Positions 1 through 53,824 of a stretch of DNA of 53,824 nt are shown here, one piece after another; the first letter of the stretch is position 1, and each line of letters starts with the position of its first letter. Source of the stretch: an uncultured Lentisphaerota bacterium (GTDB lineage: Bacteria; Verrucomicrobiota; Kiritimatiellia; RFP12; UBA1067). The notes under the pieces are model-generated. The model did no database searches. It was not told the origin of the DNA and saw only the letters and a program-made list of their open reading frames with translations. The stretch is from contig ONRL01000042.1 of NCBI GenBank assembly GCA_900320225.1, positions 1-53,824 of the forward strand, given 5' to 3'. A program made the translations under genes and the position numbers.

Positions 1-992
1 CCGTCAAGGATGCGCACCAGCTCGTCGGCGCTCCACGCGGGATCCACCTTGAGCCGCGCGAGGCGGCGCGGGTCGGAGAGGGCGTCGTTGTAGCCGAAGC
101 CGTTGATGATGAACCCCATTTCGTAGAAGTCCGCCACCGCCTTGAGGTTGGCTTCCCGCAGTGGCTTGTTGTGCGCCTCGAACTGCCCGTAGTTTCCCAT
201 GGGGAAGAAGAATGCCCGCGCCGCGCAGCCGAGCGTGTTCGTGAAAAACGAGACCGCCGCGGCATGGTCGGCGCGGATGCGCCTGTCGAACTCCTCCGGG
301 GTTTCAAATCGCGAGACATCCGACAGCCATGCGGGCGCGGAAAAGAACATCGCCGTTCGCCCGTCCGCGCTCGCAACGACCTCCCCCGTGCCGTGGTCGG
401 ACTCCGCCGCCAGGTCCCACGTGGGGCTTGACTTCATGCGCTCAAGGTACGGCGCGAGGATGACCCCCTCCGCCTCCTTGCGCACGTCGTCCGTCACCAC
501 CCCCATGACGGCATGCCAGCGCCTCTTCTCCAGCAGGCTGCCGGTGGTGAAGTACGAGCTTCGCCGCGAGTTCTCGAACGTGATCAGCAGAGACTTGGCG
601 GGGAGGAGGCGCCTCTCCTTGTAGAACCTCGCCACGTCGTCGAGCGTGATCGGGGTGTACCCCGCCGCCATCAGCGCGTCCAGTTGCAAAGCGAAGTTCT
701 TCGTCGAGATGAAGTCCCCGCCGGGTTCCGGATTTGTCGTGACGCCGTCGTAGGCGATGGCCACGAACGAATCGCTCTCGCGCTTGGCCGTGTCCAGCAC
801 CGCCCGCTGCACGCGCTCGCGCCGCTTCAAGTAGATACCGTTGAACACGCTCCATGTCGCCACCCCCAGGCACACGAGGCCGAACAACACGAGCCAGGCG
901 GTGCGGTTCTGGTCCTTGCGCATCGCCTGCGGGCGCGTCCACCCGCTGCCCGGCACATTGGCGGAGGTTTGTCTGTCCGTATTCTCGATCAT
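1..992 (-). CDS. Polysaccharide deacetylase-like protein, catalytic motifs degenerate (3' end cut by window)
   Basis: The frame opens at ATG 990-992 and runs off the left edge without a stop. An N-terminal membrane anchor (about residues 30-50) is followed by a NodB/PgaB-like fold with the usual order of motifs: a beta strand ending AYDGV, then GYTPITLDDV, LLITFENS, WDLAAESDHG and FFFPMGNYG. In active deacetylases the third motif is TFDDG and the fourth has His-x3-His. Here the metal-binding Asp pair is Glu-Asn and the first His is Glu, so a catalytically dead or altered enzyme is likely. Its ATG overlaps the stop of the upstream glycosyltransferase (ATGA), so the two should be translationally coupled. 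By analogy with PgaB/PgaC pairs it may handle the polymer made by that synthase. The fold is fairly sure; the function is inferred. Confidence 0.72.
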   Translation of the reverse strand, partial: MIENTDRQTSANVPGSGWTRPQAMRKDQNRTAWLVLFGLVCLGVATWSVFNGIYLKRRERVQRAVLDTAKRESDSFVAIAYDGVTTNPEPGGDFISTKNFALQLDALMAAGYTPITLDDVARFYKERRLLPAKSLLITFENSRRSSYFTTGSLLEKRRWHAVMGVVTDDVRKEAEGVILAPYLERMKSSPTWDLAAESDHGTGEVVASADGRTAMFFSAPAWLSDVSRFETPEEFDRRIRADHAAAVSFFTNTLGCAARAFFFPMGNYGQFEAHNKPLREANLKAVADFYEMGFIINGFGYNDALSDPRRLARLKVDPAWSADELVRILD

Positions 993-2167
993 CCTCTCGT
1001 ACCCCATTTCTTGCCGTCCAGCGTCAGGAAGCCCCAGTAGGTCTGCCAGCCGAAAAAGAAGATATATGAAAGCGTGAACAGGATCCCGGCATACCACCAC
1101 CTCCGGCCGCTCGTGATCCAGAAGTGGAGGCTCCACACCAGCGTGATCGTGAACACACCGATCACATACGACGGATGCAACATCCCCTCCTGCAGGGGCG
1201 CGATGACAAGCGCCTGCACCATCACGACGGGCTCGACGATCGGCATCCACATCATGGCGTACCACGAAAGCGCGGGAACGGGGTGCTTGCGCCACATGAA
1301 CTTGCCCGTCTTCCAGATTTCGCGCAGGTAGGACTTCACCCACCGCGACTGCTGGCGCGCGTACTGCTTCCATCCCTCGGGGCAGATCGTCGTCGCGAGC
1401 GCCTGGTCGTCGTAGAGGATCTTGTAGTCCCTCAGGATGAGGTTCGTGAGCGAACGGTCGTCGGCGTAGTTCCCGTGCTTGCCCCACACGGTCGCGTTGA
1501 TCCAGTCGTCCATCACGGCGAGGACGCACGTCCGCCTGTACGCCGAAAAGCATCCGGGCAGGCAGCTCACGGTGCCGAATACGCTTTCGGCCGCCTTCAT
1601 GATCTTGTACGAGAAGTAGTACCGCACGTCCTGCATCCGCGTGAGCATATTGACGTTCGCGTTCTCGATGTCGCAGTGGCCGGAGATGCCGCCCACCGTC
1701 GGGTCCACGAATCCCTGCATCAGCTTGTGGAGCGAACCCGGGAAGACGAAAGTGTCCGAATCCACGCACACCATGAACTCGCCGCGCGCGAGGAACGTCG
1801 CCACCCCCCAGCCGTGGCAGAGGCCGCGGTTCTTCTCGAAATTCACCAGCACGAGCCCCGGATGGTTCGTCTGCGCCTCCTGGATGTGGACGAGCGAATC
1901 GTCCGAGGAGCCGTCGTTGACGCACACGACCTCGAGCTTGTTCAGGGGATAGCCCGAGGAGAAGATGCGCTCCAGGGTCTTGCGGATCGCCAGGCCCTCG
2001 TTGAAACACGGCACCAGCACCGTCAGCGTCGGCTCGAAGTCGGCTTCGGCCGGCGCCTTGTAGAAGGCGGCGAAGATGAAGCGCGTGATCACGAAGACGC
2101 CGGCGATGATGGAGTAGATCGACACGAGAGGCTGGTAGAAGTAGTTCTCGATGCTGTTCAGCTGCAA
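989..2167 (-). CDS. Processive family 2 glycosyltransferase, hyaluronan/chitin synthase-like
   Basis: This 392-residue membrane GT2 has all the hallmarks of processive beta-glycan synthases: VNDGSSDD (83-90, nucleotide-sugar binding), DSD (136-138, metal), GCFSAYRR (205-212, acceptor region), ADDRS (235-239, catalytic base) and QQSRW (272-276). One hydrophobic segment lies at residues 15-35, and several follow the catalytic domain (about 305-380), as in NodC, PgaC and HasA. The product is probably an amino-sugar or hyaluronan-like chain exported through its own membrane domain; the sugar cannot be read from sequence. The start overlaps the upstream zinc-ribbon gene by 10 nt and the stop overlaps the deacetylase-like gene, forming a tight three-gene operon. 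Confidence 0.9.
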   Translation of the reverse strand: MQLNSIENYFYQPLVSIYSIIAGVFVITRFIFAAFYKAPAEADFEPTLTVLVPCFNEGLAIRKTLERIFSSGYPLNKLEVVCVNDGSSDDSLVHIQEAQTNHPGLVLVNFEKNRGLCHGWGVATFLARGEFMVCVDSDTFVFPGSLHKLMQGFVDPTVGGISGHCDIENANVNMLTRMQDVRYYFSYKIMKAAESVFGTVSCLPGCFSAYRRTCVLAVMDDWINATVWGKHGNYADDRSLTNLILRDYKILYDDQALATTICPEGWKQYARQQSRWVKSYLREIWKTGKFMWRKHPVPALSWYAMMWMPIVEPVVMVQALVIAPLQEGMLHPSYVIGVFTITLVWSLHFWITSGRRWWYAGILFTLSYIFFFGWQTYWGFLTLDGKKWGTRG

Positions 2168-2538
2168 GCCAGCAGACCCACCGCGCCGACCGCCACGATG
2201 AAGCCGAATATGAAGTGCGGGGGATGGTAGATCGCCTTCAGACGCGCCTTCACTTCTTCCGGCGAAGGCGGCGCCATCGCCGGGGCGATCGTGCGCTCCA
2301 GCGTACTCTGCACCATCGTCCGGCGGCAGTAGGGACAGATCGTCGGCGGGGCCGTCCCCAGGGTCTGGACGTCAATCAGACAGTGCGGACACCGGCTGGA
2401 GTGCACCTCCACCGAATCGCGGCGGCGGCCATCGGAGCCGACGGGGGGGCTCCCGGAACCGGCGGGGCGAGGATTGGAACGCGTAAAAAAGCTGAGCGTT
2501 CTTCCTCCCCCTGCCGTAGATGTCATGCCAGTTGCCAT
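2158..2538 (-). CDS. Small zinc-ribbon membrane protein
   Basis: A 126-residue protein with a disordered Gly/Ser/Pro/Arg-rich N-terminus, one zinc-ribbon module (CPHC at 50-53 and CPYC at 68-71) and a C-terminal hydrophobic helix (about 108-124). The four Cys should bind one structural zinc ion. It is the first gene of the polysaccharide operon, and its 3' end overlaps the glycosyltransferase start. I do not recognise a characterised family. A role as a membrane-attached adaptor or regulator for the synthase is a guess from position only. The start choice is uncertain because the N-terminal 40 residues are low complexity. Confidence 0.65.
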   Translation of the reverse strand: MATGMTSTAGGGRTLSFFTRSNPRPAGSGSPPVGSDGRRRDSVEVHSSRCPHCLIDVQTLGTAPPTICPYCRRTMVQSTLERTIAPAMAPPSPEEVKARLKAIYHPPHFIFGFIVAVGAVGLLACS

Positions 2539-2609
2539 CTAATCAGAGACCGCCTCCGTCAACTTACCGCACCTCTTTCGTAAGGTAACTTACAAACCCC
2601 TCTTTTGTG

Positions 2610-2656
2610 GCAGTTGCGGATCAAGCCACCCGACTTGAGACAGGCCGCATAACTGC
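2610..2656 (-). other. Bulged stem-loop in the leader of the polysaccharide operon
   Basis: Between the predicted promoter and the zinc-ribbon ATG, a 6-bp plus 4-bp stem (2610-2619 with 2645-2656, two-nt bulge at 2649-2650) encloses a second 5-bp stem (2621-2625 with 2634-2638) that has an 8-nt loop. A 6-nt single-stranded segment (2639-2644) lies on one side only. This is more structure than a plain terminator, and there is no U tract. It may be a cis-regulatory RNA element. I could not match it to a known riboswitch class by eye. Confidence 0.4.
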
Positions 2657-2685
2657 AAAACACGATTAAGGCGTTCGCGGCGATA

Positions 2686-2715
2686 ATTATAGCAAAATTC
2701 CCGATGTAGACGCAA
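2686..2715 (-). promoter_or_regulatory. Sigma70-type promoter for the polysaccharide operon
   Basis: On the minus strand TTGCGT (2710-2715) and a perfect TATAAT (2686-2691) are 18 nt apart. The predicted transcript would start near 2679 and carry a leader of about 140 nt. The rest of the 380-nt gap between this operon and rsmE (2539-2918) is comparatively A+T-rich, and I see no gene in it. Confidence 0.55.
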
Positions 2716-2918
2716 GCGGAAAAATCAGGGGCGCGTCATCCCGTGATTGATTTAGGGGTGATTGCATTTCGTTCATTATTACCTCGATTTCGTGAAATTA
2801 TATGCATTATCATGGGAGCGAAAACCCAAAATGGACAACTTGGCCTCTCGGAAATGCCGCCATACAGGCTTAACAGGCACTGGTGGCAGCACCCAGAGAG
2901 GGAAGAAACCGGCTGGCC

Positions 2919-3647
2919 CTATGCCGTGACGGCTCGTGCCGCAGCAAGGACGGAAAGGCCGAAGATGGCCGCCGTCTCGGCGCGGAGGATCGTGGGGCCG
3001 AACGAAACGGGCGCGGCCACGTCGAGAAGGGCGCGCAGCTCGTCCGGCGTGAAGTCTCCCTCCGGTCCCACGAAGATGCCGAGCGACGGGACGGCGTGCC
3101 CCGCCACGGCCGTGACCGCGTTCCAGATCGGCGGCGGCGGCGGCTTGCACAGCGCGCCCGCAAAGACGCGGCCGCAGGATTTCACGAGTTCAAGCGAGTC
3201 CGGAAAATCGACGGCGGCGAGCACTTCCGGCAGCCACACGGCGTCGCTCTGGCGCGCCGCGTCGGCGGCGATCCGCCGCCAGCGGTCGGCCTTGGCGGCG
3301 CGTTCCGCCGGGGGGAGGCGCACGATGCAGCGGTCGGAGATCACGGGCACGATGCGAGTCGTGCCGAGTTCGACGGCCTTCTCGATCGTCCAGTCCCAGC
3401 GGCTTCCCTTCGTGACGCAGGCGAAGAGGACGAGTTCCGTGCGCGGGGCCGGAAACGCGGTGGCGGGACCCGCGGCGACAAGGCGTCGGCCGTCCCACGT
3501 ACACCGGCGCGTGCGCCCGCGCCCGTCGAACAGCTCGATCTCCTCGCCCGCGCGCGGACGCACCACCTTGAGGTGGCGCGCCGCGTCGTCCGGCAGCGCA
3601 ATCGCCTCGCCGGACATCAACTCCTCTGGAACAAGCAATCTGTGCAT
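2919..3647 (-). CDS. rsmE: 16S rRNA (uracil(1498)-N(3))-methyltransferase RsmE
   Basis: A 242-residue SPOUT-class methyltransferase that uses S-adenosylmethionine to methylate N3 of U1498 in 16S rRNA. The N-terminal PUA-like part has the DDAARHLKVVR stretch. The SPOUT part has ACVTKGSRWDW, ISDRCIV, GPEGDFTPDE and LRAETA, the trefoil-knot SAM-binding signature of RsmE. Length is normal for the family. A TATAAT lies only 7 nt upstream of the ATG and there is no room for a Shine-Dalgarno site, so the mRNA is probably leaderless. It is divergent from the GH20-like gene and is transcribed alone. Confidence 0.95.
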   Translation of the reverse strand: MHRLLVPEELMSGEAIALPDDAARHLKVVRPRAGEEIELFDGRGRTRRCTWDGRRLVAAGPATAFPAPRTELVLFACVTKGSRWDWTIEKAVELGTTRIVPVISDRCIVRLPPAERAAKADRWRRIAADAARQSDAVWLPEVLAAVDFPDSLELVKSCGRVFAGALCKPPPPPIWNAVTAVAGHAVPSLGIFVGPEGDFTPDELRALLDVAAPVSFGPTILRAETAAIFGLSVLAAARAVTA

Positions 3648-3654
3648 GGCGAAA

Positions 3655-3660
3655 ATTATA
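3655..3660 (-). promoter_or_regulatory. -10 box of rsmE, predicting a leaderless mRNA
   Basis: TATAAT on the minus strand ends 7 nt before the rsmE ATG (3647), so initiation about 7 nt downstream would put the mRNA 5' end at or next to the A of ATG. Confidence 0.5.
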
Positions 3661-3696
3661 TCACATTCTTTCGCCGCGTGCGGTTCATAAATATGC

Positions 3697-3702
3697 TATA
3701 CT
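3697..3702 (+). promoter_or_regulatory. -10 box for the GH20-like gene
   Basis: TATACT preceded by TGC lies between the two divergent genes. A GTG (3709) sits 6 nt downstream, and an ATG with a good Shine-Dalgarno site follows at 3748. Confidence 0.5.
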
Positions 3703-3747
3703 AACACCGTGGCCTCAGAGCCGAACAAAACAAAAAGGAGTTTCAAG

Positions 3748-4719
3748 ATGGATTCCGACAAAATGATCTGGGCGTGTCTTCTGCACCTCGGGATGAATTC
3801 CTGGAAGGACATCCCGCTCAACCGCGCGCCGGCCGACGCGCCGCGCCCGTTCAAGGTGCGCTGCATGGCCGACTACCTGCGCACCGACGAGACCGTGTGG
3901 CGCTCGCTCACCGACGCGCTCGGGAAGTCCGGCGCGAACATGCTCATCATCGACATGGCGGAGGGCGTCTTCCTGCCCAGCCACCCGGAGCTCGCCGTGA
4001 AGGGCACGTGGAGCATCGAGAAGTTCCAGAAGGAACTGGCCCGCCTGCGCGCGATGGGACTGGAAGTCATCCCGAAGATGAACTTCTCCACCTGCCACGA
4101 CTCCTGGCTGAAGGACTACCAGCGCATGGTGTCCACGCAGAAGTACTACCAGGTCTGCGCCGACGTGATCAAGGACGTGGTCGACATCTTCCGCGTGGAC
4201 GGCAAGCCGCCGCGCTTCTTCCACCTCGGCTACGACGAGGAGACGCCCGGACACCAGCGCAGCTTCGAGCTGGCGATCGTCCGCCAGGGCGAGCTCTGGT
4301 GGCACGACTTCCTCTGGTTCGCGAAGCAGGTCGAGACGCTGGGCGTGCGCCCGTGGATCTGGAGCGACTACTGCTGGCACCACAAGGACGAGTTCCTCAA
4401 CCGCATGCCGAAGAGCGTCCTGCAGAGCAACTGGTACTACGGGGCCGACTTCGACGTCGCCAAAATGTCGGAGTCGAGGCGTCCGTACGTGCAGACGTAC
4501 GTGGACCTCGCGAAGGCCGGCTTCGACCAGGTGCCGACGGGCGCGAACTGGTCGAACGACACGAACTTCGGCGACACTGTGAAGTTCTGCCGCGCGAACT
4601 GCCCCGCTGACCACCTCAAGGGCTTCATGATGGCGTCGTGGCAGCGCACGATCCCCGAAGAGCAGGAGAAGGGCCTCGCGGCCATCGCCCAGCTTGACGC
4701 CGAAGTGAAGAAGTGGTAG
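3748..4719 (+). CDS. GH20-like TIM-barrel glycoside hydrolase
   Basis: A 323-residue predicted (beta/alpha)8 enzyme. FFHLGYDEE resembles the Asp-Glu catalytic pair of GH20 beta-hexosaminidases (HxGxDE), and RPWIWSDYCWHH, SNWYYGADFD and GFMMASW match the later barrel strands of GH20-like proteins. No signal peptide is seen. ATG 3748 was chosen because AAGGAG lies 7 nt upstream. An in-frame GTG at 3709, placed exactly 6 nt after the -10 box, could add 13 residues as a leaderless start. It precedes a GH97 gene on the same strand, so a role in trimming oligosaccharides is likely. Family assignment is moderate and the substrate is unknown. Confidence 0.65.
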   Translation: MDSDKMIWACLLHLGMNSWKDIPLNRAPADAPRPFKVRCMADYLRTDETVWRSLTDALGKSGANMLIIDMAEGVFLPSHPELAVKGTWSIEKFQKELARLRAMGLEVIPKMNFSTCHDSWLKDYQRMVSTQKYYQVCADVIKDVVDIFRVDGKPPRFFHLGYDEETPGHQRSFELAIVRQGELWWHDFLWFAKQVETLGVRPWIWSDYCWHHKDEFLNRMPKSVLQSNWYYGADFDVAKMSESRRPYVQTYVDLAKAGFDQVPTGANWSNDTNFGDTVKFCRANCPADHLKGFMMASWQRTIPEEQEKGLAAIAQLDAEVKKW

Positions 4720-4729
4720 TGTGTTTTTT

Positions 4730-4813
4730 GCCACAAAGATCACAAAGAACACAAAAGAGAAAAGTCTCGCCGAATAAGCCTTATTTCTTTGTGAACTTTG
4801 TGTCCTTTGTGGC
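4730..4813. repeat. Inverted repeat built from 9-nt-spaced CACAAAG units
   Basis: Each arm holds three CACAAAG-type heptamers at 9-nt spacing, the outer ones being GCCACAAAG (4730-4738) and CTTTGTGGC (4805-4813). The two arms are complementary over about 27 nt with a few mismatches and surround a 27-nt spacer. It fills the gap between the GH20-like and GH97 genes. It could act as a terminator-like hairpin, but the heptamer periodicity suggests a repeat element in its own right. Confidence 0.75.
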
Positions 4814-4849
4814 TAAAACAAATATGTACAGTGATCAGAGGGTAAATCA

Positions 4850-6811
4850 ATGAAACGAGTTCTTTTTATTCTTGCGGTCGGCCTCGTCGGCGGCCTGATG
4901 GCCGCCACGTACTCGGCGAAGTCGCCGGACGGCCAGAACGAAATCCGTCTCGACACCGAGCCCGCGCTCCGCGTGACCGTCCTCCGTCGCGGTCAGCCCC
5001 GTGCGGAGGTGCGCAACATCTCCCTCGACGTGGAAGGCCGCGGCGTGCTGGGCGGCGCGGGCTGCTCGGCGTCCGGCGTGCGCGACGCGAAGCACGACGC
5101 CGTGATCCCGACGCCGATCTACAAGCGCGCGTGCATCAAGGACGACGGCGCCGGCACGTGCGTTTCGTTCGGCGACTGGTCGGTGGAACTCCACGCGCGC
5201 AACGACGGCGTCGCCTCGGCCGACCAGAAGGTGTGGGCGGCCGCGAACCGCCAGGCACCGGAGAACGATCCGCTGCAGGACAGCTGGGAGGGCGTGTACG
5301 GGCTCGTCCCCGTGAACGAGGCCCCGGAACCCGGCTCGAAGAAGATATGGTACATGCCGATCACGGCGTCGTATCCCGACGGCGTGGCGATGACGATCAC
5401 CGAGAGCGACATCGTGGACTACCCCGGCTGCAACTTCGCGCGCGGCGGCGAACCCGCCTCCCTCGACCCTGTGTTTGCGCGTTACCCGACGAAGACGCGC
5501 TACTGGACGTGGGGCGCGGGCTACAGCGAGGATCCGTCGCGCTACCAGCGCGTCGTCGAGCGCGCCGACTTCCTCGCCCGCACGGCGGGCACGCGCACGT
5601 TCCCGTGGCGCGTGTTTGTGCTCGCGGACGGCTTCGCGCAGCTGCCGGCGGCGGACATCGTCTACGCCCTCGCCTCGCCCTCGAAAATCGGCGACTCGTC
5701 CTGGGTCAAGCCCGGCAAGGTGGCGTGGGACTGGTGGAACTGCTGGAACGTGTGCGGCGAATACGGCGGGATGCGCCCCGTGGACTTCAAGGCCGGCTGC
5801 AACACGAAGACGTACGAGTACTACATCGACTTCGCCGCGAAGTACGGCATCGAGTACGTGATCTTCGACGAGGGCTGGAGCCAGAAGCTGAAGATCATGG
5901 AGGTGAACCCCGAGGTTGACGTGCCGCACCTCATCCAGTACGGCAAGGAGCGCGGCGTGGGCATCATTCTCTGGGCGGCGTGGGCGCAGTTCCTCGGCCG
6001 CGAGGAGCAGGTGGTCGCCCACTACGCGAAGATGGGCGCCGCCGGCTTCAAGATCGACTTCATGGACCGCGACGACCAGGTGGTGGTGAACTTCCTCGCC
6101 CGCATGGCCGCGCTCTGCGCGAAGTACCACCTTGTGGTGGACTACCACGGCATGTACAAGCCCTCGGGCCTCCAGCGCACCTACCCCAACATCCTCAACT
6201 TCGAGGGCGTACACGGCCTCGAGTGCTGCAAGGGCGGCAAGGCCTGCACCTACTTCCCCGACAAGGACTGCACGATCGTGTTCACGCGCATGGTGGCCGG
6301 TCCGATGGACTACACGCCCGGCGCGATGCTCAACGTGCCGCGCAACCGCTGGAAGCCCACGCCGTGGCAGCCCTCCACGCCCGGCACGCGCGCCCACCAG
6401 ATGGCGCTCATGGCCCTCTATGAGGCGCCGCTCCAGATGCTGTGCGACAGCCCCACGCAGTACCTCAAGAACAAGGAGTGCTTCGCGTTCATGGCGCAGA
6501 CGCCCGTCACGTGGGACGAGACCGTGGGCCTTGACGGCGAACCGGACAAGTTCGCGGCGCTCGCGCGCCGGAAGGGCGACGTGTGGTACCTCGCGGCGAT
6601 CGTCGGCGCGGGCGGACGCGACGCGGCGTTCGACACGTCCTTCCTCGGCGAAGGCCGCTGGGACGCGGAAATCTTCGCGGACGGTCCGAACTCGGACCGC
6701 GACGCGACGGACTACGTGCACCTGCGCCGCACGGTGGCGGCGGGCGAGAAGCTCGCCGTGAAGATCCCGTCCGACGGCGGCTACGTCGTGCGCTTCACGC
6801 CGGCGAAGTGA
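4850..6811 (+). CDS. Glycoside hydrolase family 97 (alpha-glucosidase/alpha-galactosidase type)
   Basis: A 653-residue exported enzyme with a cleavable signal peptide (first 18 residues). The N-terminal beta-sandwich, the central barrel and the C-terminal sandwich are in GH97 order. Signatures are KVAWDWWNCWNV, YVIFDEGWS, GFKIDFMDRDDQ and DYHGMYKPSGLQRTYPN. D403 in the KIDFMD strand and E452 in NFEGVHG are placed like the nucleophile and acid/base of retaining GH97 enzymes, which favours an alpha-galactosidase-like activity over the inverting SusB type (inference). An AGAGGG site precedes the ATG. The stop abuts the convergent sirtuin stop with no spacer. Confidence 0.93.
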   Translation: MKRVLFILAVGLVGGLMAATYSAKSPDGQNEIRLDTEPALRVTVLRRGQPRAEVRNISLDVEGRGVLGGAGCSASGVRDAKHDAVIPTPIYKRACIKDDGAGTCVSFGDWSVELHARNDGVASADQKVWAAANRQAPENDPLQDSWEGVYGLVPVNEAPEPGSKKIWYMPITASYPDGVAMTITESDIVDYPGCNFARGGEPASLDPVFARYPTKTRYWTWGAGYSEDPSRYQRVVERADFLARTAGTRTFPWRVFVLADGFAQLPAADIVYALASPSKIGDSSWVKPGKVAWDWWNCWNVCGEYGGMRPVDFKAGCNTKTYEYYIDFAAKYGIEYVIFDEGWSQKLKIMEVNPEVDVPHLIQYGKERGVGIILWAAWAQFLGREEQVVAHYAKMGAAGFKIDFMDRDDQVVVNFLARMAALCAKYHLVVDYHGMYKPSGLQRTYPNILNFEGVHGLECCKGGKACTYFPDKDCTIVFTRMVAGPMDYTPGAMLNVPRNRWKPTPWQPSTPGTRAHQMALMALYEAPLQMLCDSPTQYLKNKECFAFMAQTPVTWDETVGLDGEPDKFAALARRKGDVWYLAAIVGAGGRDAAFDTSFLGEGRWDAEIFADGPNSDRDATDYVHLRRTVAAGEKLAVKIPSDGGYVVRFTPAK

Positions 6812-7534
6812 TCACATCGCGAGAACGGCGTCCGCGAATTTCTGGAGGTCGTCGTAACGGGCCACGGCGTAGTCGTCAAGCGCCGTGGCCTGTCCGTTGA
6901 CGATGAACACCTTCCCGCCCGCCTGGAGCGTGAGGCGGGGGAGTCCCGCCGCCGGGAACACGGTGAGCGACGTGCCGAGGACGAGCATCACCTTCGCGCG
7001 GATGGCGAGTTCCTGCGCGGCCGCGAAGGCCTTTTCGGGAAGCATCTCGCCGAAGAACGTGATGTCGGGCTTGTAGGGTCCGCCGCACGCGCAGCGCGGC
7101 ACCTCGGCGCCGGCGTCGAGCATCGCGCAGATTTCCTCGAACGTCTTCTCGTCGCCGCAGCGGCGGCAGTGGTGGTACACGCCGGAGCCATGAACCTCCC
7201 ACACGTTGGACGAGCCGGCTTTCTGGTGGAGCATGTCGATGTTCTGCGTGATGATGCCGGCGAGCTTGCCCATGTCCTCGAGGTGCTTCAGCGCGAGGTG
7301 CACGGGACCGGGTTGGAACTTACGCAGGCCGTAGACGAGCTCGCGCGCGCCGCGGTAGTAGATGGACGGGTCGCGGTCGAACCAGTCGATGTCGAAGATG
7401 CGCTCGGCGTCTGGCTGTTTGTAGAGCCCCTGCGGTCCGCGGAAGTCGGGGATGCCGCAGAGGGTGGAAACGCCCGCGCCGGTCATCGCGACCGTACAGG
7501 GGCTTGTCTTCAGGGCTTCGATCAGTTTTTCCAT
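6812..7534 (-). CDS. cobB: NAD-dependent protein deacylase, Sir2 family
   Basis: A 240-residue sirtuin that removes acyl groups from lysines using NAD+ and yields nicotinamide and O-acyl-ADP-ribose. Visible motifs are GAGVSTLCGIPDFRG (NAD binding), TQNIDMLH, EVHGS with the catalytic His, two Cys pairs (CRRC and CAC) for the structural zinc, and GTSLTVFPAAGLP. The length is normal. AGGAG lies 6-7 nt before the ATG, and a TATAAT at 7570-7575 gives a short normal leader. It is a single gene, divergent from the kinase and convergent with GH97. Confidence 0.93.
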   Translation of the reverse strand: MEKLIEALKTSPCTVAMTGAGVSTLCGIPDFRGPQGLYKQPDAERIFDIDWFDRDPSIYYRGARELVYGLRKFQPGPVHLALKHLEDMGKLAGIITQNIDMLHQKAGSSNVWEVHGSGVYHHCRRCGDEKTFEEICAMLDAGAEVPRCACGGPYKPDITFFGEMLPEKAFAAAQELAIRAKVMLVLGTSLTVFPAAGLPRLTLQAGGKVFIVNGQATALDDYAVARYDDLQKFADAVLAM

Positions 7535-7569
7535 CGTTTGTCTCCTGCGCTCTGTTTCTCCAAGGCGAA

Positions 7570-7575
7570 ATTATA
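7570..7575 (-). promoter_or_regulatory. -10 box of the sirtuin gene
   Basis: TATAAT on the minus strand lies 35 nt before the ATG, which leaves room for the AGGAG ribosome-binding site. Confidence 0.5.
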
Positions 7576-7633
7576 CCATGTTTTTCCTTTGATCGGGTTC
7601 CGTTTTTCGATTTTTCAGACGGATTGAATATGG

Positions 7634-7639
7634 TATACT
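7634..7639 (+). promoter_or_regulatory. -10 box of kinase 1, predicting a leaderless mRNA
   Basis: TATACT ends 6 nt before ATG 7646 and no Shine-Dalgarno site fits between them. Confidence 0.5.
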
Positions 7640-7645
7640 GTCCCC

Positions 7646-8884
7646 ATGCAAACGGGAGCATCAGAGGAGAAGGCCGTCAGATTGCTTGATCCGGGCGACA
7701 TGTTCGGCGACTACACCGTGGAGAAGCTGCTCGGGCAGGGCGGCATGGGGGCGGTGTACCTCGTGCGCGCGCCCGGTGGCGAGCGGTACGCCGTGAAGGT
7801 GATGTTCCCCGACATGGTGAAGAAGGGCTCGGACTATCGCAAACGCTTTGCGCGGGAGGCGGAGTTCGCGATGCAGATCCACCACAAGAACCTGATCTCC
7901 GTGTACGACGTGGGGGAGGATCCCGAGACGGGGCTGTGCTACATCATCATGGACTACGTGCCGGGCGGGAGCGTGGCGGACCGCCTGGAGAATAACGGGC
8001 CCTTGCCGATGGCGGAGGCGGTGTCGATCGCCGCGCAGGTGGCGCTGGCCCTGGAGGTGGCGCACCGGCACGGGGTGATCCACCGTGACATCAAGCCCGA
8101 GAACATCATGTTCGACGCGGACGGGACGCCGAAGCTGGCGGACCTGGGCGTCGCGAAGTTCACGGACGAGGCGCACAAGACGACGGTGACGACGACGGGC
8201 ATGATCATCGGCACGCCGGCCTACATGGCGCCGGAGCAGATGATGGACTCGCACCACGTCGACGCGCGGGCGGACATCTACGCAGCGCCCGAACGAGGGC
8301 AGCACGGCGGTGGAGCTGCTCGCGAAGGCGATCAAGGGCGAGCCTCTCCCCGATGTGCGGACGATGCGGCCGGAGATCTCGGCGGCGGTCGCGCACGTGC
8401 TTTCGCTCATGTGCGCGCCGAAGCCGGAGGCGCGCCCCGCCACGGCGCTCGAGGCGGCGCAGCTCCAGAAAGCCGCCACGGGGCGGCTGACCCTCCCCAA
8501 GAAGCCGCCGCGTGCGGCCGACGCGGCGGCGCGCAAGAAGAAGCGGGGGATGCCGTGGGCGCTCCTTGCCGTCTGCGCCGTCGTGTGCGCACTTGGCGCG
8601 GCGGTTGTCGCCAGCCTTTTGAACAAGCCGCCCCCTCAAGTCCTGCGGCAGCCGGTCGTGATCACAAACGTGACGGAACAGACTGTCATCCTGACAAATA
8701 CGGTAGACCGTGTCGCGTCCGGGCATTTGCCTGGATCGGATGGACAAAAGTGGCGTCCGGGACCAACTTCGAAATGGTTCGTGGAATGGGACAAGGCGCT
8801 AGCGGAGTCGCGGCGTACCGGGAAGGCGATGTTCCTCCTCAGTACGGGGAGCGACTGGTGCCACTGGTGCACGAAACTGGCTGA
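7646..8884 (+). CDS. Ser/Thr protein kinase 1, kinase-domain part (frame broken near 8282)
   Basis: This is the cytosolic part of a Hanks-type kinase: Gly-rich loop LGQGGMGAVY, AVKVM (catalytic Lys), HRDIKPEN, LADLGVAK (DLG in place of DFG) and GTPAYMAPEQ. Homology stops at RADIY (codon ending 8281). The equivalent segment of kinase 2 (12394-13530) has 13 more residues, SLGVILFELLCGR, before Arg-Pro. Here only 4 nt separate Tyr from the Arg-Pro codons, so 35 nt are missing and the frame shifts. The C-lobe continues in the frame of the next entry, while this frame runs on as nonsense to 8884. The intact gene would span 7646-12224. The start is set by the leaderless -10 spacing. Confidence 0.85.
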   Translation: MQTGASEEKAVRLLDPGDMFGDYTVEKLLGQGGMGAVYLVRAPGGERYAVKVMFPDMVKKGSDYRKRFAREAEFAMQIHHKNLISVYDVGEDPETGLCYIIMDYVPGGSVADRLENNGPLPMAEAVSIAAQVALALEVAHRHGVIHRDIKPENIMFDADGTPKLADLGVAKFTDEAHKTTVTTTGMIIGTPAYMAPEQMMDSHHVDARADIYAAPERGQHGGGAAREGDQGRASPRCADDAAGDLGGGRARAFAHVRAEAGGAPRHGARGGAAPESRHGAADPPQEAAACGRRGGAQEEAGDAVGAPCRLRRRVRTWRGGCRQPFEQAAPSSPAAAGRDHKRDGTDCHPDKYGRPCRVRAFAWIGWTKVASGTNFEMVRGMGQGASGVAAYREGDVPPQYGERLVPLVHETG

Positions 8885-11800
8885 CGAGGTGTTGGATACG
8901 CCTGAGTTCTCCCAGTTCGCCGACCAGAACCTCGTTCTTCTTTATCTCGACAGCCCCAGCCGCAATCCGCTCTGCAGGGAACAGAGGTTGCACAACAAGT
9001 TGGTCGTCAAGACGCTGCCTTTTGGAGGTGGCGTGCCATTTGCGCTGATTGTCAACGCCAAGGGCGAGAAGCTTGGCGAAATCCGCGGTGGAGGACAGAA
9101 GGTCGGCGATTACCTCGAAAGGCTGCGCGGCATCTGCAGTGCCAGGGGTGAGACGATCCCTGGCGGCGATGCCCAGGCGCTTTTCGCCGACGGCTATGCG
9201 AAGCTTGCAGACGCGATTGCTGCTCGGCGCGCGGCGCTACCTCCCGTTTCGACCAACGACTTCAAGGCCGCTTTGACAGGCGTGGCGGTGGTGGATGGGG
9301 CGAAGGTGCACGGTAGCAAGGAAGACATTAAATTTCTTTCTCCGGAAACGGAACTGGAAGTTCCTTACGGGAAATCGGCCCTGTTTCGCGTGGAATACGA
9401 TTTCCCGAAGGGATATGGCGCGCGCATCTGGACTCGCGACGAGTGGCCGGCGGCTGAAAGGCGCAACTCGTATTACTTCGGTTCAAACCCGTCAGGCATG
9501 TACAGTGGAAAGGGCACGGCATACGGATTCCTCAGCATGTTGGCTCGGGGCTCTGAGTGTACGCTCAAGTCATTGGCGATCAGGACAAACTCCGATCCGG
9601 AACTTGATGAGCGCCCGCAGGGCTGGACGATCGGCACGACGGCGGTCAATCTGAACTTCAAGGCGAAGGATTCTTCTCCGGTTGTCCCGTATGTGTCAAA
9701 AACAAGGCTCCATGCGCTCTATCGCTCAAAGGACAGGAAGCATGTGTTCGTGGAGGTGTGTCACATGAACGAATCCGTAACCTATGTAACGCCACGTTGC
9801 ACGGTGGACAGACTTCGTGAGGTCATAGACGGTAAGATCGACATTCTTTTTGTTTCTCTGGCTTGCTCCAAGGATGGGGTTCTTTTTGCCGCCAATGACC
9901 CTGGAGACAAGGCTGATCTTGCGAAAGTGTCGAATGGTTCAGGGCGATTCGGCGAACATTCGGCAGCTGCGCTGAAAAAACTGAGGGTTAGACAGGCGGG
10001 ACGGTTGACGGCAAAGAGCCTCGCGACATTCGAGGAACTCCTTCAGATCGGGAAAGGCCATATCCTTTTCAAGATCGACCATCGATTGGAATACGCAACG
10101 GAACTCGAGGCATTGCTGGAGAAACTTGACGCATGGGAGTCGGTAATCTTGCAGATCAGCAACGGGAAGAATCTTTCTCAAAAGTATGGCGCTAGAATGT
10201 TGGAGAAGATGAAGTCTGGCCAATTGATTGTATCTTGCGTCAAAGGATCTTTCCCGCCAGTACAGCAAATCATTCCAGAGGCCACGGCCGATGCCTCGTA
10301 TAGGGACAGAATGCGTGAACAGAACCTCAAGGGCATTCGGCAACGCATATTTGCCTCGATGGTGCTCGCCGAACGCACGGATGACGAGGCGGGATGGGAG
10401 GATGCCCTGAACGATGGCGTGACGGTTCTTCGGACGGGTAGGCCGCGAGCACTCCTGCAATATATCGAAAGGGATAAACGGCGCACGTCGTCATTTGCGC
10501 AAAGCCGCAAAGAAATTTCCGGTCGATCGTCGCGACAGAATGTTTCGTCGACGGTCTTGTTCCCCATCCTGGATCGCTCCCCTGTGGCTTGGGCATATTC
10601 TTTTGAGGAAGAAGAAGGGTGGACTGGCGGGCAGTTTAACGATTCAAGATGGAAGCGTGCCCCCGGTGGGTTTGGGTACAGGGAAGATCTCAAGCAACTC
10701 CCCCGCGCGCGATTGAACACAGACTGGCAGTCAGATCGGCTATTTCTCCGGAAACGTTTCGATTGGGCAGGTGGTAACGTCTCACGCGTGGTCGTGGACG
10801 CCTACCATGACGATGACGTGACGTTCTATCTGAACGGGCAGTTGATGTTGAATGTGAACGGGGCTAATTTTGATTGGCAGCCGTTCGAGATACCTGCGGA
10901 ACGTTTCCTGAACGCTGTGAAATCTGGCGAGAACGTGTTCTGCGCCGAGGTCAGGGATCTTGGTCATTGCCGGTATTTCGACTGTGGACTAGTTGTCGAA
11001 TGCGGCGGGAAGGTGGATACGCATGTCGGCTCAGACTCATTGCGCAGGGTCAAGACGGCTGTCGGCACGTGGACGGTTGTGGTCGAGAATGGTGTCGCAC
11101 AACTCGGCGACGGAAGAAACGTCGCGCTGGAGCCGCGTCCCAAAGGGTACTTGAAGATTCCTGCCGAACTTGACGGAATCGTCATCAGCAGGCTTGCGCA
11201 CGATAGTTTTCTCCGCTGCGAGGAGTTGGAAGGAGTGGAAATCGCCGAAGGCATGCGTTCAATAGGAGAGGGGGCATTCTGTGGTTGCTCCCAATTGGCA
11301 AGGATTGAACTTCCCTCGACACTTGAACATATAGGGCCGAGGGCCATGCAAGATACAAGACTGGAGAAGATAGACCTCAAAAATGTTCGTCTTATGGAGG
11401 AAGAGGTTTTTAGATACTGTGACAGGCTTGAAAACATAAAGGCCAGTTCGTGCAATGTCAAGTTCCGTGTAAAGGACGGAGTCCTGTACGATGTTGTTCG
11501 ACGAGCCGTTGTGTTCTGTCCGACTTCGCGCAAGGTCTATGCTTTTCCGTCGGGGATAGAAGAGATCTGCAATAGCGCCTTTCGGCGCACGAAGCTGAAG
11601 AAGGTCGTCATCCCGGAAACTGTTGAGTTTGTCGGTTGGGATGCCTTCAGAGAATGCCCATTCCTTGAAAACGTGACGTTTAAAGGCGATGATGCCATTA
11701 TTAGGGGAGGAGCGTTTTCGGACAATCCTTTGCTCAAGACCGTCGTCCTCCCGAAACGACTGAAGGCACTGGACGATTGGGCGATCTTCAATCATGCGGG

Positions 11801-12224
11801 GCAGCTTGAGTCGGTTGTCTTGCCCGACACCGTGGAGATCATTGATGACGCGGTGTTTGAGAACTGTCCGAAACTCAAGCGCGTTATTTTGGGGAAGTCC
11901 CTTCGGACCGTTCGGCATCATGCTTTCTCGGGATGTCCCAATCTACTTTCGGTCGCATTCCCCCCGACGCTTCGGGAAATGGGCGCCGAGGTGTTCCTTG
12001 ATTGTTCTGGCCTGAAAAAGGTCTCTTTTGCCGGCAACGCGCCAGACCTCAAGGATCAGGGATCGGATCGTTTCGGCAAGGATCTCTACAAGGGGGCGAA
12101 CCCGTCGCTTGTTACGTTTGCGTCCAAAGATTCGACGGGCTGGATGGACGGTTCGGACAAGTTGCCGAAAGTGTGGCCGGTCGACGGCGGCGAATCGGCG
12201 CGCCCCATTCGCCATGTCAAGTAA
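8310..12224 (+). CDS. Kinase 1 continuation: C-lobe, TM helix and mosaic ectodomain (Trx, GDPD-like, jelly roll, LRR_5)
   Basis: The open frame really continues the kinase from about 8283; GTG 8310 is only the first start codon in it. In order it holds the kinase C-lobe (EPLPDVRT), a TM helix (about 8550-8620), a thioredoxin-like domain with CHWC (8859-8870), a beta-sandwich of unknown family (about 9260-9720), a GDPD-like domain (about 9735-10480), a galactose-binding-like jelly roll (about 10560-11010; DSRWKRAPGGFG, VTFYLNG) and a BspA-type LRR_5 array (about 11060-12150; repeats such as AFRECPFLENVTF). The GDPD-like part keeps KDG, NGSG and ATFEELL but has lost most catalytic positions (HRG to HMN, ENT to RCT, ExD to VSL, HD to ND). 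This suggests a surface sensor that signals to the cytosolic kinase. Confidence 0.85.
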   Translation: MELLAKAIKGEPLPDVRTMRPEISAAVAHVLSLMCAPKPEARPATALEAAQLQKAATGRLTLPKKPPRAADAAARKKKRGMPWALLAVCAVVCALGAAVVASLLNKPPPQVLRQPVVITNVTEQTVILTNTVDRVASGHLPGSDGQKWRPGPTSKWFVEWDKALAESRRTGKAMFLLSTGSDWCHWCTKLADEVLDTPEFSQFADQNLVLLYLDSPSRNPLCREQRLHNKLVVKTLPFGGGVPFALIVNAKGEKLGEIRGGGQKVGDYLERLRGICSARGETIPGGDAQALFADGYAKLADAIAARRAALPPVSTNDFKAALTGVAVVDGAKVHGSKEDIKFLSPETELEVPYGKSALFRVEYDFPKGYGARIWTRDEWPAAERRNSYYFGSNPSGMYSGKGTAYGFLSMLARGSECTLKSLAIRTNSDPELDERPQGWTIGTTAVNLNFKAKDSSPVVPYVSKTRLHALYRSKDRKHVFVEVCHMNESVTYVTPRCTVDRLREVIDGKIDILFVSLACSKDGVLFAANDPGDKADLAKVSNGSGRFGEHSAAALKKLRVRQAGRLTAKSLATFEELLQIGKGHILFKIDHRLEYATELEALLEKLDAWESVILQISNGKNLSQKYGARMLEKMKSGQLIVSCVKGSFPPVQQIIPEATADASYRDRMREQNLKGIRQRIFASMVLAERTDDEAGWEDALNDGVTVLRTGRPRALLQYIERDKRRTSSFAQSRKEISGRSSRQNVSSTVLFPILDRSPVAWAYSFEEEEGWTGGQFNDSRWKRAPGGFGYREDLKQLPRARLNTDWQSDRLFLRKRFDWAGGNVSRVVVDAYHDDDVTFYLNGQLMLNVNGANFDWQPFEIPAERFLNAVKSGENVFCAEVRDLGHCRYFDCGLVVECGGKVDTHVGSDSLRRVKTAVGTWTVVVENGVAQLGDGRNVALEPRPKGYLKIPAELDGIVISRLAHDSFLRCEELEGVEIAEGMRSIGEGAFCGCSQLARIELPSTLEHIGPRAMQDTRLEKIDLKNVRLMEEEVFRYCDRLENIKASSCNVKFRVKDGVLYDVVRRAVVFCPTSRKVYAFPSGIEEICNSAFRRTKLKKVVIPETVEFVGWDAFRECPFLENVTFKGDDAIIRGGAFSDNPLLKTVVLPKRLKALDDWAIFNHAGQLESVVLPDTVEIIDDAVFENCPKLKRVILGKSLRTVRHHAFSGCPNLLSVAFPPTLREMGAEVFLDCSGLKKVSFAGNAPDLKDQGSDRFGKDLYKGANPSLVTFASKDSTGWMDGSDKLPKVWPVDGGESARPIRHVK

Positions 12225-12358
12225 GGTCGGCGTTCTGCCAGCAAATGCCGCACCGAGCGGACATCGGGCATCCGCCGCAAAGGGCAACGTGACGCATGGT
12301 GAATAAAGCCGCCGACGGTTGGTCGTAACGAAATCGCGCCGAATCAGCCGAAATATGC

Positions 12359-12364
12359 TATACT
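12359..12364 (+). promoter_or_regulatory. -10 box of kinase 2
   Basis: TATACT preceded by TGC lies about 30 nt upstream of the kinase 2 start, within the 170-nt gap after kinase 1. Confidence 0.45.
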
Positions 12365-12393
12365 GTACGCCGACAGAGGCAAAGGAAATGGAC

Positions 12394-13530
12394 ATGAGTG
12401 AAAATGACGGCCTTTTGGGCGAAACTCCGGAGGCGGTGCTCCGGCCGGGTGAGTCGTTCCACGGCTACATGATCGAAAAGCAGATCGGAAAGGGCGGATT
12501 GGGGACGATCTGGCTCGGACGGCACCAGATGCTCGACACGTTGTTCGCGATCAAGGTCCTTGACCCGGATGTCGCCAGGGAAAAGCCGGAGTATGTGAAG
12601 AGGTTTGTTCGCGAGGCGAAGCTCGCCACGCGAATCCGCCATCCCCACCTCGTGGCGGTGCATGACGCAGGTTACGACGACGCCCGCGGCGTGTACTTCC
12701 TCGTGATGGACTACGTCAGGGGCGACACCCTCCGCTCCACCATCGCCTTCGGCGGCCCGCAGCCGGAGAAGGAGGCCGTGCGCATCATCCTGCAGGTCGC
12801 GGACGTGCTCGCCGCGGCGCAGCGTTTCGGCATGGTGCACCGTGATCTCAAGCCCGAGAACATCATGTTGACAACGGAAGGGGCCGTCAAGCTTCTGGAT
12901 CTGGGGATCGCCAAGATCTCGGGCGGGATCGACTCCCTCAAGACGACGGCGAAGACCGTCTTCGGCACGCCGGCCTACATCTCGCCGGAGCAGGCTGCGG
13001 ATTCAAGCACCGTCGATACGCGCGCCGACGTCTACAGCTTGGGCGTCATCCTCTTCGAGTTGCTCTGCGGGCGGCGTCCGTATACGGGAAACACGCCGTC
13101 CGAGGTCTTGCAGCAACTTCTCAGTTCATCGCCGATCCCGGACGTGCGCACGTTCAACGACAAGGTGTCGCCCAAGATGTCGGCCGTCCTGTCGCTGATG
13201 TGCGCCAAGAAGAAAGAAGACCGCCTGGCCTCGCCGAAGGACGTCATCGACACGTTCGCGCGCCTGGGCTACGTGCTGCCTCCGCCCAGCGAGCCGGAGT
13301 TCGCGGCCGAGGAGGATCCGGCGTCGGCCGGCATGGTACAGGACCTCATTCCAGATGTCGTGGCGACGGCTCGGATGGACCGGAGCCTCACGCTTGAAAC
13401 TCAAGACAAGGACGTGATCGAGTTTCTGGCCAAGCTCAAGCGCAGGCGGATGCTCAAGAAGGTGGTCTGGGGAGCGCTGATTTGCGCCGTGCTGCTTCTT
13501 CTGGTGTTGGTATGGCGTCTGTTCGCATGA
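12394..13530 (+). CDS. Ser/Thr protein kinase 2, tail-anchored
   Basis: A complete Hanks-type kinase: IGKGGLGTIW, FAIKVL (Lys), HRDLKPEN, LLDLGIAK (DLG), GTPAYISPEQ, RADVYSLGVILFELLCGRRP and a C-lobe ending in DRLASPKDV. A linker rich in acidic residues leads to a C-terminal TM helix (VVWGALICAVLLLLVLVW) with almost nothing beyond it. It is therefore a membrane-attached cytosolic kinase without a sensor of its own. ATG 12394 was chosen over 12388 because AAAGGA lies 7 nt upstream. It follows kinase 1 and overlaps the next gene by 4 nt (ATGA), so it may phosphorylate, or be phosphorylated by, kinase 1. That link is inferred. Confidence 0.93.
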   Translation: MSENDGLLGETPEAVLRPGESFHGYMIEKQIGKGGLGTIWLGRHQMLDTLFAIKVLDPDVAREKPEYVKRFVREAKLATRIRHPHLVAVHDAGYDDARGVYFLVMDYVRGDTLRSTIAFGGPQPEKEAVRIILQVADVLAAAQRFGMVHRDLKPENIMLTTEGAVKLLDLGIAKISGGIDSLKTTAKTVFGTPAYISPEQAADSSTVDTRADVYSLGVILFELLCGRRPYTGNTPSEVLQQLLSSSPIPDVRTFNDKVSPKMSAVLSLMCAKKKEDRLASPKDVIDTFARLGYVLPPPSEPEFAAEEDPASAGMVQDLIPDVVATARMDRSLTLETQDKDVIEFLAKLKRRRMLKKVVWGALICAVLLLLVLVWRLFA

Positions 13531-15422
13531 AACGCGCCATGAAGCTGCCCGCGTTCTGTGCGTTGCTGGTTCTCTCGGCATCCGCGGCCGGTTCGGTTGC
13601 GGCTCCCCAAGGCCTTCTTCCGGCGGTGGTGCTGCCCGACAGTCCAACCGCCGTCGAGAGGTCCGCTGCGAAGGAGCTTGCCGACGGGCTGGAGAAATGC
13701 CTCGGGAAACGGCCGGAGTGCGTGGCCGAAAGCGATGTGCGGGAAGGGCGCGCCCCCGCGCGCCCGTCTCTGTTCGTGGGCGCGACGCGGGCGGCGAAGG
13801 CCGCGCGTTCGGCGGCCGCGGGGCGACCGTCCTACCAAGTGGATGAAGTCTTCCTGAAATCGGTGAAGGGCGGCGTGGTGCTGGACGGCGACCCGGCGCG
13901 CGCGCCCATTTACGCCGTGGACCTCTATCTTGAGAAGTACTGCGGCGTGCGGTGGTGGTCCTCCGACGCCGCGATGTATCCAAAGCTCGGCGCGGTTCCC
14001 GTGGCGGGCGTCGACCTCTCCTACGCCCCGCAGTTCAAGTACCGCGAGACGTACTATCTCGACGGGTTCGACCCGCTCTTCAAGGTGCGCTCGAAGGGAA
14101 ACTTCTCGTCGCTCACGCGCTACATGCTCACGGACATGGCGTTCATTCCGCCCGAGCTGGGCGGCAACCACCGCCTCTACTTCTTCGAAGGGCGCCACAG
14201 CGCATACCATTCCTTCTTCGAGATCCTGCCCACCAACACCTACTTCAACGCGCATCCCGAATGGTATTCGCTCATCGATGGCAAGCGCCAGCCGAAGCAG
14301 CTCTGCCTCGCCAACGCAGAGATGAAGGCGGAGTACATCCAGGAGACGCTGAAGCGCCTTCGCGGGGATCCGTCCGTCGATTTCATCCAGGTGTCGCAGA
14401 ACGACTGGCGCGGCTATTGCCAGTGCGCGGCGTGCAAGGCGATGATGGACGAAGACGGCGGCGCGCCGTCTGGCCCGTACCTCCGCTTCGCGAACGAGGT
14501 CGCAGAGGCGGTGGAGAAGGAGTTCCCGAACGTGCGCATCGACACGTTCGCCTACCAGTTCACGCGCACGGCGCCGACGAAGACGCGTCCGCGCCACAAC
14601 GTGGTCGTGCGCCTCTGCGACATCGAATGCGACTTCGCGCGCCCGCTCGTCGACCCGTCGTCCCCCCTCAACGCGGAATTCGCGAAGGACATCGCCGACT
14701 GGAAGCGCGTGGCGGGCGGGAACCTGTACGTCTGGGACTACCTGGCGAACTTCAAGAACTACATGCTGCCGCACCCCAACATTTCGCAGATCGCGCCGAA
14801 CATCCGCCTCTTCGCGGCGAACGGCGCGGTGGGCGTGTTCGAGCAGGGCGACGCGCTCTGCTCGGCCGGCTCCTTCGCCACGCTGCGGCACTACCTGACG
14901 GCGCATCTTCTCTGGGATCCGTCCGAGGACGAGAACCGCCTGATGGACGAGTTCCTCTCCGGCTACTACGGCAAATCGGCGGCGTCCGCCCTCAAGAATT
15001 TCATCGCCGTGGTGGAGAATGGGCCGCGGAAGACGAAGATGTCGGTCGGGTGCGGACACAAGGGCGTGCCGTTTCTCACTGCGGACGACAAACTGCTGGC
15101 GGCCCGCCTGATGGACGAGGCGGTGGAGGCCGCGGAGAAGGACGGCGAGCCGTTCGCCGCGCGCGTGCGCCGCGAGCGTCTTTCGGTCGACCATTACATG
15201 ATTCTCAACTACGACGCCCTCCGCAAGCATGCCGCCGCCAAAAATGTCCCGTGGACGAGACCGGAAACGCGGGGCGAGGCCGTGGAGAACTGGATCCGCG
15301 ACGTGAAGGCGTTCGGCGTCAAGGCCCGCCGCGAGACCACGAGCGCGAAAGAGATCGAGTCGTATTTCGGCAGGCTCCGCGACGCAGGCAGCGGGAACGG
15401 CGCGGTGCCAATGCCATTCTGA
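13527..15422 (+). CDS. DUF4838 exported glycoside hydrolase-like protein
   Basis: This 631-residue protein has a signal peptide (MKRAMKLPAFCALLVLSAS). An N-terminal alpha-glucuronidase-like domain (AKELADGLEKCLG, IYAVDLYLEKYCGVRWW) is followed by the DUF4838 region: HPEWYSLIDGKR, QVSQNDW, the Cys cluster YCQCAACK, and YVWDYLANFKNY. Members are common in polysaccharide-degrading Verrucomicrobiota and Bacteroidota, but no activity can be assigned. The start is the ATG overlapping the stop of kinase 2 (ATGA), which implies coupling. Upstream in-frame starts lie inside the kinase gene and lack a signal peptide. Codons for EGRAPARP (13746-13765) form a palindrome that looks like an inserted repeat. 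Confidence 0.82.
   Translation: MKRAMKLPAFCALLVLSASAAGSVAAPQGLLPAVVLPDSPTAVERSAAKELADGLEKCLGKRPECVAESDVREGRAPARPSLFVGATRAAKAARSAAAGRPSYQVDEVFLKSVKGGVVLDGDPARAPIYAVDLYLEKYCGVRWWSSDAAMYPKLGAVPVAGVDLSYAPQFKYRETYYLDGFDPLFKVRSKGNFSSLTRYMLTDMAFIPPELGGNHRLYFFEGRHSAYHSFFEILPTNTYFNAHPEWYSLIDGKRQPKQLCLANAEMKAEYIQETLKRLRGDPSVDFIQVSQNDWRGYCQCAACKAMMDEDGGAPSGPYLRFANEVAEAVEKEFPNVRIDTFAYQFTRTAPTKTRPRHNVVVRLCDIECDFARPLVDPSSPLNAEFAKDIADWKRVAGGNLYVWDYLANFKNYMLPHPNISQIAPNIRLFAANGAVGVFEQGDALCSAGSFATLRHYLTAHLLWDPSEDENRLMDEFLSGYYGKSAASALKNFIAVVENGPRKTKMSVGCGHKGVPFLTADDKLLAARLMDEAVEAAEKDGEPFAARVRRERLSVDHYMILNYDALRKHAAAKNVPWTRPETRGEAVENWIRDVKAFGVKARRETTSAKEIESYFGRLRDAGSGNGAVPMPF
13746..13765. repeat. Intragenic palindrome (GGGCGCG/CGCGCCC) in the DUF4838 gene
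   Basis: Seven-bp perfect arms (13746-13752 and 13759-13765) with a 6-nt loop are read in frame as part of EGRAPARP, in a poorly conserved loop of the protein. Confidence 0.55.
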
Positions 15423-15468
15423 CGCGTGCCGCACGTGCCGCAGAATGTGAAAATGGAAAACTTGCGGC

Positions 15469-15497
15469 TTGACTTTAGGCCCTAAAAAGCGTATAAC
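15469..15497 (+). promoter_or_regulatory. guaB promoter with a palindromic operator in the spacer
   Basis: TTGACT (15469-15474) and TATAAC (15492-15497) are 17 nt apart. Starting at the last base of the -35 box is TTTAGG-C-CCTAAA (15474-15486), a perfect 6+1+6 palindrome placed where a repressor would block RNA polymerase. AGGAG lies 6 nt before the guaB ATG. Confidence 0.6.
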
Positions 15498-15530
15498 TAT
15501 ACGGGAAAAAGCACAGATTAGGAGCAGACA

Positions 15531-15911
15531 ATGGCCACCAACAAGTATCTCGACGCCTTCATGAAGACGTTTCCCTACGAGGGGCTCACCTACGACGACG
15601 TGACGCTCGTCACGCAGTATGCGGATTTCCTGCCAGACGACGCCTCCCTCGAAACGCAGCTCACGAGCCGCCAGAAGATGAACATCCCGTTCATCTCCGC
15701 GGCGATGGACACCGTCACCGAGGCGCCGATGGCCATTGCGATGGCGCTCGCCGGCGGCATCGGCGTGATCCACAAGAACCTTGAGAACGACGAGCAGGCC
15801 GCGCAGGTGGCCAAGGTGAAGAACTACCTCAACGGACTCATCGCGAAGCCCGTCTGCTTCCACGCGAACGACGACATCAGCCGCTCACCGCGGCGAAGCT
15901 CGCCGAGGTGA
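15531..15911 (+). CDS. guaB: IMP dehydrogenase, N-terminal piece (frame broken near 15883)
   Basis: This is the start of IMP dehydrogenase, which oxidises IMP to XMP with NAD+ in guanine-nucleotide synthesis. LTYDDVTLV, ISAAMDTVTEAPMAIAMALAGGIGVIHKN and VAKVKNYLNGLIAKPV are typical of the family. Homology ends at HANDDIS. The first CBS motif that should follow is missing, and the frame is then wrong until a stop at 15911. The rest of the enzyme is in the next frame. A strong promoter and an AGGAG site show this is the genuine start. Confidence 0.85.
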   Translation: MATNKYLDAFMKTFPYEGLTYDDVTLVTQYADFLPDDASLETQLTSRQKMNIPFISAAMDTVTEAPMAIAMALAGGIGVIHKNLENDEQAAQVAKVKNYLNGLIAKPVCFHANDDISRSPRRSSPR

Positions 15912-16921
15912 TGACGGCAACGACCATCACCGCGAAGCCCGGTACCTCGCTCAAGAAGGCGTACGAGATCATGCGCGCCAACAAGATCGGCAAGCTGCCC
16001 CTCGTGGACAAGGCGGGACGGCTCGTGGGCCTCTACTCCTTCACCGACGTGCAGCAGATCGTGGAGAACAAGGACTCCACCATCAACCGCGACGACAAGT
16101 TCCGCCTGCGCGTCTCGGCGTCCGTCTCCGGCGGCACGGGCGACTATGTGCGCATGGAGAAGCTCGCCGACGCCGGCGTGGACGTGGTGGTGGTGGACTC
16201 CGCGCACGGCCACACGAAGGGCATCATGGACATGACCACGTGGATCACGAAGCACTATCCGAAGGTGGACGTGATCGCGGGCAACATCGCGACGGGCGAG
16301 GCGGCGGTCGCGCTCGCGAAGGCCGGCGCGCATGCCGTGAAGGTGGGCATCGGCCCGGGCTCGATCTGCACCACGCGCGTCGTCTGCGGCGTGGGCATCC
16401 CGCAGCTCACGGCCGTCTACAACGCGGCGAAGGCGCTGCGCGGCTCGGGCGTGCCCGTGATCGCCGACGGCGGCATCAAGCTTTCCGGCGACGTGCCGAA
16501 GGCGCTCGCGGCGGGCGCGTCGAGCGTGATGCTCGGCAGCGTGCTCGCGGGCACGGAGGAGAGCCCGGGCGAGAAGATCTATCAGAACGGCCGCCAGTAC
16601 GTCGTCTATCGCGGCATGGGCTCGCTCGGCGCGCTCAAGAACGGCAAGGGCTCGCGCGCGCGCTACTTCCAGGACAACGAGGCGGACGACGACCTCGTGC
16701 CGCAGGGCATCGAAGGCATGGTGCCGTACTCGGGCCGCGTCCACTCCATCATGACGCAGTTCTGCGGCGGCCTGCGCGCGTCGCTCGGCTATTGCGGCAC
16801 GAAGACGATCGCCGAGCTGCAGGCGCGCGGCAAGTTCTACCGCGTGACGCCGGCGGGTCTCCGCGAGGCGCGTCCGCACGACATCACGATCACGAAGGAA
16901 GCGCCGAATTATCGTGCGTAA
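15908..16921 (+). CDS. guaB: IMP dehydrogenase, C-terminal piece with catalytic core
   Basis: It contains the second CBS motif ([17 protein letters not shown]...[12 protein letters not shown]) and the catalytic barrel: [34 protein letters not shown] with the catalytic Cys, [27 protein letters not shown] and the flap region. In this frame [11 protein letters not shown] precedes the annotated start. The gene therefore lost roughly 40 codons of the first CBS motif, with a net shift, around 15881-15885. CBS modules are regulatory and some IMPDHs lack them, but the shift would still prevent synthesis of the enzyme. This piece is co-oriented with the following gene, 3 nt away. Confidence 0.88.
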
Positions 16922-16924
16922 CGC

Positions 16925-19900
16925 ATGGCGCATGTGCTGTCAGATGCTCTTGCGGTTGCCGCGAGCCTTTCGGTTGTGGCGCTGGCGATATGCTGTGCGG
17001 TGTGTTTGGTGTCGATCCTTTACCGTTGTGCTGCGGCCAGCGCGCTGCGGAAGTTGCCGCCTTCGGCTGCTTGGGCGTTACTCGCGTTCGCTCTGGGTCT
17101 GATGCCGACGGTCGCGAAGCGTGCTGGGACAACGGGCGTCCCGCCCGTTGTCCCAGCGCGGGGAGGATTGCGCTCAGGTTCGTCCGACTCCGACTTTTGG
17201 CTCTCCTACATCGGTCCATCCACCAACTCGGTCGAACTGGGGGTCGCATGGTTGCCAGGCGTGTTCGCGGCTCCGCCGTTTATCGAGTTCACAGTCAGCA
17301 CGAACCTCTCCATCGGCGCCTGGACATTGCTGGGGTGGGCTGAAGCCGAGGCTGGCGAGACGAACCTTTCCGTTGAGGTGGATGTTGCTCAGTTGCCTGG
17401 AGGTATGGTGCCGCCCACAGCCTTCTTCAAGGCGACGGCATACGACGGCTTGGGGGCTGACGACGAGGACGATGACGGCGACGGCATTCCAAATGGCTGG
17501 GAGCGGTCGCACGGTACGAATCCCCGGAGGGTCGATACGGATAGTGACGGCATTCCAGACGGGGTTGAGGCGGCGTGGGCGTCGGTCGACGAGCCGTTTC
17601 CAGAACTCGACCTTTCATCGCTTACGAACGTCCTCGCGGGTACGTTACCTTACTCCGTATTCCCGGCGACCATTTCCGTGTCGCTTCCATTTGCGGTGGA
17701 GATGGCCGGGGGCATATCCACTAATGCAGTTGTCCATGTTAACGGCATGGTGGCGTTTCCCGAGGTCGGCAGTTCTACAAACATGCTTGGTTTTTCTCAA
17801 TACGCGCAACCAGAGAGCCTGTATGCGACAGATCACGGCATCGTGGCGGCGTACGGTTTTTCCTTCCTCATGATGGGCTACACAGGCTCCCAGATTCGCG
17901 CCGGCGTTGTACAGGATACGCATGGAAGATGGTTCGTGGCCGAGTGGCGCGACATGGCCGATCCAATGGGATTCGCGAATCTTACATTAGGATCGGCGAC
18001 GTTTCGATTGGCCGTATCGGAGACAGACCCTAGCACGTTCCGAGTGCAGTATGTCGATGTCGAGGGCATCATCGACCCAACACAGGCCCTGTTCGGTGCG
18101 CACGGCTTTGGCGGGACGCCAAGTTTCTCCCTGTCGGATGGCGTCACGAACGGTATGACGGTTGCCTATCATTTCGGCGTTGGGACTGATCCCACGAATG
18201 CCGACACGGACGGGGACTGTCTGCCCGATGGATGGGAGGCCGCGTACGGCATGAATCCGCTCGTCGCCAACACGGGCGATCCGCGCATGGATGCGAACGC
18301 CGACCCCGACCTTGACGGCCTCACGAACCTGGAAGAGGCTGCACAGGGAACAGACCCATTTCAGCCGGACACGGACGGCGACGGGATGGACGACGGATGG
18401 GAGACACGGTACGGATTCGATCCGTGTACGCATAACAGCCAGACGGAGCGCACGGACGACGATGCGAATGCTGATCCTGACGGCGACGGCCTCACGAACG
18501 CCGAGGAATGTGCGTGGGGGACAAATCCAGGTAGCCCAGATTCAGACGGCGACGGCGTGACAGACAACGCCGAGATCGCGCAGAACAGCGACCCCGCCGA
18601 ACCGACAGACGAGGGGAAGCCGAATAGCCGCGTTGCGATGAGTTTTGTTTTTGGCGACCACAGCTCCAGCCATTCGGAAAAGTACCGGTTGACTGTCTCG
18701 CCCGTGCCGACCGTTGGCGAAACCAATCCCCCGCGCACGTTCTCGTGGGTGAACGCGGAATACGGCGCATGCGAGACGCGCACGGCCATGCTGACGCCCG
18801 GACGCTCCTACGAGGTGCGTCTCGTGCATGCTTCCACGAACCGCTCCCAGGGGCCGGACTACGACTACACGCTTAATGCCGTTTCCATTCCGCAGTCGGT
18901 TATACTATCCGATCCCGATGGCCTCTTCGGCGTGCATCTTTCAAGCAGCACGTTCACCGGTGCGGGGCTTGTGGCGACGGTAGCGGCGTGCAAACTTGAC
19001 GTTGCGATATGTGCTCCTGATGACGAGTCATGGGCGGAGTTGGATGCTTCGCGTGTTGTGCTAGATAATGAGTCTCTTCGTGTCCAAGTGACAGTTGCGC
19101 CGCAGATGGGCAGTCTCTCGGCAGTCCAGCAGAAGTGGGGCAACTCCCTTGTGATCAAGACCTCCGGTACATGTCCCCAGGGTGGACTTGTTTCGTTGGA
19201 CGATGCCGTGTTTCTCAATTGTGGCGATAGGTCTGAAATCCGTGTCATGCTTTCCTTCCTTCGATTGAGGCAACTGGGGATTCTGCCATCTCAAGATGAG
19301 GACGGTGTGGATGAGATGGCTTGGTATGACATAGGCGACGACGATCCAGCGTCATTGTCGAATCTCTCAGACAGCAATGCCTTTGCGCAGCTCGGCTATG
19401 CTTTCCGAGGAAAGATTCTCCAGCCGTCTTTGGGGAACCTGGATTCATATCCTCCCGTTTCGAGTAATTCTGAGTCATTCTACCAATCAGGAGGAGTGGA
19501 GATTGTTACTGCTCATTATGGCGGGACAAACAGCTTGAAACGGCAAATTATGAACCAGGCCGATTATTTCTACTATTCTGGGCATGGACGACATTCTGAT
19601 GGGTGTTTGAAGGGACTTACCGGTGGGCCAGGGTTGACACCGGCTCTAGTTGCTCCATATTGGAATAGAGACTTGAAGTGTGTTGTTTTTGCAGGATGTT
19701 CTGTTTTAGATATAAACGATTATAATGGGAAATACGTGGGAACACCAGAACATGGCAGCTCTCCTGGCAAGTTATGGGCTGCAGTTGAGGGGCCGGAGTC
19801 TTTTCTTGGTTATGCCTATAAAGCGCCGCGAGATACTCAAGGTGCAGGCAGGATTGCCAGTGATTGGGTTACGTTGCGGGGGAACATTAATGACGTAGAC

Positions 19901-20035
19901 GCTTGGATGACGGCAAATGATAATAGTAATGGGCGTAATGCTTGTGCGATAGATAATTCACGGAACTTCCACTATTTCAAGAAAGTCCTCTGGAAGACTT
20001 ACAAGAGAACATTCGTACCGAAAGCGAGTCAGTAA
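16925..20035 (+). CDS. TSP3-repeat surface protein with C-terminal caspase-fold-like protease domain
   Basis: This 1036-residue protein has two hydrophobic N-terminal helices (about 5-35 and 47-65), then calcium-binding thrombospondin type 3 motifs such as DTDSDGIPDG, DTDGDCLPDGWE, DTDGDGMDDGWE and DSDGDGVTD, separated by beta domains. The C-terminal domain has FYYSGHG (His 887) and VVFAGCS (Cys 925), each after a hydrophobic strand. This is the His-Cys dyad layout of clan CD peptidases (caspase, CHAT, gingipain). A perfect 16-bp-arm palindrome encodes AGTTGVPPVVPA near residue 70. From about 19050 the gene is clearly more A+T-rich than its first half, as is the next gene, suggesting the C-terminal part arrived separately. 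Protease activity is inferred. Confidence 0.78.
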   Translation: MAHVLSDALAVAASLSVVALAICCAVCLVSILYRCAAASALRKLPPSAAWALLAFALGLMPTVAKRAGTTGVPPVVPARGGLRSGSSDSDFWLSYIGPSTNSVELGVAWLPGVFAAPPFIEFTVSTNLSIGAWTLLGWAEAEAGETNLSVEVDVAQLPGGMVPPTAFFKATAYDGLGADDEDDDGDGIPNGWERSHGTNPRRVDTDSDGIPDGVEAAWASVDEPFPELDLSSLTNVLAGTLPYSVFPATISVSLPFAVEMAGGISTNAVVHVNGMVAFPEVGSSTNMLGFSQYAQPESLYATDHGIVAAYGFSFLMMGYTGSQIRAGVVQDTHGRWFVAEWRDMADPMGFANLTLGSATFRLAVSETDPSTFRVQYVDVEGIIDPTQALFGAHGFGGTPSFSLSDGVTNGMTVAYHFGVGTDPTNADTDGDCLPDGWEAAYGMNPLVANTGDPRMDANADPDLDGLTNLEEAAQGTDPFQPDTDGDGMDDGWETRYGFDPCTHNSQTERTDDDANADPDGDGLTNAEECAWGTNPGSPDSDGDGVTDNAEIAQNSDPAEPTDEGKPNSRVAMSFVFGDHSSSHSEKYRLTVSPVPTVGETNPPRTFSWVNAEYGACETRTAMLTPGRSYEVRLVHASTNRSQGPDYDYTLNAVSIPQSVILSDPDGLFGVHLSSSTFTGAGLVATVAACKLDVAICAPDDESWAELDASRVVLDNESLRVQVTVAPQMGSLSAVQQKWGNSLVIKTSGTCPQGGLVSLDDAVFLNCGDRSEIRVMLSFLRLRQLGILPSQDEDGVDEMAWYDIGDDDPASLSNLSDSNAFAQLGYAFRGKILQPSLGNLDSYPPVSSNSESFYQSGGVEIVTAHYGGTNSLKRQIMNQADYFYYSGHGRHSDGCLKGLTGGPGLTPALVAPYWNRDLKCVVFAGCSVLDINDYNGKYVGTPEHGSSPGKLWAAVEGPESFLGYAYKAPRDTQGAGRIASDWVTLRGNINDVDAWMTANDNSNGRNACAIDNSRNFHYFKKVLWKTYKRTFVPKASQ
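17123..17157. repeat. Perfect 16-bp-arm hairpin (TTG-ILPV family) inside the TSP3 gene
   Basis: Arms 17123-17138 and 17142-17157 are perfectly complementary with a 3-nt TCC loop. It is read in frame as TTGVPPVVP between the membrane segment and the first beta domain. Confidence 0.85.
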
Positions 20036-20036
20036 T

Positions 20037-20660
20037 ATGAACAAGATTACTTTAATTGTCATAGCAATTGGCTGGGGTGTTTGTGCACAATGTGATTACA
20101 GCATTGCTTTGACAAACATGATAGATGGCCTACAACGTCCGCATGGTACGCTTGATGCCGCCTTTACCAACCAGCTTGTGGTTTATGCTGAGGAACTGAC
20201 AAATGTTTCCCAGTCCGCCAACGTCAATCTAGTCCGCGCTATTTCTTTGGCTGACATCGCAGAAGAAGATGTAAACGGTGATGAAATGCTTCCTCCCGCT
20301 ATTGCCATTTGTTCAAATATCCTGAATTCCACTGAACTTCCTTCAGCAGCTTGGCAAAAAGGCGTTGCGGGTATTGTCATGACAGGTATCAATACCTTTG
20401 AAGGAAAGCGCTCAAACGCTTGCAGCAGCGCGACTAATGTCACAGTGTTGTCTTCACACAACATTTCCCTTGAGGAGGATCTTAGGCTTTGGAACTCAAT
20501 TGCAAGCCATCTGGATGTCGAGGGATTGTCCGTGCAGGATGCCGTGCGCTGTTATGCAGCAATTGCGTTACTTAACGACAATCCGTCTTGTGGGGTTTCA
20601 TCGTACACGAACGGGCTGCCAGAATCTATCCTCATTAAAATCAGAGAATTTTGCGAATGA
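20037..20660 (+). CDS. Small secreted protein following the caspase-like gene
   Basis: A 207-residue protein with a signal peptide (MNKITLIVIAIGWGVCA) and a mostly helical, Cys-containing mature part. I do not recognise the family. It begins 1 nt after the upstream stop, shares that gene's lower G+C and its codon use, and is therefore likely co-transferred and co-expressed. It may be a partner, inhibitor or substrate of the caspase-like domain. That is inference from position only. Confidence 0.68.
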   Translation: MNKITLIVIAIGWGVCAQCDYSIALTNMIDGLQRPHGTLDAAFTNQLVVYAEELTNVSQSANVNLVRAISLADIAEEDVNGDEMLPPAIAICSNILNSTELPSAAWQKGVAGIVMTGINTFEGKRSNACSSATNVTVLSSHNISLEEDLRLWNSIASHLDVEGLSVQDAVRCYAAIALLNDNPSCGVSSYTNGLPESILIKIREFCE

Positions 20661-20685
20661 ACGAGGAGTCGAAACAGGGGGGCGC

Positions 20686-23600
20686 ATGACGCATCGCACA
20701 AACGTCGTGGCGGAGTATGTCGCCGAGGTCGCGAGGCTGGCGAAGACCGGCAAGGCGACGGAACATTCTTTCCGGGGCGCGCTCGCCGCGCTCTTCGACG
20801 CGCTCGCGCCGGGCCTCAAGGCTGTGAACGAGCCGAAGCGCACGGACTGCGGCGCGCCCGACTACATCGTACAGGACAGGACGGGGCTCGCGGTCTTCTA
20901 CGTGGAGGCGAAGGAACTCGGCGACGGCGACCTCGACGGAAAGAAGCGCACAGGCCACAAGGAGCAGTTCGACCGCTACAAGGCCGCGCTCGACACGATC
21001 ATCTTCACCGACTACCTCGACTTCCGCCTGTATCGGCACGACCAATTCGTATCCGCAGTCAGGATCGCCGACTTGGGAGGGCCGCCGTCCTCGGCGGCCG
21101 CGGCTCGCGTGGACGCTCGCCCTCCCGTGCGGATCGTCCCTCTGCCCGAAAACTACGACGGCCTCGCCCAGCTCGTCGCCGATGCCGCCGCCGGAGAGCC
21201 GCAGCGGATCGACGGCGCGAAGCGTCTTGCCGAGCTGATGGCCGGCAAGGCGCGCATGCTCCAATCCTCTGCCTTGAAGTTCCTGAAGCCACTTGCTGAG
21301 GCGTGGGACGGCGCGAAGAACGGCGAACGGCCGCAGCGAACGCCGCTTCTCGACATGATGCTCGACATGCGGAAGATGCTGATGCCGGAAGTGGGCGCGG
21401 AGGTGTTCAGCGACATCTTCGCACAGACCCTCACCTATGGCATGTTCGCCGCCCGCCTCAACGACCCCACGCCGGAGGACTTCTCCCGCGCCGAGGCGAT
21501 GATGCTCATCCCGAAGTCCAACCCGTTCCTGAAAAAGCTCTTCGGGTTCATCGCCGCCGACCTTGAGGACGAATTGACGTGGATCGTTGACGACCTTGCC
21601 GACCTCTTCCGCGCGGCGAACGTGGCGGACATCATGCGCGACTACGGAAAAGCGCAGGGCGGCGCCGATCCGATGCTGCATTTCTACGAGGACTTCCTCG
21701 CCGCCTACGACGGCGACCTGCGCAAGAAACGCGGCGTGTGGTACACGCCAATTCAGGTGGTGCGTTTCATCGTCGCGGCAGCTGATTGGGCGCTCCGCAC
21801 GCGCTTTGGCCTCCCCGACGGCCTCGCCGACTCGTCCAAGACGGAGATCGAGGTCGAAGAGACGGCTTTTCACGGCAAAAAGCTCGCGCAGAAAGTGAAG
21901 AAGACCGTCCACCGCGTCCAGCTGCTCGACCCTGCGACGGGGACGGGAACGTTCATCGCTGAGGCGGTGCGGCAGGTGCACGCCAAGTTCGCCGGCAACG
22001 AAGGCATGTGGCCGGGCTACGCGGAAAAGGATCTCCGTCCGCGCCTCAACGGCTTCGAGCTCCTGATGGCGAGCTACACCATGGCGCACATAAAACTAGA
22101 CATGGCGCTAAGGGAGACGACAACTGGGACAACGGGCATCTTGCCCGTTGCTGCCTCCTCCCGCTTCCGCATTTTCCTCACCGACTCCCTCTCCGACTGG
22201 CACAAGGAACTGCCGGGCGGACTGTTCGCAAGTGTCCTCGGCGCGGAACAGGAAGGCGCAGACGAGGTGAAACGCGCCATCCCCGTGATGGTAGTCGTGG
22301 GTAATCCGCCGTATTCGGGCGAGAGCCAGAACAAGGGTGAGTGGATCATGCGGCTCATGGAGGCATACAAGGTCGAGCCAGGCGGAAAGGAACGGCTGAA
22401 GGAACGCAATCCGAAGTGGCTCAACGACGACTACGTGAAGTTCATCCGCCTCGCTGAACACTACGTCGAAAAGAACGGCGAGGGTGTGGTCGCCTACATC
22501 ACGCCGCACGGGTTCCTCGACAACCCCACGTTCCGTGGCATGCGCTGGCACCTCATGCAGACTTTCGACGAAATCTGGACGCTGAACCTCCACGGCAACT
22601 CGAAGAAGAAGGAAGTCGCGCCCGACGGCAGCAAGGACGAGTGCGTGTTCGACATCATGCAGGGCGTGGCGATCACGCTGTTTGTGAAGTGTTGCCAATG
22701 TGCAAATGTTGCCAATGCCAATTCCAATTCCCAATTGGGAGCTGGCAACACTCGCACATTGGCAACATTAAACCACACCTGCAAGGTGTGGTATGCCGAC
22801 CTTTGGGGCAAGAAGAAGGACAAGCTCACTGCGCTCGACAACGCGACAATGGACTCGATCGAATGGCGGGAACTCCAGCCGACGGAGCCAATGCTATTCT
22901 TCACGCCCAAGGATACCGCTGGCGAAGCCGAATGGAACGACGCCTTCGGAATCGCCGAGCTGATGAAGGTGAACTCTTCAGGTGTTGTGTCGGCAAACGA
23001 CGAGTTGAACTTCTCGTTTACAGAAGAAGAGCAAAGAGAGAAGATTCGTGATTTGCTCTCATTAACAGAACATGAGTGGCGACAAAAATACCATCGGCTT
23101 AAAGATTCAAGTGAATGGACATATGTGGATGCTAAAGCCGATGCAGTGAATAGAGGCAGATATTGTACGGCAGCATATCGCCTTTTTGATGATCGGTTTA
23201 CATTTTACACTGGAACGGCCAAAGGGCTTTACACAAGACCGCGTGATAATGTGATGCGGCACTTTGCAGGAGTTGAGAACATTGGGCTTGTGGCTAAACG
23301 CGGATTTCCATATCCGACTGAACGGCCTGTTGCCTTTCTCGCCACGAGCCTTATAGATAATCGTTTTTGGTCTTGTTCTGGGATGCAGGGCATTGATTAC
23401 TTCTTCCCCCTCTACCTCTACGAGGAGAACATGGGGAAGATGGAACGGCGGGCGAATCTCGACAAGGACATCGTGGCGAAGATTGCGGCGGCGGTCGCAA
23501 CGGGCGAGACGCCCGTTGTCCCAGTGAACGGGCAAGATGCCCGTTCTCCCAGTGGTGCGGACGCGCAGGAGCGCGTCCCTCCCATCGACATTTTCGACTA

Positions 23601-24063
23601 TATCTACGGCGTGCTGCATTCGCCCGCCTACCGCGCGAAGTTCAAGGAGTTCCTGAAGAGCGACTTCCCGCGCATCCCGTACCCGAAGGACGCGGCGGAG
23701 TTCGCACGCTTCCGCGACGCGGGGCGTGCGCTCCGCGAGACGCATCTCCTACGCGACGCCGCGCCGCCCTTGTCCGAGCCGACCGCGCGCTTCCCCGTTC
23801 CCGGCGACAACGTGGTGGATGCGGTGAGGTGGGACAACGGCCGTGTCTACATCAACCCCACGCAATATTTCGACAACGTGCTACTTACCGCATGGGAGCA
23901 GGCGATCGGCGGCTACCATCCGGCGGAGAAGTGGCTGAAGGACCGCAAGGGTCGTGTCCTTACTCCCGATGACCTGCGCCACTACCAGCGGATCATCCTC
24001 GCCCTTGCCAAGACCTCAGAGTTGATGGAAGGGCTGAATGCCATCGGGGCCATGGATCCCTGA
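20686..24063 (+). CDS. Single-chain restriction-modification enzyme (type IIG/ISP-like), helicase absent
   Basis: A 1125-residue fusion. The N-terminal PD-(D/E)XK nuclease has D59 and E74-x-K76 (VEAK). A helical linker with WYTPIQVVRFIV leads to an N6-adenine methyltransferase with motif I LLDPATGTGTF (D415) and motif IV NPPY (540-543), then a C-terminal target-recognition region. Type ISP enzymes such as LlaGI have a helicase between nuclease and methyltransferase. None is present here, so a type IIG-like cutter is more likely. ATG 20686 follows a purine-rich stretch. Seven hairpin elements are inserted in frame (21080-21099, 22130-22150, 22691-22766, 22773-22791, 23498-23518, 23527-23545, 23559-23578) without breaking the frame. 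The recognition region (about 22980-23400) is A+T-richer than the rest. Confidence 0.88.
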   Translation: MTHRTNVVAEYVAEVARLAKTGKATEHSFRGALAALFDALAPGLKAVNEPKRTDCGAPDYIVQDRTGLAVFYVEAKELGDGDLDGKKRTGHKEQFDRYKAALDTIIFTDYLDFRLYRHDQFVSAVRIADLGGPPSSAAAARVDARPPVRIVPLPENYDGLAQLVADAAAGEPQRIDGAKRLAELMAGKARMLQSSALKFLKPLAEAWDGAKNGERPQRTPLLDMMLDMRKMLMPEVGAEVFSDIFAQTLTYGMFAARLNDPTPEDFSRAEAMMLIPKSNPFLKKLFGFIAADLEDELTWIVDDLADLFRAANVADIMRDYGKAQGGADPMLHFYEDFLAAYDGDLRKKRGVWYTPIQVVRFIVAAADWALRTRFGLPDGLADSSKTEIEVEETAFHGKKLAQKVKKTVHRVQLLDPATGTGTFIAEAVRQVHAKFAGNEGMWPGYAEKDLRPRLNGFELLMASYTMAHIKLDMALRETTTGTTGILPVAASSRFRIFLTDSLSDWHKELPGGLFASVLGAEQEGADEVKRAIPVMVVVGNPPYSGESQNKGEWIMRLMEAYKVEPGGKERLKERNPKWLNDDYVKFIRLAEHYVEKNGEGVVAYITPHGFLDNPTFRGMRWHLMQTFDEIWTLNLHGNSKKKEVAPDGSKDECVFDIMQGVAITLFVKCCQCANVANANSNSQLGAGNTRTLATLNHTCKVWYADLWGKKKDKLTALDNATMDSIEWRELQPTEPMLFFTPKDTAGEAEWNDAFGIAELMKVNSSGVVSANDELNFSFTEEEQREKIRDLLSLTEHEWRQKYHRLKDSSEWTYVDAKADAVNRGRYCTAAYRLFDDRFTFYTGTAKGLYTRPRDNVMRHFAGVENIGLVAKRGFPYPTERPVAFLATSLIDNRFWSCSGMQGIDYFFPLYLYEENMGKMERRANLDKDIVAKIAAAVATGETPVVPVNGQDARSPSGADAQERVPPIDIFDYIYGVLHSPAYRAKFKEFLKSDFPRIPYPKDAAEFARFRDAGRALRETHLLRDAAPPLSEPTARFPVPGDNVVDAVRWDNGRVYINPTQYFDNVLLTAWEQAIGGYHPAEKWLKDRKGRVLTPDDLRHYQRIILALAKTSELMEGLNAIGAMDP
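21075..21126. repeat. TCCT-loop hairpin element in the R-M gene (GGGAGG family)
   Basis: Inner perfect 8-bp arms (21080-21087, 21092-21099) surround TCCT. GGGAGG (21075-21080) and CCTCCC (21121-21126) can close an outer stem that also encloses a small GCGT/ACGC hairpin. It is read in frame as GGPPSSAAAARVDARPP. Confidence 0.7.
22130..22150. repeat. TTG-ILPV hairpin in the R-M gene
   Basis: Nine-bp perfect arms CAACGGGCA/TGCCCGTTG with TCT loop, read in frame as TTGILPV between the methyltransferase motifs. Confidence 0.8.
22691..22766. repeat. 24-bp-arm inverted repeat inserted in the R-M gene
   Basis: Arms 22691-22714 and 22743-22766 match at 22 of 24 positions. Each arm contains GTTGCCA twice. 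The 28-nt centre holds the palindrome CCCAATTGGG. It adds about 25 residues (ANVANANSNSQLG and flanks) after ITLFVK, where related enzymes go directly to their next strand. Confidence 0.75.
22773..22791. repeat. Hairpin CCACACCT-GCA-AGGTGTGG in the R-M gene
   Basis: A perfect 8-bp stem with a 3-nt loop, 6 nt after the 24-bp-arm repeat; read in frame. Confidence 0.7.
23498..23578. repeat. Three tandem hairpin elements in the R-M gene
   Basis: CAACGGGCG/CGCCCGTTG with AGA loop (23498-23518), AACGGGCA/TGCCCGTT with AGA loop (23527-23545) and GGACGCGC/GCGCGTCC with AGGA loop (23559-23578). All stems are perfect and the loops are the complements of TCT and TCCT, so these copies lie in reverse orientation. 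They add a disordered-looking segment before FDYIYGVLH. Confidence 0.8.
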
Positions 24064-24081
24064 AACAAAGTCGAGGATTCG

Positions 24082-24660
24082 ATGGCGAAGGTTTTGCTAC
24101 ATGTCTGCTGTGGGCCGTGCGCGAGCGCGTGCGTGCCCGCACTGCGCGACCTCGGAAACGAGGTCGCACTCTTCTTCTCCAACTCCAACATTGATACGCG
24201 GGAGGAGTTCGAGAAACGACTTGAGAACGCGCAGAAGCTGGCCGCCGCCGAGGGTGTGGAGATCGCGGTGGACACCTACGACCATGCAGACTGGCTGGAG
24301 CAGGTGGCGAAGGGCTTCGAGGATGAACCTGAGAAGGGCGCGCGGTGCGCGCGCTGCTTCCGCTACAACCTCGCGCGTGCGGCAGCCTACGCCGCCGCGC
24401 ACGGCTGCGATGCGTTCACCACGTCGCTCACGGTCAGCCCGCACAAGGTGAGCCGGATGGTGTTCGAGGCGGGGGCGGACGCGGCGTGGACCGTCTCCGC
24501 GAAGGATTGCGGGGGTTCCGCAGCCGCCGCGCCGGAGTTTCTGCCCGTCGATTTCAAGAAGAAAGACGGTTTCCTGCGCTCGCTTCGGCGCGCGGCCGAG
24601 CTGGGCCTTTACCGGCAATCGTACTGCGGCTGTGAGTTTTCGCGCCGAAACATGGTATAA
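24082..24660 (+). CDS. queH: Epoxyqueuosine reductase QueH
   Basis: A 192-residue member of the DUF208/QueH family, which reduces epoxyqueuosine to queuosine in tRNA and is a non-homologous replacement for QueG. HVCCGPCAS (Cys 9, 10, 13), GARCARCFRYN (Cys 89, 92) and YCGCEF near the C-terminus are the metal- and Fe-S-binding cysteines of the family. TTSLTVSPHK is also typical. GAGGA lies 4 nt before the ATG. The stop codon lies inside the -10 box of the next gene. Confidence 0.93.
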   Translation: MAKVLLHVCCGPCASACVPALRDLGNEVALFFSNSNIDTREEFEKRLENAQKLAAAEGVEIAVDTYDHADWLEQVAKGFEDEPEKGARCARCFRYNLARAAAYAAAHGCDAFTTSLTVSPHKVSRMVFEAGADAAWTVSAKDCGGSAAAAPEFLPVDFKKKDGFLRSLRRAAELGLYRQSYCGCEFSRRNMV

Positions 24661-24661
24661 T
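24656..24661 (+). promoter_or_regulatory. -10 box of the PhnP-like gene, overlapping the queH stop
   Basis: TATAAT ends 7 nt before ATG 24669, again predicting a leaderless mRNA; the queH TAA (24658-24660) is part of the hexamer. Confidence 0.5.
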
Positions 24662-24668
24662 ATACGCC

Positions 24669-25454
24669 ATGGCCCTGCGCTTGACATTCCTCGGGACGGG
24701 TACATCCGTCGGCGTGCCCCAGATCGGGTGCACATGCCCGACGTGTACCTCCGACGACCCGCGCGACCGGCGACGCCGCACCGGGCTCTACGTGCAGACG
24801 CCGGGGACGGCGTTCGTGGTGGACGCGCCGCCGGAGTTCCGTCTCGCGTGCCTCGAGCTGAAGGTACTGGACGTACGTGCCTGCCTGCTCACGCACGTGC
24901 ACATGGACCACATCGCCGGCTTCGACGACCTGCGGCGGTTCAACACGCTGAACGGGCGCACGGTGCTGCCGTGCTACGCCGCGCCGGCGACGATCGACGC
25001 CATGCGGCACATCTTCCCCTACATCGGCACGAAGCCGAACAAGCTGGGACTGTACCGTCCGATGATCGCCTACCACCGCGTGACGCGCGCGTTCCATCTC
25101 GGCGACGTGCGGGTGACGCCGCTCCCCGTCGTGCACGGCAGCACGCCCACGAACGGATTCCTCTTCGAGCACGACGGGAAGCGCGTGGCATACGTGAGCG
25201 ACTGCTACGAGCTGCCGCCGAAGACGCTCGCGAAGATGCGGGGGGTGGACGTGCTGGTGCTGGACTGCCTCCGCGACACGCGTCCGCACCCCACGCACCT
25301 CACGCTCGACCGCGCGCTCGCCTACGTGAAGGAGATCGCGCCGCGTCGCGGCTACTTCATCCACATGTGCCATGACGTGAAGCATGCCGAGTTCGAGGCG
25401 CGCCTGCCGCGCGGGATCCGGCTCACCTACGACGGCATGAAAATCAGAGTCTAG
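24669..25454 (+). CDS. PhnP-like metallo-beta-lactamase-fold phosphodiesterase
   Basis: A 261-residue MBL-fold hydrolase: GTGTSVGVPQIGC followed by CTCPTC (extra zinc site typical of PhnP relatives), THVHMDHIAG (HxHxDH), VVHGS (His), YVSDC (bridging Asp) and a late HMCHD His. PhnP cleaves phosphoribosyl cyclic phosphate. Without phn genes nearby, a general cyclic-phosphodiesterase role is as likely. Start set by the -10 spacing. Confidence 0.85.
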   Translation: MALRLTFLGTGTSVGVPQIGCTCPTCTSDDPRDRRRRTGLYVQTPGTAFVVDAPPEFRLACLELKVLDVRACLLTHVHMDHIAGFDDLRRFNTLNGRTVLPCYAAPATIDAMRHIFPYIGTKPNKLGLYRPMIAYHRVTRAFHLGDVRVTPLPVVHGSTPTNGFLFEHDGKRVAYVSDCYELPPKTLAKMRGVDVLVLDCLRDTRPHPTHLTLDRALAYVKEIAPRRGYFIHMCHDVKHAEFEARLPRGIRLTYDGMKIRV

Positions 25455-25464
25455 GAGAAACACC

Positions 25465-26310
25465 ATGAAGAGAACGCCAACCATCCTCCTTTCGCTGCTC
25501 GCCGCCTGCCTCGTGCGGACGGCGTCGGCGGCCGCGTTGCCCACCGAGATCACGGTGCAGCTCGTGATGACGTACGACGTCTACGTGGCGGGCGAGCGCA
25601 TCCGCGCAATCGTGGACGTGGCGAACGCATCCGCCGACGTGATCGACTGCCGCAAGCCGGACGCGGCCGACCGTTTGTTCGTGGAGGTGTTCCGCGCGCA
25701 CGACCAGCACCGGTACGAGCGCATAAACGCCAAGCCGTTCGTCGCGCCGTTCGCCCTGCTCTCGGGCGAGGGGCAGAAGCTGGAGACGTTCCTCGCGGAC
25801 CACTTCCGCTTCGACGAGAACACGCGCTACCTCGCCCGTGCCGTGCTGGTGCACGGCGGCATGCGCTTCGAGAGCTCGCTCAAGAGCTTCGACATGGTGC
25901 CGGGCCTCCCCTGCGGCAACGCGCTGCAGATGTTCTCGAACCGCGACGGACTGCAGCGCCACTTCGAGCTCGTCCACTGGGGCCGCGACCAGGTGGAGCA
26001 CATCTTCCTCAAGTCGCACGACAGCGGCACGTCGGACCGTTCGTGGCGCACGACCGACCTCGGGCCGGTTCTGCGCGTGACGCCGCCGAAGGTGTCCGTG
26101 ATGCCGACGGGCGAGGTGCTCGTGCTGCATCGCGCCACGCAGGACAAGTTCCTGCTCAGTACCTTCTGGAGCCTGCCGGACATCCTCGAGTTCCGCGGGC
26201 GCGAGGTGATGGCCGATCCCGAGGTGGTGGGCGCGGAGCGCGTGAAGGAGTTCTACAAGGAGACCGGCGGAATCGAACCCGTCAAGAAGGCGTGGTGGAA
26301 GTTCTGGTAA
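25465..26310 (+). CDS. Exported protein of unknown function
   Basis: A 281-residue protein with a clear signal peptide (MKRTPTILLSLLAACLVRTASA) and a predicted beta-rich mature part starting ITVQLVMTYDVYVAGERIRAIVDVANAS, like an immunoglobulin-type or transglutaminase-adjacent N-terminal domain. No catalytic motif is visible. AGGAG lies 7 nt upstream of the ATG, and the gene starts 10 nt after the PhnP-like stop. It ends 12 nt before tsaD, so it belongs to the same transcription unit. Confidence 0.7.
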   Translation: MKRTPTILLSLLAACLVRTASAAALPTEITVQLVMTYDVYVAGERIRAIVDVANASADVIDCRKPDAADRLFVEVFRAHDQHRYERINAKPFVAPFALLSGEGQKLETFLADHFRFDENTRYLARAVLVHGGMRFESSLKSFDMVPGLPCGNALQMFSNRDGLQRHFELVHWGRDQVEHIFLKSHDSGTSDRSWRTTDLGPVLRVTPPKVSVMPTGEVLVLHRATQDKFLLSTFWSLPDILEFRGREVMADPEVVGAERVKEFYKETGGIEPVKKAWWKFW

Positions 26311-26322
26311 GAAGGACGAGAA

Positions 26323-27375
26323 GTGAATATCCTTGGAATAGAGACGAGCTGCGACGAGACGGCGTGCGCGGTGGTGAAGGACGGTCGCGAGGTGCTCACG
26401 AACGTCGTGTACACGCAGATACCCCTGCACCAGCCGTACGGCGGCGTGGTGCCGGAGGTGGCGAGCCGCGCGCACATCGAGAAGATCCACGGCGTGGTGA
26501 AGGAGGCGATGCGCGCGCCGGTGGACGCGGTGGCCGTGACGTACGGCCCCGGCCTTGCAAGCTCGCTGCTCGTGGGCCTCAACGCCGCGAAGGGCCTCGC
26601 CCTCTCGCTCGGCGTGCCGCTCATCGGCGTGAACCACATCGAGGCGCACCTCCACACGCCGTTCCTCTTCGACGCGGGAGGGCCGCGCTCCTGCGCGGCC
26701 GAATCCCCCGAATCCTGCATGCCCGCGCTCGGGCTTGCCGTGTCGGGCGGACACACCACGTGGATCGACATGCCGTCGTACGGCGCGTACGAGATCATCG
26801 GCCAGACGCTCGACGACGCGGCTGGCGAGGCGTTCGACAAGGCGGCGAAGCTGCTCGGCCTCGGTTACCCGGGCGGTCCGGTGATCGACCGCTGGGCGCG
26901 CGGCGTGCCGATCACGGACGACTTGCCGCGTTTCCCGAAGGGCGCGCCGCGCCCCGGCACGGCGGCGCTCGCCGGTCTCGACGCCGATCTCTGCGTCTCC
27001 TTCTCGGGCCTCAAGACCGCGCTCCTCTATTCGGTGCGCAAGAACCCGCCGAAGGACGACGCCGAGAAGGCGCGTCTCGTGGCGGGCTACCAGGAGGCGA
27101 TCGTGGGCGCGCTCGCGGACCGCACGACGCGCGCGCTCGGCCGGAAGCCCTACCGCGCGCTCGTGGTGGGCGGCGGCGTGTCGCTGAACGGCCGTCTCCG
27201 CGTGCGCCTCGCCGAGGTCGCGCAGGCGGCGGGCGTGCGGCTTCTGCTCGCGGAGCCGAAGTACTGCGGCGACAACGCGGCCATGATCGCGGGGCTTGCG
27301 TACTGGCGGCGCAACGTCACGGACGACGCCGCGCTCGCGGTCGACGTGGATCCGACGTTGCGTCCGGGAGATTGA
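26323..27375 (+). CDS. tsaD: tRNA N6-adenosine threonylcarbamoyltransferase TsaD
   Basis: A 350-residue ASKHA-fold enzyme that transfers threonylcarbamoyl to A37 of tRNAs reading ANN codons. It shows GIETSCDET, VPEVASRAH, TYGPGLASSLLVG, the iron-binding HIEAH (105-109), SGGHT, GEAFDKAAKLLGLGYPGGP and GGGVSLN. GTG 26323 is the start; the protein begins directly with the conserved MNILGIETSC. Between HIEAH and SGGHT there are about 11 more residues than usual, encoded by a perfect hairpin (26681-26700) of the TCCT-loop family. The essential function must tolerate the extra loop. Confidence 0.96.
   Translation: MNILGIETSCDETACAVVKDGREVLTNVVYTQIPLHQPYGGVVPEVASRAHIEKIHGVVKEAMRAPVDAVAVTYGPGLASSLLVGLNAAKGLALSLGVPLIGVNHIEAHLHTPFLFDAGGPRSCAAESPESCMPALGLAVSGGHTTWIDMPSYGAYEIIGQTLDDAAGEAFDKAAKLLGLGYPGGPVIDRWARGVPITDDLPRFPKGAPRPGTAALAGLDADLCVSFSGLKTALLYSVRKNPPKDDAEKARLVAGYQEAIVGALADRTTRALGRKPYRALVVGGGVSLNGRLRVRLAEVAQAAGVRLLLAEPKYCGDNAAMIAGLAYWRRNVTDDAALAVDVDPTLRPGD
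26676..26700. repeat. TCCT-loop hairpin inserted in tsaD (GGGAGG family)
   Basis: Perfect arms GGCCGCGC (26681-26688) and GCGCGGCC (26693-26700) around TCCT, preceded by GGGAGG. Read in frame as AGGPRSCAA. Confidence 0.8.
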
Positions 27376-27380
27376 TGTAC

Positions 27381-27409
27381 TTGCGCGGAGGCGCGCGGCG
27401 TGGTATACT
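27381..27409 (+). promoter_or_regulatory. Promoter of the TPR gene
   Basis: TTGCGC (27381-27386) and TATACT (27404-27409) with an exact 17-nt spacer; AAGGAG follows 9 nt before the ATG. Confidence 0.6.
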
Positions 27410-27441
27410 GTGCGCGTTCAGATTTCAAGGAGTGACAAGTT

Positions 27442-28827
27442 ATGGCGAATGACGCAAACGCGCAGAAGGCGCAGAACTTCACGAACCGCGGCCGGCAGGC
27501 GCTTGAGGCCAGGCGGTTCGAGTTGGCCGTTGAGATGCTTTCCCAGGCGTTGGAATGCTCGCCGGACACGCTTGAGACGCGCCGTCTCCTGCGTGCCGCG
27601 CAGATCGCGCAGTTCCGCGAATCGGGCGGAGGCGGGTTCGGCGCGAAGATGAAGAGCATGCTCCAGCGCTCGAAGGTGATGGGCCTCGTCAAGAAGGGCA
27701 AGGGCGCGGAGGCGATGGCCGAGGCGGAGAAGCTGCTCTCGATCAACCCGCTCGACCCGGACAACATCGAAGCGGCCGTGAAGGCCGCCGAGGCGGCGGG
27801 CAAGCCCGAGGCGGCCGCGATCTCCGTGGAGGCCGCGTATTCCGGCAACCAGGGGGACGTGAACCTGCTCGAGCGCATCGCCACCTACTACATGATGGCG
27901 AAGAACTACGCGAAGGCGCGCGACGCATACGACAAGCTCGCAAAGCTCAAGCCCGGCGACCAGCGCATCCTCCAGCTCCTCAAGAACGCCGAGGCGCAGA
28001 CCACCATGTCCAGCGGCTGGTCGGACTCCGTCGGCAAGAAGGGCGGCTTCCAGTCCATCCTCGCCAACAAGGAACAGGCGAAGAAGCTCGACGCCGCGAA
28101 CAAGGCGGTCGTGACGGGCGACGACGCCGAGGCCCTCATCGAGGAGAAGAAGAAGCAGATCGAGAAAGAGCCCAACAACATGAACTTCTACCGGGCCCTC
28201 GCGCGCCTCTACATGCAGTCGAAGCGCTTCCCGGAGGCGATCCAGACGCTCGAGCAGGCGCAGCAGGTCAACTCCGCCGACCCGGAGCTCGACCGCATGC
28301 TCTCCACCGTGCGCGCGGCCGACTACGAGGCCCGCATCGAGGCCCTGCGCAAAGAGGGCAAGACGGAGGAGGCGGACGCGCTCGAGGTGGAGAAGAACCA
28401 GTTCGTGTTCGACGACCTCGCCACGCGCGTGGACCACTACCCGAACGACCTGCACCTCCGCTTCGAGCTCGGCTACCAGTACTACATCTACGAGTACTAC
28501 GACGACGCCATACAGCACCTCCAGCTCGCGCAGAAGTCCCCGAAGGACCGCCTGCAGGCGCTCTACTACCTCGCGATGTGCTTCCTCAAGAAGGGGCAGA
28601 CGGACATGGCCGTGATGCAGCTCGAGACCGCGCGCGACCAGATTCCGACAATGGACGACCTGAAGAAGAAAGTGGTCTACCAGCTCGGCCTCTGCGCCGA
28701 GGAGGCGCAGGACTACGAGAAGGCGTACAGCTACTACAAGGACGTTTACTCGGCCGACGTCACCTTCGGCGACCTCAACGAGCGCATGCTCAAGATCGGC
28801 AAGCTGCTCCAGGGGGCGAGAAAGTAG
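27442..28827 (+). CDS. Tetratricopeptide-repeat protein
   Basis: A 461-residue cytosolic helical-repeat protein with TPR units spread over the whole length, for example GRQALEARRFELAVEMLSQA at the N-terminus, FYRALARLYMQSKRFPEAIQ, and LGYQYYIYEYYDDAIQHLQLA near residue 360. There is no signal peptide and no enzyme motif. It probably scaffolds a complex; partners are not evident. It has its own well-formed promoter and Shine-Dalgarno site, so it is separate from tsaD. Confidence 0.88.
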   Translation: MANDANAQKAQNFTNRGRQALEARRFELAVEMLSQALECSPDTLETRRLLRAAQIAQFRESGGGGFGAKMKSMLQRSKVMGLVKKGKGAEAMAEAEKLLSINPLDPDNIEAAVKAAEAAGKPEAAAISVEAAYSGNQGDVNLLERIATYYMMAKNYAKARDAYDKLAKLKPGDQRILQLLKNAEAQTTMSSGWSDSVGKKGGFQSILANKEQAKKLDAANKAVVTGDDAEALIEEKKKQIEKEPNNMNFYRALARLYMQSKRFPEAIQTLEQAQQVNSADPELDRMLSTVRAADYEARIEALRKEGKTEEADALEVEKNQFVFDDLATRVDHYPNDLHLRFELGYQYYIYEYYDDAIQHLQLAQKSPKDRLQALYYLAMCFLKKGQTDMAVMQLETARDQIPTMDDLKKKVVYQLGLCAEEAQDYEKAYSYYKDVYSADVTFGDLNERMLKIGKLLQGARK

Positions 28828-28842
28828 GGAAGAAAAACAAGC

Positions 28843-28863
28843 GGCGCGCTCGGCGAGCGCGCC
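28843..28863. repeat. Extragenic hairpin of the GTAGGG family
   Basis: Perfect 9-bp arms GGCGCGCTC/GAGCGCGCC with a GGC loop, followed by CCTACC, i.e. a minus-strand copy of the GGTAGG-flanked hairpins seen at 38997-39081. Confidence 0.7.
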
Positions 28864-28870
28864 CTACCGA

Positions 28871-28895
28871 AAAGGCCGCGTTTGCCGCGGCCTTT
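28871..28895. terminator. Bidirectional intrinsic terminator between the TPR gene and tRNA-Glu
   Basis: A perfect 10-bp hairpin (28871-28880 with 28886-28895, loop TTTGC) is flanked by A runs on one side and T runs on the other. It can end both the plus-strand TPR transcript and the minus-strand tRNA transcript. Confidence 0.75.
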
Positions 28896-28900
28896 CTCAT

Positions 28901-28975
28901 TGGCAGTCCCGAGGAGAGTCGAACTCCTGTTACTAGGATGAAAACCTGGTGTCCTAACCGTTAGACGACGGGACC
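28901..28975 (-). tRNA. tRNA-Glu (anticodon TTC)
   Basis: A 75-nt cloverleaf on the minus strand with encoded CCA (28901-28903). The acceptor stem GGTCCCG/CGGGACT has a G1-T72 wobble. The D arm contains GTCT...AGGA, the anticodon loop TTTTCAT places TTC at 34-36, and the T arm is AGGAG-TTCGACT-CTCCT. The anticodon stem CCAGG/CCTAG has one C-A mismatch (positions 28 and 42). It lies alone between two plus-strand genes. Confidence 0.93.
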
Positions 28976-29066
28976 AATTGTGCAAAGCGGCGCATAGTTT
29001 ACCAAACGTACTCCGCCAACGCAAGGGGGAATAAAAATAATTGGTGCGCCGGCCCGCGGGATTTGG

Positions 29067-29072
29067 TATCAT
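29067..29072 (+). promoter_or_regulatory. -10 box of fabD
   Basis: TATCAT preceded by TTGG, about 42 nt before ATG 29115; AGAGGAG follows, giving a normal leader. Confidence 0.4.
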
Positions 29073-29114
29073 ATCCAGACTTCTTAAACATCCAAAGTAG
29101 TAGAGGAGATAAGA

Positions 29115-30038
29115 ATGTCTGATTGCTGCATTTTCGCCGGCCAGGGCGCACAGGTGCCCGGCATGGGCAAGGATTTCGCCGAAGCCGACGCCGAGGCGAT
29201 GGCGTTGTTCGACAAGGCGAACGCCGTCCTGGGCTTCGACTTGAAGAAAATCTGCTTTGAGGGTCCCGCCGAGGAACTCACAAAGTCGAACGTATGCCAG
29301 CCGGCCATCTTCGTGACGAGCTACGCGGCCTACCGCGCGTTCCAGAAAAAGCGCCCCACGTCCTTTGCCTGTGCCGCAGGCCTTTCCCTCGGCGAATGGG
29401 GCGCGCTCTGCGCCGCCGGCGTTTTGGACTTCGACGCCACGCTCACCGTCCTCGAGGCGCGCGGGCGCTTCATGCAGGAGGCCTGCGCGGCCGTGCCGTC
29501 CGGCATGATCGCCATCGTGGGCGCGTCCGCCGACCAGCTCAAGGCGCTCTGCGAGAAGACGGGCTGCACGGTGGCCAACATCAACTCGGCCGCGCAGCAG
29601 GTGCTGTCCGGCTCGAAGGACGCCGTGGCGCAGGCCGCCGCCGTCGCGAAGGAGCTCGGCATCAAGCGCGCGATCCCGCTTGCGACGGCCGGCGCCTTCC
29701 ACTCCCCGTTCATGGCGCCGGCGCGCGCAAAGCTCGCGCCCGTCCTCGACGCGATTGCGTTCCACGCGCCGCAGTTCCCCGTGCTCTCCAACGTCACGGG
29801 CCAGCCCCATTCCTCCGACCCCGGCGCCATCAAGGCGCTCATGCTCGAGCAGGTCACGCAAACGACCAACTGGGCGGCGGACGTCGAGGCCGCGAAGGCC
29901 CTCGGCTGCACCCGGTTCGTCGAGTTCGGCCCCGGCAAGGTGCTGAGCGGCCTCATCAAGAAGATCGACGCCGCGCTCGTGACAACGAACGTTTCGGACC
30001 TCGCGGCGCTCGACGCGGCCGTGGCCGCGCTCGCCTGA
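29115..30038 (+). CDS. fabD: Malonyl-CoA:ACP transacylase FabD
   Basis: A 307-residue enzyme that transfers malonyl from CoA to acyl carrier protein for fatty-acid synthesis. IFAGQGAQVPGMG, GLSLGEW with nucleophile Ser 91 (Leu in place of the usual His before it), AFHSPFM with His 196, and FVEFGPGKVLSGL are all present. Length is normal. It has an AGAGGAG ribosome-binding site. No other fab genes adjoin it in this window. Confidence 0.95.
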   Translation: MSDCCIFAGQGAQVPGMGKDFAEADAEAMALFDKANAVLGFDLKKICFEGPAEELTKSNVCQPAIFVTSYAAYRAFQKKRPTSFACAAGLSLGEWGALCAAGVLDFDATLTVLEARGRFMQEACAAVPSGMIAIVGASADQLKALCEKTGCTVANINSAAQQVLSGSKDAVAQAAAVAKELGIKRAIPLATAGAFHSPFMAPARAKLAPVLDAIAFHAPQFPVLSNVTGQPHSSDPGAIKALMLEQVTQTTNWAADVEAAKALGCTRFVEFGPGKVLSGLIKKIDAALVTTNVSDLAALDAAVAALA

Positions 30039-30061
30039 GAGCCGGCGAAAGGAGGGGCCGG

Positions 30062-31510
30062 ATGAAGAGAAGGGATTTCCTCAAGTTAGCGGCGGCGGGC
30101 GTGCCCGCGTTCAACATCGGCAGCCTCCTCGCGGCGCCGCTCGCGAAGCGGATCGCGCAGGGCGGGAAGATCCGTGTGGCGCTGATTGGGTGCGGCGCGC
30201 AGATGACGGGCCTCATCCGCCGGATGGGCGGCGAGCAGAACGTGCAGGTCGTCGCGCTCGTCGACCCGCTGCCGTCGGGCATCCGGGCCGTCAAGGCGTC
30301 CGCGAAGAAGTTCTATGGTTCCTTCGACTTCACCGGCGCCTGGGAGGGCGCGGACTACCGCGAGATGTTCGAGAAGGTGGGCGACAAGATCGACGCCGCG
30401 TTCATCGCGACGCCCAACCACCACCATGCGATCCCCGCCCTGATGGCCATCCGCCGCGGCATCCACGTGTACGTGGAGAAGCCGCTCGCGCTCACGTTGG
30501 AGGAGGTGCAGCTCCTCGCGCGCGAGGCGAAGAAGTACGGCGTCGTCACGCAGGTGGGCAACTACGGACACTCCACCAAGGCGATGAAGATGTGCGTGGA
30601 CGCCGTGAAGAACGGCGTCATCGGCGACGTGACGGAGGTGTACAGCTACTCCGATCGCGTGAACTCGATGTTCTTCCGTCCGCCGGCCTCTGAGCCCCCG
30701 AAGGGCATGGACTGGGACATCTGGTGCGGTCCCGCGCCGGTATGCGAGTTCTACGGCCCGCACGAGGGCCGCACCGGGCTCCACCCGCACGACTGGCACA
30801 GCTGGATCGGCTACGGCAACGGGTCGATCGGCAACATGGGCACGCACATCATGGACGCCCCGTTCTGGGCGCTCGACCTGGGGAAGACCGGCCCCGAGAG
30901 CGTGGAGGCCAAGGATGTGGCGTGGGGATGTCCCGGCGCGTGGGCCTACCGCGACACGATCGACTACACCTTCCCCGCGCGGGGCAACCTGCCGCCCGTG
31001 ACCCTCCACTGGTACGACGGCATCCGCGACGGCGTGCCGATCGCGGTGAGCCACATGGAGCGCTGCTACAACATCCTCAAGAAGCGTTCGGACCTCAACT
31101 TCCCGCCTGCGCTCCTCGAGTTCGAGAAGAAGTACAACCTCGGGAAGGCCCCGCTCGCGTTCATGGGCTCGGTGTTCATCGGCACGAAAGGCGCGATCTG
31201 GCACTGCTTCCACAGCTCGCTCCGGTTCTTCCCGAAGGGAATCGGCAAGGACTTCATCAAGAACAAGGCCGGGTATCAGGCGAACGAGCACGTGATGGAG
31301 TTCCTGAACGCCGTGCGCGAGGGGCGTGAGGCGAACACGGGCTTTGACTACTCGATCCCGCTTGCGCAGACCGTGTTGCTCGGCAACGTGGCTGCGCGCG
31401 CCGGCAAGAAGAAACTCCTCTGGGACGGCACGCGGATCATGAACGACGAATCCGCCAACGCCTACCTCAAGACGACCTACCGCGCAGGCTGGGAACTTCC
31501 GAGTGCCTAG
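30062..31510 (+). CDS. Tat-exported Gfo/Idh/MocA family oxidoreductase
   Basis: A 482-residue NAD(P)-dependent sugar oxidoreductase or glycosidase-like protein. A twin-arginine signal (MKRRDFLKLAAAG) precedes the Rossmann fold (IRVALIGCGAQ) and the family motif VEKPLAL. The HPHDWHSW and GNGSIGNMGTHIMDAP segments belong to the C-terminal alpha/beta domain seen in secreted Verrucomicrobiota/Planctomycetota paralogues. The start was placed at ATG 30062 because it opens the Tat signal and follows GGAGGGG. The stop shares a CTAG tetranucleotide with the convergent phosphatase gene. Confidence 0.9.
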   Translation: MKRRDFLKLAAAGVPAFNIGSLLAAPLAKRIAQGGKIRVALIGCGAQMTGLIRRMGGEQNVQVVALVDPLPSGIRAVKASAKKFYGSFDFTGAWEGADYREMFEKVGDKIDAAFIATPNHHHAIPALMAIRRGIHVYVEKPLALTLEEVQLLAREAKKYGVVTQVGNYGHSTKAMKMCVDAVKNGVIGDVTEVYSYSDRVNSMFFRPPASEPPKGMDWDIWCGPAPVCEFYGPHEGRTGLHPHDWHSWIGYGNGSIGNMGTHIMDAPFWALDLGKTGPESVEAKDVAWGCPGAWAYRDTIDYTFPARGNLPPVTLHWYDGIRDGVPIAVSHMERCYNILKKRSDLNFPPALLEFEKKYNLGKAPLAFMGSVFIGTKGAIWHCFHSSLRFFPKGIGKDFIKNKAGYQANEHVMEFLNAVREGREANTGFDYSIPLAQTVLLGNVAARAGKKKLLWDGTRIMNDESANAYLKTTYRAGWELPSA

Positions 31511-32287
31511 CGGTTGGTCTCGGAATTGAGGATTTGTACGGTCTTGTTCCGTGCCAGGACGGAGCAGGGGCGGTCGTAGACGAGGGGATGACCGTCGCAG
31601 TCGCTGACCAGTCCGCCGGCTTCCTCCACGATGAGGGCACCAGCCGCGTAGTCCCAGGGCGAGAGGACCAATTCGAAGAACAGTTCTGCGCGTCCGGCCG
31701 CGATGGTGCAGAGGTCGAGCGCCGCCGAGCCGCTGCGGCGGATGTCCAGGGCTTTCCTGAAATAGGAGTAGGCGAGGCTGAACGTCTTTTCGTTGAGTTC
31801 TTCGTGGTAGGGCGCCGTGCCGAACACGATGATCGCGTTCTCGAGTGGTTCGGAGGAGACGTGCAGGCGCTTCCCGTTGCAGAAGGCACCTTGCCCGCGC
31901 TGCGCGCAGAACATCTCGTCCGTGTAGGGATTGTAGATCACGCCGAGCTCCGCGGCGTTGTCGACGACGAGCGCGACGGAGATGCTGCTGAAGTGGTAGT
32001 CCTTGATGAAGTTCGTCGTGCCGTCGATGGGGTCGACGATGAAGAACTCCCCCGTGGGCGCGAACGCCTGCGTCGTTCCCTCTTCGCCGACGAAATGCGC
32101 GTCGGGCATGATCTCGCGCAGGCCCACGCGCAGACGCTCCTGGACCTGCTTGTCGTATTCCGTGACGAAGTTCGCGTGTCGCGTGTCCGCCCTTGGCGTC
32201 CACGTGAAGATGGCTGCGGTCGGCGTCCTTGATGAACTGTCCGCACGCGCGGACGAGCTCGCAGATCTGTTCAATTTTCGATTTCAT
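31507..32287 (-). CDS. Inositol monophosphatase family protein, frameshifted by a 7-bp duplication
   Basis: The phosphatase fold is complete except for one break. The ATG at 32287 gives MKSKIEQICELVRACGQF...HLHVDAKGG. The next frame then continues HANFVTEYDKQVQ with the catalytic motifs FVGEEG and IVDPIDGTTNF (metal-binding Asp and Glu) and SPWDYAAGALIVEEAGG. The shift is explained exactly by CGCGTGT occurring twice in tandem at 32173-32186; one copy restores GHANFV. AAAGG lies 8 nt before the ATG. It is the last gene of the minus-strand operon that contains amrS. The substrate may be an inositol or other sugar phosphate. Confidence 0.85.
32173..32186. repeat. 7-bp tandem duplication (CGCGTGT x2) in the phosphatase gene
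   Basis: Two directly adjacent identical heptamers; removing one restores a full-length family-typical reading frame. Confidence 0.85.
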
Positions 32288-32299
32288 TTTCACTACCTT

Positions 32300-33099
32300 T
32301 TAAAGGACTTTCTTGAGGTGGCGGCGGGCGACGGCGGCGAGGCGCTGGATGGTCGCCTCGGATGTCGGTGGCGTGTCCGTCATCTGGAAACGCGGATAGA
32401 ACCGCGTGACGTGAAGGGGAATCTCCGGCGAGACCGAGGCGATGAAGGAGGCGATGGCGTCCATGTCCTCGTCACCTCCACGTGGCAGCCGCGCGCGTGG
32501 AGGGTCCGGATGGTGCGGCAGGCCGCGTTGAAATCCCCGCCGAGCCAGTCGTAGTATTCCTGCGAGGGACCCTTGAGATCGATGTTCGCGGCGTCGATGA
32601 GCGGCGCGAGCTCGTCGATCACGGCGGCCTCGGCGCATCCGTTCGAGACGATCACGTTGACGAGGCCGCGCGCACGCACTTCGCGCGCCGCGTCGCGCAC
32701 GAACTCCCAGCCCACGAGCGGTTCGTTGTAGGTGTAGGCGACGCCAATGTTGCCGCGTTCGTCCCTGAGGCGGAGCGCGACGTCGGCTAGTTGCGTGGGC
32801 GTGATGTGCTCCGTCGGCACGCAGCCCTCGCCACGCTGCGAGATGGAGTCGTTCTGGCAGAACGGACACCGCAGGTTGCAGCCGAAGCTCCCGATCGAGA
32901 GGATGTACGAGCCGGGATGGAAGAACGAGAGGGGCTTTTTCTCGATCGGGTCGAGGGCGAGCGACGTGGCCAGTCCGTAGTTCGCGGACACGACGCGTCC
33001 GCTCTGCGCCTTCCGTGCGCGGCAGAATCCGACGGCGCCCTCGGCGAGGCGGCAGTGGCGCGGACATGTTCCGCAGACCGCGTCCGCTGCGTCACTCAT
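32300..33099 (-). CDS. amrS: AmmeMemoRadiSam radical SAM enzyme (AmrS-like), interrupted near 32471
   Basis: A radical SAM protein with CGTCPRHC near the N-terminus and the cluster motif CNLRCPFCQN (CxxxCxxC), then VAYTYNEPLV, NVIVSNG and IDLKG. Homology runs to HVEVT, then resumes in another frame at DEDMDAIASFIASVSPEIPLHVTRFYP and ends LKKVL at 32300. About ten residues between these points (the usual TTL..PG.ND loop) are missing, so roughly 30 bp are deleted with a frame change. It overlaps the upstream amrB-amrA fusion by 8 nt. The AMMECR1-Memo-radical SAM trio is widespread, and its substrate should be treated as open. Confidence 0.88.
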
Positions 33100-34522
33100 G
33101 GAACACCTCCGCCTGGAAGGTCGTGAACATCGTGCCTTCGCGCCAGGCGTCGGCGGGGAGTCCCGCCTTCCGCGACAGGTACGAAAGCGTCGTCGGCAGG
33201 TCCCAGCCCTGCTCCGGCGCGACCTGCGGCAGGAACACGGCGAACGCGCCGTTCTTCTCGAGCGTCATGCCGTCGCGTCCGAGCACGATGTCGCGCCACG
33301 AGGCGACCGGCTTGGGCGGCGTGAGGGCGGAGACCTCCACGCGCAGGCCCTTCAGTTCGCGTTCCGTGACGGGCGAGAAGCGCGGGTCGTGGAGTGCGGA
33401 GTCCACCGCGCGCGCGGCGACGGCGTCCACGAGCGGGCGCATCGGCAGGATTTCGCCGATGCAGCCGCGCAGGGCGCCCGTCGCGGCGTCGTTCAGCGTC
33501 ACGAACGCGCCCATCTTCGCGCGCGTCGCGGCCGGGGCCTCGGCGAGCCGTTCGCGCGGCAGCTTGCGTCCCGTCACGGCGCACTCCATCGACTCGCGTG
33601 CGAGACGCAGGAGGAACTGGCGCGAGGCGGCGTCCAGCACGGCGTTGGCCTCGCCGGCCCATTCCGCGCGTCCCGCCCCTGCCATGTAGCACACGAAACG
33701 CGTGAAGTCGTGGTCCTGGTCGCCCGACGTGGCGTAGGCGATCTGGGCGATCGACGCTTTCTCCGGAAGGGCGCGCAGGGCGAGTTCGATCGGGATGCGT
33801 CCGCAGATCGTCGCGCCCGTCTGCGAGACGGACGCGGCGAACGCCTCGGCGTCGCGCTTGACGATGAAAGAGACCGCCTCGGCATCGACCTGGGCGACGC
33901 GCCGGCGCACGTCCTCGCCACCTTCCGTGCCGTAGGGCGCGTAGGAGAAGTCGGTGCCGTAGTGGGTGAAGTCGGAGGAAATGACGAGCAGGGTCCTGTC
34001 GTCCATGAGCCGCGCGAGCGCCCGCGCGCACATTGCCATCTGGTCGGCGCCGAACGACCCCATGACGAGCGGCGCCACCGTGAAGCCGTCGGCCAGTGCG
34101 ACTTGCAAGAGCGGAAACTCGATCTGCGCGGCGTGTTCGGCGAGGTGCACCTTGTCGCTCCGTGCAACGGGCGCGCGGAGGGCGAGGCGGTCGATCCAGT
34201 CGCGGTCCACCTTGATCTCGCCGAGGGGCGTGGTGAAGGCATCTCCCTCCGGAGCGACGAGGCGGTTCTCGATCCAGGCACGGTGGCTGGGGGCGAGGAC
34301 GACCACGCGCGTGAACTTCGCGCCACGGATGCGCCGCACGGCCTGCCAGGCGATCGAACCTGAATACGCCCAACCGGCGTGTGGAAGGATCAGGATGTTC
34401 GGACAGCCCTCCGGCGCCGCCTTGTCGCGGGAGAATTTCTCTTCCCAGGCGTTTGTCATCGCCTGAATCTCACGTCGCGTGCCGGGATACCATGTTCCGG
34501 CGAATCTGCTTTCAAGTGTCAT
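33092..34522 (-). CDS. amrBA: AmmeMemoRadiSam proteins B and A fused (Memo-like plus AMMECR1)
   Basis: A 476-residue fusion. Residues 1-265 are Memo-like (LILPHAGWAYSG, VVLAPSHRAW, LLVISSDFTHYG, the extradiol-dioxygenase-like metal-site motifs). Residues about 285-476 are an AMMECR1 domain (GAFVTLN...LRGCIGEILPMRPL, DPRFSPVTERELKGLRVEVSAL, GVFLPQV-type end). Elsewhere these are usually two genes next to the radical SAM enzyme, and here all three functions sit in two overlapping genes. GGAG is 7 nt before the ATG. The upstream agarase-like gene ends 43 nt away on the same strand. Confidence 0.93.
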   Translation of the reverse strand: MTLESRFAGTWYPGTRREIQAMTNAWEEKFSRDKAAPEGCPNILILPHAGWAYSGSIAWQAVRRIRGAKFTRVVVLAPSHRAWIENRLVAPEGDAFTTPLGEIKVDRDWIDRLALRAPVARSDKVHLAEHAAQIEFPLLQVALADGFTVAPLVMGSFGADQMAMCARALARLMDDRTLLVISSDFTHYGTDFSYAPYGTEGGEDVRRRVAQVDAEAVSFIVKRDAEAFAASVSQTGATICGRIPIELALRALPEKASIAQIAYATSGDQDHDFTRFVCYMAGAGRAEWAGEANAVLDAASRQFLLRLARESMECAVTGRKLPRERLAEAPAATRAKMGAFVTLNDAATGALRGCIGEILPMRPLVDAVAARAVDSALHDPRFSPVTERELKGLRVEVSALTPPKPVASWRDIVLGRDGMTLEKNGAFAVFLPQVAPEQGWDLPTTLSYLSRKAGLPADAWREGTMFTTFQAEVFHE

Positions 34523-34565
34523 TGCGAGACTCCGTTTCGTTCGTGTTGCGCCGCATCTGGCTCGG

Positions 34566-35993
34566 TTACTTCGTGTCGTGGAACCGGGCGAGGTTGTAGG
34601 TGCAGCCGTTGATTGCCTTCATGCGCTCGACGAGCGGGTCGTAGCGGCGGAAGTCCCAGGTCACGATGCCCTTGTTCGAGTCGCGGTTGGAGGGGTCGGC
34701 GCGGAGGTTCTGGGGGTCGTTGTCGCCATACTTGAACCAGTGCCAGCCCACGCAGGTGCCGCTCTTGAGGAGTTCGTTCACGAAGTTCTGGTAGAAGATG
34801 CCGCGCTCGTCCTGCGTGTGCACGAGCCAGCCCGCGCCGGTCGTGTTGGGGAGCCCCGAGTCCTCGCCCTTGACGTAGAATTCCGTCACCATGAACGGCT
34901 TGCCCGACCACGCCTCCCAGTTCTTCATGTCCGCCTGCTCGGGCTGCCAGTGGTTGTAGTGGTTGATGGAGATGACGTCCATGTACTTCCCGGCCACCTT
35001 GAAGCAGGCGGGGCTGCGCATCTCGGTGTCCCAGATGTGGAAGCGGCAGCCGAGGAACATGTGGTTCCTGTCGTATTTCCGCAGGATGCGCGTGACGGTG
35101 GCGAGGTAGGTGTCCACGCAGTGCGCGACGAAGTCGAGGCGGTCCTCCTCCGTCACGTCGCGCATGCCGCAGCCGGCGCGTCCCTTGCGCGCGTCGAGCC
35201 ACGCCTGCGCGGCGCGCCGGTTGGGATGGTCCTTTGGCCAGGCGGTGAGGCACTTCCAGAGCATGGAGCGCCGGAACTGGATCTCGTTGTCGATGAAGTA
35301 GCCGATCAGGTACGGGTCGTTCGCGTGCTTCGCCACGGGGGCGATCACGCGCTCGGCCGTCTTCTCGAAGTCCGGGTCGAACACGAAGGGAAAGCCGTAT
35401 GAGCTGCCGCCCTCCTTGACATCCTTGAAGAACCCGGCCTCGCGTCCCGCCTTCTTCAGCTCGCGGTTGAAGGTCGCCATCGGGCTGACGATCACAGTGT
35501 AGGGGATGCGCTCGGGCTGGTTCGTCGTGCCGAACGCCTCGGAATTGGACCACGCGCCGAGCGAGTTGAAGCCGCAGGACTTGAGGAACTTGATCTCCGC
35601 CGTGGCCCAGCCGGCGGTGTTGCCGAATTTCTCCTTCATCTTCGCCCGCTGCCGTGCCGAGCCGCCGGGGACGAAGCTCGCGACCGACTTGGCGAGGAAG
35701 AGGTTTCCGGCGGGGTCGACCATCCACCAGCGTCCGTCGATCTTGCGGACGCGGAAGTACCCGTCGGGATTGCCCACGTGCGTGCCGACCCAGCCGCCGT
35801 ATTCGTCGAGGGCGGGGTCGGCCTTCGGCGTGAAGCCGGGGATGCGGTCCACGGAGACGGCCGCGTAGGCGTCCCAGGGTTTGGTTGAATTCTTGCGGCT
35901 CTCCACCTGGTGCGGCGGCAGCGTGGCGGCGCATCCGGTGGTTAGAAGCAGTGTCGCGCAGATGCGGGACAGAATCGTCTGACAGTTATTCAT
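34566..35993 (-). CDS. Agarase-like TIM-barrel glycoside hydrolase, lipoprotein
   Basis: A 475-residue protein with a lipobox (LLLTTGC), so it should be attached to the outer membrane or periplasm. The barrel shows GRWWMVDPAGNLFLAKSV, LKSCGFNSLGAWSN, GYFIDNE (probable acid/base Glu), ISINHYNHWQPE and PFMVTEFYVKG (probable nucleophile Glu), a pattern found in GH50/GH86-type beta-agarases and related clan GH-A enzymes. The exact family is uncertain and the substrate unproven. A TAAACT box (36000-36005) ends 6 nt before the ATG, which implies a leaderless mRNA. It may be the first gene of the amr operon. Confidence 0.78.
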   Translation of the reverse strand: MNNCQTILSRICATLLLTTGCAATLPPHQVESRKNSTKPWDAYAAVSVDRIPGFTPKADPALDEYGGWVGTHVGNPDGYFRVRKIDGRWWMVDPAGNLFLAKSVASFVPGGSARQRAKMKEKFGNTAGWATAEIKFLKSCGFNSLGAWSNSEAFGTTNQPERIPYTVIVSPMATFNRELKKAGREAGFFKDVKEGGSSYGFPFVFDPDFEKTAERVIAPVAKHANDPYLIGYFIDNEIQFRRSMLWKCLTAWPKDHPNRRAAQAWLDARKGRAGCGMRDVTEEDRLDFVAHCVDTYLATVTRILRKYDRNHMFLGCRFHIWDTEMRSPACFKVAGKYMDVISINHYNHWQPEQADMKNWEAWSGKPFMVTEFYVKGEDSGLPNTTGAGWLVHTQDERGIFYQNFVNELLKSGTCVGWHWFKYGDNDPQNLRADPSNRDSNKGIVTWDFRRYDPLVERMKAINGCTYNLARFHDTK

Positions 35994-35999
35994 GCCGCT

Positions 36000-36005
36000 A
36001 GTTTA
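36000..36005 (-). promoter_or_regulatory. -10 box of the agarase-like gene, predicting a leaderless mRNA
   Basis: TAAACT on the minus strand, 6 nt before ATG 35993. Confidence 0.4.
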
Positions 36006-36081
36006 CCACAAATTGCCTCCGCGGGACATCTCCAACGTCGATTGCCGAAGAATTTTAAATGCGCGACACGCGGAAATCGTG

Positions 36082-36087
36082 TACAAT
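36082..36087 (+). promoter_or_regulatory. -10 box of the esterase-like gene, predicting a leaderless mRNA
   Basis: TACAAT ends 6 nt before ATG 36094. This spacing, together with the signal peptide, fixes that ATG as the start. Confidence 0.5.
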
Positions 36088-36093
36088 ATTGGC

Positions 36094-37014
36094 ATGAAAC
36101 TTCTCCAGCTTTTATTTGTCGCGCTTTTGGCGACGACGCTGCACGGCGCCGAACTTGCAAACGAGGACAAGGCGTACGGCGCGCTCCACGGGCGCATCGC
36201 CGCGCGCATCCAGCTGTGGCCGGACCTCGCGCCGCACGAGACGAAGGCGGATCCCGGAAAGTACGTGTTCGACGCGAAGCGCAAGGTCTGGCGCCGGACC
36301 GCGGTGTCGCAGCCCGAGGTGGTCATCCTCAAGCCGGAGAAACCGACGCACGACACGCTGGTCGTGGTGATGCCGGGCGGCGGCTACCAATCACAGCATC
36401 TCGGGCACGTCTGCCGCGAGAGCCTGCCGATTCTCAAGTCGGGGCGCTGGGTGGCCGTGCTCCACTACCGCATCCCGCGCCGGGAAGGGCGGAAGATCTA
36501 CGACGCGCCGCGCGAGGACGCCGCGCGGGCGATCCGCCTCCTGCGCGCGAACGCCGCGAAGTTCGGCTGGTCGCCGGAGAAGATCGGCGCCGTCGGCTTC
36601 TCGGCCGGCGCGCACCTCGCGGCCGTCTCGGCCACGTCGTCGCAGGACGCGCTCTACGACCGCGTCGACGCGGCGGACGACCTTTCGCCCCATCTCAACT
36701 TCTCGGTGCCGGTCTATCCCGCCTACGTCGCCGCGGACGGCGCCACGGGTCCGAACGCGCACGGCGGCGACGGCGCGGCGCTCCAACCGGAGTTCAAGTT
36801 CGACGCGAAGACGCCGCCCATGTTCCTCGTGCACGGCGACAGGGACAACTATTCGCCGATGGGGTCCGTGCTACTCTACACGGAACTCCACAAGCGGAAG
36901 ATCCCCGCCCAGCTGTTCGTCTACGCGAACGTCTCGCACGGCCTCGGCGACACCGTCAACGCGCGCGGCTGGCAGCAGCGGATCGTGGACTGGATCGCCA
37001 GCATCGGCTTTTGA
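36094..37014 (+). CDS. Secreted alpha/beta-hydrolase, acetyl-esterase-like
   Basis: A 306-residue exported esterase. ATG 36094 begins a signal peptide (MKLLQLLFVALLATTLHG). Upstream in-frame codons do not encode one. The oxyanion region is MPGGGYQSQH, the nucleophile elbow GFSAGAHLAA (GxSxG), then VHGDRDNYSP (Asp) and NVSHGLG (His). These match carbohydrate acetyl-esterase or xylan-esterase relatives that work alongside polysaccharide hydrolases. It is divergent from the agarase-like gene and may share a substrate with it. Confidence 0.88.
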   Translation: MKLLQLLFVALLATTLHGAELANEDKAYGALHGRIAARIQLWPDLAPHETKADPGKYVFDAKRKVWRRTAVSQPEVVILKPEKPTHDTLVVVMPGGGYQSQHLGHVCRESLPILKSGRWVAVLHYRIPRREGRKIYDAPREDAARAIRLLRANAAKFGWSPEKIGAVGFSAGAHLAAVSATSSQDALYDRVDAADDLSPHLNFSVPVYPAYVAADGATGPNAHGGDGAALQPEFKFDAKTPPMFLVHGDRDNYSPMGSVLLYTELHKRKIPAQLFVYANVSHGLGDTVNARGWQQRIVDWIASIGF

Positions 37015-37072
37015 CCGTTCGCAAAGGAAGAATGTTATTGGGTTTTCTGCGACATGAAAGGACATTTTTTGG

Positions 37073-37078
37073 TATAAT
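37073..37078 (+). promoter_or_regulatory. -10 box of the AAA ATPase gene
   Basis: TATAAT preceded by TTTTTTGG, about 27 nt before the TTG start and 39 nt before the first ATG. Confidence 0.5.
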
Positions 37079-37105
37079 ACCTGCAACTCAAGAAACCACG
37101 CGAGA

Positions 37106-38689
37106 TTGACACAGCAAATGGAGAAGTTTTTCAACATTGCGGGCCCGTGTTTCCCGGACGAGCATTACATGGTTCCGGCGCTTGAAAGGCTGCCGGGAAT
37201 CGTGCGCATCGTCGAGCGGCGCTGCTACTTCGTGCTGCACGCCGCGCGGCAGTCCGGCAAGACGACGGCGCTTATGGCGCTTGTGGAGGAAATCAACAGG
37301 AAGGGCGAGATGAACGCCCTCTACTTTACCGTCGAGACCGTCCAGCGGTTCACGGATCCGAAAGACGGGATTCCGAAGATCGTGGAGTCGATGCGTAACG
37401 CCGTCCTGCGTCATCCACTCTTCAAGGACCTTGTCCGCGATCCCGATTCGGAAATTCCAGTGCTTCGTCCTCCTCCGCCTGGGCTTGACGTCAAGACGTT
37501 GCTCGCTATGATGTCCGAACATTCAAAGAAGCCACTTGTGGTTTTCTTCGACGAGGTGGATTGCCTTTCGGACGACACGCTCGTTACTTTCCTCCGCCAG
37601 TTGCGCGACGGCTATGTTACCCGGAAAGTCTCTCCGTTTCCCGCGTCAATCGCGCTTGTGGGAATGCGCGACATCCGCGACTACAAGGCGCGGATTCGTT
37701 CCGACGGGCAGACGCTCGGCGACGCGAGTCCGTTCAACATCATCACCGAAGACCTGACGCTCGGCAACTTCACTGAAAATGACGTCGTCCGTCTCTATTC
37801 CCAGCACACAGAGGCGACCGGACAGGTGTTCGAACCTGAAGCCATCGCATGTGCCTGGCAGCTGACCCGCGGCCAGCCGTGGCTTGTGAACGCGCTCGCG
37901 CGCGAATGCGTCCTGAAGATCCACGACGGCCGTTACGACGAGCCGGTCACGGCAGAGGACATCTTGACGGCGAAGGAAACGATCATCCGCGCGCGGGGCA
38001 CGCACGTGGACAGCCTCATGGAGCGCCTGAAGGAGCCGCGCGTGAGGAACGTCGTGGAGCCGGTCATCCTTGGCAAGGACTCGTATCTTTCCGAGTTCGA
38101 CGACGACTACCGCTACGTGCTTGACCTTGGCCTCCTCCGCGAGAACGAGTACCGCGCGCTCGTCCCCGGCAACCCCATGTACGGCGAGATCATGCTGAGG
38201 TACCTCTCCGACAGCGAGCAGAAGCGCTTCTACAACGACTACCGCACGCCGTTCTGGCTCAAGCCCGACGGCTCGCTCGACATGCCGGCACTGATGGCGG
38301 AGTTCCAGCGGTTCTGGCGCGAGAACAGCGGCGCCGACCGCGAGGTGTACGGCTACAACGAGGCGACGCCGCACCTCGTGATGATGGGCTACCTCCAGCG
38401 CGTCGTGAACGGCGGCGGACGCATCGCCCGCGAGATGGCGCTCGGCTCGAAGCGCCTCGACCTCTGCGTGGAGTTCGGGAAGTTCCGCTACGCCGTGGAG
38501 CTCAAGATGAAACGCAACTTCTCGCCGACCGAATCGCCCGCGCAGCTTGTCGGCTACCTCGACCACCTCAAGCTCCCCGAAGGCTGGATGGCGATCTTCG
38601 ACGACGACGCGTCGAAGTCTTGGGACGAGAAGATCTACACCCGCGACGAGACTGTGGCCGGCAAGACCATCCACTTCATCGGACTGTGA
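37106..38689 (+). CDS. AAA-like ATPase with C-terminal PD-(D/E)XK-like domain
   Basis: A 527-residue ATPase with P-loop AARQSGKTTA (Lys 52), Walker B VVFFDEVD and a sensor-like LVGMRDIRDYK. It matches the AAA-ATPase-like family that usually ends in a PDDEXK_9 nuclease-type domain. Here the C-terminal part has KRLDLCVEFGKFRYAVELKMKR, where Asp and ExK are placed like nuclease catalytic residues. The start may be TTG 37106 or ATG 37118 (MEKFFNIAGPCF); neither has a strong ribosome-binding site. It stands just upstream of the type III R-M genes, so a role in defence or element maintenance is plausible but unproven. Confidence 0.82.
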   Translation: MTQQMEKFFNIAGPCFPDEHYMVPALERLPGIVRIVERRCYFVLHAARQSGKTTALMALVEEINRKGEMNALYFTVETVQRFTDPKDGIPKIVESMRNAVLRHPLFKDLVRDPDSEIPVLRPPPPGLDVKTLLAMMSEHSKKPLVVFFDEVDCLSDDTLVTFLRQLRDGYVTRKVSPFPASIALVGMRDIRDYKARIRSDGQTLGDASPFNIITEDLTLGNFTENDVVRLYSQHTEATGQVFEPEAIACAWQLTRGQPWLVNALARECVLKIHDGRYDEPVTAEDILTAKETIIRARGTHVDSLMERLKEPRVRNVVEPVILGKDSYLSEFDDDYRYVLDLGLLRENEYRALVPGNPMYGEIMLRYLSDSEQKRFYNDYRTPFWLKPDGSLDMPALMAEFQRFWRENSGADREVYGYNEATPHLVMMGYLQRVVNGGGRIAREMALGSKRLDLCVEFGKFRYAVELKMKRNFSPTESPAQLVGYLDHLKLPEGWMAIFDDDASKSWDEKIYTRDETVAGKTIHFIGL

Positions 38690-38823
38690 GGACATGATTT
38701 TGTTATGAACTTCAATCGTCAACAACAACACAAGGAGGTTCTGCCGAAGTAAAGACGATATAGGCGGGCGACGGCCCGTCAAAACCGATTTTGCATAACT
38801 GCAAACGCGACGTTCACCTGAAA

Positions 38824-38930
38824 GCCCTGGAAAGTTTTCGGAACAAGAACGACGAGTTGGCAGGGATGCGCCCCATTCGGGGGCGTATCCTTCTGCCGTC
38901 TTGTATTCTTGTTCGGGTTTCTTCCAGGGC
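38824..38930. repeat. 107-nt imperfect palindrome between the ATPase and the R-M operon
   Basis: Four blocks pair in order across a 4-nt centre: GCCCTGGAA/TTCCAGGGC (9 bp), GAACAAGAA/TTCTTGTTC (9 bp), GGCAG/CTGCC (5 bp) and CGCCCC/GGGGCG (6 bp), with internal loops of similar length between blocks. This regular layout suggests a MITE-like element or a structured RNA. The 431-nt gap 38690-39120 holds this, the hairpin cluster that follows, and no convincing gene. Confidence 0.75.
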
Positions 38931-38956
38931 ACCCCAGGTGAGTATGAGACGATACA

Positions 38957-39081
38957 GGGGATGCGTCCCCGAATCTTTCTCTCCGCCGCGCCGGTAGGGC
39001 GGTCGTCCCTTGGGCCGCCGCCACGGTAGGGTCACGCGTCCCGCGTGACCGAAACAGTAGGGCGGTTTCGATGAAACCGCC
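38957..39081. repeat. Cluster of four extragenic hairpins (GTAGGG family)
   Basis: GGGGA/TCCCC (38957-38970), GGCGG/CCGCC (38998-39019), GGTCACGCG/CGCGTGACC with TCC loop (39030-39050) and GGCGGTTTC/GAAACCGCC with GAT loop (39061-39081). The last three each follow a GTAGGG-like hexamer. They lie directly upstream of the ribosome-binding site of the type III methyltransferase gene. Confidence 0.8.
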
Positions 39082-39120
39082 GTCATGGCAGGACGGACAA
39101 CGGAGAGAAAGGAACCAAAG

Positions 39121-40977
39121 ATGCTGAAAGACACCCTGAAGAGGAACGAGACGGCCGCCGCGAATGCAGACGCGCTGGCGGTTCTGCGCGAGAACTTCGC
39201 GGGCTGCTTCACGAAGGAGGGCGCGTTCGACCTCAAGGCTTTTGCGGCGCGAATCCGTGACAAGGTGGCCGTGACAGAAGAAGGCTATCAGCTCGACTTC
39301 CTTGGCAAAAACTATGCGCGGCTTCTCGCGAACGAGGAGACTGAAACGGTGATCGTGCCGGACGAGGCGCACAATGCGAAGCCGGAGAACGCGAAGAGCC
39401 AGAACGTCTATATCTCCGGCGACAACCTTGACGCCCTGAAGCATCTCCTCAAATCCTACGAGCATGAGGTCAAGTGCATCTACATCGATCCGCCGTACAA
39501 CACGGGATCGGACGGCTTCGTTTACAATGACAACTTCAAGTTCAAACCTGATGAACTCGCACGGAAACTTTCCATCACAGAAGAGGAGGCGAAGAAGCTT
39601 CTTGATTTCGTCGGGCGCGGTTCTGCCTCTCATTCCGCCTGGCTCATGTTCATGTACCCACGCCTCCAGCTCGCTAAATCTCTCCTTCGCGACGATGGCG
39701 TCATCTTCATCTCCATCGACGACAACGAACAGGCTAATTTGAAGCTGCTGTGCGATGATGTGTCTGGGGAACAGAACTTTTTGGCGAACATAATCTGGAA
39801 GCGTAAACGCGGCCGCGATAATTCTGCGCGATGGTTCAGTAAGGCGCATGAGTATGCACTTGTGTATGCGAGGCGCATTGATTCTTTTGATACGCACTTT
39901 CTTGAACTTGACGAGGAGACCAAGAAGGCGTATAAGAACGCCGATAAAGATCCAAGAGGCCCGCATAGAGATTTGGCTTGTTGGGCAAGAGGAACGCAAG
40001 GTGGTGTGCGGTATGAGTTTATAACGAAGAATGGTGTGAGGTTCGCCGAGCGTCTATGGTTGTTCTCCAAGGCCAACATGGAGAAGATGGATCATGAAGA
40101 TCGACTTGTGTTTCATGGGGACAACATTTATCGGAAGTTGTTTCTTGGAGAAAATGCGGGAAAAATCCCTGAAACATTGTGGGATTCCGTTTCAAATGCG
40201 GCTAACGCCGCTGATGAGATCAAGGACTTGTTCGGTGCGATAGTTTTCGACACACCTAAGCCTGTGCCGTATGTGACGGAGATGCTTAAAATTGCCACTG
40301 ATGCGAACTCACTTGTTTTGGATTTCTTTTCTGGGTCGGGGACGACAGCGGAAGCGATCATGCGTATGAACGCGAAGTCTCTTGGGAAAGAATCTCGTCG
40401 TTATATTCTCGTCCAATGGCAGGAGTGTTGTAATGTCGATTCGGTCGCATTCAAGGAGGGATACAAAACGATTGATGAAATAGGGCAAGTGCGCATTAAG
40501 AAGGCAGCAAACAAAATTCATGAAGAGAACTCTTTGTTTGCGGGCGACCTCGGCTTCAAGCACTTCACGCTCGCGAAGCCGAGCGGTGAAATGCTCGAGA
40601 AAATCGAGTCGTTCGATCCGAAGGCGAGCATGCTGGCGACGCAGGACATGCTGAAGGAATTCGGCGTGGGGACGGTGCTGGCGACCTGGCTGAACCACGA
40701 CGGCTACGGGCTTACGCGGGAGGCGGAGAAGGTCGATCTCGCCGGGTATGAGGCGTACCTGTGCGGGCACCACCTCTACCTCGTCAACGCCAACTTCGGC
40801 GCGAAGAACGTCAAGGCGCTTCTGGAGAAGTACGAGACGGACAAGGCGTTCACGCCTGACAAGATCGTCCTCTTCGGCTACAGCTTCGGCTGGAAGGAGC
40901 TGGAGGAGCTCGACACGAACCTCAAGAAGCTCAAGACGACGCGCAACATCACCGCCGACCTCGACATCCGGTACTGA
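39121..40977 (+). CDS. Type III restriction-modification methyltransferase (Mod)
   Basis: A 618-residue N6-adenine methyltransferase of the beta class: motif IV DPPYNTGSD (123-126) precedes the SAM-binding FFSGSGTTAEA (402-409). The middle (about 39760-40510), where the target-recognition domain lies, is noticeably A+T-richer, as expected for a region exchanged between systems. It specifies and protects the recognition site and is needed by Res for cleavage. ATG 39121 follows AAAGGA by 7 nt. Res starts 5 nt after the stop. Confidence 0.95.
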   Translation: MLKDTLKRNETAAANADALAVLRENFAGCFTKEGAFDLKAFAARIRDKVAVTEEGYQLDFLGKNYARLLANEETETVIVPDEAHNAKPENAKSQNVYISGDNLDALKHLLKSYEHEVKCIYIDPPYNTGSDGFVYNDNFKFKPDELARKLSITEEEAKKLLDFVGRGSASHSAWLMFMYPRLQLAKSLLRDDGVIFISIDDNEQANLKLLCDDVSGEQNFLANIIWKRKRGRDNSARWFSKAHEYALVYARRIDSFDTHFLELDEETKKAYKNADKDPRGPHRDLACWARGTQGGVRYEFITKNGVRFAERLWLFSKANMEKMDHEDRLVFHGDNIYRKLFLGENAGKIPETLWDSVSNAANAADEIKDLFGAIVFDTPKPVPYVTEMLKIATDANSLVLDFFSGSGTTAEAIMRMNAKSLGKESRRYILVQWQECCNVDSVAFKEGYKTIDEIGQVRIKKAANKIHEENSLFAGDLGFKHFTLAKPSGEMLEKIESFDPKASMLATQDMLKEFGVGTVLATWLNHDGYGLTREAEKVDLAGYEAYLCGHHLYLVNANFGAKNVKALLEKYETDKAFTPDKIVLFGYSFGWKELEELDTNLKKLKTTRNITADLDIRY

Positions 40978-40981
40978 AGCC

Positions 40982-43900
40982 ATGGAACTGATCCTCGAAA
41001 AATCGCTGGTGCACCAGCAGAACGCCGTGGACGCGGTGGCGGACGTCTTTGCGGGCGTGCACATCGACCCTCCCGCCAAGTACTACGAGAATCCCGCCCT
41101 CAACTTGGCCGACAAGAAACTTATCGCGAACATCGCCGACGTGCAGGCCCGGCGCGGCGTTCCGGCGGAGATGCGCGGCGCGACGACCGTTCCGCACGCC
41201 TATCTGCCCTTGGACGTCAAGATGGAGACAGGCACGGGCAAGACGTATGTCTATACGAAGACGATCTTCGAGCTGCATCGACGGTATGGATTCAATAAGT
41301 TCATCGTCGCCGTGCCGTCGCTCGCCATCAAGGCGGGGACGGGGCAGTTTATGACGGACGGCGCGGCGCGGAAGCACTTTGCGGACGTGTGCGGGTACGA
41401 TACGACGCTCGACGTGCAGGTTCTGGAGGCGGCGAAGGCCGCGAAGAATTCGCGGCGCGAGGCGTTTCCGGCGGCAGTCTGGGAGTTCGTCAAGGCGACG
41501 AAGGAGGCGAAACGGCGGATTTCGGTGCTACTCGTGAACATGCAGCTTCTCTCCAACGCGAAGATGCTGGCGAAGGAATACGACTCGATGTTCGAGAACA
41601 TGCGGCGTCCGTTCGACGCGCTCCGTTCGACGCGTCCGATCGTCATCATCGACGAGCCGCACCGGTTCGAGCGGACGCAGGAGGCGTACAAGAAGATCGA
41701 GGCAGAGCTGCGTCCGCAGTGCGTCATCCGCTACGGCGCGACGTTTCCCGAACAGAGGCTTGGCGGGAAGAGGAAGCAGCCCAAGCCCAAGGACTACCGC
41801 AATCTCCTTTACGACCTCAACGCCTGCAAGGCGTTCAACGACGGACTCGTCAAGGGCATAACCAAGGAACATCTGGAAAGTCCGGAGGGAGGAGACGAGA
41901 TGATCCGGCTCATCTCGGCCGAGACGCGGCAGAGCGCGCGGTTCCAGCGCATCGTCAAGGGGAAGCCGACGAAGACGGTGGAAGTCAGGCAGGGCGACTC
42001 GCTGGGGATTGTCCACGAGGCGTTCGAGGGGATTGAAGTTACTGAAATCGGCGCGCGGGACGTCACGCTCTCGAACGGACTCGTCCGCAAGATGAACGAT
42101 CCGATCGCGGCGGGGCCGCATCTGCGGTCCTATCAAGACGGCATGATCCAGCTTGCGCTCGACAGGCATTTTGAGACGGAGCGCGAGAACTTCCGTCGCG
42201 GGACGAAAATCAAGACGCTTGCCCTGTTCTTCATCTCAGACATCCGTTCGTACCGCGATGCGGACGGGTATCTCCGGGAACGGTTCGAGTGTCATTTGAG
42301 GGAGCGCATTGAGAAGATGCTGGCGGAACTGACGCCCGGCGAGGAGGAATATCGGTCGTTCCTTGAGGCGAGCGCGGCGAATCTGTCACTCTGCCACGGC
42401 GGGTATTTCGCGGAGGACAAGACGGCGGCTGACGAGGCGACGGCCAAGGAGGTGGAGGAGATTCTATTCGGCAAAAAACAGCTGCTGTCGTTTAAGGACG
42501 ACGCGGGAAATTGGAATGTGCGGAGGTTTCTCTTTTCGAAGTGGACGCTGCGCGAGGGGTGGGACAATCCGAACGTCTTTACCATCGTCAAGCTCAGGTC
42601 GTGCGGCAGCGAAACGTCGCTTCTGCAGGAAGTCGGGCGCGGGTTGCGCCTTCCGGTGGACGAGAACGGGAACCGCGTGTCGGGGGAGGACTTCCGTCTC
42701 AACTACATCGTCGATTTCACCGAGGCGGATTTTGCCGAGCGGCTCGTGAGCCAGATCAACGGCGAGGTCGTCACGTTCACGGCCATCACGGAAGAGAAAC
42801 TTGTCGAAGCCGCGAAAAAGCGCGGTGTGACGGCGGACGATCTGTTTGACGAACTTAGGGCCAAAGGTTATATCGATCGCAAAATGAACATCCTCGACGG
42901 CAAGCAGGGAGCGCTCATAGCCGATTATCCCGAGTTCGGCGAGGGTGTGCGTCGCGGGGCGGTACGCGACCGCAACAAGAAGAAGGACGTGCATGTTAAG
43001 GTACGCAAGGACCAGTTTGCCGCGCTGCAGAAACTGTGGGAAGCCCTCAACCAGAGGTACATGCTCTTCTTCGAAGGGGAAACGGAGGAGATGTTGGAAA
43101 AGGCGTTGCCGTCCGTGTGGGAGAAGGACGTGTTCGCGGAAAGCACGCTCACGAGTAAATCGCAGACCGTCAAGACTGGTGCGGAGGGGTTGTCTGTCGT
43201 CGAAGGCACGTCGGCGCAATACCGCACGGAAAGACGGCTTGCCTACGGGGAATTCCTGAAGCGTCTCTTCGCTGCGACGCGTGTGCCGGTAAGGGTGCTG
43301 CACAAGTCGCTGTGCCGGTATGCGACGGCACACGGCGCACCCAATCCGGATTTGTTTACCGAGACGACCATCGTCAACTTCAAGAACGCGCTGGACGACT
43401 GGAAAGTCGAGAACCTGCAGGGGCGTATCCATTATGAACGTGCCGAAGTGCCGGTGGTGAAGACCGAACTCACGAACGCAGACGGAACGGTTGTTGCGGA
43501 GGTGTCGCAAGGGCGCATCGGGCGGCATCTTGCGGAGGGCGAACCGAGCGCGAAGTATCTCTACGACGCGAAGGCCTACGACTCGGATCTCGAGCTGGAG
43601 GACATCGGCTGCGACGAGATCGTGTCGCCCGACGTTGATTCTGTGACGGTTTACGGAAAGATTCCGACAAAGAGCGTGGCGATTCCGACGATTATGGGCG
43701 GCACGTACAGTCCCGACTTCATGTATGTCGTGAAGCGCAAAGGCGGCAAGAGCGAGCTCAATGTCGTCATCGAGGTCAAGGACGTGGACAAAGAGTCCGA
43801 TCTCCACAAGGGCGAGGACATGAAGATCAAGTGCGCAGAAGTGTTTTATGAGATGTTGCGCAAGGACGGCATCGACGTGCGCTACCAGAAGCAGTTGAAG

Positions 43901-44407
43901 AACCAGAAGCTCGCCGATATCATCGCGCAGGTGATGGAGAAAACTGACGTGGGCGTTGAAATCAGGGTCGACGTGCCTGAAAAAGTACGATTCAAGACCT
44001 ATCTCCCGTTTTATTCGGCCGTGGGGAAGTGCGGCCCTTTTGCGGATGGGCAAGAGGTTGTGCAGGACGGATGGGTGAAGGTCGAGGGGAAGGGGAGACT
44101 TGATGACGCGCAGTTTGTCGTGAAGACGGATGGCGTGTCGATGGAAGGGCTGATCGAGGACGGTTCCTATGCGCTTTTCCGCAAACTGGATGGTGACCTT
44201 GAGGGGAAGGTACTGCTTGTTCAGAGGCATGAAACGAGCGATCCGGAAACGGGTGGTGCCTATACGATCAAGAAGTTCATACGGAAGGGTGGGAAGGTGG
44301 TTCTCAAGGCGCGAAATCCGGAGATTGGGGACATTGTGCTGGAGAGTGACGCCGAGTACTCGACCAAGTACCGTGCAATCGCCGAGTTCAAGGGCATCAT
44401 TTCCTGA
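40982..44407 (+). CDS. Type III restriction subunit (Res) with C-terminal LexA/UmuD-like S24 domain
   Basis: This 1141-residue protein begins with an SF2 helicase: Walker A ETGTGKT (82-88), DEPH (224-227) instead of DEAH, and motif VI EVGRGLRLP (550-557). The nuclease follows with Asp 912 (YSPDF) and Glu 931-x-Lys 933 (IEVKD). After the normal Res end comes an extra domain of about 130 residues: LPFYSAVGKCGPF with Cys 1017-Gly 1018 where LexA has Ala-Gly and UmuD has Cys-Gly, then TDGVSMEG (Ser 1053, the SM of S24), ALFRKLDGDLEGKVLLV, YTIKKF (Lys 1097) and LKARNPEIGDIVL. These are the catalytic Ser/Lys dyad and strands of S24 self-cleaving proteases. DNA-damage-linked control of restriction is inferred. 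Confidence 0.92.
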   Translation: MELILEKSLVHQQNAVDAVADVFAGVHIDPPAKYYENPALNLADKKLIANIADVQARRGVPAEMRGATTVPHAYLPLDVKMETGTGKTYVYTKTIFELHRRYGFNKFIVAVPSLAIKAGTGQFMTDGAARKHFADVCGYDTTLDVQVLEAAKAAKNSRREAFPAAVWEFVKATKEAKRRISVLLVNMQLLSNAKMLAKEYDSMFENMRRPFDALRSTRPIVIIDEPHRFERTQEAYKKIEAELRPQCVIRYGATFPEQRLGGKRKQPKPKDYRNLLYDLNACKAFNDGLVKGITKEHLESPEGGDEMIRLISAETRQSARFQRIVKGKPTKTVEVRQGDSLGIVHEAFEGIEVTEIGARDVTLSNGLVRKMNDPIAAGPHLRSYQDGMIQLALDRHFETERENFRRGTKIKTLALFFISDIRSYRDADGYLRERFECHLRERIEKMLAELTPGEEEYRSFLEASAANLSLCHGGYFAEDKTAADEATAKEVEEILFGKKQLLSFKDDAGNWNVRRFLFSKWTLREGWDNPNVFTIVKLRSCGSETSLLQEVGRGLRLPVDENGNRVSGEDFRLNYIVDFTEADFAERLVSQINGEVVTFTAITEEKLVEAAKKRGVTADDLFDELRAKGYIDRKMNILDGKQGALIADYPEFGEGVRRGAVRDRNKKKDVHVKVRKDQFAALQKLWEALNQRYMLFFEGETEEMLEKALPSVWEKDVFAESTLTSKSQTVKTGAEGLSVVEGTSAQYRTERRLAYGEFLKRLFAATRVPVRVLHKSLCRYATAHGAPNPDLFTETTIVNFKNALDDWKVENLQGRIHYERAEVPVVKTELTNADGTVVAEVSQGRIGRHLAEGEPSAKYLYDAKAYDSDLELEDIGCDEIVSPDVDSVTVYGKIPTKSVAIPTIMGGTYSPDFMYVVKRKGGKSELNVVIEVKDVDKESDLHKGEDMKIKCAEVFYEMLRKDGIDVRYQKQLKNQKLADIIAQVMEKTDVGVEIRVDVPEKVRFKTYLPFYSAVGKCGPFADGQEVVQDGWVKVEGKGRLDDAQFVVKTDGVSMEGLIEDGSYALFRKLDGDLEGKVLLVQRHETSDPETGGAYTIKKFIRKGGKVVLKARNPEIGDIVLESDAEYSTKYRAIAEFKGIIS

Positions 44408-44447
44408 ATCGTGCTGCGATGGTGTGATGTATTCTTCGGACGAGGGT

Positions 44448-44585
44448 TCAGAAAGGATTCTCGACCTTGACGCCTGTGTACTCCATGTCGGAAACGTTGC
44501 GTGTGAGAACGGTCATGTCATGCGCGGCCGCGGTCGCTGCAATCTGGGCGTCAAGGTCTGGGCGCGACTTCCCCATGCGGTTCGT
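44448..44585 (-). pseudogene. Remnant of a PIN-domain (VapC/FitB-type) toxin
   Basis: In a different frame from the antitoxin, the minus strand encodes NRMGKSRPDLDAQIAATAAA...LTRNVSDMEYTGV and ends VENPF. This is the C-terminal third of a PIN ribonuclease, including the conserved Asp of LDAQIAATA and the TRN motif. The first 85 or so residues, with the other acidic residues, are absent: the antitoxin coding sequence runs straight into it, so about 250 bp were lost. Confidence 0.7.
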
Positions 44586-44827
44586 CCGCCCCTGCGCGTC
44601 CTTCTGGGTGGAATCAACGAGTCGAAGTCGATTGGCACGGGGCAGTCCATGAACGCCTCGGCAATGTTCTTTCTTGGTTCCGGGCTGATTTTCTCGCGGT
44701 ATGTCTCATACGAGATGATCACGACAAGGGGACGCCCGTGGCGGGTCACCACCTGCGGATGTCCCTTGGCCGCCGTCTCTGCGACGGCCGAAAACCTGTT
44801 CTTCGCATCTTGCAATGCCCAAGTCAT
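44513..44827 (-). CDS. Phd/YefM-type antitoxin, C-terminus running into toxin remnant
   Basis: The first 80 residues are a normal type II antitoxin: MTWALQDAKNRFSAVAETA, then PQVVTRHGRPLVVIISYETY (the DNA-binding Phd fold) and an acidic tail ending DFDSLIPPRR that would bind the toxin. From there the 104-residue frame reads through deleted toxin DNA in the wrong frame. The antitoxin could still fold and bind DNA. Without a toxin it is an orphan, perhaps kept because it neutralises a related toxin elsewhere. Confidence 0.82.
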   Translation of the reverse strand: MTWALQDAKNRFSAVAETAAKGHPQVVTRHGRPLVVIISYETYREKISPEPRKNIAEAFMDCPVPIDFDSLIPPRRTRRGGRTAWGSRAQTLTPRLQRPRPRMT

Positions 44828-44988
44828 TTGTCCTCCGTTCTGCCTGTCGGGCCAATTGTTTTATCTAGTCTGTCTAGCCGAGATCACCTTATCAAATTCC
44901 CCATTGTCTCGTCAAGCACAAGAATTCTTCTTTACATCGGTATTTTCACTTGAAAGTTTTTCCCCTTGTGCGTGGGGCGAAGTTATGG

Positions 44989-44994
44989 CATAAT
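44989..44994 (+). promoter_or_regulatory. -10 box of the PATR operon
   Basis: CATAAT ends 6 nt before a GTG (45001) that is in frame with the PATR gene; an ATG with a Shine-Dalgarno site follows at 45055. Confidence 0.4.
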
Positions 44995-45054
44995 AAGCGC
45001 GTGAAAATCACCCTAGGAAACAAAAACAGTAAGTTGGCAAGGAAGATGGCGACA

Positions 45055-47244
45055 ATGAAGAAAGCGGCTGTTTTAGGCAGGGCGCGCAAGTTGGCGCTCG
45101 TCTTGGCGTGCGGAATGGCGTTTGTCGCGCAGGGGCGTGACTTGATCTGGGTCGGCGGCGCGGAAGGCGCGGATGCCAAGAAGTGGGATCTCACGACCTT
45201 GAACTGGCGCGTCGCGGGCGACGAGACGCGGACGCCCGTCGCGTTCGAGTCGGGCGACAACGTGCTCTTCGACGACACGGCCACGTCGTTTGACGTTTAC
45301 ATGATGCAGGTCGCGGAACCAAATAATCAACTTCAGTACAACATCGGGAATGTCGTATTCTCGAACGACGTGAACAACTATTCGTGGCAAGTATTTACAG
45401 ATACCTGGACGCAGGCGCGCGGCGCGATGGGAACTGTCGACAAGTGGGGCGACGCCGACCTGACCATCAAGTCGCGTTTCGACAACCCAGGCGACTTCAC
45501 CTGCCACGGCGGCAGAGTCATTTCGGCCACAGGGAGCTGGTGGGTCGGAGAATACCGCAGCACGTTGGGATCTTTGCACAATACGCGATCGGTGACGTTT
45601 CTTCCCGGAACGGCCCTAAGGGTGACGGCAAATGCCCTGTTCGGCGCTCCAGGCTCGGCCTCCTCGGTGTCGATTCTCTTCAACGGCGCCGCCATCGACC
45701 TGCAGGGACAGCAGGCATTCCCGATCGTCACGTTCACGAATTGCCCGTCGTTCTTCGCAAAGGGCGGTAACCTCTGTTTCTGGCGGAACGCTTATTTCCG
45801 TGGGCATGGCTTGGCACCGCATGTCCTTGCGGGGGACAACTATCTTCTGGCTTTCAACCGGGCTATTGACCTTGGCAACTCGATGTCCAGTACGATCCAT
45901 GTGGACGACCTGACGGGCGACGGTGTCACGGTCGACGGCCAAGATGACCTGATCGTTTCAAACAAACTGGGGTGCGTCGTGGCACCCAGCAACGGCTCGT
46001 ATCCGTGTGAGACTTCCTTCCGCAAGACCGGCAAGGGGACCATGGTGCTGGCCAATTCGAAGTACAGCGACGCGACAGGCGATGTTGAGGTGGCCGAAGG
46101 CAAGCTCGTGATCTGCGGGCAGGCTCAAGGTCTTGGCCTGACGGCGTCAAATTGGCTTCACACGGCGATAGGGGCTGTGGCGGGCACGCGTACGCGCACG
46201 GTCACGGTCAGAAAGGATGGAACCCTTGAAATCCTCAAACGGAATACCGAATCTCCATTTGGTTGCCTGAACACGCCGCAGGAATGGAACTTGCTCATAG
46301 ACGGCGGCACGCTCGTTCTGGGCGAGGAGACCCTTGCGAATTTCGGCTGCCTGACGCTGAAGGATGCGACGTTCCAGTACACCAAGGGCCCGTCGTCCGG
46401 CTGGTTCCCGTCGTGGGGCGCGTTCACCATTGCGCAGAAGCTGGCGTTCGACGGCTCGACGCCGTACGACCTGTCGGTACCCGCACATACGGGATTGCGC
46501 GACATCCCGTACCTGACGCTGGGCTTTACGCTATCCAGCGAGAAGGGCGACGAGCCGGTCAAGCCGGCGTGGCCGCACCTCACGAACCTCTGGACGGTCG
46601 TTGATTTCGACGTGACGGACATCACGAAGGATTCGGAGACGGACGCCACGATCCGTCTGCCGATCCGCAACATGGTGAACATGAGCTATCCCGACTACAA
46701 CAACACGAAGATCAACGGCTACACGTACAACCCGTGGCAGTGGTGTTATTTCCAGGGCGGTATCCGCAAGACGGGGGCGGGCACGCTGTGCCTGAACGGC
46801 GCGATCAGCTACACGCATACGACGGAAGTCGCGGGCGGGGCGCTTCTGGTGGACAGCTCCCTCGCCACGTCGAGCGGCGTGACGATTGATTCCGGCGCGT
46901 GGCTGGGCGGCACGGGAACGGTCTCGACCGTGACCGTAAAGGATGGCGGCGGGTTCATCTGCTACGCGGGGCGCAATACGGCGAAGCCCCTGCGCGTGCC
47001 GTCGCTGACGGCGGAAGGCGACGTGGTGGTGCGCGTGGCGAATCCGGACGGGCGAGAGGCGACCGATTTCCGTCAGCCGGTTCTGCAGCTCACGGCGAAG
47101 CCGGCCTCGGTGGATTTCCAGAACTGGCGCGTCTCGTACGATGGCGAGGAGGATCACGGACGTTCCTTCAGTTTCCGCTATGATCCAGGTACGGGCGTTG
47201 TCTCCGCGTTTTACTCCGGTGGTACGATGGTGATCTTTAGGTGA
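45055..47244 (+). CDS. Exported beta-helix protein with autotransporter-associated (PATR) repeats
   Basis: A 729-residue protein with a signal peptide (MKKAAVLGRARKLALVLACGMAFVAQG) and a long beta-rich passenger. PATR-type repeats include FRKTGKGTMVLANSKYSD...VAEGKLVI and IRKTGAGTLCLNGAISYT...VAGGALLV. The beginning (DLIWVGGAEGADAKKWD) is typical of this secreted group. No outer-membrane barrel is present. ATG 45055 was chosen because GGAAG lies 9 nt upstream. An in-frame GTG at 45001, 6 nt after the -10 box, would add 18 residues as a leaderless start. It is the first gene of a three-gene exported-protein operon; the next starts 4 nt after its stop. Its role is probably adhesive or structural. 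Confidence 0.82.
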   Translation: MKKAAVLGRARKLALVLACGMAFVAQGRDLIWVGGAEGADAKKWDLTTLNWRVAGDETRTPVAFESGDNVLFDDTATSFDVYMMQVAEPNNQLQYNIGNVVFSNDVNNYSWQVFTDTWTQARGAMGTVDKWGDADLTIKSRFDNPGDFTCHGGRVISATGSWWVGEYRSTLGSLHNTRSVTFLPGTALRVTANALFGAPGSASSVSILFNGAAIDLQGQQAFPIVTFTNCPSFFAKGGNLCFWRNAYFRGHGLAPHVLAGDNYLLAFNRAIDLGNSMSSTIHVDDLTGDGVTVDGQDDLIVSNKLGCVVAPSNGSYPCETSFRKTGKGTMVLANSKYSDATGDVEVAEGKLVICGQAQGLGLTASNWLHTAIGAVAGTRTRTVTVRKDGTLEILKRNTESPFGCLNTPQEWNLLIDGGTLVLGEETLANFGCLTLKDATFQYTKGPSSGWFPSWGAFTIAQKLAFDGSTPYDLSVPAHTGLRDIPYLTLGFTLSSEKGDEPVKPAWPHLTNLWTVVDFDVTDITKDSETDATIRLPIRNMVNMSYPDYNNTKINGYTYNPWQWCYFQGGIRKTGAGTLCLNGAISYTHTTEVAGGALLVDSSLATSSGVTIDSGAWLGGTGTVSTVTVKDGGGFICYAGRNTAKPLRVPSLTAEGDVVVRVANPDGREATDFRQPVLQLTAKPASVDFQNWRVSYDGEEDHGRSFSFRYDPGTGVVSAFYSGGTMVIFR

Positions 47245-47248
47245 TGAG

Positions 47249-49063
47249 ATGAAAGTGCCGTATCTCCATACAGCGGCTTTGTCCGTCCTTTCCGTTGCGG
47301 CAGTGTCGTCGGCCTGTTGGGCGGGGCCGGTGGACTTGGCGTCCATCTACGCCCCCGAGGTGGTGGCGGTGCAGCCGATCTACGCGGTGCACGACCTGTG
47401 CCGGACGGCGGACGGCGAGATCCGCCACTACGGCTGGCAGATGGTGAAGGGGAAGAAGCGTCGCGTCTACATCGCCTCGCGCGACGAGGGGCTGAGCTGG
47501 AAGACCTTCCTGGCGGAAGACGACGAGGCGGGCTACATGGAGAAAAGCCCGGAGAGCGGCGACTGGATCGGCTTTGGGACGGAGGCGCACGTGCCCGGAC
47601 GCGAGCCGCGCCGCCTCGCCGTGCTGCGGTCGAAGGTCGGTCCGGGCGATCCAAATCCCGCGCGCACGCCGTTTCCGTGGGACAAGCATTTCGTGCGGCA
47701 GCTTTTCCACATGAAGACGCGCGCACGCTGGATTGCGGCCCTGTCGGACGTGCGGTGCGTCGGCACGGAATGCTACCACAGCGCCGTGGCGTGGTCGGAC
47801 GACGACGGCCGCACGTGGAAGCGCGTGCAGATCGCGCCCGTGAAGGGCGTCGCGCGCCTGCATCCCGGCGACAAGCGTCCGCACTGGTTCAACGACGGCT
47901 GCGAGCCGACGGTGGTGGAGCTGAAGGACGGCACGCTGTGGATGGGCGTGCGCACGAGCGGCGAGCACCATGCATTCTACACTTCGAAGGACGGCGGCGA
48001 GACCTGGAGCGAGGGAACGCCGCATCCCGCGTTCTGGGCGGCGAACACGATGCCGTATCTGTTCCGTCTGTCGGACGGACGGCTGCTCTTCATCTGGAAC
48101 AACACCGCGATGCTGCCGACGCGCGACCTCTCCGAGTACCCGGAACTGGGCGAGGGCGAGCGGTCCGGGCAGTGGGAGACCGTGTTCACGAACCGGGACG
48201 CGCTGCACGCGGCCATCTCGGACGACGACGGAAAGACCTGGAAGGGTTTCCGCGAGATCGCCCTCAACGACATCCGCAACGCGAGCGACTTCCGCGAGCT
48301 GGGCAACGACCCCGCGCAGGAGCACGACAAGAGCGTCCACCAGACGCAGGCGCTGGAGCTGCCCGGCGGCAAGGTGCTGCTCGCCTACGGGCAGAACGCC
48401 GCCGCGCGGCGGATGGTGATCTTCGATCCCGACTGGCTGCTCGAGGCGTCGCGCGAGGAGGATTTCCGCACGGGGCTCGGCAACCTCTCGAACCACCTCT
48501 ACGTGCGGTCGCTCTCCGGCGGCTGGCGCGGCTGGGCCGGGCATTGCGCCTGGAACCGCATGCCGGGTGCCACGCTTGTGCGCGACCCGGACACCGACAG
48601 CCCGCCGCCCGGCGCGAAGCGGAGCGTCCGCGAGGTGCTGCAACTGGCGCGCGTGCGCGATCCGCGCCTCGTCTCGGAGCGGCAGGGCGTGGCGTGGAAC
48701 TTCCCCGCGGCGCGCAAGGGCACCGTGACGGTGGAGTGCCGCCGCGTCGGAGCCGGTTTCCGCCTGACGCTGGCCGACCACTGGATGAACCCCTGCGACG
48801 AGGTCGGTCCGGCGCGCAGTCCCTTCAGCGTCGCCATTTCCGAGAAGGAACTGCCGGACCGCGCATGGCATGCGCTCACAGCCGCGTGGGATGAAGACGC
48901 CGGAGAGGTGACGCTCGCGGTGGACGGCAAGACGCTGGGCCGTTATCCGCTCGCGTCGTTGCCGCCTTTCGGCCTCTCCTATCTCCATCTTCAGACGCTT
49001 GCCGACGCGCCGGACGCGGAAGGCACCTATTTCCGCCGTTTCGCGGCGAAAGCTGAATTGTAG
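47249..49063 (+). CDS. Exported Asp-box (sialidase-like) beta-propeller protein
   Basis: A 604-residue protein with a signal peptide (first about 25 residues) and at least four Asp-box motifs (SRDEGLSWKTF, SDDDGRTWKRV, SKDGGETWSEG, SDDDGKTWKGF), which mark the blades of a six-bladed sialidase-fold propeller. A C-terminal LamG-like sandwich (about residues 480-600; WHALTAAWDEDAGEVTLAVDGK) may bind glycans. Sialidase-type activity is possible, but I could not identify the full Arg triad, so other glycoside activities or pure binding remain open. It is the second gene of the operon. Confidence 0.83.
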   Translation: MKVPYLHTAALSVLSVAAVSSACWAGPVDLASIYAPEVVAVQPIYAVHDLCRTADGEIRHYGWQMVKGKKRRVYIASRDEGLSWKTFLAEDDEAGYMEKSPESGDWIGFGTEAHVPGREPRRLAVLRSKVGPGDPNPARTPFPWDKHFVRQLFHMKTRARWIAALSDVRCVGTECYHSAVAWSDDDGRTWKRVQIAPVKGVARLHPGDKRPHWFNDGCEPTVVELKDGTLWMGVRTSGEHHAFYTSKDGGETWSEGTPHPAFWAANTMPYLFRLSDGRLLFIWNNTAMLPTRDLSEYPELGEGERSGQWETVFTNRDALHAAISDDDGKTWKGFREIALNDIRNASDFRELGNDPAQEHDKSVHQTQALELPGGKVLLAYGQNAAARRMVIFDPDWLLEASREEDFRTGLGNLSNHLYVRSLSGGWRGWAGHCAWNRMPGATLVRDPDTDSPPPGAKRSVREVLQLARVRDPRLVSERQGVAWNFPAARKGTVTVECRRVGAGFRLTLADHWMNPCDEVGPARSPFSVAISEKELPDRAWHALTAAWDEDAGEVTLAVDGKTLGRYPLASLPPFGLSYLHLQTLADAPDAEGTYFRRFAAKAEL

Positions 49064-49088
49064 TAAACCTAAGTGAAGGAACTGGATC

Positions 49089-51350
49089 ATGAGCAAAAGA
49101 CTGATGCTTCTTGTGGGCCTGGCGGCCGCGACGGCGGCGTTCGGGTCTGTGATGGACGAGGCGAAGTTCTGGTGGAAGTTCGACCAGGGCGGCGCGGACG
49201 GCGCGGTTGTCCAGACGAGCGAGATCCACGACTGCCGCGACGCCTCCGTCGGCGTGGCGTCGCGGACGAGCGGCCCGAGCGGCGGGCCGATCTGGACGAA
49301 CATGACCGTGCAACTTCCGTACCGTGGGCTGGAGGTCCAGTCCTCCGCGATCAACATCCAGGTGATTACGAATGCGAGCAAGCAGATACGGCCGTCGATG
49401 GTGGATGTCAGCGGATGCGTCAACAGCGACGTGGCCACGTTCTTCGCGCGTGTCTGCCCGGGCGAGACTCTCAATGACGGGGTGAATTATGTGGGAACGG
49501 ACGAACGATTCATCTTCAACGACAATTTCTATTGGGGCAACTCCAAGGCGAACTCATACGGATACCTGTTCGGTTTCGCGCGGAGGAACGCGACCTCCTA
49601 CTATCCGAAAATCTTCATCGGGCAGGAACAAGACACGTTCAGCGGCATCGCGCTGGAGACAGGCAAGTGGTACGACCTTGCATTCAGCGTGTCGATGGTC
49701 ACGAACATGACGTCGACGACCCATACGGATATCACGACGAACGACGTGACGGGCGTCACGACGACGAATGTCACGACGAGCGTCACGACGAGCATCGTCC
49801 AGCGCGCCCTGTGCGTGGTGGCGGGCGAGAACGGACTCTTCTACCAAACTGCAGACAATGCGTATCAACGGCAGGTTCCCTTCGCGGGCACGACAGGCCG
49901 TATCGGCGGACAGCAGTTCGTCAGCAGCTGGGTTACGAGCGTCGGCGGCAATCAGGTCAACGCCAAGGACTACAACGGTCTCATCCACGAGATGGCGCTG
50001 TGGAACCGGGCGATGAACCTCGGCGAGATACTCAACGTGTTCGGGCGGCCCGAGGCGCCGGAGGGGGGCGACGTCTTCACCGACGTCTTCCGTTGGTGGA
50101 AGTTCGACCGCGACCTCGACGGCGACGGCAAGGTGTCCGCGAACGAGCTGCGCGACGTGCGGAAGTGGGGTACGGCCGCCGCGCCGGCGGCGGGGAACCC
50201 GGAAGTCGAATACGTGACGGACGGCGGCCCGCTCACGTGGCAGAACATGTCCGTCCACAAGCCCGCGCGCGGCGAGACGGTCGCCGCCGACTGTCTGTTG
50301 ATGGAACCGCAATACCGGGAAAACGCGGATACGTCCTTCGAGGTCTGGTGCCCGCATGTGCGGTTCAAGGATTCGGTCGTGGCCGGCGATTTGACGTTCA
50401 TGGCCCGCATCTGCATTACGAAGCCATACGATTACTATTCGGGCGGGAAATCGTGCTACCTCTTCCAGAACAGCTTCAGCTATGGGAGCGGTAGCGACCC
50501 CATCAACGCGGGCGGATACCAGATAGGCATCGCGACTTCGGGGAATACGATGACCTCCTTCGTCCCGCTCTTCTACGGCGGGAGGAACTCGACTACGGCC
50601 TCGCTCACTCTCACCACCAACGTCTGGTACGACATCGCCTACACGATCTCGGTCCAGACGAACGGACAGGACCGACTGACGGTGACGCTCGCGGACGCCC
50701 AGCACGGTATCCGCACCTGGGCGGGGACGATCACAACGAGCCAGCGGCAGAAGACCGGCACGACGCTGATGCTGAACGGCGAGAACGATTTGCGCGGTTG
50801 GAACATCTACAGGAACGCTGACGGTACGATCAAGAACGTCAACGCCCTCAAGATATTCACCGGCGCGATCAACCAGATCGCCATCTGGAAGCGTGCGCTG
50901 TCCACGGACGAGATCGCGGCGGCGTTCGGCTATCCGCGCGCGGCGTTCGGCGTGGGATCGAGGGACGGAACGGCCGACGAGTTCGGGGTGGCGTCCGAGG
51001 GTAGCTATGACTACACCGTGAGCGACACGTGGCACGACATGGCGGGCACGCTTGACTCGACCCACCGCACGCTCACGCTCCGCTTCACGCCGCCCCCGAA
51101 CTGGAACGGGATGGACCAAGGGTTCCATCTCGTCGTGGGCGATGTTTCGGGAACGGACGCCCAGGTGTCGCTTGCCGTCAACGGCGCGCGCTTCGGCTCG
51201 AAGGCGGTGGCGACCGGCGACGACGTGTGGTGGATCGTGAAGGGCGGCGCCGTCCATGCGGGCGAGAACGTCGCCACGCTCACGCTGGGCGGCACGGCCA
51301 CGAGGGTAATCCGCAGGGGAAGGACTTCTACGTGGGTGACCGCAACATGA
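49089..51350 (+). CDS. LamG-repeat exported protein, main part (frame broken near 51313)
   Basis: This protein has a signal peptide (MSKRLMLLVGLAAATAAFG) and two tandem concanavalin/LamG-like units. Each unit begins with FWWKFDQGG or FRWWKFDRD and ends with IHEMALWNRAMNLGEI or INQIAIWKRALSTDEI. A Thr-rich stretch (ITTNDVTGVTTTNVTTSVTT) sits inside the first. The frame is lost at TLGGTAT: adding one base near 51313 lets it continue TEGNPQGKDFYVGDRNMTH in the next entry, so a single base is missing. AAGGA precedes the ATG. It is the third gene of the exported-protein operon and probably binds polysaccharide. Confidence 0.8.
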   Translation: MSKRLMLLVGLAAATAAFGSVMDEAKFWWKFDQGGADGAVVQTSEIHDCRDASVGVASRTSGPSGGPIWTNMTVQLPYRGLEVQSSAINIQVITNASKQIRPSMVDVSGCVNSDVATFFARVCPGETLNDGVNYVGTDERFIFNDNFYWGNSKANSYGYLFGFARRNATSYYPKIFIGQEQDTFSGIALETGKWYDLAFSVSMVTNMTSTTHTDITTNDVTGVTTTNVTTSVTTSIVQRALCVVAGENGLFYQTADNAYQRQVPFAGTTGRIGGQQFVSSWVTSVGGNQVNAKDYNGLIHEMALWNRAMNLGEILNVFGRPEAPEGGDVFTDVFRWWKFDRDLDGDGKVSANELRDVRKWGTAAAPAAGNPEVEYVTDGGPLTWQNMSVHKPARGETVAADCLLMEPQYRENADTSFEVWCPHVRFKDSVVAGDLTFMARICITKPYDYYSGGKSCYLFQNSFSYGSGSDPINAGGYQIGIATSGNTMTSFVPLFYGGRNSTTASLTLTTNVWYDIAYTISVQTNGQDRLTVTLADAQHGIRTWAGTITTSQRQKTGTTLMLNGENDLRGWNIYRNADGTIKNVNALKIFTGAINQIAIWKRALSTDEIAAAFGYPRAAFGVGSRDGTADEFGVASEGSYDYTVSDTWHDMAGTLDSTHRTLTLRFTPPPNWNGMDQGFHLVVGDVSGTDAQVSLAVNGARFGSKAVATGDDVWWIVKGGAVHAGENVATLTLGGTATRVIRRGRTSTWVTAT

Positions 51351-51700
51351 CGCACGTCACGCGCGCCGTGGTGAACGACCACCCGTCCAACCGCCTCCAC
51401 TTCTGGCTGCCGGCCGAGCTGGCGGAGAACTATCCGTTCGAATTCACGTTCCGCACGCACGCAAACGCGAGCGGAACTGCCGCGTTCAAGATTTTCATCA
51501 ACGGAGAGGAGCTGTTTGACGCCCCGAACGGTCTCGTCAACCAGGAGCGGACGTTCGAGTTCGCGCCCGGCACGCTGCGGGCCGGCTGGAACGTGATCGA
51601 GCCGCACTACCAGACGGGCGGCGGGGCATGGGCGCAGTGGATCCGCTACACCCTCAAGATGCTCGGCCCGGACTTCGGCACGATCCTCATGGTTCGCTAG
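51227..51700 (+). CDS. LamG protein, C-terminal continuation in a second frame
   Basis: Genuine sequence in this frame starts about 51314 with GNPQGKDFYVGDRNMTHVTRAVVNDHPSNRLHFWLP and forms a beta-sandwich ending at 51700. The ORF's own first codons overlap the upstream part and are not real. It belongs to the same protein as 49089-51350. Its last 14 nt overlap the 3' end of the convergent GH106-like gene. Confidence 0.7.
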   Translation: MVDREGRRRPCGRERRHAHAGRHGHEGNPQGKDFYVGDRNMTHVTRAVVNDHPSNRLHFWLPAELAENYPFEFTFRTHANASGTAAFKIFINGEELFDAPNGLVNQERTFEFAPGTLRAGWNVIEPHYQTGGGAWAQWIRYTLKMLGPDFGTILMVR

Positions 51701-52061
51701 ATTCCGTGAGGGTCACCGGGCCGAAGAGCCCGCTTTCGTGGTTCTGCTTGTCGAAGGGACGCAGGAACCTGTCGTATTTTCCGTTGGGCTGGAAGTCGCG
51801 GAGGATCCGGTCTCGGATCGCGTCGTCGCCCACCTGGTTCACGAGGAGGTTCGCGACCGTGATCTCAAGGACGTTCCGTCCTTTCCTGAGCGTGACGGGC
51901 CACCTGAACGGACCGAAGAAGCGCGCGCCGAGGTCCGTGCCGTTCAGGCGCGCCGCCGCGCACCACTTCACCTCGCCCAAGTCGAGAAGCGCCGTGCCCT
52001 CAACGTTGGAGTCGAACGTGACGCGGTAGAGCGCCTTGCCGCTGAACGTGTTGCCGAGCAA
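51687..52061 (-). CDS. C-terminal beta-sandwich of the GH106-like protein, after an in-frame TGA
   Basis: It has the same frame as the next entry, separated only by TGA at 52068-52070. It encodes LLGNTFSGKALYRVTFDS, then LDLGEVKWCAAARLNGTDLG and FFGPFRWPVTLRKGRNVLEITVAN, a galactose-binding-like sandwich that normally ends GH106-like and GH2-like enzymes. The TTG at its start is simply the codon after Arg-Gly. It is not a separate gene by content. Confidence 0.75.
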   Translation of the reverse strand: MLGNTFSGKALYRVTFDSNVEGTALLDLGEVKWCAAARLNGTDLGARFFGPFRWPVTLRKGRNVLEITVANLLVNQVGDDAIRDRILRDFQPNGKYDRFLRPFDKQNHESGLFGPVTLTESSEP

Positions 52062-52067
52062 GCCCCG

Positions 52068-53824
52068 TCAGTCGCCGAACGGCGCGGACGCCGCGTCCCC
52101 GGCGCAGGGCTTGACCTCGAAATCCGACGCCCCCGCCTCGTACGAGACGAGCGGCCGGAGCGTCCAACCGGAAGCGAGCGTGATCTTCCGTCCGCCGAAA
52201 CGCGTCGGCGCACGGGCCGCCGGGACGTCGCCCGTGACGTAGATCGCACTCTCGCCGCCGTCAAACGTGCGGGTGACGATTCCATCGCCTGAAACGGATT
52301 CAAACGCATCGCGTTCCGGATCGTAGCGGACGACCGGTCCCTTTCCGGGAAATGCGATACGGCATTCACGCGGTGCCACGTCCTCGTTCATGACGAACCA
52401 GATGCGCCGGGTGCCGTTGGTTCGCTTCATCACGCGGAAGGCCCGCGCGCCGTCGCCGGAGATGCGGAGCGTCCGCGGCACGCGGCTCAGGTCGAGCCCA
52501 TGGGCGACGGTCCCGCCGGCGGCCTCGAACTTCGCGAGCCTCTCCTTCGTGCCGGGGAGCAGCCATTTCCCGGATGGAACCACGACGGCGCGGTAATCCA
52601 TCGCGCCGATCCGGAGCGTGCCGCCGGACGCGACCTCGGCGGCGGCGATGTCGCGTTCCTCGGCGAAGTCGTAGTCGCAGTTCAACGCGTCCAGCTCGCG
52701 GGCGACATCGTAGTGGGCCTTCGCCGCCGCCGTTGCGTCGTCGCGTCCGGCCCAAAACGAGCGGGAATCGAACAGCACCACGATCTCGGCGCCCGGTTTG
52801 CCCTGCGCGAGGAAGCGGCTGGTCCGCTCGATGTACGAGAAGAAGTGCGGCTGGAAGTCCCAGTAGGGCGTGGCGGGGCCCGAATGCGGCTCGAAGAGCG
52901 TCATCCAGCTCTTCGCGTTCGACTGGTTGAGATACCCGAACACGAAGGTGTTGATGCCGCGTACCAGCTGGTAGTCGACCACCCATTTCATCTGCGCGGG
53001 GGTGACCGAGTCGCCGAAGATGCCGAACGATTCGGACAATGCATATTTCCCGCCGTTCTGGTGTGCCGCCGACGCCGCGTAGCGGGGGAACGGATTGGCG
53101 TTCGCAGGTGCGTCGCCGGTGGCGGGGAAGAGCTGGCGCCAGATCACGTCGATGCCCGGCACGTCCATCGCCTTGAGGCTCCGCAGGAGGCAGCCGTGTC
53201 CGCGGTCGAGGGCGAGCTCGGGCGTGTCGTCGTTGTCGAGGTGGCCGCCGGACATCATGCCTTGCGCGCGGCACCAGTCGCGGAGCGGCGCGAGGTAGCG
53301 TTCGACGAACAGGTCGGCCCGCACGTCCATGACGTCGATCCGGACCTGCGCGAGCGCGGCGTTCGTCCGCGCCTTGTCGGCGATCAGCGCGGGAACGTGC
53401 GGCAGGACGTCATACCCCTTCCTGCGCGCGAACTCCTCCGCGAAGTCAGCGGTCCACGCGAGGGAACGCCCCGGGACGTCCCTTGCCATGTCCGGCTCGT
53501 CGGTGAAGGCGACGCGGACGGTCGAGCCGAGGACGCCGCCGAGGCGCTTCGCATACGCCTCGTGCGTGAGGTCGATGAAGCGCTGCGTCGTGCCGCGCTC
53601 GATCACGGAAGGGTATTTCGCCGGCCCCTTGGGGAAGGGGCGTGTGCGGACTTCAAGTCTGCCGTCCTTCGCGCACGTGATTTCGCGCCGGGTGAACGTT
53701 TCCTTCGGGTCCGACGCGACGACGTGTCCGCAGGCGCCGCCCGACGGCCAGCCGCCCTCGTCGTAGAGGTAGGCGTGCATGCCGAGCTCGCCCGCGCGGC
53801 GGACGACCTTCGCGAACACGTCGA
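52068..53824 (-). CDS. GH106-like (alpha-L-rhamnosidase type) glycoside hydrolase, 5' end outside window
   Basis: About 585 residues of a large enzyme. YLYDEGGWPSGGACG, VRVAFTDEPDMA, SGGHLDNDDTPEL, KYALSESFGIFG, DYQLVRGINTFVFGYL and FFSYIERTSRFLAQGKPGAEIVVL match the catalytic region of the GH106/PF17132 group, in which conserved Glu and Asp side chains bind calcium and catalyse rhamnose release. The frame meets TGA at 52068 in the context FGD-stop-RGLL, where relatives tend to have Trp (TGG), and continues unchanged for another 120 codons. It is therefore probably one protein with a nonsense change. The right window edge cuts off its start. Confidence 0.82.
   Translation of the reverse strand, partial: DVFAKVVRRAGELGMHAYLYDEGGWPSGGACGHVVASDPKETFTRREITCAKDGRLEVRTRPFPKGPAKYPSVIERGTTQRFIDLTHEAYAKRLGGVLGSTVRVAFTDEPDMARDVPGRSLAWTADFAEEFARRKGYDVLPHVPALIADKARTNAALAQVRIDVMDVRADLFVERYLAPLRDWCRAQGMMSGGHLDNDDTPELALDRGHGCLLRSLKAMDVPGIDVIWRQLFPATGDAPANANPFPRYAASAAHQNGGKYALSESFGIFGDSVTPAQMKWVVDYQLVRGINTFVFGYLNQSNAKSWMTLFEPHSGPATPYWDFQPHFFSYIERTSRFLAQGKPGAEIVVLFDSRSFWAGRDDATAAAKAHYDVARELDALNCDYDFAEERDIAAAEVASGGTLRIGAMDYRAVVVPSGKWLLPGTKERLAKFEAAGGTVAHGLDLSRVPRTLRISGDGARAFRVMKRTNGTRRIWFVMNEDVAPRECRIAFPGKGPVVRYDPERDAFESVSGDGIVTRTFDGGESAIYVTGDVPAARAPTRFGGRKITLASGWTLRPLVSYEAGASDFEVKPCAGDAASAPFGD

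Follow-up and report, generated by a model that had tools for sequence, protein, structure and literature searches.

In E. coli, export requires the deacetylase of PgaB. For PNAG, deacetylation before export has been postulated (PMC5933820), while in the Pel system deacetylation is tied to export (PMC12022489). Periplasmic proteins of PNAG systems have also been described with scaffold roles, PgaB being in contact with the TPRs of PgaA (PMC5933820), and scaffold roles have been described for Pel systems as well (PMC12022489). A survey of pga operons reports GT-fused and divergent pgaB clades; in the part of its text that was available no dead pgaB clade is named and the word stem verrucomicrob is absent (PMC7112194). 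The locus described here resembles PNAG systems in its gene pairing and departs from them at the active site of its PgaB-like protein.

The window, that is, the whole stretch of 53,824 nucleotides that was analysed, comes from a rumen bacterium and appears to carry the opening two genes of a PGA-like, synthase-dependent operon by which a surface polysaccharide would be produced and exported. The operon has counterparts across the window's class, which is Kiritimatiellae to judge from the titles of near relatives. The features are as follows.

3..992, minus strand: PgaB-like protein, here called A, N-terminal 330 residues, membrane-anchored, with a degenerate CE4 domain at about residues 75-330
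183..212, minus strand: FFFPMGNYGQ, residues 261-270 of A, a retained MT3-like motif
387..404, minus strand: ESDHGT, residues 197-202 of A, at the position of HTWNSH; H184 replaced by E and H189 by T (by alignment)
567..581, minus strand: TFENS, residues 138-142 of A, at the position of TFDDG; D115 replaced by N (by alignment)
747..749, minus strand: codon of D82 of A, at the position of PgaB H55 (by alignment)
989..2167, minus strand: processive family-2 glycosyltransferase (GT2), NodC/PgaC/hyaluronan-synthase-like
2158..2538, minus strand: zinc ribbon (CPHC...CPYC) and membrane helix, the N-terminal part of the synthase, split off by a frameshift

The stop of the GT2 and the start of A overlap in the sequence ATGA, and the A gene is truncated because the end of the contig at base 1 removes its 3' part. 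Elsewhere in the window a kinase gene is also apparently broken, near 8300, where the match of the ORF to Pkinase stops at position 182 of 263.

The initial annotation placed a zinc-ribbon membrane protein at the head of the operon as a gene of its own. This has to be revised, since the ribbon is the N-terminus of the synthase, separated from it by a frameshift. In most orthologues the zinc ribbon and the GT2 form a single protein of roughly 480-540 aa (513 aa in locus L023 and 523 aa in L030), and 13 bases that are present at the joint between them in four close relatives are missing from the window. The one-protein orthologues and the 13-base shortfall together rule out a separate zinc-ribbon gene and show that the window has a single synthase gene whose frame is broken; the break could be either genuine or an assembly error. 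The TTG at 2167 is simply the earliest start codon that the broken frame offers and is unlikely to be the true start. Among 65 aligned synthases, the GT2 motifs D, DxD, DD, and QQxRW are present in all and the four ribbon cysteines are retained in 63. The window GT2 scores 120 bits against the PgaC equivalog model, the cut-off of which is 422.3, and the NodC model scores it higher, at 143.7 bits; the PDB structure matches for the synthases of relatives include hyaluronan synthases. NodC, PgaC, and the hyaluronan synthases use UDP-GlcNAc. Since the GT2 is nearest to these three, the sequence comparison makes it likely that the polymer contains GlcNAc, in whatever linkage.

In 61 of 69 A genes the gene immediately before A encodes a GT2, and in three a GT2 immediately follows; L152, one of the three, has a GT2 on both sides. 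No GT2 adjoins A in the remaining six; two of these, L101 and L160, start at the edge of a contig, and in two others, L105 and L129, the ORF is overlong and covers a GT2. The pairing of a processive GT2 with a PgaB-like protein, as originally proposed for the window, is borne out because both ORFs are present and overlap and the PgaB homology is beyond chance. Window A is matched by the PgaB model TIGR03938 at E=2.2e-21 and by PgaB itself (PDB 3vus) at E=2e-8, while the general Pfam model Polysacc_deac_1 gives a weak match that is below its cut-off (E=0.084). The curated equivalog score of TIGR03938, 321.9 bits, is reached neither by window A, which is truncated (75.8 bits), nor by two full-length orthologues (75.5 and 104 bits). 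When window A is aligned with E. coli PgaB, H55 is replaced by D, D114 by E, D115 by N, H184 by E, and H189 by T, and the metal ligands D115, H184, and H189 are thus absent, with N, E, and T in their places. The initial annotation was therefore right that the metal site is lost, H55, D115, H184, and H189 all being replaced, and right in reading TFENS for TFDDG (residues 138-142) and ESDHG as the His motif (residues 197-201). The motif corresponding to MT3 in NodB2 proteins is AYPYG (PMC10967932).

The same loss was found in the homologues. In a motif table of A genes taken from members of the window's class, H55, D115, H184, and H189 were all replaced in 51 of 51, and in an alignment of 67 A sequences, made up of 66 loci on named contigs and the window, they were retained in none; the two sets overlap and share many genomes. 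The named-contig loci were found with a single peptide pattern, the MT3 motif, which gave 66 usable loci from the best 80 of 95 places, and the alignment leaves out L100, L161, and L165 (out of frame). Many of the 66 come from rumen or sediment MAGs and their titles vary (Kiritimatiellae, Lentisphaerae, Verrucomicrobia, PVC, plain 'bacterium', and a few others), the class assignment being firm for the 51-gene set only. Alignment of the substituted residues, 51/51 and 67/67, shows that it is the loss that is conserved, and in the 67 the choice of replacements is narrow (Q or E alone at 184, and Q, H, or N at 115 in 66). This rules out a local mutation of one copy, and A is therefore not a damaged copy. 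Nor does any of these A homologues within the class have an intact TFDDG, which was the case in which the window's A would have been regarded as simply mutated. That the metal site is gone, and that its absence is conserved, is read from sequence, as is the gene order of the relatives given below.

The ORFs of A orthologues are usually 1,270-1,640 aa long, as measured from longest-ORF starts, by which some are overlong, and those that are cut by a contig end or split are shorter. A fold model was made from residues 61-765 of the orthologue in L096, which is 87% identical to the window protein, with a mean pLDDT of 86.5; together with the sequence matches, this model places the PgaB-type (NodB2) fold in A. 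The predicted CE4 part matches PgaB 3vus with a Z of 29.4 at 2.4 Å over 247 residues, and a predicted CBM66-like domain matches 4azz with a Z of 20.0 at 2.3 Å over 155 residues. The model also has a TIM-like part, and PgaB 4f9d aligns for 420 residues over model residues 10-651 at 16.6 Å, a value that reflects domains shifted relative to those of PgaB. Sequence profiles align A with PgaB over the CE4 part only. In A orthologues the TIM-like domain is followed by TPRs. The catalytic Asp of GH153 is D474 (PMC5933820); in the TIM-like domain the column that matches it, in the register DG-xxx-[HD] chosen by eye, is acidic in 0 of 58 rows, and the residue before it is D or E in 34 of 58. Near its N-terminus, at about residues 32-53, A carries a hydrophobic helix in which no canonical lipobox could be seen by eye. 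Nine of 10 order-level sequences nevertheless retain a Cys at 41, and the start of E. coli PgaB reads ...MLTAC.

In many relatives the gene order is GT2, A, MBOAT, a small protein, a PatB-like SGNH protein, and a further protein that we call B, and KaiC-like and ExeA-like genes often lie divergently upstream of the operon. The MBOAT gene follows A in 21 of 25 cases among L095-L129, counting A genes with at least 1.5 kb left, and in 0 of 32 among L130-L162, which places O-acylation outside the common core. Of the loci with at least 6.5 kb available, 15 of 20 among L095-L129 contain a B, as do 9 of 19 among L130-L162. The SGNH protein belongs to DUF459 (1.7e-47) and has its Ser, Asp, and His in 26 of 26 sequences and its Asn in 25, and the two His of the MBOAT protein are present in 25 of 25. 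This PatA/PatB-type pair of an MBOAT and a DUF459 SGNH protein with catalytic residues is present in relatives only; the MBOAT of the operon was not found in the window's assembly, where only homologues of 38-42% identity turned up.

B is a PgaA-like porin with a CE4 domain between TPR and barrel, the CE4 match being in L026. In its fold model, with a mean pLDDT of 74.8 over the part of B that was modelled, the predicted CE4 domain matches PgaB 4f9d with a Z of 25.6 at 2.8 Å over 250 residues. The predicted 16-strand barrel has PgaA 4y25 as its best match (Z of 24.4 at 2.5 Å over 266 of 290 residues), and BcsC and PelB are the next. The set of B CE4 domains consists of 44 distinct regions from 70 sequences, three of them from L167, L170, and L172 and thus 41 from the class. 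D114, D115, and H184 are kept together in 26 of the 41 class sequences and lost in 15, and the full H-D-D-H-H set is present in 10 of the 41, or in 12 of 44 when L167, L170, and L172 are included. The B tree requires at least six changes between intact and dead. Nine dead rows form one clade. The window's five close relatives, L023, L024, L055, L056, and L099, all belong to it, and the CE4 domain of B is degraded in each; they comprise two members of the window's genus, two from a second genus of its family, and one locus on a named contig. The window's genome has only a fragment of B, residues 725-1245, on another contig (C243:2-1561). Since this fragment lies past the CE4 motifs, the state of the window's own B domain is taken from these relatives.

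The proposal in the initial annotation that deacetylation is unlikely is therefore upheld only in part. It stands for A, the metal site of which is gone, but not for the system as a whole because the operon of relatives has a second CE4 domain in B, so that the loss in A alone does not mean that there is no deacetylation. The window's genome also has three other CE4 places, two of which show TFDD, and an unlinked enzyme may deacetylate the polymer there.

The system is patchy across the class and is kept in many families. By row count, about 60 of the 288 genomes of the class are matched at E<=1e-45, and 12 of 15 genomes of the window's own genus have no match, some of these absences perhaps being due to fragmentary assemblies. 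At E<=1e-3, 12 of 40 and 97 of 288 genomes were matched, the latter with the window's own genome counted, and these figures include B and other deacetylases. A wider search matched 95 of 387 genomes at E<=1e-10, and among the matches listed all those above 250 bits are within the class and those outside it are below 100 bits.

In five distant loci (L163, L166, L168, L169, and L171) a GT2 is immediately followed by a PgaB-like protein of 512-858 aa, which keeps H55, D114, D115, and H184 in all five and H189 in four. The titles of L166, L169, and L173 name no phylum. L164, which has a Verrucomicrobia title, has a dead site with S at 115 and 184 and falls within the dead clade among class sequences. 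In L167, L170, and L172 the matched gene is B-like, and in L167 (Elusimicrobia) and L170 (Omnitrophota) the GT2 is followed by an A-like and then a B-like gene. By hhalign the two A-like proteins match A at 5.7e-13 and 3.5e-14, over the CE4 and lectin-like parts, and by eye they read VFDP and LFHP at the TFDD of PgaB and have no His motif; their B-like proteins are intact at D114, D115, and H184. From these sequences it seems that a dead A goes with a B outside the class too. In the A tree, dead and intact are separated by one change on a branch with an SH-aLRT of 80; this tree came from a quick search with the motif columns excluded and a warning of long branches, and three of its intact rows (L167, L170, and L172) are B-like. 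A single loss at the base of the class was considered and dropped, since the A-like proteins of L167 and L170 are also dead.

The explanation that we favor, and consider reasonably probable, is a secretion system resembling PGA, with A handling the polymer as a non-catalytic scaffold and B, where intact, deacetylating it. The GT2 would make and extrude a HexNAc-type polymer and A, anchored in the inner membrane, would receive it in the periplasm, where the metal-less CE4 fold would act as a binding or guiding surface ahead of the CBM66-like lectin domain, the TIM-like domain, and the TPRs. The MBOAT and PatB-like SGNH proteins would O-acylate the polymer in part of the class, and B, with its TPR-CE4-barrel arrangement, would carry it through the outer membrane. 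The CE4 domain of B would deacetylate in some lineages and probably not in that of the window, in whose genome the missing genes are presumably present. That the same loss occurs in the relatives examined suggests that A has been converted to polymer handling, and the scaffold roles described in PNAG and Pel systems fit a reading of A between synthase and porin; we infer from this that A guides or binds the polymer. A wider proposal, which we put forward tentatively and would not expect to hold in full, is that this is a distinct synthase-dependent secretion system whose two PgaB-like modules share the labor: A, dead as a rule, is a long trans-periplasmic scaffold and the deacetylase is fused into the porin, across Kiritimatiellae and also on Elusimicrobia and Omnitrophota contigs, while in the window's lineage the second module is dead too and PGA-type export proceeds without deacetylation, with O-acylation in its place.

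The main rival is that the site of A has been rebuilt as a metal-free catalytic site, [ED]114-[NQH]115 with [QE]184, that carries out another reaction on the polymer. Position 114, that of the catalytic base, is acidic in 65 of the 67 sequences, and H184 is replaced only by Q (35) or E (32). D115 is replaced by Q in 31, H in 19, N in 16, and L in one, and the combinations at 114-115/184 are few (DH/Q 18, EN/E 15, EQ/E 12, EQ/Q 9, DQ/Q 8, and five singletons). In addition, a NodB-fold enzyme that is not metal-dependent, 3CL6, has been described (PMC10967932). However, H55 has eight different replacements and the H189 position is mostly Phe (44 of 67), as in a site freed from chemistry, L164 of the dead clade has its two serines, and by eye the pattern is missing altogether from the A-like proteins of L167 and L170; we therefore regard a rebuilt site as unlikely. 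An alternative metal site, formed by nearby acids and histidines such as D199 and H200 in the window, is the least probable of the readings considered here because none of these ligands is conserved across the family, although the window shares ESDHG with its close relatives and 19 of the 67 sequences have H at 115.

If A were instead a decaying relic that persists by linkage only, B would do the deacetylation, and the retention of D114-D115-H184 in the B of most class sequences and of L167 and L170 agrees with that. Yet A is a long protein that many families have retained, its dN/dS is below 1 (0.37-0.55 among six close relatives and 0.21 for one near-identical pair), 15 of its alignment columns are invariant across 59 rows, and it persists in lineages with a dead B, which makes a relic improbable. 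For the window's lineage it could also be argued that the polymer lacks N-acetyl groups that could be removed and that both CE4 domains are left-overs serving as lectins, since both are degenerate in its close relatives. The nearness of the GT2 to UDP-GlcNAc users argues against this, as does the acceptance of beta-1,4-GlcNAc oligomers by a DUF459/PatB enzyme (PMC9487903), and we give it a little less credence than a rebuilt site.

The component families are already known. In the open-licence literature we did not find the combination of a dead PgaB with a lectin insert, a porin-deacetylase fusion, and PatA/B-like acylation, nor PgaB in connection with Kiritimatiell-, nor a pseudo-deacetylase linked to polysaccharide. 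A Pontiella sulfated-exopolymer cluster was considered as the same system and is unsupported as such, its figure legend listing other genes (PMC7356697). Systems with a dead first CE4 domain and a second one in any state from intact through partly degraded to dead form a natural series in which one can ask how much of what PgaB does is chemistry and how much is transport of the polymer. The locus also points to a candidate polysaccharide of the matrix in a class whose members live in rumen, gut, and sediment and have seldom been cultured.

Among known systems, the inactive NodB proteins Ba0150 (4M1B) and EcCDA (2VYO) share with A a NodB fold, theirs being described as inert or as probably inactive; 4M1B is grouped with MurNAc deacetylases and not with the PNAG type, and the available part of that source gives no conserved operon role for either (PMC10967932). 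With PatA/PatB of peptidoglycan and AlgI/J/X of alginate O-acetylation, the relatives have in common an MBOAT and a periplasmic SGNH (DUF459) protein with intact residues, but here these are within a GT2/PgaB-like/porin operon and beside A in one part of the loci only. With the pga (PNAG) system the locus shares a processive GT2, here with catalytic motifs that include QQxRW, and its relatives share a PgaA-like TPR porin. Like the PNAG porin PgaA of E. coli, the B of relatives combines TPRs with a 16-strand barrel, but it has a PgaB-type CE4 domain fused between them. Finally, A shares with E. coli PgaB, the PNAG N-deacetylase and GH153 hydrolase, a circularly permuted CE4 fold, a gene that adjoins a GT2, and a predicted TIM-like domain where PgaB has its C-terminal domain. 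It differs from PgaB in being without the metal site, in its CBM66-like insert, in having a membrane helix and by eye no canonical lipobox, and in its by-eye GH153 Asp column, which is never acidic at the matching position and often so one residue earlier.

The window's membrane-anchored, PgaB-type CE4 protein with the lost metal site (A) is 86-89% identical to A of two genomes of another genus of the same family (g6, loci L055 and L056), and it is as close to these g6 genes as to the A genes of its own genus, g1. A had no match in 12 of the 15 genomes of the window's genus. Together, the two observations point to a possible horizontal transfer.

Other genes of the window are as follows.

7646-8884 and 8310-12224, +, Ser/Thr kinase gene and next ORF (Pkinase profile match)
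16925-20035, +, calcium-repeat protein (TSP3 match), with an SGHG stretch that by eye is caspase-type-peptidase-like
20398-24063, +, Type ISP restriction-modification protein (Type_ISP_C match, 1.7e-68)
39085-44407, +, DNA-methylase-like ORF (by eye) and adjoining type III restriction subunit (ResIII, RE_endonuc), the latter with a further C-terminal match, to Peptidase_S24, that exceeds the family cut-off

The Pkinase match stops at profile position 182 of 263, and the next ORF has thioredoxin-like and BspA LRR parts. At about position 8300 the kinase gene appears to shift frame and run on, which would be the second broken frame in the window, besides that of the GT2 synthase gene.

In the related loci L070 and L069, one locus has three adjoining genes of the B type (PgaA-like porin with a second CE4 domain), the CE4 site being intact in some and degraded in others. 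Upstream of GT2, related loci have KaiC-like and ExeA-like ATPase genes, often divergent to the operon and sometimes accompanied by a GHL10-like protein, a set reminiscent of PEP-CTERM exopolysaccharide loci.
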